A DNA stretch of 64,000 nucleotides from the NCBI GenBank assembly GCA_015039465.1, contig MU130497.1, positions 105,296 to 169,295 on the forward strand, given 5' to 3'. Numbering within the stretch: the first letter of the stretch is position 1; the number at the start of each line of letters is the position of its first letter. Under the pieces are notes generated by a model. That model was not told the DNA's origin. It saw only the letters and a list, made by a program, of their open reading frames with translations, and searched no databases. The stretch is from Phlegmacium glaucopus (lineage: Eukaryota; Basidiomycota; Agaricomycetes; Agaricales; Cortinariaceae). Below, one piece after another: positions 1 to 64,000 of this stretch. The position numbers and the translations under genes were made by a program.

Positions 1-252
1 TTGTATGTACAGTTAGAGTGGTAGTTGTAGTAGTTGTAGGTAGAGTAATAGTAGTAGTGGTTGGTATAGTTAGAGTCGTAGTAGTAGTAGTTGTAGTTGT
101 AGTAGTTGTAGTTGTAGTAGTTGTAGTTGTAGTAGTTGTAGTTGTAGTAGTTGTTGTAGTAGTTGTAGTTGTAGTAGTTGTAGTAGTGGTGAAATTGATA
201 GAGGTAGAGTAGAGGAAAAGGATAGAACAAAGAGGTTTTGTATAGAACACAC
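1..252. repeat. Trinucleotide-rich low-complexity tract (in mirrored segment)
   Basis: GTAGTTGTA-type triplet repeats fill this stretch, mainly 60-200. Long valine or leucine/glutamine frames across it are repeat artefacts. Read backwards (see the mirrored-segment entry) the tract becomes GATGTT-type repeats lying just after the stop codon of the KDZ-associated coding fragment, so it is that gene's 3' flank. Confidence 0.85.
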
Positions 253-700
253 TATTTTCTCGTATCATACGTTCTTGGTCAGTTTCAAAGGACCATGGTA
301 CGTAAAATTTTATCTGAGTTTTGGTGGATCGGTTCTTAAATTAACAAGTGTACGGACGATTAAGGAATCTCTAAAATAGTAGTGTCGAAAAATGATTGAG
401 TGGACACACAATTTACGAGAAAAGTTTGTTCGGACAGGGAAACATAGTTGACATCCATAGTGGTTTAAACCCCGACTTGGTAGACATCCACGTCCTAATG
501 TGGTACACGCTGTATCCAATAGTAACGGTGATACCAAAGACATCACTATACTCAGGTGATATTTAGACGATCAGAAGAAGGTAAGGAGGGTCGAAGGTAA
601 CGAATATGTTCACGTGTTATGATCTGTACGAAATAGTTATGTATACATTAGACCGGCACTAAGGAGTGAACCTATTTGTGACCGGTTCTTCAACTCATAT
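208..700. pseudogene. KDZ-transposase-associated cysteine-cluster (CxC6-like) fragment, written backwards
   Basis: Neither strand codes for anything here as given. Read from about 700 down to 208 without complementing, one frame opens and contains VYPSEESRPDYICIDKA, then CRTWCNP, then, after an intron, ACEQLNSWLGGFESILK and MVPGNFDWFLHTMLFYHTRY, ending at a TGA (210-208). These motifs match the C-terminal cysteine-cluster proteins that accompany Kyakuja-Dileera-Zisupton (KDZ) transposases in agaricomycetes. The backward reading also shows a regular intron, GTGAGT at about 403 and TAGCAG at about 355, joining the two exons in frame. Only the C-terminal part of the protein is visible. The family assignment is from memory of motifs; the backward reading frame is directly visible. 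Confidence 0.75.
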
Positions 701-798
701 ACACAACCACTGAAATGTTGATGTTAATGTTGATTAACAAATATTTGAAATATTTAAATACATAATAAAATAGTTACTCTATGTACATAAATATACTT

Positions 799-1013
799 GG
801 AATTGACTAGGAATTGACTTGGAATTGACTTGGAATTGACTAGGAATTGACTAGGAATTGACTAGGAATTGACTAGGAATTGACTTGGAATTGACTTGGA
901 ATTGACTTGGAATTGACTAGGAATTGACTTGGAATTGACTTGGAATTGACTAGGAATTGACTCAGAATTGACTGGGGATTGACTAGGAATTGACTAGGAA
1001 TTGACTAGGAATT
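799..1013. repeat. 11-bp minisatellite GGAATTGACTW
   Basis: About 19-20 head-to-tail copies of an 11 bp unit alternate between GGAATTGACTA and GGAATTGACTT, with a few variants near 960-985. The array sits at or beside the junction with the left mirrored segment. Confidence 0.95.
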
Positions 1014-1054
1014 GGTTATTTTTTTTCAAGTCGGAATATGCTCAGATTCCACTC

Positions 1055-1110
1055 GGAATGACTAGGAATGACTAGGAATGACTAGGAATGACTAGGAATG
1101 ACTAGGAACC
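1055..1110. repeat. 10-bp minisatellite GGAATGACTA
   Basis: Five copies of a unit identical to the preceding 11-mer minus one T. It is followed by a T-rich run (1,119-1,136) and by CTCGGA/CTCAGA words that recur at 20,840-21,040. Confidence 0.9.
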
Positions 1111-1137
1111 TCACATGTACTTTTTTTTTTTTTTTTA

Positions 1138-1660
1138 CTTGGACTGAGGTCGGAATTTGGTCGGATTCCGCTCGGATCTGCTCAGAATGTGTGGGGGAAG
1201 GTAAAGTACTGCATATTTCTTCCTTTTTATTGTTTTACATAGCCTCATCCTTAGGGTATAAATACTGCTATTTTGTACCAGGATGGGTAGTTCACCCCAG
1301 TTCACCCCAATTCACATCTTAGTCTCCAACAGTCACCATCTCAGTGGAATTCCAGTGAATTCCTTCCCTAAGTTTGCTTTTTCAGTCCCTTACTGTCAAT
1401 AAACCATCCTTTGCTATAGTCTTACTGAAGACTCTTTCTCATTCATCCTCATCCTCATATTCTCTCTCTTCCTATCTTTGTGTGTTACAAGTCTCAGGCT
1501 AAGCCTTCCCTAAACAAATAACAGGGAGAACTTTGACCTAAAGACTGGTACAACACTCTCTGGTTGTCCTTGTAGTCTCATTTCTCTTCAAGCAATATAG
1601 GCTATAATCACTAACAACAATTTATACCAAACCTGACTCCCAACTCCTGATCAGGCCTGA
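1138..1660 (+). mobile_element. LTR-like leader/terminal repeat, copy 1
   Basis: This is a direct, diverged copy of 9,210-9,690. Shared landmarks are a TATAAAT box (1,257-1,263), the phrase GGAATTCCAGTGAATTCC, the stretch ending in CTAAGCCTTCCCTAAAC, and CTAAAGACTGGT followed by CTCTCTGGTTG. No open reading frame follows it, so it is a solitary or truncated terminal repeat. The second copy lies directly upstream of the DIRS-like ORF1, which suggests this is the promoter-bearing end of that family. Ends and target duplication were not resolved. Confidence 0.6.
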
Positions 1661-2666
1661 ACAAACCAACTCACTTTCACTTTCATGTTGGAATTGTACC
1701 ACTTTTGTTTTATTATTTATTTATTTTACATGACACCATGTCTTATTTTATTTTCATAACTCCATTATCTCCTTATTGGTACTTAAATACTCCTTATCCT
1801 AGCAGGGATCCACATCCTTTCCTCTTTGGATCCCCTGCTAGGTGAGTTAGATGTAATTTCTAATTTTTTATATTAATAACTTTGGATCCCCTGCTAGTCT
1901 GACTAAGTCAGTACTGCAGTTGCCCTAACAACAGTACTATTAGTAACCTACTAAATAATTTCTAATGCTTTGTATATATTCTTATGGTCATTCCATGTGG
2001 AATCCAGTGGAATTTCAATATTCCATATGGATTCCACTGGAATAGAGATGGAATGTATTTTTATTCCATCTGGAATCCATCTGTAATCCAGATGGACATT
2101 CCATCATTCCATATGAAATTTGGCTGTTCCCTTGCCATGCCACATGGAATCCATGTGGAATAAGGGGGAGGGTAGAGACCTCTGCACTGTAAAGATTAGT
2201 TTATCATAGTTTTAAAGCCAAGTTAAATACCTCTGTATGTTAATTTCTTATATATTTAATTATTTGCCATGCAAATACTTTGAATTATCAACATCTATCA
2301 ATATTGGGGAATTTTTAAAGGGAAAGTTCAGTCAAAGACCAGTCATTGACCAGTTATGACCAGCTAAATGCAAATAACTACCTATAACTGCATCTAACTG
2401 GATATAAGCAGTTAGGTGCAGTTATAAATGGTCACCTAACTGAAAGTAACCAGTATTGGTCCAGGTTAGTGTCTTCAAGGACCAAATAACCCAACCCAAC
2501 CTAAGTTTAAAACACTAAGGAAGATTGTGTCCTGTCCCTACCAAAAGGTGCACCTTGACTTTGATTTCTGCTAAAAATACAAAATTGAATTGTATGTTCC
2601 AAAGCATAGTGCAATTGAAAGGAAGTTAGAGTACAAAAGGTTTTATACTTTGATGATTGAGCTGCT
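1661..2666. other. Intergenic, short internal repeats only
   Basis: No gene is visible. The stretch 1,985-2,160 is built from repeated TTCCATNTGGAAT words (self-complementary, able to fold), and 2,330-2,470 from CCAGTTA/TAACTG words. At 1,800-1,890 the phrase GGATCCCCTGCTAG occurs twice. Confidence 0.6.
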
Positions 2667-5600
2667 TCAGTCTCTTCCTATTCTCTTTTTTACATTCATG
2701 AGTTCAAATTCCAGATGCTCAGCCTCAATCTGCCTTCCCTGACCAAGGTATATTCTTGCTAGATTTGCCATACTGTTGAGGGTGTCCAGATGTTCTGCAC
2801 CAAGCAGCTTCTTCCTCATGTCCATGACTGGAACCTCTAGCCGCTCTGCCTTGTTCCACCTCCCTTTATTATTGTATGTATTTGCTATATTTTCCATACT
2901 GGTGAGGGTTTCTGGATGTTCTGCACCAAGCAGCTTCTTCCTCATGTCAATAACTGGAACTTGCAGCTGCTCTGCCTCATTCCACCTTCCCTGATCACTG
3001 TATGTGACTGCTAGATTGGCCATACTGTTGAGGGTGTCTGGATGTTCTGCACCAAGCAGCTTCTTTGTCATGTCCACAACTTGAACCTCCAGCTGCTCTG
3101 CCTCATTCCACCTTCCCTGATCATTGTATGTATTTGCTAGATTTGCCATACTGATGAGGGTGTCTATATGTTCTGGACCAAGCAGCTTTTTACTCATGTT
3201 CAGAACTTGAACTTGCAGCTGCTCTGCTTCATGCCACCTTCCTTGATTACTGTATGTGCCCATACTTCTAAGAGTGTCTGGATGTTCTGCACCAAGCAGC
3301 TTCTTCCTCATGTCCATAACTTGAACCTTCAGCTGCTCTGCCTCATTCCACCTTCCCTGATCATTGTATGTGTTTGCTAGATTGGCCATATCAATGAGGG
3401 TGTCTATATATTCTGCACCAAGCAGCTTCTTACTCATGTTCAGAACTTGAACTTGCAGCTGTTCTGCTTTATGCCACCTTCCTTGATTCCTGTATGTGCT
3501 TGCTAGATTAGCCACACTGATGAGGGTCTTTGGGTGTTCTACACCAAGCAGCTTCTTCCTCATGTCCATAACTTGACCCTGCAGCTGCTCTGCATTACAG
3601 TCCCCATTCTCCCACATCACTAGTCCAAAATTGCTCCATTTATCATCATAGTAATGCTTCATAAGTCCTATCTGTCTTCCATGTAACTCATTTGCCTTAA
3701 TATGTGGAAAAATCAATCATCGCAGTGCATAATCTTGACTTTTAAATCTCCATGGAAATGCACAGGACAAGATTAGTGTTTGAAGGTCTGGTTACAAGAC
3801 CGGAAAAAGACCGTAACCAGACTGGACTGGACCGAAAAAGACCATCTGGTCTTTTTATTTTTGAGAATCTAAGACCGGAAAAAGACCGGTCTCAATTAAC
3901 CGGTCTTTTGCAGTTTAGACCAGTCCTAATTTACCCCTTTTCAACGAGCCCAAGATCATAAAAATCCAATAAAAACTGGCTGAGAAATAAATAGATATAT
4001 AAAATAGTCTAAAATATTCGCTAAAATAAGGCATTTTACTAGTATTACTATAGAAAATACAAATCCTAACGGAATTTAACATTCTTGGGCTCGTTCAGAA
4101 GCTATTATTAAACTGAACAACCGTTCTTGATACAGAAATATATATTTGTGAGCAGAAGACCGGTTACAGACTGATTAAGACCAGTTAGGACCAGGACCAG
4201 TCCTAGGACCAAAAAAAACCAATGTAAACCGGTCCTAAGTGGTCCAGTATGGTCTTTTGAGGTCCTAGGACCAAGGTGGACCGGTTACGGTCTCAGTTAA
4301 AGGCCCTGAGGGTCAAAAAACCGGACTGGACCGGACTTTTAAACACTAGACAAGATTATGCTTCCCATCTCACACATTCTTTCCTGCTCATATCTTGACA
4401 TTCTTTCCCGACTCCAGTAGTGCACCAGAGGATGAACAGACAACATCTTAGATGATTGTCCTCTTTTCATCAATGAGAATGAGTGAAGAACACTAATCCC
4501 TTGTCCAAATATGAACTCATCCCAGTGACCATCATTGTCCAAGCAGAGTATGATCCAGTAAAGTGACTGCTTGAGGTAACTCCTCCACTATGTCACTATC
4601 AACATGTTTCATGGCCTTCTCAGCAGCAGATCAGAATATGTCTTTAGAAATGTTACTATGATGATAGAAAGCACATATTCCAAGAATTAGGATTGCAGCC
4701 TGTGCTGCTTGTGCATCTGAAGCAGTGGAATGTCCACCAGCTCTCCTTTTCATTTCTTTGAAAGAAAGATCCCAAGTCCCATACACTGTTCTATCATACT
4801 GTGATGCTCCTGTGAATATAGCATCTGACATAAGAGCCTGGCAATGCACTGAGAATTGCCTCAGATATTGATCAATATCACATTTCCCAACTTCAATATA
4901 AGCACCAGCATGATCAATAGCAAGAGGAATGCACCCAAGCTCAGTCAAAATCTTTTTGGCAGCTTGTCGATGCTCAGGCAATGGATCCAAACAGCCAGCC
5001 TTGAGAAGTAGAGCTATAGCATCTGCCTCCTCCATTTCATGGATCTCAATTTTGTTCTCAAATGATACAATCCTTCCAATGAATTGGTTTCTGCTAGTAA
5101 TCAGAATATTACCTCTGTTACCTGGAGGAATGTACTTGACCACCACCTCTGGAGGGGATCATCAGCATTATCAAATACAATCAACCATTCTTCTTGAAGG
5201 GAAGATATCCACTGGAGAACAGACTCAACTGAGCCATCCACACCAGAATATTTTGCAGCAGGATGGCTAGATATGCCCTTGAGGGAGATCTCCATGCTCT
5301 CCTGAGAGGAGGCATCAACCCAGAAGACATGTGGGAAACTAACAAGAAACAAATTTAATGTTGTGAATGGCAAAGTAAGAATCCTTACTTGTCAAACATT
5401 TCTTCTATGAACTTGAGACAAATCTGAGTCTTTCCAATCCCTCCCAATCCCCAGAGGAGACAAGAGCACCTGGACATCCATCTACTAGTAACACAATGAA
5501 CCAAAATCTCCCCAAGCTTATCAAGTACATCTTTCCATCCAGTAAAGATTGGACTGGAGTTTCTGAGTTACAGGGACCTTGATCTGCCCTTCACCAGTAT

Positions 5601-6239
5601 TAGCAGGGAGAATGTTGACAGTGGTCTATATGCACAATTATTGCTAAATCATACACACAACTTATGGGAAAGACTTACAAAGGTGCTGCCGGTGATGAGA
5701 GTATCCTGGGCATTTGCAAAGAAACCCAATGCAGATTGGCAAGCCTACTGATCATTAGCAAAAGCTGAGAACACATGCTGTAAGCAACTCACCAAGGGAT
5801 TTTGTTCTGATTTTGTGGATCCCAAGTTCAAAGGGAGACTTGGAGTGCACTAGTCTGATTGACGATGATTATTGAATGTTTATGGATGTGATGAGCTAAA
5901 TTGAACACTCATATTAACACCAGTGTTTGGAACTCTTACAGGATTGGTCGCCACAGCGGAAACCAAAGTAGAGACTCAGTCGTCATGGGCAATCTGATGA
6001 ATGATGATAGTTAATTATTTAAGGATGCGATGGGTGAAGTTGAACACTCACAGTAGCACCAGAGACTTGAATAACTTGTGCGCTTGCAGTTGCAGCACTA
6101 GCGAGAATGGATGGCATGGGATCAATGGCACTTGTCATGATTGTCAATGTTGAAGCTGCTGAATTTAGACCATCATTGATGGTCAGAGATGAATATTTTT
6201 GCTTCTTGGGCTTGAAATCTTTCTTAAAAATGTGCTTCA
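2667..6239 (-). pseudogene. NB-ARC/TPR (NLR-type) pseudogene A
   Basis: This is a broken paralogue of the gene at 33,420-37,204. From 5' to 3' it keeps the N-terminal exon starting MKHIFKK (about 6,239), small middle exons (5,750-6,060), the P-loop exon with WGLGGIGKTQICLKF (5,390-5,480), the NB-ARC body (4,560-5,370), and about seven 42-residue TPR units in 2,667-3,600 (consensus GRWNEAEQLQVQVMDMRKKLLGAEHPDTL, given here as its first part GRWNEAEQLQVQV plus KKLLGAEHPDTL). Damage seen: a short deletion before the P-loop (near 5,565), a 1-nt deletion in the DDPPPE stretch (near 5,155), frame loss around 4,540-4,630, one TPR unit shortened (near 3,260), and a 575 bp MITE insertion. NB-ARC/TPR proteins are signal-transducing STAND NTPases thought to act in fungal non-self recognition. 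The last TPR carries an acidic and basic tail ending near KKRIGRD, as in gene B. Confidence 0.88.
3774..4348. mobile_element. hAT-type MITE, 575 bp, with 8-bp target duplication
   Basis: The ends are TAGTGTTT and AAACACTA, and the 8 bp flanks are identical: GACAAGAT at 3,766-3,773 and 4,349-4,356. Pseudogene A reads continuously if the element and one flank are removed, and gene B lacks the insertion. The interior is made of GGTCC/GACCGG words in both orientations and codes for nothing. An 8 bp duplication with short inverted termini is the hAT signature, so a hAT transposase supplied elsewhere presumably moved it. Confidence 0.9.
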
Positions 6240-7790
6240 TATCATTGAACAGTGCTAGTGAGTTATGGTGAGCGATTGAGGTGATGAGAGTTAACAAGAA
6301 AGATGTACTCAATTACATAAGCAGTGATCCTGCGAATGCACACTTTGGCTGTTCATCAATCTTCTATCTGGTGCTTCCCCCCATTCTCCAATACCCCGTA
6401 TTATAATGGCACACCCCTTAGCTGTTGCACAAACCTCGTCAGCTCTGAATTTTTGTGGTCTCTCACCTCTCAGTGGTAAGTAAATTAATAATTTTTTGGG
6501 CCTTGACTGAGTACACTCCATTCACAGCTTGCACATGATGATCAAGAACTCCCCAAAATCATGCGCAACTGGAAGCTTGACCAGTGGATCACACTGACAC
6601 TCATGCAAGACCTCAAAGAATGTCGTGCTGAATCACAATCTTTCTTTCCCCAGGCTTCAGGCTGATCTCAGAGAACTCCAAGATGAACTCACCTGGTGCA
6701 AATTGCAAACAACAACCAAATGCAACTGCCACAACTCATCTTTTTGACACATAACAACAGCTAGAAATGGCCATGTTAGATTATGGAAATTGTGGGAGAG
6801 AGGAATGGAGGTGGTTGAGGCAGAGTTGAAGAGGAATTGTCTGTTGCAAGAAACATGAAACGACTCAAGGACGCTCTCATGGTATGAAATTTCTCGTACC
6901 AATTGTTATTCCATCGTATAAGACTTTTTTGGGTAGATTGCGAGACATGAAACAAGAAACAGATCAAGAACATTGCAAAACAGATATTCAAAATGGAATT
7001 GGCACCATTGCAAGAAACCTGAAGGTCTATTTGGCTTCTCTCTCTCCTGAAGGTGTAATTTGATGCCTTGCATCATCGGAAGCATTTTACAAAACAATCT
7101 GTAATAGCATTATCCCTGTCTTCATTGCTCAATGCCTAACCATCATTGTCAGAACAGACATCAAGGACATCCAAATTCAGGACCAATTTCCAAAGATTGA
7201 AGCTCTCAAACTGTCATTCATATTAAGATTTTAGACTACACTATTGAACCAAGCCTTTCCGATAACACATTATGCAGCCTTTATGGCCACACACACATAT
7301 ATATCTATTTCTAAAAACCCAGACTCAAATTTGGTGTGAAATGTACTTTCGTGGATGATCATGGTCATCTACCACAGATTGTGGTGCGTATGGCAGTGAA
7401 CATGAATGTGGTTCTGGAACAGGTGATTTGGGGTCAATGATACTAAACTGATTTTTCTTCCACCACGAAATGAGGGGTGCATCGAATCCATGGAATTTCT
7501 GAATATTGTTGCCAGTTAGCTAGCTAAAATGGAGAATCTACAAGAAAAAACAACAAGCAGTCATGGTTCCCTCGTGTAGAGAGAAGATGAAGGTATTTTG
7601 ACACAATAAACCCACCGTATCCAGCAGGAGATCATTTTCAAACTTTCAAGATTAATACAATCTGCCAACACCTGGGGTTCTCGGGTCCAGGTCAATGACA
7701 ATGAATATATTGTAAGATGGGTAACAAGTATGAGTTCGAGTGCCACGTATATTGAGAGACAACCGAACGATGGGTTAGGCTGATATCACT
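6240..7790. other. No intact gene; possible coding relics
   Basis: Only short frames are present. A plus-strand stretch at 6,530-6,660 reads as a plausible peptide (LAHDDQELPKIMRNWKLDQW) but is soon interrupted and was not recognised. It could be a decayed gene upstream of NLR copy A. Confidence 0.4.
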
Positions 7791-7802
7791 ACAGCCTAAC
7801 TC

Positions 7803-8079
7803 TTGTCACGGCTTTCTAACAAGTGAAGGGTTGTTTCTTTAGCACGACTTTAGTACTTGTTATAAGAAAAGAGGGAAGATAATCTATTTGTGTGTTTATT
7901 CTACTGTTTTTATACTAGTCCGAGACAATGCGAGCCACAAAATAAGTGAAGGTCACTCGCAGAGTGGCCAGGAATACTACTAATTTGGGATATAACCAAG
8001 CAATGCGAAAGTCCTTGTGACCGAAGTCACGTGATATGACATTTGTAATCCATGCCCATGAGTTCTTCATTCCTTACAA
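7803..8079. mobile_element. Possible solo LTR
   Basis: The stretch opens with TGTCACGGCTTTCTAACAAG and ends with CCTTACA before a TA microsatellite (8,080-8,093). TGT...ACA termini, an AT-rich body and a TACTAG/TATA-like centre are typical of short fungal LTRs. No clear target duplication was seen, so this is a tentative call. Confidence 0.35.
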
Positions 8080-8093
8080 TATATATATATATC

Positions 8094-9209
8094 TCCAATT
8101 CTATGAGAGTTGAAGCGCATCTCTGGAATATGGTTGATAGAGCTTGCAAAGTTATATATCCATGGAGAGTAGTGTCATGGACAAATTTTGTCTAAGATTG
8201 ATATTTTGCCCTTGTTTCATGGAGTAAGGTTGATGTAAAGGCGGGTTCCAAGGGTAAGGAGGCTTTCTGGAGGCCTCTGCACTTCACATTATCACGCACC
8301 AATACTGATTGGTAGCGTGAGACCAAAGCTTAAAAGTTGCCATCATGAAAATAAGCGGACTTTGAATTCATTTGCCTATTTTGGAAGCAGCCCTGAATCG
8401 CGTTCCTGGTCAACAAAATCATTCGTTCAATGTTATCATCCTCATTGCTCATCACATCCTCAATGTCTTCCACTATGTTATCCATCATTTACACTATTGA
8501 CATGCTCCTTAACATCTACCATCTGTTTGTCCCTTGGCTAGTGATACAACAAAGCAATCAATCTACTATTCGCATCGGTCATCGGCTCGCGTTTGATCAT
8601 ATCTTTGGCCCATCATTTCAAGAACGGCCCGTTTATGGACGCATCAACTACATCTCCCATTATGTAAAAGGCTTTGTCATTGTTGTTGTGGCTATGGACC
8701 CACAAGTCTTCCCCTCAGCTATCTATCTTGCCATACCTCACTCATGGATTGCACTCAGTCCCCTATCCTCACTCATCTACCTCTTATCTTATCACTCACT
8801 GCCAAAACCATCATTCACGCGGTACCTGAAGCCTTCCCACCCTCTTTATGACAATTTAGGAAGTCCAGGAGGATCATGACTAAGCAGGAATTGCAGATGA
8901 ATCAGCAGCAGAGGATTATTCTCACAGAGTGTCAAGTGTTATCAAGGCTGTGCGACATGGGATCATGGGCAAGTAGTATTTTCTCGGGAACAAGGCTGTG
9001 CCTTTCAAGTGTTGACTCAGGACCTTTCACATATTTGACATGACCACATGCCTATGGAGTCGATATATTTTTGCTATTGGACTGTGTACACTGCCTTCTC
9101 TTCTTTTCTCTTGCACTTTGACACTTTACAGATTCTTTTACTGTTCCTTTTTCTTTTCCATTGTTCTTTTCTTCTCGCAGCTGTCCTCTCTTCATCATTC
9201 TTCCTTTGA
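8094..9209 (+). other. Region with one unrecognised 149-codon frame
   Basis: The longest frame is 8,430-8,879 on the plus strand. It contains a plausible stretch (PVYGRINYISHYVKGFVIVV) but no motif I recognise, and it is not supported by paralogues in the window. It may be part of the mobile material upstream of the DIRS-like element. Nothing else was seen. Confidence 0.25.
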
Positions 9210-9690
9210 CAGCATGTACTTCTTTCTTTTTTATTGTTCTACATAGCCTCATCCTTAGGGTATAAATACTGCTCTTTTGTACCAGGATAGGTAGTTTATC
9301 TCAATTCATTCTTACTCCCCACAGTCATCCTCTCAGTGGAATTCCAGTGAATTCCTCCCTCAAGTTCACTTTTTATCTCATTACTGTCAATCTTTCCCTC
9401 TACTGCTATAGTCTTGCTGAAGACTCTATCATGCTAATCCTCCTCCTTAATCCCTCTAAGTTCGCTTTTTCCATCCCTTACTGTCAACCAATTGTCTACT
9501 GCTATAGTCTTACAGAAGACTCTTTCTCATTCATCTTCATCCTCATCCTTCTCATCTCTATTCTTTCCCCCTACCTCTGTGTGTTACAAGTCTAAGGCTA
9601 AGCCTTCCCTAAACAAATAACAGGGAGTCTCTTGACCTAAAGACTGGTCCACTGCTCTCTGGTTGGTATTTATATACAACACTCACAATG
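9210..9690 (+). mobile_element. LTR-like leader/terminal repeat, copy 2, upstream of the DIRS-like ORFs
   Basis: This corresponds to 1,138-1,660. It has a TATAAAT box at 9,261-9,267 and a roughly 95 bp internal direct duplication (9,363-9,430 and 9,459-9,522, both ending ...TGCTATAGTCTTNC(T/A)GAAGACTC) absent from copy 1. It lies just upstream of the gag-like ORF and probably supplies the promoter of the retroelement transcript. Confidence 0.6.
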
Positions 9691-10124
9691 ATTTATAATG
9701 TGCCCCCCTTTCCCAGCTGACAGCCCTCTGCATGTCACGTATTCCTAGTTGACAGCCCTCTGCGCATCACATACTAGGCTCTGGCAGCAATAACTTACAG
9801 GCAATTCTCGCATTGCCCCACTGCCCACTGCTCAACTTGAGGCCGTTTCAGCACAGTGCCTCTGTTTGGCTGATGCTGTGCTGAGACATGAGGGTCAAGA
9901 GTCAAGGAATTGTGCGCTGTTGTCTCACCTCTCTTCAGTCACAGCGCAGGTGAGCAAGTCATCGCTCACTTTATCAGGACCCTTTTCTGACTTCACAGCA
10001 CAGAGTAGTTCATTCCTCTGTTTATTAATCTGTTTTAATACAAGCCTTCTCTGTCTACTTGCACCCATCCACTTTTTTCCTTCATATTCAGCTCGTTCCT
10101 TGCCATTGTCCATACCTTCCCTCA

Positions 10125-11428
10125 TGAGCAACCATAATGTCTTATCTCAGGGTGATACAGAGTCTGAAACTGCCAGGACCAACACATCCACTTGCATGTC
10201 CAATCCATCCATCGATGCCAGAGCAATTGCTTGCGAGAGACTGGTGGATGATGCCGTCGAAAGGGATCTCTTGGCTGCAGCCCTTGCTGACTCTTAAAAA
10301 CCTTGGTCTCAAGGTCATCAAAGCCATCAATTATCTCAACAACTTCAAACAATGAAACAACTTCAAACAACAAATTGAGATCCATCATGCTAAGGCCAAG
10401 AGGCAGCTTCTCCACCTCGTGAATCATCTCCCAGCGCTGGAATTGGTCTGTGAGATCAAGAGGACCGAGACAGAGCTGTCGAGGAGGCGGCCTGGGCATC
10501 ACTCCAGGCCAAACTCAACTCCAATCCAGCATCTCATGTCGCAGCGTCCGATCTATCACCAAACATGTTCAATAAGATGCTTGAACTCTTCAGCCAAGAG
10601 GTCTCACCTTTGTCCTCCCTCTCAAAATCGGTTTTGGCTGTGGCACCTCACCTTGCCGACGTCAAGGACTCTGTGTTTGAGGACCCTCACCTCAATGAAA
10701 TGCAGAAATGTAAAATTGCGTACACCAATCAGAAACCCTTCAAGAACCTCATCATTAAGGCCCAGGGGCAAAAGATTTGCAAGCCAATCACAAACTCAAT
10801 TTGGAGACTCATCATTCTTGATAAATATGTTGACTTTGAGAAATTCTTTGTCACTCTCGAACCAGGCTACAACCCTAACAATGAGGCAAAGGATCTCAAT
10901 GACAGATTCACCTTACTTGAGAAGAATTCTATCTCTTTGAGATGTGCTATCATCTCTGAAGCAGAATGGATGCGTCTATATGATGCCTGGGTCGATGCAG
11001 TATTACTTTTCTACCCTCACCGGAAAGTGGAACTTTCCTCCTACCGTGAAGTCATCATTAATATGTTCCAGGCTACTTCATCACCTCTCCCTGCTATTAA
11101 GTATGACCGTGACTCTCATGAGCGCTATGCTCGCCAGCCTTACCACCTTGACAGCAGCAAAGACACCCTTCCATTTCCTCTGCTCTCTCAGCTCCTCAGC
11201 TTGTCTCACGTTATGTTGGCTCCATCATCCTCATCAGGTAAAAAACAATCCATGGTCACTTATGAGGGGCCACATAAGTGTGCTGATACGATATGTCAAA
11301 ACTGGAACCTGGGTAGTTGTGAGGGTGATATGTGCCATTTCGGCTGTCGGCACAACAAGTGCAGTGAATGCAATGGACCTCATCGAGCCAAAGACAAGGG
11401 AAAATGCTTCTTAGCTCTCAACTGGTGA
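10125..11428 (+). pseudogene. DIRS-like ORF1 (gag-like, zinc-knuckle C-terminus), decayed
   Basis: The longest open part is 10,565-11,428 (287 codons). Its C-terminus carries a cysteine/histidine cluster, CADTICQNWNLGSC followed by CHFGCRHNKCSECNGPHRA, typical of the nucleic-acid-binding ORF1 of basidiomycete DIRS-like elements. The middle contains a conserved helical part with WMRLYDAWVDAVLLFYPHR. The likely start, MSNHNVLSQGD at 10,125, is separated from the main frame by a stop (about 10,297) and a frameshift, so the ORF is broken. It belongs to the same element as the reverse-transcriptase pieces downstream. Confidence 0.7.
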
Positions 11429-12040
11429 CGTCAGCATCAGAGAGTGGCAACAACTAGAGGCAGCCAGGCGTAAAGCCCATGAAGCATGATCCGTGGGCAC
11501 TCGACAGCTTAAGTGGAAAGCTGGTGAATTCATATCAGAAGTTCCACGATTCAAGCAGGGATTCATCTGGGACAAATCCTCGTCATCGCCCCTGTTATCT
11601 CCCTCGGCTTCGGCCACTGAGGCGGCTAGCCCTCTAGATTCACCACCTGCTCATCTCCTGAATGACCCCAGCATTCAATCCACTTTACTTGCATTACATG
11701 ATTTCATACATGTCGAAACTCCTTTTAACGTGAATCATTTTGAATCAATGCTATATGATCATCCCAATCAACCTTTTGTCAAGTCTGTCATGAATAGCTT
11801 ACAATATGGTTTCTGGCCATTTGATGAAGGCAACTGGGAAGATGACCACGACAATCCCATCCAAAACTATGCAACTGAACAGGCTGACATAGACGCTATC
11901 CATGCCTTCCATAATGATGAGATCCAAGCTTGTCGATGGTCTGCACCTCTCGATTCCAATGTTCTCCCAGGTATGAAGATTTCTCCAATCTTTGTCATCT
12001 GGCAGAAAGAAAAGGCTCGAGTTGTTACTGACCACACCGC

Positions 12041-14125
12041 TGATATGATTGAATTTGCTTTTGTAAGGTAATCAAAGGATTACCGTTTTTAGGAATTTGT
12101 CTACAACAAATCCAGAAACCAATAACTTTAATGACCAACAAACTCTGTTTTTGTGCAAGTTGGGGTTTCCTTGAAAGTATAACCAGTATACTCTTGAATA
12201 AAACAACAATACACTTTTAAAGTCCAAATTTTCTAGACTATGATTCAAGTTTAAAGTCCAAATTTCTCTAGACTATGATTCTGATAACAAGTTTATAGTC
12301 CAATTTCTTAGACTATTATATAGTGCTTTTTGATAGAACAAAGGCAAGTCCCTATAGGATTTACTATCCTTTGTCTATATGATAACCAATTTTGGTAGTA
12401 CAAAGACAAGCCCCTTTAGGGTTTAATATTCTTTGACTATCCACAACAAATAATTTAAAGTCCCTGAGGCAGACTGTGAGACAGCTTTATAGTACAAGGT
12501 TTTATCCTCAGACTCTGACAAAGGATTTAATATCCTTGCTTCCAAGACAAGTCCCTAAAGGATTTAATATTCTTGGTTTACACAGAACAAAGGTAAGCCC
12601 CTTTAGGATTTAATACCCTTTGAACTGAGTGAAGCAAAGCAAGTCCACTTGTAATTCCAATTCTAACTTGTGCCAATTCAGAGCGCTGAAACTTGGGAAA
12701 GAAAGGAAGAGTGCAAATTCACTAATTTTACTGGTGCTTTCTAGCTACTCTCAGACTATAAAAAAGGATTTAATATTCCAACTCCAAAGACAAGTCCCTA
12801 TAGGATTTAATATTCTTTGTTTTAAACAGAACAAAGAAAAGTCCCTTTAGGATTTAATATTCTTTGAACTGAGTGAAGTAGGACAAGTCCACTTGTAAGT
12901 CCAATTCTAACTTGTGCCAATTCACTGTTAGCGCTGAAACTTGGGAAAGAAAGGAAGAGTGCAAATTCACTAATTTTACTGGTGCTTTCTAGCTACTTTT
13001 ATACATAAATGAGAAACAAAATTAGGTAAGAGTCTGTGATGTGATGTCTATGTTTTATGATTACTGATGCTATTTTATGATGTCATGTCTTGTTTTTGGA
13101 TGATAAATCCTTGTTTTATGATGTCAGGTCTTGTTTTATGATGTCATGTCTTGTTTCTAGATGACTGAGCATTGTTTTATGATGTCATGTCTTGTTTCTA
13201 GATGACTGAGCATTGTTTTATGATGTCATATGTTTCATAATGTCACAAAATGTCACAAAATGTTACAAAAATGTTACAAAATGTCACATGATGTCACAAT
13301 GATGTCACATGATTTCACATGCTATCACATGCTTCATTATTGTAGGACCTTTTATTGATATTTGACTTACTGATGTTATCCTTAGGACTTGTATAACAAT
13401 CCTTCATAGTTGTAGACTTTGATAGTTACTTTAGATTGCAAGTTGTTCATTTGACCATTATGGATTTTTGTATGGTTAGAGTCTGAACTTTTTGTAGTGT
13501 TATTTAACAGTATGATAAATAGATCAATCCAGATCATAGTTATCTGCTGCTTTAACATTTATTACTATGCAATTTCCAGTTTAATCAACAAGTGTAGTCA
13601 ACACTTTTGACCCTTACAGTATCAATTTGTAGAACTTTGATTTGTTTCGGCACAATCTTCGGAGACTGCCGATTGATCTCATCGTTGGTGATGCATACCA
13701 CAGACTGCTCACGAATAAGTCCGTGTAATGCGGCAGTATGTCGGCAGTCCCTAGCTATCAGCTGGCTGTCCCCATGTTATATGGTCAGGAAGGACGGCAC
13801 CTTCCCATGTAAGGCATAACCCCCCTTAATACCAAGTAGGTCTGTAGAGTTAAGCGCATCAGCGTGGAATCCTCGGCTTCTGATTTGGTAGTGACTACAG
13901 TCCTTTAGAGACCAGTAGGTGTACACCTTTTAGGATAATGGTTAAGTACGCTGATAGCTATCCTTATCACGTGCGAGATCAAAGTCCATGCTCTATGTTC
14001 ATCGGTTCGATTCCCTTAGACCGCAAATTAATTCATGGTTGGGTTATTGATCTTGTTGATTCAATTGAAGAATAATATTATGAAAAATTGAATAATCCAT
14101 AGGTATTCAACTTTCAGTCCTATCA
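12041..14125. mobile_element. Long non-coding LTR-like element (2,085 bp) inside the RT gene
   Basis: The ends are TGATA and TATCA, flanked by CCGC on both sides (12,037-12,040 and 14,126-14,129), and its removal restores the RT frame (TDHTA joined to SRLNDF). It has no significant ORF. The body is AT-rich with repeated phrases such as AAGTCCCTATAGGATTTAAT, two tandem copies of a ~243 bp unit (12,603-12,755 and 12,844-13,002), a TGATGTCATGTCTTG repeat array (13,080-13,230), and a GC-richer patch at 13,640-14,030. It shares TGCAAGTTGGG plus GAAAGTATAACC near its 5' side with the element at 15,192. Most likely a solo LTR or a non-autonomous LTR element. Confidence 0.75.
12603..13002. repeat. 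Two-copy tandem repeat, ~243 bp period
   Basis: The two units share the stretches GAACTGAGTGAAG, CCAATTCTAACTTGTGCC and GCTGAAACTTGGGAAAGAAA, with few differences. It lies inside the 12,041-14,125 element. Confidence 0.85.
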
Positions 14126-15191
14126 CCGCCTCCAGACTCAATGATTTTATTCCACGATCTGAAGCGAAGGTTCACTATGACAATATGCAAACCTTTGGTC
14201 AAGTAATTTTCAACGCCAAACAGTCCTTTCCTGATGAACCTCTTGTCACATGGAAGTCCGATGTAGCATTGGTGTTCCTGAACCTTCTGGCCCATCCAAT
14301 CTATCAACTCAGGCAAGTCATTGATGTTGAAGGTGTTTGGCACCTTGTTCACCACTTAGTCTTTGGAAACCGAGCGTCTCCTCGCTGTTGGTGTTCCATC
14401 TCAGCACTTATGTGTTGGATTGGAATCAAGAAATTCGGCATCAAGGATCTTCATGACTTTATGGATGATTTCTTCTCTTGGGCTCGAGTGTCTGATTTTG
14501 TCCTTTACAAGGGAGTTTTCACAGCCCCATCAGCAAGCTCAACTTCTTATGTTATGGGATGAGATTGGATGTCCATGGAAGGAAAAGAAACAAGAATTTG
14601 GTGCTGAATTGAAGATCATTGGCTTCTATGTCAATATCAATCACGGAACACTGACCCTTACCAACAATGTGATTGCTGACATTATCACAGCTGTTCGAGC
14701 CTTCCTCGCCACTCCGGGACGAAGGCCTTCCCTCTGGGACTGGCTCCGAGTAGGTGGATATTTGAATTGGGTGTTTCATGTCCTTTCCCTTGGTTGACCA
14801 GCTCTTTCTGAATTCTACTGTAAGATTGCTGGCAAGACCCTCATGAATGCCGGTATCTCTCTCAATGCAGATGTTGTACAAAACTTCGAGTGGCTAATCA
14901 ATATAATTCCAAAAGCGATTGGAGTCCACTTTGTGGATGCTACCCAATGGAATAATAATGAAGCAGATTTTGAGTTGTGGTTGGATGCTAGCCTGCATCT
15001 TGGTCTTTCCTTTGTTTACACCGGTTGTGGATTCATGTATGCAATGGCTCCATCGAATGCCAAGGAAAAGATAGATATCTTCTTCCTTGAACTCGTCGCC
15101 ATCCTCTCTGCCATCCATCACATAGCAATCTTCCCTTCACCCCTGCAAAAGGTCCTCTTATGGACTGATAGTCTTGATTCTGTCGCGGCGT

Positions 15192-17058
15192 TGATGTAAC
15201 TGCACAGAGGTTGTTGAGAAAAGGTGTATTTTCAAGATTATAAAAATCTCTACTCAAAACAATAACTCAATCAATACTTTATACAATCTTAATAATGCAA
15301 GTTGGGTTTTCTAGAAAGTATAACCTTTCCAAGATTTTGAAATTTACTTCAACTAATACACACAACAACAACAATAATTTGGATCAATTGAAGGATGATC
15401 AAACTTTTTAAGTGGTTTTGCAATTTATGGCTTGCACCAACAATCAGTCAAAGAATTCCCAAGACTTTACTGATTGATTTAAACTTGTGTACACAAAAGT
15501 CCAAGACTTTGTTACAACTTCAACACAATTGCATACACAAGAAGACCCCTTGCTTCTGTTATGACTTCAACACAATTGCATACACAAGAAGACTCAAATG
15601 TTACTCCGGTCCATCTCCCATCGGAGTTGTCTCTGGTAGTCCGTACTCCGTACAGTGCTTCCCCTCACATCCCGAGCTACTCCTCCTACGTTCAACCCTG
15701 AGACTTCTCCATGTCATTCCGGTCCCTCCGTCTATACTCAGCACCCATTACCACTTCTTTGCCACTACCACTATCTGTTTGTCATCACATTCCCACTATC
15801 AGTCAGCACACCAGCCATGGATTATTTACCTCAAGAATGCAGGACCTTTCGGGAGCAGAACGCAGCACATTATATTTATACTTTATATTTTGGTTGCAAT
15901 TCCTTTTATTATTTAAGTACTCAAACTTGTATGTGTTCCCTGAGTTTGAATATCAACATAGTTTCCTCCTCCTAGTCTTCCTCTAAGTTACTGCAATTTC
16001 TGGTTCCACTCTGTTCCGTTCTTACTCTGAAATTAGGACATGAAGGTTTAGGGTAGCACAGCACATACACTGAGGCTATAGTCCTTTCCCGTTCCATGGT
16101 TCCATTCCGGTCAAACTCCGTCCGATACTCCGGAATAGAGTTCTCAAACTTAACACAAACTTCTGTTATGACTTTGACACAACACAACTTTTATAATAAT
16201 TCAACAATTGTTACAACAAGTTCAACACTCTGAGAAACTGATTTATGTTTCAATACCCTGATCTCAAAGACAAGTGTTCTTGCTCAATGTCTAAGACAGT
16301 GAGCTGTACTAGGTTGCAAATGAGGGGGGAAAGAAAGAATCCAATTTTCTGACTATTTACAAACCCTGGGAGGTATTTTATACATTTGAGATATTTAAAA
16401 ATAGATAATGTCCAAAAATAGATATACTGATTCCTGGTACCTTTACTTTGGTTCTGGCACCATGTGCACTCATTGTTCCTGAAAATATAGGGGTTGTCTA
16501 TTTTTAGCCCCATGTTACTAATTTTAGGTAGTTTCCACCCCTCTTGATGGTAACTGTGCCTATTGTGCCTGGAAACAATCTTTATGATTGTTCAGCACTC
16601 CCCCTATCCTTAATCATCATGATTCCCACACAATCACATGGTTCCACTATCTTGGTTATTCTGCTTCCACTGTTGCTAGGGCACCAACCTTCCCCTGAAT
16701 ATTTATTAATAATATTCTGTTGCTCCACAATCACACCCCATGACATTGCTAACCCCAATATATGTTTATTTAACTTTTCCTGTGCCAAGTCTATAAGGAT
16801 ATTCATGGATTTATTGGTTTTAATCCAGACATGCAATTTGTAGTGTAACAAATGATAGTCTATTGACCACACTTATTAACTATATGCACTTAAGTCACAC
16901 AGTAATAGGTCTAATCAGCAGTTGTAGGGTAAACAACTCTGATTCCCTTGTCTATTATCAGTTGTATTAACCAGTTATTGGTGCATTAATTAATATGTAT
17001 GCTGAAATAATAGATAAAAATTGCAAAAACCATGCTTATGCAGATTTAAATCATATCA
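15192..17058. mobile_element. Long LTR-like element (1,867 bp) inside RNase H, itself interrupted
   Basis: The ends are TGATGTAAC and CATATCA (TGAT/ATCA inverted). The 4 bp flanks are GCGT and GCAT, a target duplication with one change; the uninterrupted gene is inferred to read ...GTCGCGGCGTATAGTTCC. It contains no gene. A second insertion lies at 15,599-16,155. Two other copies exist in the window: the 5' part on the minus strand at 17,640-18,474, and a mirrored copy at 62,771-64,000 that lacks the inner insertion. This is probably a solo LTR of a family with unusually long LTRs. Confidence 0.8.
15599..16155 (+). mobile_element. Solo LTR (557 bp) nested in the 1.87-kb element
   Basis: The termini are TGTTA and TAACA, with CAAA flanking on both sides (15,595-15,598 and 16,156-16,159). 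The mirrored copy of the host element reads straight through this site, confirming an insertion. Sister copies are at 23,851-24,423 (plus) and, truncated, at about 17,640-18,064 (minus). The short frames inside it are shared by all copies but show no recognisable domain. Confidence 0.88.
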
Positions 17059-17229
17059 GCATATAGTTCCCTCTGGGCAGCCGAATCTCTTCACAATTTG
17101 GTATTGTTAGCTCTTGCGGGAATCCTCCTTGAGACAGGAATTGACCTTCATATCTGCCATATTGTGGGTAAAGATAACACTCGTGTTGATCTCCTTTCGA
17201 GACTCATGGTCGATGAATTCTATCGTTGA

Positions 17230-17639
17230 TTCCCTTCTGAAAGCATCTTCCTCTTTTCTCCTCCTTAGGACCTACTGCCGATGCGATGGAGAGAGTGCAT
17301 TTAGCTGCTTTGGGCGAGCCATCACCCCAATTGGCTCATCCTTCACTGGAGCTCAAAGACCTTGACGCTTGAGTCCTGCACTTGCAAACGCATTCGCTGA
17401 TAGGATCCATATAGCCTCTAGGTTCGTAAACAGGTTATTTTTGCAATTTAACAACTTCGCAGTACACGCAGAAGCCTCGAGGGTACCGACTTCATGCGAA
17501 CTCTCACTCACGGAGTATCGCACAGACTTCGCACCTCGCATAACATGATATAGAACTCGCATAACCTTCACAACTATCCAAAGCATCCCCATTCCTCTGC
17601 TACACTTCAAACCTTCAACATATCCTCAATTCTCTCAGG
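17230..17639. other. Spacer between inverted arms
   Basis: The stretch starts with the 3' end of the decayed RNase H and continues with sequence of unknown origin holding several CTCGCA words (17,440-17,580). No gene seen. Confidence 0.5.
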
Positions 17640-19441
17640 AGTAAGAACGGAACAGAGTGGAACCAGAAATTGCACAGTACTTAGAGGAAGAACAAGAGGA
17701 GGAAACTAAGTTGATATTCAAACTCAGGGAAAACATACAAGTTTGAGTACTTAAATAATAAAAGGAATAGCAACCAAAATATAAAGTATAAATATAATGT
17801 GCTGCGTTCTGCTCCCGAAAGGTCCTGCATTCTTGAGGTAAATAATCCATGGCTGGTGTGCTGACTGATAGTGGGAATGTGATGACAAAGAAATAGTGGT
17901 AGTGGCAAAGAAGTGGTAATGGGTGCGGAGTATAGACGGAGGGACCGGAATGACACGGAGAAGTCTCAGGGTTGAACGTAGGAGGAGTAGCTCGGGATGT
18001 GAGGGGAAGCACTGTACGGAGTACGGACTACCAGAGACAACTCCGATGGGAGATGGACCGGAGTAACATTTGAGTCTTCTTGTGTATGCAATTGTATTGA
18101 AGTCATAACAGAAGCAAGGAGTCTTCTAGTGTATGCAAATGTGTTGAAATTGTAACAAAATCTTGGACTTTTGTGTACACAAGTTTAAATCAATCAGTAA
18201 AGTCTTAGGAATTCTTTGACTGATTGTTGGTGCAAGCCATAAATTGCAAAACTACTTAAAAGTTTGATCATCCTTAAATTGATCCAAATTATTGTTGTTG
18301 TTATTGTGTGTACTAGTTGAAGTCAAAGTCAAAATCTTGGAAAGGTTATACTTTCTAGAAAACCCAACTTCCATTATTAAGATTGTATAAAGTATTGATT
18401 GAGTTATTGTTTTGAGTAGAGATTTTTATAATCTTGAAAATACACCTTTTCTCAACAACCTCTGTGCAGTTACATCAACGCCGCGACAGAATCAAGACTA
18501 TTGCAGTCCCGCCTATGGTATACGCCGCGACAGAATCGAGACTATCAGTCCATAAGAGGACCTTTTGCAGGGGTGAAGGGAAGATCGCTATGTGATGGAT
18601 GGCAGAGAGGATGGCGACGAGTTCAAGGAAGAAGATATCTATCTTTTCCTTGGCATTCGATGGAGCCATTGCATACATGAATCCACGACCGGCGTAAACA
18701 AAGGAAAGACCAAGATGCAGGCTAGCATCCAACCACAACTCAAAATCTGCTTCATTATTATTCCATTGGGTAGCATCCACAAAGTGGACTCCAATCGCTT
18801 TTGGAATTATATTGATTAGCCACTCGAAGTTTTGTACAACATCTGCATTGAGAGAGATACCGGCATTCATGAGGGTCTTGCCAGCAATCTTACAGTAGAA
18901 TTCAGAAAGAGCTGGTCAACCAAGGGAAAGGACATGAAACACCCAATTCAAATATCCACCTACTCGGAGCCAGTCCCAGAGGGAAGGCCTTCGTCCCGGA
19001 GTGGCGAGGAAGGCTCGAACAGCTGTGATAATGTCAGCAATCACATTGTTGGTAAGGGTCAGTGTTCCTTGATTGATATTGACATAGAAGCCAATGATCT
19101 TCAATTCAGCACCAAATTCTTGTTTCTTTTCCTTCCATGGACATCCAATCTCATCCCATAACATAAGAAGTTGAGCTTGCTGACGGGGCCGTGAAAACTC
19201 CCTTGTAAAGGACAAAATCAGATGCTCGAGCCCAAGAGAAGAAATCATCCATAAAGTCATGAAGATCCTTGATGCCGAATTTCTTGATTCCAATCCAACA
19301 CATAAGTGCTGAGATGGAACACCAACAGCGAGGAGACGCTCGGTTTCCAAAGACTAAGTGGTGAACAAGGTGCCAAACACCTTCAACATCAATGACTTGC
19401 CTGAGTTGATAGATTGGATGGGCCAGAAGGTTCAGGAACAC
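17640..19441 (-). mobile_element. Inverted duplicate of the DIRS/LTR nest
   Basis: Reverse complement of about 14,270-16,028: DIRS RT/RNase H (19,441 down to 18,477), the 5' part of the 1.87 kb element, and part of the 557 bp LTR. Both arms carry the same premature stop after HVLSLG and the same frameshift, so the copy arose after the gene had decayed and after both insertions. This arm has an extra 40-odd bp at 18,480-18,540 in which a piece of the RNase H sequence (ATTCTGTCGCGGCG) is repeated around a short unrelated insert. The outer edge ends in a 34-nt poly(A) run. The spacer between the arms is about 1.6 kb. Confidence 0.88.

Positions 19442-19442
<1 letters not shown>

Positions 19443-19476
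<34 letters not shown>
19443..19476. repeat. Poly(A) run, 34 nt
   Basis: An uninterrupted run of A at the outer edge of the inverted duplicate, exactly where homology to the plus-strand arm stops. It could be a slippage product, a retro-insertion tail or an assembly weak point. Confidence 0.95.
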
Positions 19477-19478
<2 letters not shown>

Positions 19479-19599
19479 TAGAAAGTAAAAAAGAATAGGC
19501 CCCCAGTGGGGGTGCTGTCATTGCCGTCGTCGTTATCCATTAAAATAAATAGAAACCCCGTAAGAGGTTGTTGTTGTTGTAGCAAGGAATGAGGGGCGG

Positions 19600-20060
19600 T
19601 GGGTGGGTGTCGTACATTGTTGTATCCATGTGGGCGCCATTGGACGTGTGTGGGTGTAGCTGGACACGTGTGCGTGTCAGCGTACGCATGTGGGTGTGGG
19701 TGGGTGTCGTCGTACGCGTCCGTACGCGTCTGGGTGTCGTCGTATGCATCCGGGTGTCATCGTACGCGTCTGTGTTGTCGGGGTGACGTTGTACGCGTGT
19801 GGGTGTAACTGGACGTGTCAGGGCGTCATTAGACGCGTGTAGGTGTTGTCGGGGTGTCATTGTACGGGTCTGGGCGTCATTGGACGCGTGTGGGTGTCGT
19901 TGGGGTGTCGTTGTACGTGTCTGGGCGTCATTGGACGTGTGTGGGTGTTGTTGGGCTGTCGTTGTACGTGTGTGTGTGTAACTGGACGTGTCTGGGCGTC
20001 AGTGGACGCGTGTGGGTGTTGTCTTACGTGTCGTTTGTCGTTTGTTATCGTTGTTGTACA
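19600..20060. repeat. GT-rich minisatellite (TGGACGTGTGTGGGTGT type)
   Basis: Degenerate tandem units of about 40-50 bp combine GTCATTGGACGCGTGTGGG and TGTCGTTGTACGTGTCTGG. The valine/tryptophan/cysteine-rich frames here are artefacts of the repeat. Similar GTCGT words continue at 20,160-20,340. Confidence 0.85.
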
Positions 20061-20106
20061 TCGTACAAGCCTAATATAATCTGTTAGCAGAGGATTAGAA
20101 TAGAAT

Positions 20107-20420
20107 ATAAAAAAAAATACCCCCCCCCAGTGAAGGGGGGGGTGGTTACCGTTGTTATGTGGTAGTCGTCGGCCTCATCGTTGTGCTGCGGTCGTCGTCG
20201 TTCTGTTGTAGGTGTTGTATGTCGTCGTGGGTGTCGTACATTGTCGTTGTACGCGTTGTATGTCGTTGTAGGTGTCGTACGTTGTCGTTGTACGTGTTGT
20301 TTGTCGTAGTCGTTTGTTGTCATTGTCGTACATCGTACATGAACTATTATAAAGTGTTAGTAATGAAGTAAGATAAAATGAAATAAAAAAATACCCCCCC
20401 TGGTGAGGGGGGGTTACCGT
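20107..20420. repeat. Paired C-run/G-run hairpins
   Basis: Two similar modules occur: AAAAATACCCCCCCCC-AGTGAA-GGGGGGGG at 20,110-20,142 and AAAAAATACCCCCCC-TGGTGA-GGGGGGG at 20,387-20,412, each followed by GGTTACCGTT. A weaker one is at 19,499-19,512. Each can fold into a G:C stem. Between them lies GTCGT-rich sequence, so the whole is a tandem duplication with a period of about 280 bp. Confidence 0.75.
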
Positions 20421-20559
20421 TACAACGTGGCACGTCGTCGTCGTGCTGCCCTTGTCGTCGTTATGCTGCCGTCATTGTTCGTTGTTGTTATTCGTGCTGT
20501 TGTTGCGTATTGGGTATTAGTATATAATAAATGTTGATATAATTGACTTACCTTTTTAT

Positions 20560-20592
20560 GACCACAGACGATGCTGTGCATCGTCTGTGGTC
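20560..20592. repeat. Perfect 14-bp inverted repeat, 5-nt loop
   Basis: GACCACAGACGATG (20,560-20,573), loop CTGTG, then its exact reverse complement (20,579-20,592). A strong cruciform or hairpin candidate, seen directly. It may be the end structure of an unrecognised element. Confidence 0.95.
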
Positions 20593-20665
20593 GTCGTTGC
20601 TGGCCGTGTGACGTGAGAAACAGTTAAGAGAACAAACCTGAATCAACACAACTTGGGGCGTCACA

Positions 20666-20683
20666 TGTGATCACGTGATCACA
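20666..20683. repeat. 18-bp perfect palindrome TGTGATCACGTGATCACA
   Basis: Self-complementary over its full length and centred on CACGTG. It lies 75 bp from the 14-bp hairpin. It could be an E-box-like protein site or a transposon end structure; nothing decides between these. Confidence 0.9.
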
Positions 20684-20836
20684 CCCCTCGCACTGAACAA
20701 AATACAGAATTTTGACAGCAGCAAGGCATTGCAATCCTTACACATTGTTATATTTGGTTACTGATTCAATTCCTGCATCGTACAGATTATATAATTATTT
20801 TATTATTATTAGTATGGTCAGGGGATTAATTTCTTA

Positions 20837-21040
20837 AGCTCAATTCTGCTCGGATTCTGCTCAGAAATGGTCAGATTCTGCTCGGAAATTGGTCAGAATT
20901 AAATCTGATTAGATCTGATCAGATCTGGTCTTTCTGATCAGATCTGATCAGAATCTGGTCAGAAAAATTGGCTCTATTACTGCCATTTGGGCTGGAAAAA
21001 AATTCTGACCGGATCTGATCAGATCTGCTCAGATCTGGTG
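20837..21040. repeat. Degenerate GATCTGATCAGATCTGGTC repeat
   Basis: Irregular short repeats of CTCGGATTCTGCTCAGAAATGG and GATCTGATCAGA words, partly self-complementary. Related CTCGGA/CTCAGA words occur at 1,020-1,190. Confidence 0.7.
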
Positions 21041-21261
21041 GATCACAGCAAAGACCTCCACCTGTGCTATATTTCTTGCTGGTGCAGGAATTGGTATGTC
21101 ATGATGCATTGCAGCGAGACAGGAATGCTGACCAGATTTCTTTTCTCTGTTTTGAGTGTGCAACCGGAATGTATTCTGGGGAGTGACCCGGGAACCTCGA
21201 ATTTGGGTGGACCAAGCACAGCAATTCTGAGTGATCATGCAAAACCCACGCAGCAATTGGG

Positions 21262-21910
21262 CTGCATTTTGGCCAAACACCCAAGAAGCATTCTGGGTCG
21301 GCCAAAGATAAACAGGAGGTCACAAACCAATATCACCATGTCTCTCTTATTCTTACCATACTTGGAAGGAAGGTCACTTGGTGCAATGCTTGACAGCTGG
21401 TCGAAGTTAAAAAGGTTTGTCTGTTTGTCTGGATAGGATTACTAATGTGGGCCTTTTCAGTAACCATTTTTGTTGAATTTTGACCTTGAAGCCCTGGTAT
21501 ACTCGGTCCAGGAGCCCTCTGTCCTCCCATTTTGGCTCATCTGTCAATGGCATGCTTCCAAACACAGCCTTTGAAAATGGCAGGATCATTGAAGCATCCA
21601 GTCGATGGAAACAAGCCCTAATGGGCAGCCAGAGAGCTCCCGGACTGAGTGTACCAGGGCTCCAAGGTCGAAATTCTACAAAAACAGTCATTGAAAAGGC
21701 CTGCATTAGTTATCCTATACAGACAAACAGACAAACCTTTTTAACTCCAACTGGCCATTGAGCATTGCACCAAGCGACCTTCCCTCCAAGTATGGTAAGA
21801 ATAAGAGAGACATGGCAATATCGGTTTATAAGTTGCGCAGACCACTTTATCTTTCTTTGGTGGACACACAGAATGCTTCTTGGGTGTTCCAGTGACAGAC
21901 TGAAATGCAG
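21262..21910. mobile_element. Foldback element with ~310-bp imperfect arms
   Basis: The left arm (about 21,262-21,570) and right arm (about 21,575-21,910) are diverged reverse complements. For example, CACTTGGTGCAATGCT (left) pairs with AGCATTGCACCAAGCG (right), and TTTGTCTGTTTGTCTG with CAGACAAACAGACAAA. There is almost no central spacer and no conserved ORF. A foldback transposon or MITE-like inverted repeat is likely. Termini and target duplication were not resolved. Confidence 0.8.
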
Positions 21911-22739
21911 CCGGAATGACCAGATTATTTTCCGGATCACTAATGATTCTGTTCTAATTGGAATACTTTCCGGATGATTACCAATTTGGTTCTGACCAGA
22001 GTATTGTCAGGATAACTAATTATTCAGTTTTGACCTGATTGCCCAAATATCTTCAGGCAGGCTAAAGAGAGCATGAGCTCATTGGCAGCTATTTGCTTAG
22101 TATGTACTTCCAACACAATGAAGCAGTTAGGGATGAGGAGAGTAGTCAAGAAGCCAAAACCCTGAGGCCAGTATTTGAACCCCTCTGCTGTGGATTGATG
22201 ATTGATCAATTGATAATCAATCCACAGCCTAAGGTTTGTTTATTGATGGATGCTAATTCTGACCAGATTGGGTGATTAACAAATCACCGCAATATTTCTG
22301 GCTACCGATTCAATTCCAAGCTGAATGTTTTGAGGCTGGCAATATATTCCTTCTGACCCTATTGCCCAGGATATTGTCAGGCTTGACCTGGCAGGCTTCT
22401 CCCTAGCTAAAGATTTGTTCGGTTCTGACCAGGCTGGGGGCCCAGAGCATTTTTCCACTGGCTACCAACTCAGTTCTGACCCTGGCCTACAATGTTTTAA
22501 TATTTCCAACTACAGATTCAATTCTGACTGCCCACCTAACAATTAGGTTCCAATTGGTTCTGCCCTGATTTTCAGTTCCGGCTGGCTAACCAGTCGGTTG
22601 TGACCAGATAGGCCCATGAGTCAGTTCCGACCTGGTAGGCCCACATTACTTACTTCGGATCTGACCTGATTGCCCAGAATATTTCCCAGCTGGCTAACCA
22701 TTAGATTCTGACCTGGTAGACTTACAATATGTTGAATCC

Positions 22740-23470
22740 ATTCTGACCTGGTAGGACCAGAATATTTTCCAGCTACCAATTCAGTTCTCAATTCAGTTCT
22801 GACCCAATTGCCCAGAATATTATCCTGCCAGGTAACCATTATGTTCCGACCCAGTAGGCCAGAATATTGTCTGGTGACTGATTTGGTTCTTAACCTGGGT
22901 CTGACCCAATTGTTGACAATATTGGCTGGGCTGGCTACCTGGTAGGCAAACAATATTTTGAATTGGTTCTGACCTGGTAGGCCCAGAATATTTTCTAGCT
23001 ACCAATTCAGTTCTCAAGTCGGGTCTGACCCGATTGCCCAGAACATTATCCTGCTTGTTAACAATTATGTTCCGACCTAGTACGCCCAGAATATTTTCTG
23101 GTTACTAATTTGGTTCTTCACTCGGGTCTGACCCAATTGTCCACAATATTTTCTGGGCTGGCTACCCAATAGGCCAACAATATTTTGAATTGGTTCTGAC
23201 CCAGTAGGCCCAGATTATTTTCTAGCGGCCGATTCAGTTCTCAAGTTGGGTCTGACCTGATTGCCCAGAATATTATCCAGCCAGCTAACCATTATGTTCC
23301 AACCCAGTAGGCCCAGAATATTTTCTGGTTACTGATTTGGTTCTTCACTTGGGTCTGACCTGATTGTCCCCAACATTTTCCGGCTGGCTACCCGGTAGGC
23401 CAACAATATTTTGGTTCTGACCAGGTAGGCCCAGAATATTTTCTAGCTACCGATTCACTTCTCAAGTCGG
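22740..23470. repeat. Satellite with ~227-bp period
   Basis: The landmark TTCTAGCTACC(A/G)ATTCA recurs at about 22,763, 22,991, 23,220 and 23,444. Each period is itself built of four related sub-blocks containing TTCTGACC...GGCCCAGAATATTTTC. Degenerate relatives extend over 21,900-23,830. No coding potential. Confidence 0.85.
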
Positions 23471-23850
23471 GTCTGACCCGATTGCCCAGAACATTATCCT
23501 GCTTATTAACAATTATGTTCCAACCTGGTAGGCCCAGACTATTTTTGGGTTGCGTTTGACCCAATTGTCCACAGTATTTGCCGGCATTCAGTTCTGACCT
23601 GGTTGGCCAACAATATTTGAATTGGACCAGGTAGGCCCAGAATATTTTCTGGCTTTCATAATTTGGGTCTGACCCGATTGTGGCTGGCTAATCATTCAGG
23701 ACCTGGTAAGCACAAAATATTTTGGGGTGGCCGATTCAATTCTAAGCCAGCCGTTTTCTGGCTGGCTATCAATCCAGTTCTGACCCGATTGCACACAATA
23801 TGTTTTGGCTGCCCATTCGGCTCCAACCGATTTTTGAGAGGGTAGCCAGT

Positions 23851-24423
23851 TGTTACATTCCGTCATACGTTACTCCAGTCCAGCTCCATCAGAGTTGTCT
23901 CCGGTAGTCTGCACTCCATACAGTGCTTTCCCTCACATCCCAAACTACTCCTCCTACGTTCAACTCCAAGACTTCTCTGTGTCATTCCGGTCCCTCCATC
24001 TATACTCCACACCCATTACCACTTCTTCGCCACTACCACTATTTCTTTGTCATCACATTCCCACTATCAGTCAGCACACCAGCCATGGATTATTCACCCC
24101 AAGAATGCAGGACCTTTTGGGAGCAGAACACAGCACTTTATATTTATACTTTATATTTTGGTTGCAATTCCTTTTATTATTTAAGTACTCAAACTTGTAT
24201 GTTTTCCCTCAGTTTGAATATCAACATAGTTTCCTCCTCCTTGTCTTCCTCTAAGTTACTGCAACTTCCGGTTCCACTCCATTCTGTTCTTACTCTGAAA
24301 TTAGGACATGAAGGTTTAGGGTAGCACAGCATATACGCTGAGGCTATAGTCCTTTCCCATTCCGAGGTTCCATTCCAATCAAACTCTGTCCGATACTCCA
24401 GAATAGAGTTCTTGAACTTAACA
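23851..24423 (+). mobile_element. Solo LTR, intact copy of the 557-bp family
   Basis: Starts TGTTAC, ends CTTAACA, and is flanked by a perfect 5 bp duplication CCAGT (23,846-23,850 and 24,424-24,428). About 90% alike to 15,599-16,155 by eye. It sits at the edge of the 227 bp satellite field. Confidence 0.88.
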
Positions 24424-24699
24424 CCAGTCCCAACTGGTGAGTCCAGTCACCCAACTTCCTTGGTGGGGGGCATCAGCTCACCTGTCTATGATGGACATAT
24501 CCCAGCCATGAGCTCACTCTGCTGCTCGGACTATAACCATACATAATGTGATTTCACCTCTCGGTCTTTGACTATACATTCTAACTATACTGGCTGAACC
24601 AACAGTTTGGTTCTTTCAGTTCTTGGTTCTTGTGTCAGTTGAATTGAACTTTGGCATCACTAACTCTGTCTGATATTTCTCATGCTTAACAGCACCAGC

Positions 24700-24845
24700 A
24701 AACTCTGATGAGGTGGACATTCCACTACTGGAGATGCACAAGCAACACAGGGCTGCAATCCTGATTCTTCAAGTATGTACTTTCTACCATCATAGCAATA
24801 TTTCTAAAGAGATATTCCAATCTGCTGCTGCTGTTTTTAATTTGT
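24700..24845 (+). pseudogene. Relic of an NB-ARC/TPR gene
   Basis: The plus strand encodes AAILILQVCTFYHHSNISKEIFQ, which matches AAILILQICAFYHHSNISKDIFQ of NLR gene B. No flanking NLR sequence remains. It is the fourth NLR-derived piece in the window and the only one on the plus strand. Confidence 0.85.
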
Positions 24846-25477
24846 CTGCATCAGCCTTCAGAGCTTCAAGTTCAACAAGTTTTGTATCTTACTATCTTTT
24901 CCCATTCCATATCGAAGTTGAGTTTCTTTTTGGGTAAATGAAACCTAATTGGGGCAACAGAAGAGTTTGCCTGGCATCCATTAGCTGATAAAAAAAGCTG
25001 AGAGAAGCCGAGCAACGAGGTCTCTTGAGTCTTGACTGAATGATTTTTTTAAAGTCAAGTGACCGTGCCAAATAAATAAAAAAACACCACAAATTACGTA
25101 TATGATAATATTTCTTTTCTGAGAAAACATGTCAGAGTGATATATACTTGCTACAGTTCATCGAAACTATAAGTACTTTAAGACCACCTGAGTATAATAA
25201 TAAAGTTTACTGATGCAACTAAGTGGGAAAAAAAAAAAAGAAAAGCAAGTCCAGCTCTTGAACGAAAATAAAGAAGATAGATATATATATTTAGACAAGG
25301 GTATGTCGGGGCGTGTACGTCGAAGGAGTGGATGGATGGATACATGTCTTGAAACCGTAAAGGAGAGGGGAATGCATGGAATATCATCCATTGTGCAGTC
25401 GATGGATAATATCGATGCGGTGACAGACCCGGAGATGAATTATTGGCTTGGTCATGGGTAAAAAAAAGGGCGTTCTA
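24846..25477. other. Intergenic
   Basis: AT-rich, no supported gene. The 3' flank of the membrane-protein gene lies here. Confidence 0.5.
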
Positions 25478-27172
25478 TTATTTATTGGGTCGATATGCGG
25501 GCGGCACGTCATACATGCTCTCCCTGATCGTGCTTCCTCCATATGCAGACCTCGAGGGACCGGCGTCACTGCTATTCCCAGATAAATATCGTAGATTCCG
25601 ATATGCAGAAGACTTTGGGAAATTGATTGCACCGGCAGCCTCAGATAGATATCGTAGAGCCTTGCCCTCTAGATTTGCCACATTTGTCTCTGGAGGATTC
25701 TGGGGTACTACAGCTGGGGAAAAGGGAAGGGATATTGATTCGTGCGAAGGAGACGATAACCAAGCTTCGAATTTTGAAGCAGCACTGCCTGTGTCACGAA
25801 TACTACTAGGAGCTGAAACCGACTCCGGCGCAGTTGATGAAAAAAGAGCGGTAGTGCGGGATGAAGTGTCTTCGCGTTCATTTCTTAATCTATTATTGGC
25901 TTGGGCCTGTCGGAGTAGGGCTTTCTCTGACATCGCAGAAAATAGTGGGAGGCGAGGCGTTTCATGAATTGCGGATGAATCCAAAGACAATGTCGGAGTA
26001 AGCGTGAAAGGGCTTGCAACATTGGTCTGATATTGGTACTTGCCTAAAGAAATGATGAGACGATTGGATGAGAGGGGCAAAAGATTTTTAATTTTTTTTT
26101 ACCCTGTAAACCGTTCTTGCTAATGTCTTTTGTTAAGGCTAAGCGATCACTTTCGGCCTTCCGTCGTCGGCGATATACAACCAGAATCAAGATAAGAATC
26201 AAAACAGCGATGACACTTCCCAGAATACCTAGGACACCGCCGAGAGGCATTGTACCGGCAGATCCTGAGCCACTCTGAGGGGCAGCGTTCAAGGGCGCAA
26301 CCTGGGAAGTAGTCGACGCGATACCCGTAGTCGTCGTCACAAATTTTGTCAAACCATCGGGTGATGTAGAAAGCCCTGTGGCTGATTCGTATAATCAGAG
26401 AAAATTCGAGGAAAGAAAAAAACGTTACTCACTTGGTTGTGTTGATCCTTTGGGTTGTTGACTATTTGAAGAAGTGCTTTTGGTGATAACGACACCGTTG
26501 ATGGTAATGGTAGTGGGAATCCCAGGGAGGGTGGAAATTACGGTTGAAGGCGATGTCTGGGGAAGAGAAGGAGGATCAGGAGCGGCGGGACCAGCAGGAC
26601 CAGCAGGAGCAGAAGCAGGAGGCGCAGGAGGAGGGGGTGACGGTGGCGGTGACGGTGGTGGTGGTGGAGGAGGAGACGGCGCTTGGGCAGGAGCAGGAGC
26701 AAAGGAATCGACGGATGGTTTGACGTCAGGGGCATCCAATTCTGCTCGATCAAACTCGAAGTCCGCATCGCTACCTCTGTTGGTGATAACTACAGTATGC
26801 CAAGCAGTACTATCCATATCGCCGGACGTATAGAATAAAACGGCGTATTTCGTTGCACTGCCAGTGGTTCGCGTTATAATAGGCGAGGTCGCTCCATCGA
26901 TGGTGACATCCATTAAGACTTTGCTACCTGAGCCTTTTGGTACTGTTCCATAGACCTTGCAGACCGAGCCTTCACGAACATAAAAAAATTAGATAGGAAC
27001 ATTCAAGAAAATAAAGAGTGGTTATACCTCGAAATTTGAATGATACTGTCGCACCAATTTGGGATGTAGAATGAACCGATGAGTCCCATTCCGCTGAAGA
27101 GCCACCTAGATGGGGAGTCCATTGACCTATGTAGGTGGCAGCGTTGTGCGTGTCGTCGAGAATGTAATTCAT
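25478..27172 (-). CDS. Single-pass membrane protein with lectin-like ectodomain (506 aa)
   Basis: Four exons: 27,172-27,028, 26,969-26,433, 26,375-26,103 and 26,043-25,478. All introns are 57-59 bp GT-AG, and the exon sum is an exact multiple of three. The N-terminal part (MNYILDDTHNAATYIGQW and STSQIGATVSFKFRGSVCKVYG) resembles the galactose-binding-like ectodomain found in many agaricomycete surface proteins. A proline-rich stalk follows (long PPPPPP/PPPS run), then a Thr/Ser-rich part. Next comes a clear membrane helix, GGVLGILGSVIAVLILILIL, with a YRRRRK stop-transfer. The cytoplasmic tail is Ser-rich and ends PPAYRPNK, a PPxY-type motif. No signal peptide is obvious from the chosen start. 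An earlier start or an extra 5' exon is possible, but the upstream DNA is palindromic. Likely a plasma-membrane sensor or wall-linked protein; function unknown. Confidence 0.8.
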
Positions 27173-27267
27173 GTCTAGAGATTCCTGCTACAAGCCCTAG
27201 ACAGAGGCCACCGACAAGAGCCTGAGCACAAGGAATATCGAGCAAGAAGGTCAGCAACAGAAGTTGG

Positions 27268-27470
27268 ATCAGTCTCCTTGGGTACCCCAGTACCCAAGGA
27301 AGGGGATTCAACCCTTCGGCTACCACATAGGAGACTGATGGGAATTTTCAAATTCGGGATTGAGGACGCGACGAGATCCTACAAGATCCTGAATTTGAAA
27401 TTCGATCAGTCTACAGTCATTCGATATCCCGTGCATTCGATATCCCGTGCTCGACTGATTATTCTAATTG
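27268..27470. repeat. Palindromic cluster upstream of the membrane-protein gene
   Basis: A nested hairpin is present: ATCAGTCTCCT/AGGAGACTGAT (outer arms at about 27,269 and 27,331) enclosing CCTTGGGTAC/GTACCCAAGG. A second inverted pair follows, TTTTCAAATTCGGGAT with ATCCTGAATTTGAAAT, and then ATTCGATATCCCGTGC twice in direct repeat. This lies about 100-300 bp upstream of the start codon, within the presumed promoter. Confidence 0.75.
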
Positions 27471-28798
27471 CAGGTTCTCAGGATGACAAGAAACACCACC
27501 TCCAAAATTTTTTTGAGGGGTTTTTTTTGAACACACGTGACACAAGTAGTTCTAATAGCAAGGGTTCAAGATGTCATCAAAGCGCGTCATATTTTGGTCA
27601 TATCACGGCGCCTTGGGATACTGACCCGAATTGACCGAATCACCACGTTGCTTTTACCAGTCGGTAAGTGATTATGAAACACCGAGTAAAAGACAGGGGG
27701 GCGATTCAAAAAGCAGATCATATGTAGATGGAACGATTCTCGAGAGACTATATACTTTACCCAACCCCCATTACTGAAGAAATCATGGGAAGTTATCGTC
27801 CGGTAAATCGAAAGGGAATGAACAGTGAAAGGCCTTCAATAAAAGTAAAACTTTTTTTTTTCCCTCCTATTTCTTCTTCAAAACCCCTTCGGGAACCTCA
27901 ATATTCAATTATTCTAATCCTCATCCTTTGGGTCATCCCCGTTATTCAATTCAATTACAAGGCTCGTAAACTATGTATGATGTTGGCTCGGCTGTTTGTC
28001 TCAATAGAAATTCGGATTGGATGGGGGGTTGGAAAGGCGAATAGGAGCGAATAGGAGCGGATGGGTTTGTGCATTTTTTTAAAAAAGGACGACATCCAAA
28101 TGGAGAAGTGAGTTCGGTCATCACAAAACTCCAACACTTTCTGCCAAGCGCAAATCGGAATCAAAATGTGGGGTGGGTGGGGGGGATATTTGCGATTAGA
28201 GTTCGTAACATGTGAGATCACAAAAAAATTCTAGTACGTACGTATTGCAGCAAAAAAAACAAAAAAAGAAAAAGACATTGTCTGTGAAATCACCATATCA
28301 ATCAAGTTCAAACCGGAACTCAGGGTAAGACAAATAACTATCATTGATAAAAGATGTTTATTTTTTTTTGTTGATTGTGTTCAAGTAAGTTTAGAACAAC
28401 AGATTGACGATGACAACAAGCGTTTATATATTGCTACAAGTTTAGTCTACTAAAATGGTTTTTTCACCCAAGCGTATATATGTAAAAAAGGAAAGGAGGG
28501 TAGGAGCGGAAATGAGCGTTTGTGGATACAGTATTTGGTTAGATAAATAATTAAAATTGTTGTTACAGCGAACGGAAAGTATATAAGAGTTTTGTTTTGA
28601 AGAACGAGGAAAAAGGAAAAGAAGAAAAATGCAATTTTGTTGGGGGGATGTGGGATCCGAATTGAAAAATGTCATGTTGTGGTTGAGTTGTGAAGAGAAA
28701 AAGAAAGAAGAAAGTGAAAGGAAAAAAGAAAAGGCGATCATTAAATCCTGAAGAAGAAACGAAAGTTTGTTTTTTTGAGGGGGGTGGGAAGAGGAGGA
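27471..28798. other. Intergenic region between two minus-strand genes
   Basis: No supported gene. Several homopolymer runs occur (T, A and G runs of 7-10). It serves as the promoter side of the membrane-protein gene and the 3' side of the gene at 28,799. Confidence 0.55.
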
Positions 28799-30933
28799 TC
28801 AAACGGCGCTCCTCAAAAACATCTCCACTGGGATAGGTTTCCTCCTCAACCCACTGCTGGAAGTACTTGAATAGCTCTCCTCGCTTCCAGCATCACTAAC
28901 GCTGTTAGCGAGACTTCCTCTCCGTCTTACTCCACCACCCCCATTATTTCCGTATCCAATCACTAACACATCCGAATATCCCCTTGCATGCGCCTTACTG
29001 GGTAACGAACGAGCGGCACTTGGGGAAGAAGCGGTAGCAGCTGCCTTGCGACCAAGGGGAGATAGCGATAGTGAAGGAATGGGACTGGTTGATGATGTCT
29101 TCTTTGACCTTGAATTAGTATTACTACCACTGGCGTGTTTGTTGCTCTTGAGAGGTGAATATTCCGTAAAGTAAAGTCGCAATTTGGCCGAAGCTCCGCG
29201 TCTTTCGTGTTCTTCGCGAATCGAGCCGAGGGTAGAAGTGCTCCATTTGGATTTCAAGGTTTTCTCTTCGTTGATGTAAGGGTATGAAGGGCTGGTGGGA
29301 CTGTGCGATGGAAAGGTGGGTGAGAAAGGCGACGAGAAGACGTCATCGAAAACCTGTGGTGTTGGTTCTTGCGGATGCTCTGCAGCTACTGCTTCTTGAT
29401 GTGCCTCTTCCGGTTCGCTTGTCTCGGGTTGTACGGTGGAATCGGTCGTAACCAAAGGGAACGCAGGCTGTTGACCATCAATGGGCGAATTTCTCAACTG
29501 TTCCAATCCCTGTGCGATATCCGCCTCCAAGTCGAATGGCGTCGCAGGCAGGGAAAGGGGTAGCATCATCGTATAGTCGAGGTCAAATGTGACTCCGTCA
29601 ATTGCATCATCGAATGAAGGTTGAGAATAAGAGCTGGGAGGACTGTCGGGTCCATCTGTTTCATCGCCAAGATACACGTCGTAGATGGAGAAAGAGAAGT
29701 TGGATGAAGAATCTTCAGCGCCCTCGGCATCTGCGAGATCGTATACACAATCAGCAGGGATGCTGGAACGTGGTGGTGGTCGTCGGGTGGAATGAGGAAG
29801 GGGGCTGAGGCGGCTCGAGCTTGGAGAAGTGGGGCTGAGTTCAGCAGGGAACGCTGGAACTGGTGGAGGAGGATATTTGGGTATCCCTCTTCTCCTGCTT
29901 GCTCTTCTACGTGGGAAGAAGGTAGGGTCGAGCTGGGGGCTGGGGAACCCACCGGATAAAGGTGTTGGTGGAAGAGGTTTGGATACTCGTCGTTTGGAAG
30001 GGAGGAATTCGGCTGATGAGATAGACATCGAGTCTGGTCGAGCGGGGGTTTGGAGGGAGAAGCAAGGTGGGATGGGTGAACGGAGGGAGATGATTTTGGA
30101 GAGTTCCTTGGTGTACCACTCCGAATCAGATTCAGGCTCCGAGTCCGATGTTGCGTCTGACTGGTACCCGAACTCTTGAGGCAAATAGGATGGCGAGAGA
30201 GGTGAGAGAGGAGCAGACGGTCCGGTGAGGGTCTCTAATGGAGTTTTGAATGGTTGTAGAAGGGAGGGCGAGATAGCATAGTCGTCATCGAATAGAGAGT
30301 AAGGACGTGGGTTATGTTTCGTGATGACAAGAGGTTGAATGACGGGGCGAGATGTGAGAGAAGGACCGAATTCGTCATCCGAGGTGGAAGGGGTCAAAGG
30401 CATGCCCTCTGTTTGAGAACCTGGGCTAGAGGACAGAGAAGACGAAGACTGGTTCGGTGAATCACATGCAGCATGTCGAAGGTAACATGTTGGTGTTGGA
30501 ATGGGTGGATGTGGGAATTCGAACGACGCGTCGGTGAAAGTCAACCTGAATGAATCAGGAGAAGCTGTCGGACTGTACGCGTACGTGGTGGTGGGCGGTT
30601 GTGGTGCTGGTCGCGGTGAAGAGAGAAGGTCATCGTTATCTTCTGGGAGGTCATCGATAGGGAGGACTCGTGAAAGTCTGATGTCGACAGTTGCGTGTCT
30701 TCGTCTAGCCTTGACACTGGTCACAGAGTAACAAGAGCTAGGGGACGATGACCGAGATTCATCCTCTTCAACGATGATGTTCAATGGTTTACTTTCGGGA
30801 GGGCTGGAAACAGTGAAGGCGCGCGATATACGGGCCTGGCGTTTAAGCAGAGTATCTCGTGAAAAGACTGTTAGATTGAGATCAGTACGACGCATATGAG
30901 TGATGTGACTTTTGGCCACTTACAGCTAGTCAT
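28799..30933 (-). CDS. Ser/Pro-rich disordered protein of unknown function (692 aa)
   Basis: Exon 1 is only 10 bases (30,933-30,924, ATGACTAGCT). A 56 bp intron follows, with GTAAGT donor, CTAAC branch-like motif and ACAG acceptor. Exon 2 is 30,867-28,799, and the frame is preserved. The alternative is an unspliced start at the downstream ATG (about 30,895). The protein is rich in Ser, Pro and acidic residues throughout, with no membrane helix or catalytic motif. Conserved-looking islands are LKRQARISRAF near the N-terminus, LKSKWSTSTLGSIREEHERRG (shown in part: KWSTSTLGSIREEHE), and the C-terminus RRKPIPVEMFLR. I recall similar islands in other agaricomycete hypothetical proteins but know no function. 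Many SP/TP sites would suit phosphorylation-dependent regulation (inference). Confidence 0.85.
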
Positions 30934-33419
30934 GATGATTCGTTTTGAATAGAAAAAGGAATTAAAAGTCTATGGCAGTTTCGAGTCAAGAGTACGGAGG
31001 GTAGAAAAGCCATTTCGCCTTTTGTTTTTAAATACAAGGTGTCCATTGTGCACTTGTGTCGATTGTTCATAAGGCACTCGCCGTTTTGGGACATCAATCG
31101 GAGTTTGAAAATTTCAGTCATTGTTTTCACAAATAGCATTGTCACGTAAGCAAGCAAGGTTATGACGGTAAGAACGCATGTATCATCTCCCAGGGCTTGT
31201 TCGCAAATCGAGGTGCACTTGTTCTTCAACTTGAACACGATCAACCACCGACAACTTTCATCCTTCCTTCCCATAATCTTATATTCTACAGCCGCCTTTT
31301 CGACAATATTGTTCACCTTATACTCAGTTGCCCAGCCTACAGTTCCGATTTCTTCACCGCACTCCCCCGTTTGTTGGTCAACTGGTGTAAATTACTAAAT
31401 ATGCCGCTGCGTCTTCAACATCATAAACATTGGCAGTGCCCCTTTCAACCTTGTTTACGAGAAGAGTATCGCCCGGCGCAAGCGAGCACGCCGAGCCCCC
31501 CCGTCTTCGATGTTGTCATGAATGGCTTCTTGATACAGCGCATCCATCTTGTTCTAGTCGATGAACAATCCAGTGTCGTTATTCAACCACTTTCCCGAGA
31601 TTAAGCTTCTTGGCAGCAGCTTCTGTCGCCACCTTCAGTTCTGCAGGCACTCCCTTGTTCCCTTACCAACGGCATCAGTCATCGAGGAACGTGCTACCAT
31701 ATTAATGGATGTACAAGTCCGTAACGGTCAAGACCGCGTTAACTGCGCCACCTACGGCTACGATTACAAGGGTTTCCCATTTCTCGACGCTATGTTTCCT
31801 AGATATTGAGGCGCCCTCAATGGTCGGTCTAAATCCCCTTCCGCCGATTCACTTACCTTACTCTTAGGTAGTGGTTCTCCAGATAAACCGGTCATTCCAA
31901 GTGTGTCGAGCACCCAAAAGAATCCATGAATCTATTCAAGACACACACTCCAAGTTTCATCTGTTGATCAGACAGCTAGTCGATAATGTATGAAACATCG
32001 ACAACGGTGAAAACTCTAGATCAGTATTTTCTTTTCCTTTTCTCTTTTTTACTGCCAGATGATTCTATCCATTCGCAGTCATTCACCTTCGCTAAAATAT
32101 GTTGGCTTGTGGTCCGGAACCAACCCAACCCTGACGTTGGCAGTGTGGATATCTTGGTCTCAAGTCTATATGTGTAGAAACGAGGTGACGAGATCATGTC
32201 AATTTCGAGGTACATTCTCCAAAGGCGCAACTTCAGCGGTATATCTGGGTCGGTACCATCCCGGGGGCGAACTTCATCGAGTATTATGCTCGGCTTGTGA
32301 GTTGTAGAATAGTACTTTGGACGTGTATCGTAGGCAAGTTCTTTTGTTTCTACATCTATTGCCGGTAGACTCGGTACTTAACTTCCGTAGGTAGTAACCC
32401 TACCTGGAGACACCGCTTATGTGATTTCGTTGATTACCCCTCGCAGCCCCTGGACCGGGATAATGTTACGGTCCTTTAGCAGGGCCCGTGAAAGTTGTGA
32501 AAAAAAAACAAAGGATATCTTATCATAGAAGAAGCCTTCAAGACATACTCATACTGAAATGCAGCCATATTTTGTGCAAAAGCTATCTTCATAACTGTGG
32601 TTTGTGTCTATTTAAATGGTGCATTAGTATCTGACCTTGCTTCACATATGTATATATAGGAGTTGAGTCATGAGTGCTTATTGAAACCTATACAATGTGA
32701 GAGCACTAGTACAGGTTAGGACATTACCTCAGTGTTAGCATGTAGAGTTTTGAACAACTGAGGTATCAAAAATGCAGATGAATTGTATATAAAGGAATGT
32801 GGCATCTTGACAAGTAGATTAATGAGGGAATTACTAATGAGGGAATGGAGTAAATGAGTTAAGGAAAGAAGAGAGGGAAGATTGTTGTTGACATTGCAGG
32901 AAATATGGATGTTGACACCAAGGACCCATTCCCAGAGTGTACAGCAGCAAGTCTTGAAGATTGCAGGGTGCTTTCATTGACAGAACAAATTTATTTTCTT
33001 CCACTGAGCCTGATGGTATGGACACTACTTTGGAAATGTTGTCAATTTGTATTACATTGACATTCTACATACAACCATAGCTCCAATTATCCTAAAAGGT
33101 ATTATGCACTGTGAAATGTGTTCAAACTTATACAGCAGGTGTTCAATCATGGTGGGTATCTGTGATCGGGGCATAAAAATTGGAAAATCAAAAAATTGAA
33201 TTAGGGCTTGTGGTGAGACAGTGCATATATAAGGCTAACTAAAAAGTTTCAAGAAGAATGGAAGGAGCAGCAATGTTTTGAAGATTGCCTGCAAAATGTG
33301 TTGTGATTGTGATGTTGGCAAAGTCACATGAGAAATACAATCATTTTTGTTCCAAAGCATAGTTCAACTGAAAGTAAGGTAGAGGACAAACACTTTCATA
33401 CTTTTATAATTGGGCCACT
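30934..33419. other. Intergenic region with degenerate coding traces
   Basis: The stretch 31,400-31,800, read on the minus strand, gives broken but protein-like peptides (LFID, MDALYQEAIHDNIEDG, DTLLVNKVERGTANVYDVEDAAAYL) in shifting frames. A decayed gene is likely, but I could not assign it. The stretch 32,050-32,310 (plus) is similarly suggestive but unrecognised. From 32,500 to 33,419 nothing was seen except the 3' flank of NLR gene B. Confidence 0.4.
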
Positions 33420-35150
33420 TCAGTCTTTTCCTATTCTCTTCTTTATATTTATGAGTTCAAGCTCCAGTTGCTCTGCCTTATTCCACCTTCCCTGATGACG
33501 ATATGTGACTGCTATATTTTCCATACTCTTGAGGGTGTCTGGATGTTCTGCACCAAACAGCTTCTTCCTCATGGCCATAACTTGAACCTGGAGCTGCTCT
33601 GCCTCATTCCACCTTCCCTGATTATTGTATGTGATTGCTATATTTGACATACTCATGAGGGTATCTGGATGTTCTGCACCAAGCAACTTCTTCATCATGT
33701 CCATAGCTTGAATCTGCAGATGCTCTGCCTCACTCCACCTTCCCTGATTATTGTATGTGATTGCTATATTCGACATACTATTGAGGGTATCTGGATGTTC
33801 TGCACCAAGCAGCTTCTTCCTCATGTCCATAACATGAACCTGCAGTTGTTCTGCCTCATTGCACTGTCCTTGATGACTGTATGTGTTTGCTAGACTTGCA
33901 ATACTGGTGAGGGTCTTTGGATCTTCTGCACCAAGCAACTTCTTCCTCATGTCCATAACATAAACCTGCAGTTGTTCTGCCTCACTCCACCTTCCCTGAT
34001 TACTGTATGTGATTGCTATATTTGACATACTCTTGAGGGTGTCTGGATGTTCTACACCAAACAGCTTCTTCCTCATGTCCATAACTTGAACCTGGAGCTG
34101 CTCTGCCTCATTCCACCTTCCCTGATTATTGTATGTGGTTGCTATATTTGACATACTCATGAGGGTATCTGGATGTTCTGCACCAAGCAGCTTCCTCCTC
34201 ATATCCATAACTTGAACCTGCAGCTGCTCTGCCTCATTCCACCTTCCCTGATTGCTGTATGTGTTTGCCAGATTTGCTATACTCTTGTGGGTGTATGGAT
34301 GTTCTACACCAAGCACATTCTTCATCATGTCTATAACTTCAACTTGCAACTGCTCTGCTTCATTCCACCTTCCCTGATACCTGTATGTGATTGCTATACT
34401 TGCCATACTGTTGAGGGTGTCTGGATGTTCTGTGCCAAGCAGCTTCTTCCTCATGTCCATAACTTGAACCTGCAGTTGCTCTGCCTCATTCCACCTTCCT
34501 TGATACCTGTATGTATTTGCAAGATTTGCTATACTCTTGTGGGTGTATGGATGTTCTATACCAAGCAGCTTCTTCATCATGTCCATAACTTCAACTTGCA
34601 ACTGCTCTGCTTCATTCCACCTTCCCTGATACCTGTATGTGTTTGCCAGATTTGACATACTCTTGAGGGTGTCTGGATGTTCTGCACCAAACAGCTTCTT
34701 CCTCATGTTCATAACAAGAACCTGCAGTTGCTCTGCCTCATTCCACCTTCCCTGATCTTTGTATGTGGTTGATATATATTCCATACTCTTGTGGGTGTGT
34801 GGATGTTCTACACCAAGCAGCTTCTTCATCATGTCCATAACTTCAACTTGCAACTGCTCTGCTTCATTCCACCTTCCCTGATACCTGTATGTGTTTGCTA
34901 GATTTGACATACTTTTGAGGGTGTCTGGATGTTCTGCACCAAGCAGCTTCTTCCTCATGTCCATAACCTGAACCTGCAGCTGCTCTGCCTCATTCCACCT
35001 TCCCTGATGTATGTAGTTGCTACATTTTCCATACTGTTGAGGGTGTCTGGATGTTCTGCACCAAGCAGCTTCTTCCTCATGTCCATAACTTGAACCCTTA
35101 GCTTCTCTGCATTGTCCCAATCTCCATTCTCCATCATTACTAATGCAAAA
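33420..35150 (-). repeat. TPR-coding tandem array, 126-bp unit
   Basis: About 13.5 head-to-tail copies of a 126 bp unit encode a TPR of the kinesin-light-chain type (GRWNEAEQLQVQV...KKLLGAEHPDTL...TY). Units 3, 5 and 7 share MMKK and (H/Y)THKS, while units 2, 4 and 6 share MRKK and PDTL, so part of the array is a 252 bp two-unit repeat. Confidence 0.92.
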
Positions 35151-37204
35151 TTGGACCATTTGTCATCATGGTACTGCTTGATAAGTTCTATCTGCCTCCC
35201 ATGTAGTTCATTTGCCTTGATATGTGGGAACATTAACCGTCGCATTGCATAATCCTGACTTTTGAATCTCCATGAAATTGCACAGGCCAAAATTATGCTT
35301 CCCATCTCACACATTCTTTGCTGCTCATATTTTGACATTCTCTCCCGACTCCAGTAGTGCACCAGAGGATGAACAGACAACATTTTAGATGATTGTCCTC
35401 TTTTCACCAGGGAGAAAGAGAGAAGGACACTAATCCCTTGTCCAAACATGAAGTCATCCCAGTGACCATCACTGTCCAACCCAAGCAGAGTATGATCCAG
35501 TAAAGTGACTGCTTGAGGTAACCTTTCAGCTATGTCACTATCAACAACATGTTTCATACTCTCCTCAGCAGCAGATTGGAATATGTCTTTAGAAATATTA
35601 CTATGATGATAGAAAGCACATATCTGAAGAATAAGGATTGCAGCCTGGGCTGCTTGTGCATCTCCAGCAATGGAATATCCACCAGCTCTCCTTTCTATTT
35701 CTTTGAAAGAAAGATCCCAGGTCCCATACACTGTTTTATCATACTTTGATGCCCCTGTGAATATAGCATCTGACATAAGAGCCTGACGATGTGCTGAGAA
35801 TTGCCTCAGATATTGATCAATATCACATTTTCCAGCCTCAATATAGGCCCCAGCATGATCAATAGCAAGAGGAATGCATCCAAGCTCAGTCACAATCTTT
35901 TTGGCAGCTTGCAGATGCTCAGGCAATGCATCCAAACAGCTAGCCTTGAGAAACAGAGCTATAGCATCTGTCTCCTCCATTTCATGGATCCCAATTTTGT
36001 TCTCAAATGATACAATCCTTCCCATGAATTGGTTTCTGCTAGTAATCAGAATATTACCTCTGTTACCTGAAGGAATGAACTTGGCCACCACCTCTGGAGG
36101 AGGATCATCAGCATTATCAAATACAATCAACCATTCTTCTTGGAGAAAATATATCCACTGGAGGACAGACTCAACTGAGCCATCCACACCAGAATCTTGT
36201 GCAGCAGGAAGGCTAGATATGCCCCTGAGAGACAATTCTATGCTCTCCTGAGAGGAGGCATCAACCCAGAATATATGTGAAAAACTATCAAGAAATGAAT
36301 CCAGTGTTGTGAATGGCAAAAGTAAGAACCCTTACTTTTCAGACATTTCTTCTATGAACTTGAGGCAAATTTGGGTCTTCCCAATCCCTCCCAGTCCCCA
36401 GAGGAGACACAAGTGCCTAGACCTCAGTGTACTAGTATCACAATGAACAAAAATCTTCCCAAGTTTATCGAGTACATCTTTCCGTCCAGTAAAGATTGGG
36501 CTGGAGTTGGGTCTTTGAGTTATAGGGATTTTCATCTTCCCTTCACCAGGACTAGCAGGGAGAATATTGACATTGTTCTATATGCACAATTATTGCTAAA
36601 TCATACACACAACTTATGAGAAAGACTTACGAAGGTGCCGCCAGTGATGAGGGTATTCTGCGCATTGGCAAAGAAACCCAAGGCGGGTTGTTGAACCTGC
36701 TGATTGTTATTCAAAGCGGAGAACACATGGTATAAGCAACTCACCGATGGACTTTGTTCGGATTTTGTGGATCCCAAGTTCAAAGCGGAGATTTGGAGTT
36801 CATGGGTAATCTGTCGATGATGAATGAATACTCGTGGATGTGATGCGCCAAATTGAACACTCACATTAACGCCAGTGTCTGGAACACTTACAGGATTGGT
36901 CGCCAGAGCAGAAACTGGAGGAGAGACTTGGAGGTCATGGGCAGTCTGATGGGTGACGGTGGTTAAATATCTAAGGATGCGATAGGTGAAGTTAAACGCT
37001 CACGGCAGCGCCAGCGACCTGAATAACTTGTGCGCTTGCAGTCGCAGCACTAGTGAGAATGGATGGCATGGCATCAACGGCGCTTGTTTTGATTGTCGAT
37101 GTCGAAGTTGCTGGTTCACAGCTTGAACCTAGAGCATCGTTGATAGTCAGAGATGGATATGCTTGTTTCTTGGACTTGTATTTTTTCTTAAGAATGTGCT
37201 TCAT
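33420..37204 (-). pseudogene. NB-ARC/TPR (NLR-type) gene B, nearly intact with one frameshift
   Basis: Exons: 37,204-37,004 (start MKHILKKKYKSKKQ), 36,945-36,892, 36,810-36,745, 36,699-36,631, 36,577-36,336 (P-loop WGLGGIGKTQICLKF) and 36,284-33,420. Introns have GT-AG ends. The NB-ARC body shows LIVFDNADDP (Walker B), GNILITSRN (sensor) and GCIPLAIDHAGAY (GxPLA). The C-terminus is 13 full 42-residue TPR units plus a half unit (33,420-35,150). A gap of about 4 nt near 35,008, inside the first TPR boundary, shifts the frame. Without it the exon sum is a multiple of three and would give about 1,165 residues. The defect could be a real null allele or a sequencing error in a repeat. The N-terminal 130 residues match no effector domain I know. 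Such STAND proteins are thought to oligomerise on ligand binding by the repeats and trigger defence or incompatibility. Confidence 0.85.
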
Positions 37205-39391
37205 ATCATTGAACAGTGAGTTATAGTGAGCGGTGAGGGTGGTGATAAGGGTCGATAAGAAAACGCACTCGATTACATAAGCAGTGATCCCAGCGAGTAG
37301 TCGTTCCCACCTATATTGGTCTGCTTTTGATCGCGTCAGGTTTACCGCTTCACACTTCTTCACATCATGTCAGCGCGTCCAAACATCCGCTCACGCATCC
37401 AAACGCTGGAACAATTGGACATTGCTGACTCTAACTGGATTTAGGCACCTGTAACCCCCCCGGCCTCGTATGCCATGAGAGCGATTTGCATTGATCCCAT
37501 CGAAGAGTTTCATTACAGCTTGTACAGAATAATCATATGGGTCGTATGGGAGGCGATTTTTGGTGAGATTTTGACATAAAGCAATTCCAGAAAGTAAAAT
37601 AAATGAAACGCCTTAGTCTTGGAGTTGTCTAGTATGGACATTGGAATAACGATGATTCCTGAGATCTTCCTAATTGACGCGACAAGGCGAAGTTGTGTTT
37701 TCTATGGGATCGATGTGCTGCTCCACACGAGATGACAACTACTACTCCACCTCTCTTTAAAGAGAAATTGAGTGATGTGGTATGGAATTGACGCGTGATG
37801 GCGATTACAGATGAAGACATGGATTGACAGCCTTTTTTTCGCTCCTTTGCTCTTTCAATTACTATCAGTCCAGGGTATGCATTCTAAAAAATCCCTATCC
37901 TGTTCTTTATATCGTACACCCACTCATAAATTCATCAATCAACACCACCACCCCTCAATCAATCATCATAATGTACTCCTTCAAACCTACGTAGCGCCTT
38001 CACCGGCTCAGGATTCAAGTTCATCACAGTCGCATCGCCTCAGTCTTGGAACCTCAATCCGAAGAACTTAACCTCAAAAGTCCTTTATTTACCAATTCGC
38101 AGTCTCAACAATATCGCTTCAACTCTTCACCTCTACAAACAAGTCGAACTACATATGATGGCATTGACCTAGAATTTTCAAACCACATAATGTGCATATA
38201 ATTGGACCCTGTCATGGTGTCATCCTCTCGTATTTTTTTGATCATCTTCTCGTCCAGTCGTACTCTATATGGAAGACTGAGCGCCCGTTGTTGTACTCAT
38301 GCGCCCGACATAGTGTCGCAACTGCCGTTTCTTCCTTGGTTTTGACAATCCCTTTAATCCTATCCAAGGTTTATATAAATTAGTACATTATCTTCAGCTG
38401 GGTTATTTTTGGCCTTAATTGCCATACAATGGGCTGGTGATGGTTTGGAATCTTTTATTGTAGAAAACTTCTTTCCGTATGAAGTTGGTATGAAGTCGAT
38501 CGACCTCGACCGACTTATCATTCAAGTTGATCAATTTGTCATCAACGTTATCGTAAGCTGTCATCGGGAGACACTTACTGTAATGGCAACTTGAAGCACA
38601 AGAATCCTGAAGATCGTAGCAGCATCAAGTGATATTTAGTAGGAGTCAAAGTAGGGCGATTGTTGCATGATTATTGCATGATTAAGTTGCCGATTATTGA
38701 GCACTTAAATAATCCTCTCAGAAGTCGTTTGACCGTCACGATTTTTCATTGTAATTTTTCAAGTTATTTTTGACTTTTCCTGTCTTCTCTCAACCTGTCG
38801 AATGTCAAAATTTTTAAAACTATGACGCTTGAATAATCGTACTCAAGAATCACGGCAAGAATCGTCAATTCGCCTCCAGAAGTGATTCGACAAAAATCGC
38901 CTACTTTGACTGGTACATAATGCCACATTGTGATCCAGAGTCTTCGGACTCAGGGTTATTCAACTTATTGAACAAAGCTCCTGCATATGAATAATGTAGT
39001 CTCATAAGATGTCAGGCAAATGTGGTAGATTTCATTCACACTTGGATCGATTGATGCACTCGATCCTAAAAGGTGCACTGATTTTCTAGGTTTGATATTG
39101 ACGTACTGCGGTAGCTGCGAGAAAGCATCCACAGTTCTAGAAAAACATAGAACGATAGTGGATATAAAGAGGTGGAGATTGCCGCACGGCGTAGAGTGGA
39201 CACGCAATCGATGAGTCCGAAACGTGAGAATATTACCTAATCACCACTTGAAGCGCAAACCTGTACCCATTTGTAACACTTGCTCACCAACCACCACGAC
39301 CTCTGTTTGAATTTTCGTTTTCTAAATCTTTGATTAGAAAGAAACCTCTATAAACCTTTTCGTGACTCATACCAGCCTTCTAACAGTAACC
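37205..39391. other. Intergenic
   Basis: No supported gene. The region contains the promoters of NLR gene B and of the bZIP gene. A CTATAAAC box lies at 39,348-39,355, about 40 bp upstream of the bZIP start codon. Confidence 0.55.
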
Positions 39392-41860
39392 ATGCTGGTA
39401 GACAACCCCCTTCTCCAACCATTATACTTTTCTGTGCCACCGACGCAATCATCCTCTCATCCTGAGTATACTACAGATTTCAGTGATATCTTCGACACCG
39501 ACTTGTTCAATAGCACTTTTGCGGCTCCCAGTTCCACAACTTCTGGGTCTCGAGGGTCAACACCCCAAAACCTTTTGACGCCACCCCAAGAAGCGCTACC
39601 CACTTCTTTCCCCGAGATACATGACGACGATACTGCCAACCAGTTCTATGCATTATTCGATGACGATCTTAAAGCCATGAACAACCCTCTTGCGCTCACA
39701 TCTACATCCATCGATTTCATGGGTGTCAATGGCTTCGATGGGACCTACGGTGGTGCCACTGGCGGGGCTGGGGTAAACTATAATATCGATTATGGCATGG
39801 GTATGGACATGTCCAATATGGGCATGAGCATCCCACCCATTGACGACCCGATGCAGATGAGGGGCATCGATCCCCAACTCGTCGATACTCCGTCCGCTGT
39901 CAGTGATCATGATGATGAACCTGAAGAGGAACAAGAGCCATCCAGCCCACCTGATGCCGTCGAACAACCGGAGCAGGAGAAGTTGACTCTCACTATCGCT
40001 CCTGTCAAGGTGGGAGGTTTCGGAAAGGCCCGGAAGGGTACGGTCCAAAGTGGAGGGGTGGTCAAGAAGACTCCCAGCGCTTACGCTAACAAGGAGAAGG
40101 AGAATCCTCTAAATATCCTTCCCTCTGCCAAGAAGTCGGTTCCTCCCAAAGTCACCAAGCTACCACCGACATATTTGGCTAACACGTCACCGGTGTCTGG
40201 TCTCTTCCTTACGGGAGATAACTCTATGAGTGGTACCAGCGAAGCAGGTGACCGTGACGATGACGATGATCTACCTCAGGACTGGCGCCCACCTCCCGAA
40301 GTCTTGGCCAAGATGACAAGCAAGGAAAAACGTCAACTGCGCAACAAGATCAGTGCCAGGAATTTCCGAGTTCGCCGAAAAGGTTCGTATCACAGCTCTT
40401 CAATTGTCTTTTTCTATATATCCGTTTCCCATGATGTCTGACTTCCTTAATTTCCCTTTACAGAATACATATCTACACTCGAAGGCGACATCGCTGAGCG
40501 GGATCGTTTGCTCGACCACTTCCGTACCAAACTTGGTTCCCAGGAATCAGAAAACCTCGCCCTGCGCCAAGAAATCGCAGCTCTCAAGAAGGCTCTTCTT
40601 GACGGCCGCGGTGGACCCATCAATCTTCCTCCTCCCGCTCCTCTTCCTGAACACAGTGCCGCCGAGACCTTGGCTACCTCGAACACCAACATCAGCACCA
40701 GTGTGGTACAAAGCTCACCCCTGGTGACAGCTAATACCCAAAAAGACTTGCCCAGTTCACCGCGTATGACAGGTCCTCGGTTCTGGGGTGGTGTGGGAAT
40801 GGGCGGTGGTATCACACCTGTGCATACTACGCTTGTGCCTGATATCAGTACGATCGTGAGGAATGGTCTTCAAGAGAACATGAACCCTTCTTTGAACACA
40901 TTGCGGGGGAATTCTGCCGGGAATGGTATTGTATCAAATAAAGGTTTGGGATTCGATGGTTTTGCGGATTTGAATCCATTTACCATGAAGACCCTGGACG
41001 CGTACGTATTTTTGTTCCCTTTACCTCCACAGTCGATGCTTATTGTTTCTGGAAACAGCTATCGCATGCACCTCTGGGGCAAAATGGCTGCTCAACAACA
41101 AATACACCAACAGAACCAAACATCGCAGACTCCTCAGAACCCTTCAGGATTGGCGTCCAAAATGCGTCCACACTTTTTCGCTCCTTCACCCAAGGCCAAC
41201 CTGCTGCCTTCATCAAGTTATGGCAGCACACTCTCCGCTCTGCTGTCTGGAAAGCACAACATTCCTTATACGACTTCTTTATCAACCTCGACATACCCTA
41301 CTCCACCGACATCTCCCTTGCTTCTTCCGAAAGGAGGCGCTTCACTACCTCTATCTCTACTCCCCTCTCTCCCTTCTTCGCAGTCTTCCTTAGCTCCATC
41401 TTCTTCCTCGTCGTCCCAGAAGGAACGCGAAAAAGAACAGCAACACGCTATGTTGGCCGCTATAGCTAGCCAAACTGTGTGCCGCAAATTGGGCAATGCG
41501 TTTTGGGACGCCTTCACGGGATCTTCCTCTGCCTCCACATCCTCATCATCCTCTACCTCTCATGGTGATTGGGATGCTGATAAAGTACGTAAAGTTCTGG
41601 AAGGCAAGGCGGTGTTACGTGTTGTCGATGTGGAGCCGGCTACTATTTCTGCGGCTACCTCTGCGTCGATACCAAGTACTCTCAACATCATTACGCCACC
41701 TGCGTCACCGAAGGTGCATCATTCACGGGCAGGTGCCGCTTCGAGGTCTTCGCTGGGTCAATCGTCACAGGCAACAGAAGATTGCAGAAAGATGCAGTGC
41801 AAGGTAACTGAGATTTTGGAAGAGAGCATGAGGAGTTTGAGTCTGGGGAAGAAGATGTAA
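39392..41860 (+). CDS. bZIP transcription factor (776 aa)
   Basis: Three exons: 39,392-40,382, 40,464-41,001 and 41,059-41,860. Both introns are GT-AG and the exon sum is a multiple of three. The start is the ATG of MLVDNPLLQPLYFSVPP; the frame extends 5' only through a GTG. The N-terminal 300 residues are acidic and Ser/Thr/Pro-rich, with a DDD(D)LPQDWRPP lead-in. The basic region KEKRQLRNKISARNFRVRRK is interrupted by intron 1 exactly at its end. The leucine zipper follows in exon 2 (EYISTLEGDIAERDRLLDHF, then LALRQEIAALKKALL). The remaining 380 residues are low-complexity, with a Ser run and a conserved-looking C-terminus EILEESMRSLSLGKK. Agaricomycete bZIPs of this layout are nuclear DNA-binding dimers; the specific regulon cannot be told from the sequence. 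Confidence 0.93.
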
Positions 41861-43529
41861 TGACGAAGATGTTTTCGTTTGTGAAGTCCGTAAGTTCTTT
41901 TTTCCCCCTTGATATAACGTATTGTTCTGATGATTTTCAGGCTTTTTTTTTAGACGTGAAGATGAAAGATGAATATGAAAGAAAGAAGATTCTAAAAGTG
42001 TGAAAGAAATCAAAGTACCTCAATAACTCAATATGGCATATTTTTCTTGTAATCCTCTAATCCGTTTTTTTTCTTTTGATCTATCTAACCCCCCTCCTCC
42101 ATCTTCCTATTACCCATATTTCCTCCCTTTCTGCCAAATTTCAATTTACCTGGACCCTACCTTTCTGTAGTTCCCTTGAATTACAAACCATCCGACGAAT
42201 CCAATCAAATGCCTACCGAGTCCTGGTAGACTTGTAACCCATTCTTTTTTCCTCTTGTTTCCTGTATTGTGAACAGTTATCAGGCTGGTGTTGTTATCGC
42301 ATAGTACTTACCATAGCATATATCTTTTTTATCGCCACATCCCTGAAATTTGAGACTGCTGGGTAATTGAAGGGCGTTCACGCCGCGGTGCGGCGCAGCT
42401 CTTTCTTTCATGTGATTATGTCTCTTCATTCTTATAAATCTTTATCCTTATCCAATACACTTATAAGGATCATTCTTAGATAGCTCGTCCAATACCCTTG
42501 GCCCAATTGCCTTTTATTGATTGTTCTTATCCCTCTAAGCCCAATGTTAGTCAGTACATAAAAGAGACTTGGAGCTACGGAGGAGTTCACCTTGCACTTT
42601 GTACCACACCTGTCACTTTCGTCACTGGTGTCACTTTTGTTACATGCCTCTGTCACCTACCTATCATTTGTATGTACTCGAATTCAAAAGGTGTTTTGAA
42701 TTCAACGTTGTTCGGCGTCTAGTCACTCGGTCCCGGCGTCTCGGTACATGTTTACGCTCATCCTTCTAGTATACTTATCCTTACTTTTTCCACTACGGTA
42801 TTGGTATGTATACAACTTGCTCCATGTTCGCCGGACCCCTTTCGTACTAACAGATATGTATTAAAATTTAAATAAATTTATTTTACGTGTATCATTCTGT
42901 CAAGCCATTCTTTGAATAGTAAATCGTAAGATCTGTGATTGAGAGGAGACTTTGTTGGCAGATTGTATATATATATATATATCGTATATCACCATATGTA
43001 TACTTTCCAGATTTGTCTGAAATAAATCAATATTTGATGAATTTGAATCCGCCTGATATGTTAGGCTTCTCTGTTGAGGCTTCACCGACATCCCCTTGTG
43101 TTAGATCTGTACACCAGGTGAATTCACTTCATGTTGATATCAGAGTGGCGGTGTTGCATACAGCCATGCCAGTTGTATTGTTGGTGTCACGGTCTTCTCA
43201 AACCTTCTCAACCCTATCCATGCTGACAGGGGGTGAAAAAAAGGAAAGCTTGCTCGATTCCATCATTTCATCTCGGGATCACACTGACGTCGAGTAGATG
43301 ATATAGAGTTCAAGTATGTACATATGTCCTATCTAAGTCAGGGGAGTTTGTTTCCATGCTAACGGAATGAGATTGTCTCGCCCCCGCCCATACTAAGCTC
43401 AAATAAGCATGTCATAAGACACAAGCCAGGAAATAAAAGGGACCTAATATTGGTTTAGAACCTGTTAGGACGTCAAAACATACGTGATAATGACGGCGCA
43501 CACCCGACTAGTTCAATGCTTTTAGTATC
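41861..43529. other. Intergenic with a TA microsatellite
   Basis: This holds the 3' flank of the bZIP gene and about 1.5 kb without a supported gene. A (TA)n run lies at 42,965-42,983. Confidence 0.55.
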
Positions 43530-45881
43530 ATGGAATCTTTTGCTTCTTTCTCTGCCATTTATTTCCCTTGGTCCCCGGTGTGTGATTGGGCTGCTCGTTT
43601 ATATTCCTCGATTTTGGACTCTGGTTTGAGCTCGGACATTCCACCGGCTGCTTTCTTTTTGACGCGCGTCAAAAACGAGAGCGAGAAGATCGTTCCGGAT
43701 GCCATGTACGGGAATTTCTATGTTTCCGGACTGGCTGGTTCGGATACCACAGTCAATACACGTTCCGCTACAACCACACCAACAGTCACAATACGGACCT
43801 ATAACCAACCTCAACCTCAGTGTCCACCTGGCACAGCAGCAATAGCCCCGGCTATACAAAACCAACGTGACGGTCCGCATTTGGCAGGCAACGAGGCATG
43901 TCTGTGTTCCTCGTGTCATCTCAGAGGCAGTTTCTTTCCACGAAGTCAGGATGGGACGATTATCTTACCGCATCCTTCATCGTTTATACATTCGGCGCGT
44001 CTTCCCAGGTCAACAGTGACTACGACGATTGCTGTACCTCCTCCACATGCAACTCTAGGTTTGGTAACTTCACGGAAAAGAAATCGGACGGAGAGCAATG
44101 CTTCAGACTGTGATCGTGAGTGAGGGCCAGGTTTTTGAATCTTTTGTGGCGTTGTCTTATAGCTTTTTTGGTTCGGTTTTCCTGTAGCAAAATTCAATGA
44201 AGGACGACGCGGTGGTGGACCGAGGACTCCTCATATTCAGAGCGACAAAGGGGAAGGGAGTTCTACTGGAACTGGTATGTGTATTAATCGCCGCGGATAT
44301 GCTTTGAATTAATAGAAGGTCTTGGGTAGGAATTGTTGGGGAAAGTTGCATGACTCCCCCATACGGAAGCAGTCGCGAGATTATCTCAACTGGTATTTCA
44401 AATTTCCTTTGTGGGGCGTATCGCCTCTGATAAACATTTTTTGCTTAGACGAGTCCTACCACACACCACGGATGTCTATGCAAGGCAGACCAAGAGGCCC
44501 TTCGTTATCAGGTAAGTCCCAATTCGGATTATCCAAACCTTAATTTCCAACTGAACCAACTTGTCTATCCAAGTTCCTTCTAGACGTGCTCCCAGTCAAT
44601 TATCCAGAAGGCATGATCAAAAATCCAGTATGTGTAAATTTGCTTTATCATCGGATTCCACCCTTTTTAACACCACTGTTTGATATATAGAAAGAGCAGA
44701 GCCATGGCCGCGGAGTATAGAGTCTGACGAATTAACACGGCAGCCAAGTCAGGTCGCCCCTTGTCCGTTGATTTCGTGATTGGTCTAATAAATAAAAATA
44801 TTGACAGATCATCTTACTCAACAGCCTTCTTCATCATCATCTCAACATTTGCAAACATTAGATAAATCACGTAAGTTGACATGTCCAACTTCTTTGGGGA
44901 AGTATTACTCCCAAACTAATCGTCGATTGACATTCCCGCTACTCTCGCAGGTAGAACGAAGCTGGAAGCATTTCTAGACAGACATGGGACTACACGCCCC
45001 CAGAATTCTTTGCAAACGTTCCAAGCGCAGGAATTGTCACTTCCAACAGGTAAAAAAAGGCCTTGCCTCGTTTTTTTTGTAAACAATCTTTCCTTTGATT
45101 TTAATCATTGTTCTTTCCAGCGAAGCTTGAAACTCCTCCATCAACTACTCCGCCGACTGTACCCCAATCTCATAGCGGTGCCTATGGCTACGAACATCGT
45201 CCCATCCTTCCTCTCCATCAGGCGGAACCGGGCCTCCGTATGTCAAGCTACCCGGAACCGACAGGTAAAATTTATTTCCAGAAGCGTGTTTTTTCCTTGA
45301 AGGATGACTAGTTTACATCTGTTCTGTAGGTCGCCTAGAGATGTCATACCACCATCAACATCACCATTATTCGGCCAGCGGACCAGAAAGTTCTAGTGAC
45401 ACAATTGGTGCTGCTCAAGCTAAACCCAAAATCATTCGTTTCAGTTCTCGTTCTGAAAATCCTCAACCTGTCAACAATATTGACGCTCCTAAAATCACAG
45501 GCGAGAAAAGCGGTGAGCAAAAAAACAAAAAAAGTCCCTCTTTTTAAATTTAAAACGGATTTAATTTAATCTTTATTTACTCTAGTTAATTCAAGTCCGA
45601 CGACAAGAGATCCACCGAAATCGTCTTCATCTTCATCTCACCAACTACAATCACAGTCTGAAGGCAGCAGCAGCAGCAGTCAGACTCAATTCCACTTTCA
45701 GGAACCTGTCGTACCTGAAGACCATATTCCCAGCCCTATCCGCCCAAGAGAACTATCCATTATTCACGTCAAATGGGACTCGGAAAGGAAACGTAGACAG
45801 GGTTACTTCGCGCAGGAAGAAGGCGCGGAAAAATCACCCTTCAGACATTATAACAAGGCCAACTGCGATTTTGAGAGTTAA
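43530..45881 (+). CDS. Unrecognised many-exon Ser/Pro-rich protein
   Basis: Exon 1 starts at 43,530 (MESFASFSAIYFPWSP) and runs to about 44,116. A clean splice (GTGAGT...TGTAG) leads in frame to a second exon at about 44,188-44,274 (FNEGRRGGGPRTPHIQSDKG). At least six further short exons, separated by 50-70 bp T-rich introns, can be recognised up to the terminal exon, which ends HYNKANCDFES and stops at about 45,881 (preceded by IIHVKWDSERKRRQGY). The internal splice junctions between 44,275 and 45,590 were not resolved with confidence. The product is Ser/Pro/Gln-rich and mostly disordered, without a recognised domain. The number of very short exons is unusual in this window. Confidence 0.55.
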
Positions 45882-46476
45882 ATTAATAGCTAGGTTTCAG
45901 TTTTATTTTATAATTGGAGGAAATTTTTTGACCTCTGGGATACCTTTCTGGATTTTTTTGTGCATTTCGTAACTTGACTTTTTGCAATTCGTGAATATTT
46001 TTACTTACTTAGTTTGTCACTTATTGTAGCATTACATTTGATTAGTCTACATCATTAACTTACGAATATTATTTGAATAATTGTTTTTCTTTAGACATAG
46101 ATATACACCACGAGCCATCACTGACAGCTTGGGAACCCAGATCAGGATTGTACTGCTTTCGTCCTTACATCACAATCAGCTACAAGAATAGAATGATATT
46201 GAATACATGTACATTTAGATTTTCGGAGGTATTTAGGGTGATCACCGTTTGATCAACCACGGTCCACGACAGGCAAGAAACAAAATCATCATACCATCAC
46301 TCAACTTCAAAATCACGAACATATTTCAGGTTTGTTTGAGGTCCATAGAACGAGGCTGGAAAGCAGGTCAACGCCAGTTCTAACTTCTGACGTTCACCTG
46401 TGTTTCAGCCCTCTATTTTTCCTGTCAGCCAAAACGGCGAATTCAGCCTAACGAAACGCACCTAAAAGCGGTTTTT
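45882..46476. other. Intergenic between convergent genes
   Basis: AT-rich 3' flanks of the plus-strand unknown gene and the minus-strand zinc-finger gene. Nothing else seen. Confidence 0.6.
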
Positions 46477-47381
46477 TTACATGGTGATCAGACGAGAGAA
46501 ACGAGCAGTTAAACCCTGGAAATGCTTTTGGACCTCAGGTAACTGAGCCAATTTACAAGCGGCGCTCTCGATGTGTTGCATCAACGCTGAAACGAGCTTG
46601 AACCTCTTCTTGCACTTCGGACACTTGAATTCATTGGCATCGTGTGCGGCAGAATTCAAGTGGGCGCTGAGCGAGTGGAGGGACCGGAACATTCTTCGGC
46701 AGAGAAAGCATGCATATGCTCTGCCATTGAATGCGCTCAGCGACGCAACATAATATCTAACAGTGGCCGGAGGAGTGGGACTTGCCCCTTCAATTCTTTG
46801 AGTGATGCAAATATTTGGAACAACATCGAGGCACTTGACGGCATGGGTTACTTGGTGGCGAGTGATGCCATGGCAGCCCGATTCGACGTGATGCGCAACG
46901 GCAGAGGGAGACGTGAAGTAAGATGGACAAAACGGACATTTGGCGTCTTGCAAAAGATGAGCAGACGAAGTCCGATAGTGCTACAGAGCGTTGTCAACAA
47001 CAGTTGACATGTAGTTAAATATATTTGAACTGACTTGATTCAAGGCTGACTGGTCTCCGAACGACCGAGTACATGTAGCGCAGTGGTACGGTTTATAATT
47101 GTTCCTTTTACGATGGTGCGGTGAATCCTGTCGATGCTTTTACGGGCAGATCACTTCAGTTAACCTGAGCAGAATAATAATAGCATGCAAATTTGCGCTA
47201 CCTGTTGCAATGCATGATCGTTCATAAACTGTCGGTCGCATTGGTGACACTTGGAGACGCTGAACCGGTGCCTTTTGGCGTTGCAGTGCGATTGTACTCC
47301 TTGAAGGGATTTAAAGGAACGATTGCAAGATGAGCATGAGTAAGGCATGGAGACAGGAAGACAAGGGGAATCAGTAGTCAT
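46477..47381 (-). CDS. C2H2 zinc-finger protein (261 aa)
   Basis: Three exons: 47,381-47,202, 47,136-47,035 and 46,980-46,477. The exon sum is a multiple of three, and the second intron (GTCAGT...CTGTAG) falls inside a finger. Fingers in order: YSCSSCNRSFKSLQGVQSHC, then KCHQCDRQFMNDHALQQH, then YHCATCTRSFGDQSALNQHY, then KCPFCPSYFTSPSAVAHHVE, later YACFLCRRMFRSLHSLSAHL and KCPKCKKRFKLVSALMQHIE. At least six C2H2-type units, several ending H-x(3-5)-H or H-x-C. The layout matches the fast-evolving C2H2 families of agaricomycetes, presumed nuclear. The neighbouring FAD-oxidoreductase relic and hAT element start about 340 bp upstream. Confidence 0.85.
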
Positions 47382-47721
47382 GGCGCAGGCGGATGTATAT
47401 AAGTATCAGATAAAATAGAAGTGTCACTAGTGGAGCCTAGGAGGCCTCAAGGCCTCAAGGTTCAATGTCGTTGGATCTTGTGATTGATTCAAATGTCGTT
47501 CCAATTGAAGAACCTACCAATGAGCTTGCCTGGATTTGGATTCTGGTGCTTACGTTTACTCCATCTTGTGAGAGAAATCTGCTGTTAAACCATCATCGGC
47601 CCAGGACAGCAACTTCCGATAGCGCTCAGTGCCATGAAGGATTGAGACCAGTTCAATCGGGGTCTACGCGAGACACAGCGCCGCCTACGACATAGAAAAA
47701 CCAGGTTAATTGAATTGAATG

Positions 47722-48503
47722 TTACTTCATAATAACACCGCGTAGTGATAACATGATTTTGGCCGTTTGTGCAAAGTTAGTTTCCGCCAAGCTACGAGGA
47801 AGCAGTCGTGATGCGATTCCAATTAGAGCTCCCTTTTGTGCCACTACATTTACGAACAAAGCCTGATAAATCTTGTGAAATGAGCTGGAAGGTACTCTCG
47901 CACCTCGTACCAAACCACCTGTGGCTTCTGCTACGTATTGTGCGAATGAAAGGAAAACTCGTATTGCTATCTGCCCAAGAGATGTTTGGAGCTGTGAGGA
48001 CAGCTGTGAAGGAAGAATTGGATACAGTGATTTATCCACCCCAACCTGCATCGGAGATGGTGGGATATATTCGGTCATTACATTTTGAGCGATAGCAAGT
48101 GTTGGAGGTTATGAGAGCAAAGGTTGAGGGGAAGGTTTGGCATGTAGTTGAAGTTACGACGCCGTAGGTACCTCCACCACCACTGTCCAAAACAAATCTG
48201 GGTATTGGAAAGAGGTTGGTGGTGATGAGAGATCCATCGGCGAGGACAATGGTGAATTAAAGAACATTATGGACACCTGGGTCGTTTTATCATGAGTTTA
48301 AGCATGCAGAATGAATGGGAATAAGGTGGCGTACCGAGGCCGAACTTGGGGGAAATGCACTGTGTCCTTCATCCACCCTCGCCGATTGAACCGCCTGTGG
48401 ATATACCTCCAACAATGAACCGTCCTTGTTTCCGAGAAAAGGCATGGTTCATACCATTGACCAAGAGTGACAGTTAATCGTGTAGCGAAAGTAAATTTGA
48501 TCA
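47722..48503 (-). pseudogene. FAD-linked oxidoreductase (berberine-bridge-type) remnant
   Basis: Broken minus-strand frames carry signature pieces of the PCMH-type FAD-binding/BBE family: VVGGISTGGSIGEGG (about 48,380-48,420), VLADGSLITTNLFP followed by LDSGGGGTYGVVTS (48,150-48,260), and GALIGIASRLLPRSL in the substrate domain (about 47,770-47,840). Stops and frameshifts lie between them. The 5' end is missing where the hAT transposon begins at 48,504. Such enzymes oxidise alcohols or sugars with covalent FAD; this copy cannot be functional. Confidence 0.7.
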
Positions 48504-49644
48504 GCCATTGGCAGGCTTGTCATGACCCGGGTCTGACGAGGTCAGACCCCGACCCGTCGTCAAGTGACTTGACTTTGATTGACGGGGTCATGATCGGTCA
48601 AGGGTCTGTGAGAATTTCCGTATTTGGGATGTCCTAAGATATCCTACTGCGTCCAACGTCGTCCAGCGTCGTCCACCTCGTCCAACACCTCACACAATTG
48701 TACAAAGTACGAATACACATAATATAAGTCATATAACATCAGTTTACATTAGTTGGAATCTCGGGGTGATTCCCATAAGCATTTTCCTCACTCGAGTTTA
48801 ATATTTCATAAGCCTCCATCTCTTTTTCCAAGTTTTCGATACCTCCTCTCCAGAAAGAGTTCACTCCTTCCGAAGGCAGGTCCATGGCAGTTGGGTAATT
48901 AAAGAGGATCTCGAGGGGGATGCAGGTTTTCTTCGCTTGAGTAGCTTGAGCTGATAGAGTTGCCGAGTTTAAAGGAGGGATAGTGATTGTAAAGGGTCCA
49001 CTCGGAGCCCGCACAGTCACAGCTGGAGGGAGCTCATCTGCGTCATAATCATCACCTATATCCTTGTCGCCATTTGCAGAAGCCGCACCCGCAATCAGAT
49101 GCTCGGATAATTGATGAAAATCCAGAAGATCGTCATGGTCACCAATGTCAAGATGATCAGCCACCGAGTCGGGTTCTTGTTCCCCTGCCTCAGAGGTGAA
49201 GTTTCGTTTACCTCGCGCATGAATCAGGCCGGCCTCGAGATGCATATGCTTGATATCCATTCCCACCATTGTTATCTTGCGAACATCAGGAAAAAGGAAA
49301 ATCATAGGTAGTTTTCTTATCATATATATTCTCCTCATAGTTCTGCCGAAGTGCTCAGTAACCCACCATAGTAGTAGTACACATCAGTAGCTCACCTATG
49401 CATGGTGGTACTCCAAGCGGTTCACTCAGTAGCCCATTATGGTAGTAGTACACATCAGTAGCCCACCTCTGCATGGTGGTACTGCAGGTAGTTCACTGAG
49501 CAGAGTCAGTTGAACGGGTAGTTTACCACACAGAGTCAGTTGAACGAGTACATCTTATTCAGGTTTCTGTTGCTTTGGTAGGCATATGTTGTTACTGATA
49601 CCACTTATATATCCAAATTGCTGGCATGGCCCACAAATTTTATA

Positions 49645-52600
49645 TTAACGGCGCGCAGGCTGGGTACGAGATACATAAAGATCAAAGAGGTATCTGAGAA
49701 GGTAGAAGTCATGGTGACGAAGGTAAGGGTTTAAAAAAAATGTTTCAGCATCATCGAGAACATTGCCAGATGACCAAGCCTCAGGTATCTGACGGCCAAA
49801 GTTAGGGGAAAGATGACAGCTACGTGCTATCAAAGTGACAGGGATAATTGTTGCACGCTGTCGGCGGTTGTGAGAAGAGAGCGAAGTTTCGAACATGAGG
49901 GTGTCTGGGTCTGGTTGAGTACGGAAAGGTTTATACCAGTGGATGTATGCGAGAGGGTGGGGATAATGATTGAATTCACTTGGTAAACTGAAAATCAATC
50001 GAACTTGAGCAACACGCAATCCTAAAGCATAAGAGGATAGGATAAGATGAATTATGAGAGGACTTGACTGAGTGCTCACCGCTTAAAGGGCCGTCCCTTT
50101 TCATATTGCTGGGGCTATCTTGAACGAGGACGGTGCTAAAGCGAGCGGGGGCAGATTCTTTGATGCCTTGGGAGGTTACTGTGCGAGGAGTTGTTTTGAT
50201 GGCTTGAACAGTATCTATGGTGGGCATCGATGAGACCTCGGGAATTGGTGGAAGAACAAATTGAACCTGTTTATAAACGTCAAATGTAGAGGAAATAGTT
50301 GGGTGGTTAGTTCCAATTGGTTGATTTGTGTCGATGAAAGTGGAAAGATGGTGTAGGAAATCGATTGCGCCAAAGTCAGCGATGATGGATGCCACAGAGA
50401 CTCCACCCAACACTGCCTTCTTTGCAACTGTGTACCTTTCAAGTTCCTTCACTGTTGGTATGTCGTCCACACCCGAATCCTCCTCCTCCTCCTCCTCCTC
50501 CTCCTCCTCCTCCTCCTCTCCTGCTGTATCTCCCTGATCACCGACCCCTTCACCTCCAAGAACCTGCGCAGTATAGCCCGGAAGAGCCCACTGAAGGTAT
50601 ACGCAAAACCTTTTGATGCCTTCTTGACGCCGGAGCCAGATTGTCATCTGCTTAATGTATTGCTTTTTATTTCCAGCCCGATACCCCATCTTTGCAAGAT
50701 CGATGTGAAGTCGCTCCGATCCCTCGGTATTGAACCCATCAGCCGTGCCATGTGAGCAAATTGCGCCGATATAATGTTTAATATTATGGAGCTTACTGAT
50801 GTTGAAATGTTTTCGGATTCCTAGGTCCTCGAAAATATGTTTGTTGTTATGAAATGTGAGCCACGCCGCGTCAAGCTGGGATAGGGATTCATCACAGTGT
50901 GTCTCAAAATGGGCATAGTAAATAAAATCCAAGACCCCTCGTACGGCTCGCACGACAGCTGGATCTGTTGCTCCAGCAAGAATACCAAGAAATACCTTCT
51001 CCATATTCTTGTGTTCTGTTCCTGTCCACTGAGTCGTCAGTGAAATTCCCTTTTTGAAATGGCGAAGGCTAGGGTGAGGGGACATTGCTCGGAACCGACG
51101 GTCGACCTCTTTTTCACCACCATCCACTGAGGTTGTGGCCCAACTAACGATATGGTCCTTGAATACCCCCTTGTGAAGCTGATGAAGGAGGTCAGGGGTT
51201 ATTGTGGAGAAGATGTCGCAGTGAGGGAGATCTTTCCAGAAAGGGTTAACCGCACGAAGGCTGTGCGCTTGGAACTCAGGTGGGTTTAAACCTCGAGCTT
51301 TTTCTCCTAGAATGCGAACCGTTGTGTCATGATCCCGTAAAACAGAAAAAAGACGAGCCCCACGTTCCTTTGGATTTACCAGACAGCGAGGACAGGCACT
51401 TTCCTTACAACAAACAACCAGACACTGTTCAGGGTAGTCTGCGATATATGCTGCCAAGATCGGGTAGATGGTGCGTATAAATCCATCAGCACAGTTCATG
51501 TCGACGCCATTCTTCCCAGCATCAACCAAAGGTTTCAAGAGGGTGCGCATGCACTCATGAAAAAGTTGATACCCTTCGATTGACCGTGACTTCTTAGAAA
51601 AGCATTCAAGCTTGCAAACCGGAATGTATCCGATGAGAACCATCGCGCGTGATGTTGGCTGGCGTCGAGTTTCCTTTCTGATGTTGCCAACGCTGAGGTA
51701 AACAGGCCATGCTTGCTTATCGCCACTAAACTGTGAGAGGCTCGTCTTGTCGGATGAGATGATAATTGGGCATACGGTTACACCATCTGGTAATTTTTCC
51801 TAGCAGACGACATGCAGTGAGTATCTATTTTCCCACTGATGATTTGTGATAATTCGTTGCTACCTGAAGGTTCCACCACCAATTCCCAGTCCACATCTCA
51901 CTGTACTCGCGGTTTGTTCCATCATCATTCTTGTAAACCTTCTGAGGTGCGTAACATTGCTTTCCTTTGAATGCTGGATTTCCCATAAGTTCTTTGATAC
52001 ATTCAACAGGATCACGGTGCCACAGCTCTACATCCTCCGTTCTGAGTTGCCCATCCTTATCGCGTTGATCTCCTTTGATCCTGAATGTCGAACACGTCCA
52101 TTGTGGTCCATCGGGGAGAGAGTCAATTCTTTGGAGAAGCGATCTTGCGTTGTGAAAGGCAGGATCGGCCCCATGTTTAATCTGATATGGAGATATGGTG
52201 AATTATTATTTTCCTCTATGTTCCAAAAAAGTGACTCACCTTGTTCAATTTTAGGAACGAGTCTATCTTTGTTTGACTCACGCCAGAAGTCATAAGCCAC
52301 CTGGCAAGTTCCCACTCATCTTCGCTTTCAAATGGTGCCCATGGCGCCTCCCCTGCCTCCCTTTGCGCCTTCAAATGTTGTTCAAACTCTGTCGGCCCTG
52401 TTTTCTGCGCAGAAAGAGGCAACCCGGCGGGTCTTGGGAAATCCTCGATAAAGCGTGATTCCCAGCCTGAGGCCTTGTCATCTTCGTCTTCCACATCCTC
52501 AACTGTCACACTTGACTGCCTTGACTCGGATTGCCTTGGTTCATCCTCCATTGGCCCTGGAGTACCGATTGGGGGGTCAATTTCAATGTATGGCGGGAGG

Positions 52601-52824
52601 TCAGAGTCAGAGTTAGAGTCTGAGCCTGAAGGAAGGCCTTCTAACGGTATGTCAAGTCTTGTTGCATCTATTCCCTCTCCGCGCTGATTGTCAGAGTCAG
52701 AGTCATCAACAATAGATGCTTCATGACGTGTGCGACACCTCAAGGATTGAACGAGATGTGATCGTAAACCCTGTTCAGTGGCCAATCGAGCTGGGCAATA
52801 CATGCATTTGTGAGTTGCGTTCAT
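49645..52824 (-). CDS. Plavaka transposase (999 aa), apparently complete
   Basis: Four exons: 52,824-52,240, 52,181-51,864, 51,799-50,080 and 50,021-49,645. They sum to exactly 1,000 codons with no internal stop. The N-terminus has a C2H2-like finger, CMYCPARLATEQGLRSHL, and an acidic linker. The conserved core runs HNARSLLQRIDSLPDG, WTCSTFRIKG, ELWHRDPVECIKELMGNPAF, YSEMWTGNWWWNLQ, IIISSDKTSLSQFSGDKQAW, VYLSVGNIRKETRR, YIPVCKLECFSKKSRSIEGY, and later LLHQLHKGVFKDHIVSW. These are the hallmarks of agaricomycete Plavaka transposases. A glutamate run (GAG/GAA repeat, 50,478-50,520) lies in a linker. The C-terminal part (EFNHYPHPLAYIHWYKPF) is also typical. The nuclear enzyme is expected to recognise the CATCAGG ends. 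Confidence 0.92.
50478..50520. repeat. CTC triplet run (poly-Glu in the Plavaka transposase)
   Basis: About 13 consecutive CTC triplets on the plus strand encode a glutamate run on the minus strand within a disordered linker, directly before DSGVDDIPTVKELERY. Length is likely to vary between copies. Confidence 0.9.
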
Positions 52825-52989
52825 TGCGACTGGAGGCTAAAAGCTAATAGCTCCAACTGGAATTTTTCACATTCATTCAACTGATCCAATCTATTGATGC
52901 CCTTTTTTAATGCTCCGGTGGAGTCCGCAGGTTTGTCACATTATTTTTCTATTCTTCTTTCTCACCTCATCGATTAATTTCTCCCAGTC
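52825..52989. promoter_or_regulatory. Bidirectional promoter of the Plavaka element
   Basis: Only 165 bp separate the start codons of the transposase (minus) and the DUF6532 gene (plus). The interval is T/A-rich with pyrimidine tracts (52,896-52,905 and 52,930-52,965) typical of fungal transcription starts. Shared regulation is inferred from the geometry. Confidence 0.6.
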
Positions 52990-54917
52990 ATGCCCATACG
53001 CAAGGCACCCTCACCCAAGCCTAGCTCAGATGAAAGTGACCACAGGAATACTCCTCCCAAGAAGAAGACAAAAACTTCAAAGGGTAGTGGTTCAAGTTCC
53101 CAACCTCAGGCTGCCCCGCTGGCACGCGAGACCCGACCACGAACTGCGTCTGTAAAGCAGGCGGCCCTTGGTAACTATTGTTCTTTTTGGGTTCTCGTCA
53201 CTCATTAGATATCTTAGATGACCAGAACGCAGCCGCAAAGTCTATGAAAGTTAAACACCTCCAGAAAAAGCTTGCGAACGCAAAAAAGGATGCCTTGAAA
53301 GCACAAAACGGTACTGTGCCACTTTTTTGCCATAATACCAAACTAATTACAAGTACCAACAGCACCTAGTGACCCTAGTGAAAGCTCATGTGAGAGCGAA
53401 GAGCGTGACCCTGAGGATGATATTGGTTTCCATACCTCGGTACGTGTCTCCCATTATTTAATGTTCTCCTCCAATTTCATTACTATTATAGATAACGAAG
53501 CTGCCATATCTTGCCCCTACAGAGAAAAAGAAGGTTGAAAAACCCAAGTTGCGTCGAACAAACCTCACAGCAGAGCAAGCAGCCCTCGCAAATCCCCCAA
53601 AAGTCAGCAACAGAGCATTCTTGACCCTCAATCGCCAGTCATCTCCACCAGAACATACAACTCAGTACGATGATCACCCTGCCAGTGCCATGACATCTCC
53701 ATCTCGCCACACCTCACCATCCAGTGCAACATATCAAGGTGACCGTGCTACTTCTCCTTCGACCCTTGGTGAAATTTCCTCTAGTCATCATGGTCCGTCT
53801 TTGGCTCAAGCAAAGAAGCCTGCGAAGTCCATTGCAAAGTTCCAAGATGGGGCTGTGATTGGTAAACGTGCAAAGGCAGCTGATTATGAAGATGTAGTCA
53901 GCGCACTTCTCATTCGAGCAATGTTCGATTACGAAGGTCTCGTTTCAACGCATGACGCCTTCCCTGATATTTCCCTTTGCCGCCAATGGACATTACGGTG
54001 CTGGAAACAAGCGTTGAAGGATGCTGATGAATGGATTGAGATATCGGATAGGATGATAACATTGGTTCGTCACACTTATTGCGTCCATCATAGTTTCTTC
54101 AGAATCAAGCCAACCTGATGTTGTAGGTCAAGAAGCGTGGATCACGAATCCGCGGTCATATTGTCTCTTGCGTTCGGCCTCAAATCATTGCCACCTATGG
54201 CTTTATCCGCAAGGCAACCCCCCAAGCCATGGCCCGAAATCGAGTACTTTACAAAAAATTAATCTTAAAGGGTGCATTTCATTACAAGGTGAAGTCTTTA
54301 TGATTCAGCCGCTGCCGTTCTTGTTCATTAAACTCATGTTCTGAAGGATCCTGATACAATGAGTGGCTTTGCTCAAAACAAAATCATCTCCGAGATCCTA
54401 TATCTTGCATGGTTTGAGGACAAGCGTTCTCAAGGGCCCGTTCTCAGCGAATACTTCAACCCTATCACTCTCGAAACACTTTCACTCATCTTTACAATGG
54501 TGCGTATTCATATTGACAATCATAAATTGCCCTTTTAAGTTTCTCATACCCCAACAGATTGATTTCTGTCTCCGGGAGTGGTCAACAGGGGCGTTTCTGC
54601 AGGCCACATTCTTTGAGAAGAATGTCATCCATGCACACAAGATATACCGAGTCGAAGTCAAAACTTGAAGTAGCATTAATTTCGCAGTCACATTGAATAT
54701 TCGAAAGAAACTTTTCTCCCGAGCCCTGTAAGTCCATCTTTATTTCTCACTGAGCTCGTAGCTGTAATAACCATTGTTCTTTAGTCGCAATGCTGGTGTG
54801 GTTGATGAGGATGCTACCATTATTTCCGGGCTTGTTGGTGAGGCTAAAGACCGTGTTCAAACAGAACTTGATGGCCGAACTGATGATACTGACAGTGAGC
54901 TGTCTGACGGCCTGTAG
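52990..54917 (+). CDS. DUF6532-type protein encoded within the Plavaka element
   Basis: Start MPIRKAPSPKPSSDES at 52,990. Exons: 52,990-53,170, 53,218-53,310 (acceptor at 53,208 also fits the frame), 53,363-53,439, 53,492-54,064, 54,127-54,288, 54,347-54,499, from 54,558, and a last exon ending with TAG at 54,915-54,917. The junction near 54,650-54,715 is unresolved. The N-terminal half is basic and Ser/Pro-rich with a short coiled coil (KSMKVKHLQKKLANAKKDAL). The C-terminal half matches what I recall of DUF6532: VVSALLIRAMFDYEGLVSTH, RQWTLRCWKQALKDADEW, VKKRGSRIRGHI, then ILYLAWFEDKRSQG and FCLREWSTGAFLQATFF. No catalytic motif is evident. DUF6532 proteins are widespread in agaricomycetes; placement between transposon ends, divergent from the transposase, suggests an accessory role in transposition or in silencing avoidance (inference). 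Confidence 0.8.
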
Positions 54918-55334
54918 GTAGCGTTGAGTAGTGATTTAATAGTAGTTTATTTTGTTGAATGCATGCGTTTGTCCTTTCTTGACTTGCTGCGTGAATGCCT
55001 GTTTTGCTCTTGGGTTTTGTTCCTCATTACAAGCGGAAATTATAAATATGTCCAATGGCCTGCACACCAAAATATATCAGTCGTTAGTAGGCTGAGTAGC
55101 TTCTATAGTTAGCCTGCACACTGAATATATCATCGGATAGTAGGCTGAGTAGCTTCCATAGTTATAAAATACTGAACACTACCTATGAGTATCAGCAGAG
55201 AGCAAGATGCTACCAGTGTCTACTAATATTAAGTGATAAATACTGGGGCTACCCATGGGGGGGACTAGACAACCAGGGTATTGTATCTACTGTGGGTATG
55301 ATGAGCTACGTATCCAAGTGGTTTTTCCCTGATG
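54918..55334. other. Right subterminal region of the Plavaka element
   Basis: Contains near-duplicate phrases, GCCTGCACAC and AGTAGGCTGAGTAGCTTC, at 55,060-55,115 and 55,110-55,165. The left subterminal region (49,340-49,560) has its own repeats of AGTAGTACACATCAGTAGC. Such subterminal repeats are commonly transposase-binding sites. Confidence 0.6.
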
Positions 55335-57850
55335 AACTCGCTCAACCCCTAGCTTGCTACGGATACCTGTGTGAACGAGTCCCATGTGGCTGAATGCACG
55401 TTCGCATCCAGCTGAATTGGCAACGACACTAAGAATATGTATTGCTAATTTTGTGAGGCGGTTGCGGCCGGTTTCTTCACAAGTATCAATTCCTTCCCAT
55501 ATTTCAACAGGATTCACCTCCTGACCCTGTTTGATGGAGTGAAATTTACTATGGTCATAACTCGACTTGGAAGTTTGAAATATATCACAACTTACTTTCT
55601 TTTGGGCCGTGTCAGTCCAGTCCACCAGAGCCATGCATTCGGGAGAAAATTCTTCACGCTTATTAAAGTAGTCCATAAATGCGGCTTGAAAATCTGCATC
55701 CACATCCACTCTGAACACACGAGAGTGCAGATGCTTGAGCATATTACATAACCCAATCGGTGTTAAGGCAATGTGTCGTCGGGCTAGAAAGTCCCCACGG
55801 AGGAAGGGATTGAGGACAACAGCAGCAATAAAAGGATCTTGATCGGCAGCTGCCCAGCGCTTCTCGAGGCTAGTGAGAACTTGATTACGCACATTGAAGT
55901 CTTCTGCGAGACTGAGATTAGAATAGATGCGGTAGAGGTTTGCAAGTGTTGTGAGGACATGATAAAGCCGTGTATTAGATGCCTGAGTAATATTGGCGGC
56001 AATTGCAAGCGGCTCGAGATGGCTACAAGTCCTTTAAAAAAAATAAGCATCGATGAGTCTACATTGACTATATACATAGTAAATTTGGTAATGCTTACTT
56101 CTTTATGTGGTACCAGAACTGCGAATCATCGATTATCTCCTGCACCGCTATAGCCTTTGCTTTGTCTTCGCTTTTAGAGCCAACACTTGCAATCATGGTG
56201 TCGCTGTATTTAAGCCAGGCAGCTCTCAGACTTTTTTCAACAGTGAGAAGTCGTCGAAGTGAAAGATAGTGTGCGGTCCATCGAGTGAGCACAGGGAGAA
56301 TCAAGGCCAAGAACTTTTGGTGCGTGCATAATTGTTCCTGACGAAATAATCCCAATGCACGACTGTGATTATTCATCCACTTGATCACTATCAAAGCCTT
56401 TGGGACGCAATCTTGGAAGGGAAGCTTGAGAGATAGGTAGTCGCCGACAATAAGATTAATTTGATGTGCCCAGCAAAGAATGATGATAAGCCATGGCATT
56501 AGCACGAGAAGTAACCGCCGCATTTTGCGTGCATCACCACCATCATCGGAACATGCAGCAATAACTGAGAGACCGTATGTTTCTTCACTCCATTTGATGT
56601 CCTCTACAACAAGCTGCAGAAGGGTCTCACCAGTCTTCGGTTGTGTTGAAACATCGTGAGTTCGCATCAGATATGGCTATATCAGTAAATGTAATTTTAT
56701 CAGTAGTTCAATAATATGGAATTCATGTATTTATGGCTTACCTCAAAGTCTACGCTAACCATTGTTGCAATGATTGCCTGCTTAGCTTTGTTCTTCCATC
56801 CATCTGTCTGAAAAGTAGCCTTCCACCCTTTTAGCTTCAGCTTCAACTTATCCTCAACTTTTCCTGCCTCCCGATTGAGTATAGGCCCTGATAAGGTTCG
56901 ACGATCAGGTACAATCGCACCCGGAATCCACTTCTCAACAAACAATCGCATCTGTGGATTGTGTGCAGTGTTCCATGACGAGCGAGTTGCAATGAGGAGT
57001 TTACATAAATCTTCACCAAATTCTTGCTGTAGCGGTGGGTTCCATGCCCTTCCAACCGGACTTGGTGAGTTATCAGGGCTTGTGAAGCTTGACACTCTAG
57101 GACGCTTTGGTGGTCGTTCTAAATTTACAAGCGGCACAGATAACAGAAGTGGGCTTGGGCTTGGTGATCCAGACATCGTTGCTGTAGGATGACCTGATCC
57201 CATCATGGTAGTGGGGAGAGGCATACTTGCTGAACGTCCAAGCATGGGAGGATTTTCACGGCAATTTTTCTTCCCATTAATTTCTTCTATAGCACGATTT
57301 CTGACGTCTGGGGCAACGAAGATGCATTTTGATAAGTGTGGCACCATTGACTGGCCCGGTTTTCCTGCAATTGGGGCAGAGTCTGTGCGTGCTACATAAT
57401 TTTTATAACAGTTCCGAAGGTAAAAAAGTCTGGTACTATAGCCACCTTGTGCTTCCCAATCTGCATCTGTACGGCCACTGCTAATTCCACTGACTGTCTC
57501 AACGTGGTTGGCACGAGCCTCGATCAAGCATTATCTTAAGGATTATCTGCAAATTATCTGTCCATCACTGGCATCACAGAATTTCCAAAAAAGGTCTGAC
57601 CCCCATCATGACCCTTGACTACGTCAAGTCAGTTGACGTGACCCACCCTGACCTGACCCCTCTGACCCCGAGTCAGGCTGACTTGTACAACGCTGGCCAT
57701 TGGGAATGCGAAAAATAGTCGAATAACGTAATCTGGGATTTCGGTTCTCGTGTTCACGTTTACTAAACTCAGGTAAACTCTAGTCTCCCGTAGGCAGACT
57801 TCGTAAACTACCGATAATTAGTTGATGATGAGTCGATCTCCTTCATATGG

Positions 57851-58626
57851 AGTCTGCTCTTAGTCGCGCCCATCAAACCGTACTATGTGCATTTATTCCC
57901 ACACAACTATCACGTGACCTCGTTAAACGAGGACGCGTGCCGTCACGTCGTTTGATTATTGAGAATTCGATGGCGTTTTGGTCTCCATCGCACAACGAAA
58001 CACCTTAATATGCATATAAAACACCTTGAATACTATAAACTCCTCTTCTGGGTATAGCATTAACATTCTCTACTACCTGGAAATAAATATATACCCCAAC
58101 ACTACTCTGTGGCACAGCAGCTGCTCATACCCCATCCAATTTCACCATACTCGTCTCATTGACACCAGCAAGCTCCAAATGCAATTACGTGCCCCCACCA
58201 AAAAAAAAGGACCAAAAAACGGCCAAACGACGAAAACCCAGATACTCCGGCCCCTAAAAGACCTCGGAAAATTGCTGGCTCCTCCATTGGTAGTGCACCG
58301 CGACTATTATCGACGATAACGGCATCTTAAATCGATATAAATCTTGCCAATCACCCAAATACATCTCTGGGGAGTCAGTGGGGAGCAATTCTGTAGCTTT
58401 TACTGATGCTGAAAATTATAAATTAACCCATTTCTTCGATTTCTTGCACGATGAGTTGGAATGGACTTACGGCCAGGTTCTGTACCAATTCTGTACTACA
58501 CAACGATGGATAACGCGTCTATGATAAGAGAACAGAGCATTAATTAGAAGACGCGTTGAACGTGGGAAGCAACACGTGATCAGTTTGGTTTTAGTACGGT
58601 TTGGTGGGCGCGACTACATGCAGACT
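57851..58626. mobile_element. Short element bounded by a 34-bp inverted repeat
   Basis: The left arm 57,851-57,884 (containing TAGTCGCGCCCATCAAACCG) and right arm 58,593-58,626 (containing CGGTTTGGTGGGCGCGACTA) are reverse complements with a few mismatches. CACGTGA lies just inside both arms. The interior (about 700 bp) has a 97-codon frame (58,026-58,319) with no recognised domain. Probably a MITE or a decayed DNA transposon; outer limits and target duplication uncertain. Confidence 0.6.
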
Positions 58627-58761
58627 AGGTAAACTCTGAACTTCTTGTTTGAGAAATATGTAGCATTTGGAAAACAACTACGAAGCTGCACCGATTCAAA
58701 AAGATAGTAAGACTCCTGAATCAAAAGGATCATGTCGGATGACTCCAGCGACATATCTTAT

Positions 58762-59643
58762 CTATATGTTTACCCGCTTCCTGACCAAGTGTTCTTTTCC
58801 AGCATGGGATGGAGAGGAAACTTCAGGTACTTTGTCTAAAACCTTGACGAAATTCAATCCAAGAGGTTCGTTGTAATGATCGGGGCGTACGAAATATGGG
58901 GGTCCAAAATCGACCTCGGCTACGATGGGATAGATAAATGTTACGAGGTATCCACCTGGTTTAATAAGCTTGGCCATTTGCATTCCCCAATCCTTACGAC
59001 TGCTTGGAGGAATAGCCACAAAGAAGCTAAACACAAAGAGGGTGAGATATTTAACGACGACTGAAGTACCGACGTGTGGTCATAAATGAGGTCGAAACGC
59101 ATATCTTCTGGTACGTCGAATTTGAAGAAGTCTGCGACCTGTACCATAGCATTTAATGCTGGTATCTCCAATTTCGCTTTCTCGATCAAACTGTAGATGT
59201 CTTTATAGTTCGCGCGGCGGAAGATAGATAATAATGTACCTGTTTGCACGTTTCTCTGAGACATCGAGACCCAGTGTATCAAGGCCTAGTGTCACTGATA
59301 TGTATATAACATCATATCCCTGCCAAAATATAATTTCAATATCATCCATAGTCGACTTATAACTCAAACGGATCTTACTGAACCGCAACCTGGGACTAAT
59401 GCCTTTCCTTGGGAAAGAAGATGCATGATATTAGATTCAACGGCCTCCTTAAAAGATTGTTGAACCTCGCCAGCATCCCATGGGGTAACCCCTTTAACCC
59501 TGAATGCAATCAAATTAATTGACAAACCACGGTGATGATTCCAATGGTAAAATAATCCACCATGCCACATCCCATGTAGTAATGTCCGTTGCATTCACAA
59601 TCTCATGGACTTTGAGTTTCGGTGAGATATCTTGATCCGCCAT
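58762..59643 (-). CDS. TPMT-type thiol methyltransferase (SAM-dependent)
   Basis: The 3' exons are clear: to 59,379 (ending ALVPGCGS), 59,319-59,240 (GYDVIYISVTLGLDTLGLDVSE), 59,190-59,074 (VQVADFFKFDVPEDMRFDLIYD) and 59,026-58,762 (FFVAIPPSSRKDWGMQMAKL, LIKPGGYLVTFIYPI, PYFVRPDHY). GT-AG junctions keep the frame. VPGCGxGYD is the SAM-binding loop, and the layout matches thiopurine/halide methyltransferase-like proteins of basidiomycetes. The probable start is MADQDISPKLKVHEI at 59,643. That frame and the GVTPWDAGEVQQSF frame (about 59,500-59,460) are not obviously joined: either a short unresolved intron or a frameshift lies at 59,500-59,560, so the gene may be broken at its 5' end. Confidence 0.7.
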
Positions 59644-60175
59644 TGGATTTCAGTACAAATAAAATAGTACTGAAATACAGTGATGAGTTTTATTCGGGGT
59701 GCAAATCAATGAATGCGTCACGCTGGTCACAAACATATACAAACAATTTCTTAAAAAGGGCTTAGGAATACACTGATACAGAAAATACAAAATGCCCTTT
59801 GTCGAAATTTGGGATGTTGGTTTATAGAATATGACAGAGGGAGATTAGTTGAGAAGCTAGTCAATGTCTCTGGGTAGGCGGATACCTAGTATATTGGTAT
59901 AAACTGATGAGGATTCACCTCAGTCGGTTTAGTATTTATATACATACAAATGTGGCTATGTATCTATGAGTGATTTCTGCTATTTGATAGGTATTCAGTA
60001 CTAATGATGATGTGATTATGATGCGATATGACATGATTAGAACAAAATATTTCAACACCCTTGCTGTGTTATAGGGGTCTGATAAATCAGAATGGCATCT
60101 TCCACAATTTGTCAAACAACATGCAAGTCCATCAGAAAAAAATAACCTTGGCCTGGCTGGCTCTGGCTGCCCTGG
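59644..60175. other. Intergenic; contains the right-hand orientation switch
   Basis: No gene. Somewhere here the text changes from normal to mirrored orientation. CTGGCTGGCTCTGGCTGCCCTGG-like simple sequence at 60,150-60,175 abuts the first recognisable mirrored NLR base (60,176). Confidence 0.6.
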
Positions 60176-61945
60176 TCGTTATAAAGATCCCTCTATAAGG
60201 CTAGACGACGACTCCTCCGGTATTTGAACTGTGTACAACAACTATCACTGTATCGACTTTTCAATGGAGTCCGTCAGTGAAATGATCTAATATGAGACGA
60301 ACCGAACCTGTTACTACCAGTGACCCTACTCAAGTATAAACCTGTTCCCTAATCACAGGAAGAGAGTAAGAGGAACTACTTTTCTCCTGTTAGTAGATTT
60401 TACAACAGACAAGTAGGAGACCACGTGATGACCTCAGCCCTCTCTTACAGTTTTCTACTCGTCGTTTCTTACACACTCTACCCTTCGTATTAAAACCGGA
60501 CACGTTAAGGTACCTCTAAACTTTCAGTCCTAATACGTGACGCTGCTAATTAAAAAGGTGTATAATTCCGTTTACTCAATGTATCTTCCGTCTATCCCAT
60601 ATAATTCGGTATGATACTACTATTTACCTCGTTCAAAAGTAATCATTACTCCCTTGTACCTCTGACCCTGTTACGTCTCGTCGACCTCCAAGTTCAATAT
60701 CTGTACTCCTTCTTGAACGAACTACGTCTTGTAGGTCTGTGGGAGTGATCATACCGTTTAGATCGTTCGTGTATGCCCCGAGTCCCTTCCACCTTACTCC
60801 GTCTCGTCGACGTCCAAGTTCAGTACCTGTACTCCTTCTTCGACGAACCATGTCTTGTATGTTTGTGGGAGTTGTCATCCCTTTTGGATCGTTCGTGTAT
60901 GTCCCGAGTCCCTTCCACCTTACTCCGTCTCGTCGACGTCCAAGTTCAATACCTGTACTCCTTCTTCGACGAACCACGTCTTGTAGGTCTGTGGGAGTTG
61001 TCATCCCCTTTGGACGGTTCGTGTATGACCCGAGTCCCTTCTACCTTACTCCGTCTCGTTGATGTCCAAGTTCAATACCTGTACTCTTTCTTCGACGAAC
61101 CACGTCTTGTAGGTTTATGGGAGTTGTCGTACCGTTTAGATCGTTCGTGTATGTCCCGCGTCCCTTCCAACTGACTCCGTCTCGTTGACCTGTAAGTTCA
61201 ATACCTGTACTCTTTTTCCGACGAACCACGTCTTGTAGGTCTGTGGGAACGGTCGTATCGGTTAGATAGGTGATGTATGACCCGAGTCTCCTCCACCTTA
61301 CTCCGTCTCGTCGACCTGTAACTTCAAGACCTGTAGTCCTTCTTCGACGAACCACGTCTTGTAGGTTTGTGGGAGTTATCGTACCGTCTAGATCGTTGGT
61401 GTATGGTAGTAGTCCCTTCCACCTTACTCCGTCTCGTCGACGTGTAAGTTCAATATCTGTACTCCTTCTTCGACGAACCACGTCTTGTAGGTCTGTGGGA
61501 GTGGTTATACCGTTTAGATCGTTCGTATATGTCTCTAGTCCCTTCCACCTTACTCCGTCTCGTTGACGTGTAAGTTCAAGACCTGTACTCCTTCTTCGAC
61601 GAACCACGTCTTGTAGGTGTATGGTAGTTGTCGTACCGTTTACATCGTTCGTGTATATTAACAGTCCCTTCCACCTTACTCCGTCTCGTCGACCTCCAAG
61701 TTCACTATCTGTACTCCTTCTATGATGAACCACGTCGTGTAGGTCTGTGGGAGTGGTCATACCTTTTAGATCGTTCGTATATGTCCCTAGTCTCTTCCAC
61801 CTTACTCCGTCTCGTCGACGTTTAAGTTCAAGACCTGTACTCGTTCTTCGACGAACCACGTCTTGTAGGTCTATGGGAGTTGTCATACCGTTTAGATCGT
61901 TCGTGTATGTCCAGAGTCCCTTCCACCGTACTCCGTCTCTTTAAT
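60176..61945. pseudogene. NB-ARC/TPR gene copy C, present only in mirrored form
   Basis: If the plus-strand text is complemented but not reversed, reading left to right gives NLR protein: NISREIFRSAAEEA, then VVDSDIAEKLPQAVTLLDYT, GQGISVLLSFSLMKRGQSSK, MLSVHPLVHYWSRERMSK, and then about ten TPR units of 126 bp (60,650-61,945). It corresponds to 35,590 down to about 33,420 of gene B. The apparent minus- and plus-strand frames with repeated RRRSTGIEL or LVDVQVQYLYS words are artefacts of the mirrored text. The N-terminal half, including the P-loop, is absent at 60,176. Confidence 0.88.
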
Positions 61946-62770
61946 CTCGAACTTCAACGTTGATGTTCCTTCTCTCTGACTTCACTAGATTAGTAGGTTC
62001 CTATTATCACAAACATAAGATGGAAGAACTGAAAGTTAACAACCTTGTTTTTAAGTTTATTGTATAAAAATCGTTTCTTGATAATAGATATCTTTTACAC
62101 GTCACAAATTGTTGAAACCTGGAGGGTAAAAGTTGAGTGTTTATCGAGTTTCATGTTGTTTGTAAGTCCATCGTTTCGATACTGGATGTCATCAATGTTA
62201 CTCCCGTACCTCGTAAAAAGAACAAGACTTTTACCAGTTTTTTGGGAACAACTTGACAACTGTAAAGTGAATACCAATCAAACGTTTCTTTGGGGTTAAA
62301 ATTTTGTAGTAATGGTTCAAGGTTGATCCCGACGCGTGGTCGACATAATACCCATACCGACAATTTAATGTTGGCGTTTAAAGAGGGAGGTTGGGACCTG
62401 TCATGTCGGTCCATCCTTTTGCCCATGATACCAGCAGTCATGTGATGTATGTTGTTGATGACGCTCATTCTGTAAAAAAATTTTTTTAATCCTGAATACT
62501 CATTACATCATATAAATTAACATACTTTTTATGTAAAACATCACGTCACCTGCACCTTACCTTCTATAAGTAGTAATAAACTGTTTTTATCTAACCGGTC
62601 GTGCCTCGAACTTTATTTCTTCCGTTTCGTTCCGTTGATTTTTACACTAAAAGTTAACTAAATAGTGTGTTTATTAATTAAATTTTACTGTTCCCGGACT
62701 TACGTTACGTTAAGTACGGTTTATGGGTGTTTTTGAATTATTACAGTGTGTTTGTACGGGTGTATGGGCA
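61946..62770. other. Mirrored sequence without assigned content
   Basis: This lies between the mirrored NLR and the mirrored LTR-like element. Read backwards it is AT-rich 3' flank of the NLR copy (ending TCAGTCTC...TTCC) and unassigned DNA. No recognised gene. Confidence 0.5.
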
Positions 62771-64000
62771 ACTATACTAAATTTAGACGTATTCGTACCA
62801 AAAACGTTAAAAATAGATAATAAAGTCGTATTTATAATTAATTACGTGGTTATTGACCAATTATGTTGACTATTATTTGTTCCCTTAGTTTCAACAGATG
62901 GGATGTTGACGACTAATCTGGATAATGACACACTGAATTTACGTATATCAATTATTCACACCAGTTATCTGATAGTAAACAATGTGATGTTTAACGTACA
63001 GACCTAATTTTGGTTATTTAGGTACTTATAGGAATATCTGAACCGTGTCCTTTTCAATTTATTTGTTATAACCCAATCTTTTACAGTACCCCACACTAAC
63101 ACCTCGTTGTCTTATAATAATTATTTATAAGTCCCCTTCCAACCACGGGATCGTTGTCACCTTCGTCTTATTGGTTCTATCACCTTGGTACACTAACACC
63201 CCCTTAGTACTACTAATTCCTATCCCCCTCACGACTTGTTAGTATTTCTAACAAAGGTCCGTGTTATTCGTGTCAATGGTGGTTCTCCCCACCTTTGATG
63301 GATTTTAATCGTTGTACCCCGATTTTTATCTTGTTGGGGATACAAAGGTCCTTGTTACTCACGTGTACCACGGTCTTGGTTTCATTCCCATGGTCCTTGG
63401 TCATATAGATAAAAACCTGTAATAGATAAAAATTTATAGAGTTTACATATTTTATGGAGGGTCCCAAACATTTGTCAGTCTTTTAACCTAAGAAAGAAAG
63501 GGGGTGAGTTAACGTTGGATCATGTCGAGTGACAGAATCTGTAACTCGTTCTTGTGAACAGTAACTCATCACCTGAACTTTTATTTAGTCAAAGAGTCTC
63601 AACAAACTGAACAACGTTATTAACAACTTAACAACATTTTCAACAACAACACAATTTCAGTATCGTCTTCGTTCTCCCGAAGAACACATACGTTAACACA
63701 ATTTCAGTATTGTCTTCAAACTCAGAAGAACACATACGTTAACACAACTTCAACATTGTTTCAGAACCTGAAAACACATGTGTTTAACATTTAGTTAGTC
63801 TCTTCAGAATCCTTAAGAAGACGACTAACAACCACGTTCGGTATTTAACGTTTTGGTGAATGTTCAAACTAGTAGGAAATTAACTAGGTTTAATAACAAC
63901 AACAACACACACAATCAACTTCACTTAAGTTTTATAACCTTTCCAATATGAAAGATCTTTTGGGTTGAACGTAATAATTTTAACATATTTCATAACTAAC
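62771..64000. mobile_element. Mirrored copy of the 1.87-kb LTR-like element
   Basis: Read backwards from 64,000 to 62,771, the text follows 15,268-17,058 nearly base for base, e.g. GCAAGTTGGGTTTTCTAGAA, CCTGGGAGGTATTTTATACA, CACAATCACATGGTTCCACT and the terminus ...CATATCA. The nested 557 bp LTR plus its 4 bp duplicate is absent; allowing for that, the two stretches have the same length (1,230 bp). The copy continues past the window's edge. Confidence 0.92.

Follow-up and report, generated by a model that had tools for sequence, protein, structure and literature searches.

The last 3.8 kb of the DNA analysed here, a stretch of 64,000 nucleotides from contig MU130497.1 of Phlegmacium glaucopus (hereafter the window), raise the question of how a sequence can come to be written backwards without also being complemented. 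An earlier note had described positions 60,176-64,000 as a mirror image of normal DNA. It is asked here whether this relation holds, how far it extends, and whether it belongs to the organism or to its assembly.

A block of text reversed without complement

The plain reversal of 60,176-64,000 was compared with the window by blastn. The earlier note would have dropped its claim had the reversed text not aligned, but it did align: on the plus strand, the reversed block matched 33,850-35,602 with 85.2% identity over 1,763 bp, 16,160-17,058 with 95.7% identity over 904 bp, 15,268-15,591 with 93.2% identity and 4,351-4,657 with 88.2% identity. The second and third of these matches lie on either side of an insert (15,591-16,160) in a dispersed repeat, which is written normally on the plus strand at 15,268-17,058 and mirrored at 62,771-64,000, as had been proposed; further mirrored copies of this repeat are present elsewhere in the genome. 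With 60,176-64,000 as given, or with its reverse complement, blastn gave zero matches to the remaining window. The complement-only form of the block matched an inverted repeat copy at 18,076-18,401, which is the same mirror relation viewed from the other strand. An ordinary inversion or inverted repeat likewise gives a further copy that reads in the opposite order, but there the letters are also complemented; as the reverse complement had no match, both were ruled out.

Similarly, the proposal that the reversal of 60,176-61,945 is a copy of an NLR gene was borne out by the match to 33,850-35,602. The mirrored fragment of this TPR-rich NLR-type gene occupies 60,176-61,978, where complementing the letters without reversing them gives 601 stop-free codons; frame 1 of the same interval, read as given, contains 20 stops. 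Its normally written paralogue is at 33,850-35,602, with the gene on the minus strand.

When window coordinates are extended into the contig (positions above 64,000 or below 1), the full mirrored block is 60,176-64,618 (4,443 bp). Its left edge is 60,175|60,176, it continues 618 bp beyond the window end, and its right edge, 64,618, directly adjoins an N gap of 9,631 bp (64,619-74,249). The window itself contains no N, and the assembly letters are identical to those of the window over its last 10 kb. The 3.8-kb segment first described is thus mirrored, but it is only the in-window part of the block, and the description included neither the gaps nor a second block at 1-713 (see below). Beyond the gap, the normally written interval 74,250-76,932 matched the reversed main block with 98.2% identity over 2,683 bp and no indel; 31 of the 47 substitutions were transitions, and this looks like a real close copy and not sequencing noise. 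Chance was ruled out by the alignments to 33,850-35,602, 16,160-17,058 and 74,250-76,932 and by the 601 open codons. In conclusion, 60,176-64,618 is confirmed as DNA text reversed without complement.

The reversal was also visible in composition, independently of homology. A tetranucleotide score, for which other DNA had served as training set, was applied to 1-kb intervals, excluding those with more than 20% N or overlapping an edge; it called as mirrored 14 of 14 intervals of the main block versus 6 of 381 elsewhere. The strongest of these six outside outliers begins at window position 1, and the second mirrored block was then found there. The strand-asymmetric dinucleotides of the main block were swapped (CpG with GpC, TpA with ApT): as written, it contains 209 CpG and 17 GpC, 389 TA and 296 AT, and the ratio CG/(CG+GC) was 0.92, versus 0.05-0.55 in 170 overlapping normal intervals of 4,443 bp. 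Once reversed, the NLR and repeat DNA of 60,176-64,618 is strongly CpG-depleted (17 CpG versus 209 GpC), and some normal intervals are equally low.

Junctions, gaps and other mirrored blocks

The last 46 bp of normal text before the main block (60,130-60,175, plus strand) open a foldback repeat of about 386 bp, the rest of which lies in the reversed block. With the block reversed in place, the repeat crossed 60,175|60,176 ungapped, over 387 bp at 96.9% identity to a copy in locus L026; in the same test with a copy in locus L027, the reversed form aligned over 391 bp at 95.9%. The as-given, complement and reverse complement forms aligned over 46-51 bp only. This continuity indicates that the whole stretch of 4,443 letters from the old contig end up to the gap was turned round without being moved. 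The two copies used (L026, 764-1149; L027, 900-1285) are about 386 bp long and near-palindromic along their entire length.

An N gap of 9,354 bp ends one base short of window position 1, and the second mirrored block, 1-713, lies directly to its right. The reversal of 220-713 was identical to contig C121, 13,407-13,900 (100%), and the normal text at 714-800 was identical to C121, 13,089-13,175 (100%); these matches on either side of 713|714 are those predicted by reversal in place. Across the junction itself the reversed form aligned over 514 bp with 95.3% identity and 12 gap positions. In this second block, a portion of a dispersed repeat is accompanied by a microsatellite of the TAG/TTG type.

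Twelve blocks were submitted to a junction test, in which the flank was joined to the block text in alternative forms and alignments crossing the junction were sought in the retrieved DNA. Reversal in place aligned across the junction in 11 of the 12 blocks, at boundaries that were the best within a range and are therefore fitted positions. Complement in place and reverse complement in place succeeded at none of the 12 junctions, and both were ruled out. The only junction without success, L048, had no relative for comparison, and the success at L046 was weak (about 72%). With the as-given form, alignments were obtained for 9 of 11 blocks, each at a boundary at least 43 bp away from the best fit of the reversal, so that they stay on a single side of the edge. 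When the boundaries were fixed, one junction of 10, that of L039, was spanned by the as-given form, which was run at the first position of this boundary; after a shift of the boundary by 104 bp, the reversal matched over 401 bp with 99.5% identity. At L047, the reversed block was joined ungapped to its left flank over 400 bp (89.8%), and the right junction was poor (75.8%, 46 gap positions).

The genome was then searched with the main block as given. Among 40 candidate places scored there were 47 matches, one being the window itself and the other 46 lying on 28 contigs; several of the 46 are pieces of one place. In all 14 loci retrieved from these 46 matches, the matched part was mirrored by composition. 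The second block of the window and the mirrored copies on other contigs rule out a one-off accident.

In all, 19 mirrored blocks were examined: the two in the window, four represented by paired loci (L032/L047, L033/L048, L034/L049 and L035/L050), and those of L036-L040, L045, L046, L176-L180 and L057, the last recognised by composition only. Their sizes were 0.7-4.4 kb where measured. An N run adjoined 14 of the 19, a count from which no share of affected gaps follows, as the blocks came from searching mirrored text and not from sampling gaps. In most of these 14, mirrored homology or composition was followed to within about 40 bp of the run; in L033/L048 the mirrored signal was traced only to the last ~250 bp before the gap. 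Four blocks (L032/L047, L037, L057 and L177) have normal text on both sides, as expected of closed gaps, and for the remaining one (L176) the piece analysed ends inside the block. Normal gap edges were observed at 74,250, L052 and L053. The end of L055 (contig C148, before a gap at about 209,940), which is outside the set of 19, looks mirrored by composition only, and both edges of this gap may thus be mirrored.

Origin of the mirrored text

These results show a systematic mirror-text error in this genome, one that in the blocks examined lies mostly at assembly gaps and is not a feature of the organism. We consider it very probable that we are dealing with an assembly artefact in which gap patches were written reversed, most likely during PacBio patching with PBJelly, and not with DNA biology. 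The scaffolds would have contained N gaps, and a gap-patching step, most likely PBJelly used with PacBio reads, would have extended contig ends into some of these gaps and closed others. In many patches the correct letters would have been written simply in reverse order, the form that a minus-strand patch takes when it is complemented without being reversed. Each block would then have one sharp edge where the old contig stopped, and would run from there to the residual gap or, in the case of a closed gap, to the following contig. Patching would be the step at fault, PBJelly or a wrapper the program, and the omitted reversal the strand operation that presumably failed.

One protein encoded in the window is 100% identical, over 98% of its length, to BYT27DRAFT_7243600 of Phlegmacium glaucopus. 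Strain AT 2004 276 is listed under Phlegmacium glaucopus, a name which we take to be a synonym of Cortinarius glaucopus. The accessible text of one genome study names Cortinarius glaucopus and reports assembly with ALLPATHS-LG from Illumina data; hybrid assemblies were patched with PacBio by PBJelly, a general statement in which this strain is not specified as hybrid (PMC7550596). According to excerpts of two other papers, PBJelly may either close a gap or extend into it (PMC7757076, PMC9635638), which fits the two types of block, those between normal flanks and those at an N run. Gap openings in repeat copies amounted to 7.4 per kb between mirrored and normal copies, 5.8 between normal copies and 5.2 between mirrored copies; as indels in mirrored copies are only slightly above normal, the patches do not consist of raw long reads. 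No report of a reversed-patch fault of this kind, in PBJelly or otherwise, was found in the open-licence PMC literature, and the fault is not described in the available portions of PMC6191289, PMC7757076 and PMC9635638. In the PBJelly overfilling and hybrid gap-patch errors presented in the last of these, as far as its available portion goes, long-read patches at gaps likewise give false edge sequence; there the error consists of surplus or misjoined normal letters, whereas the patches in the present genome have letters that are reversed but not complemented.

The same letters would result if the text had been reversed at some other step, either because one or more contigs were reversed in scaffolding or through a file-conversion slip unrelated to patching. 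The earlier note had favoured this kind of data error (a contig reversed or complemented, but not both). An error in the text is indeed what was found; however, instead of a single reversed contig there are many blocks, mostly at N gaps. On numerous contigs, they begin within the contig and extend up to a gap; each is reversed where it stands, and continuity is regained at the contig side, whereas a whole reversed contig should have gaps at both ends. We therefore regard a scaffolding or conversion slip as unlikely. It is far less probable still that the mirrored text arose only in the genome copy analysed here and is absent from the deposited assembly, since P0082, a predicted protein of this species that was deposited in nr, is itself a chimera, part mirrored and part normal (see below).

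Biological mirror copying, by a 3'-to-5' 'reversing' polymerisation without complementing, has been claimed for RNA, and the accessible part of that work describes the same relation between texts: 'swinger' or 'reversing' RNAs likewise show homology only after plain reversal (PMC4942731). Those are claimed transcripts, whereas the present stretches belong to an assembly, in which they replace normal text beside gaps. The edges of the blocks coincide with assembly gaps, the tested edges are continuous once the text is reversed in place, and at these loci the mirrored text takes the place of normal text with nothing added, all of which argues against a copying process. Controls pointed the same way: mirrored IS1 ('near' mode) had no match in 20,395 Escherichia coli records, against 9,561 records for normal IS1, and a mirrored 16S motif had no exact match in the genome_contigs set, in which the normal motif was present in at least 117 stretches. 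The probability that we assign to biological reversal is vanishingly small, and reversed gap patches remain by far the preferred explanation. These observations also carry a warning that reversed homology should not be taken for biology.

Genes and predicted proteins affected

As written, the mirrored TPR text contains a spurious ORF of 281 aa (61,041-61,886, minus strand). A protein search with this ORF (E <= 0.001) gave a single match among 8,000 candidates scored, the protein P0082 (BYT27DRAFT_7265694, in nr, from the same species), which is 70% identical to the as-given ORF over about 200 residues. Beyond this mirror-like part, P0082 carries a true TPR unit (TPR_10, residues 203-232). When P0082 was placed on the genome, residues 1-201 fell mostly in known mirrored places and residues about 201-235 mostly in normal TPR genes, among the matches listed; a few of these extended over both segments, and none of those listed covered the protein in full. 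P0082 is a mirror/normal chimera, its first ~200 residues being derived from mirrored TPR text and its end being a normal TPR unit. Such a chimera shows that the mirror text already existed at the time of gene calling, and it makes P0082 a false orphan, so that nr holds at least one predicted protein of this kind.

In this genome, mirror text hides real copies of NLR-type genes and repeats beside gaps. It is not alignable by the usual forward and reverse-complement searches, and ordinary checks can be expected to miss it. The homology-free test based on CpG/GpC and tetranucleotides flags mirrored patches and could be used on other gap-patched assemblies. Whether the fault extends beyond this genome is a more speculative matter: other hybrid assemblies that went through the same step might also carry mirror patches at gap edges, with phantom genes passing as orphan proteins, a possibility that we hold to be real yet rather less than even.

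NLR-type genes with 126-bp TPR units are repeated along the contig. In the window they are present at 2569-7224 and 33343-37290, and outside it at 74794-79683, at 92713-98144 and at -11160 to -16938; the copy at 33-36 kb encodes DUF7779 together with TPR_10/12. A tRNA scan found none. An ORF at 49979-51643 of the window encodes a Plavaka transposase domain (PF18759, 3.7e-62).
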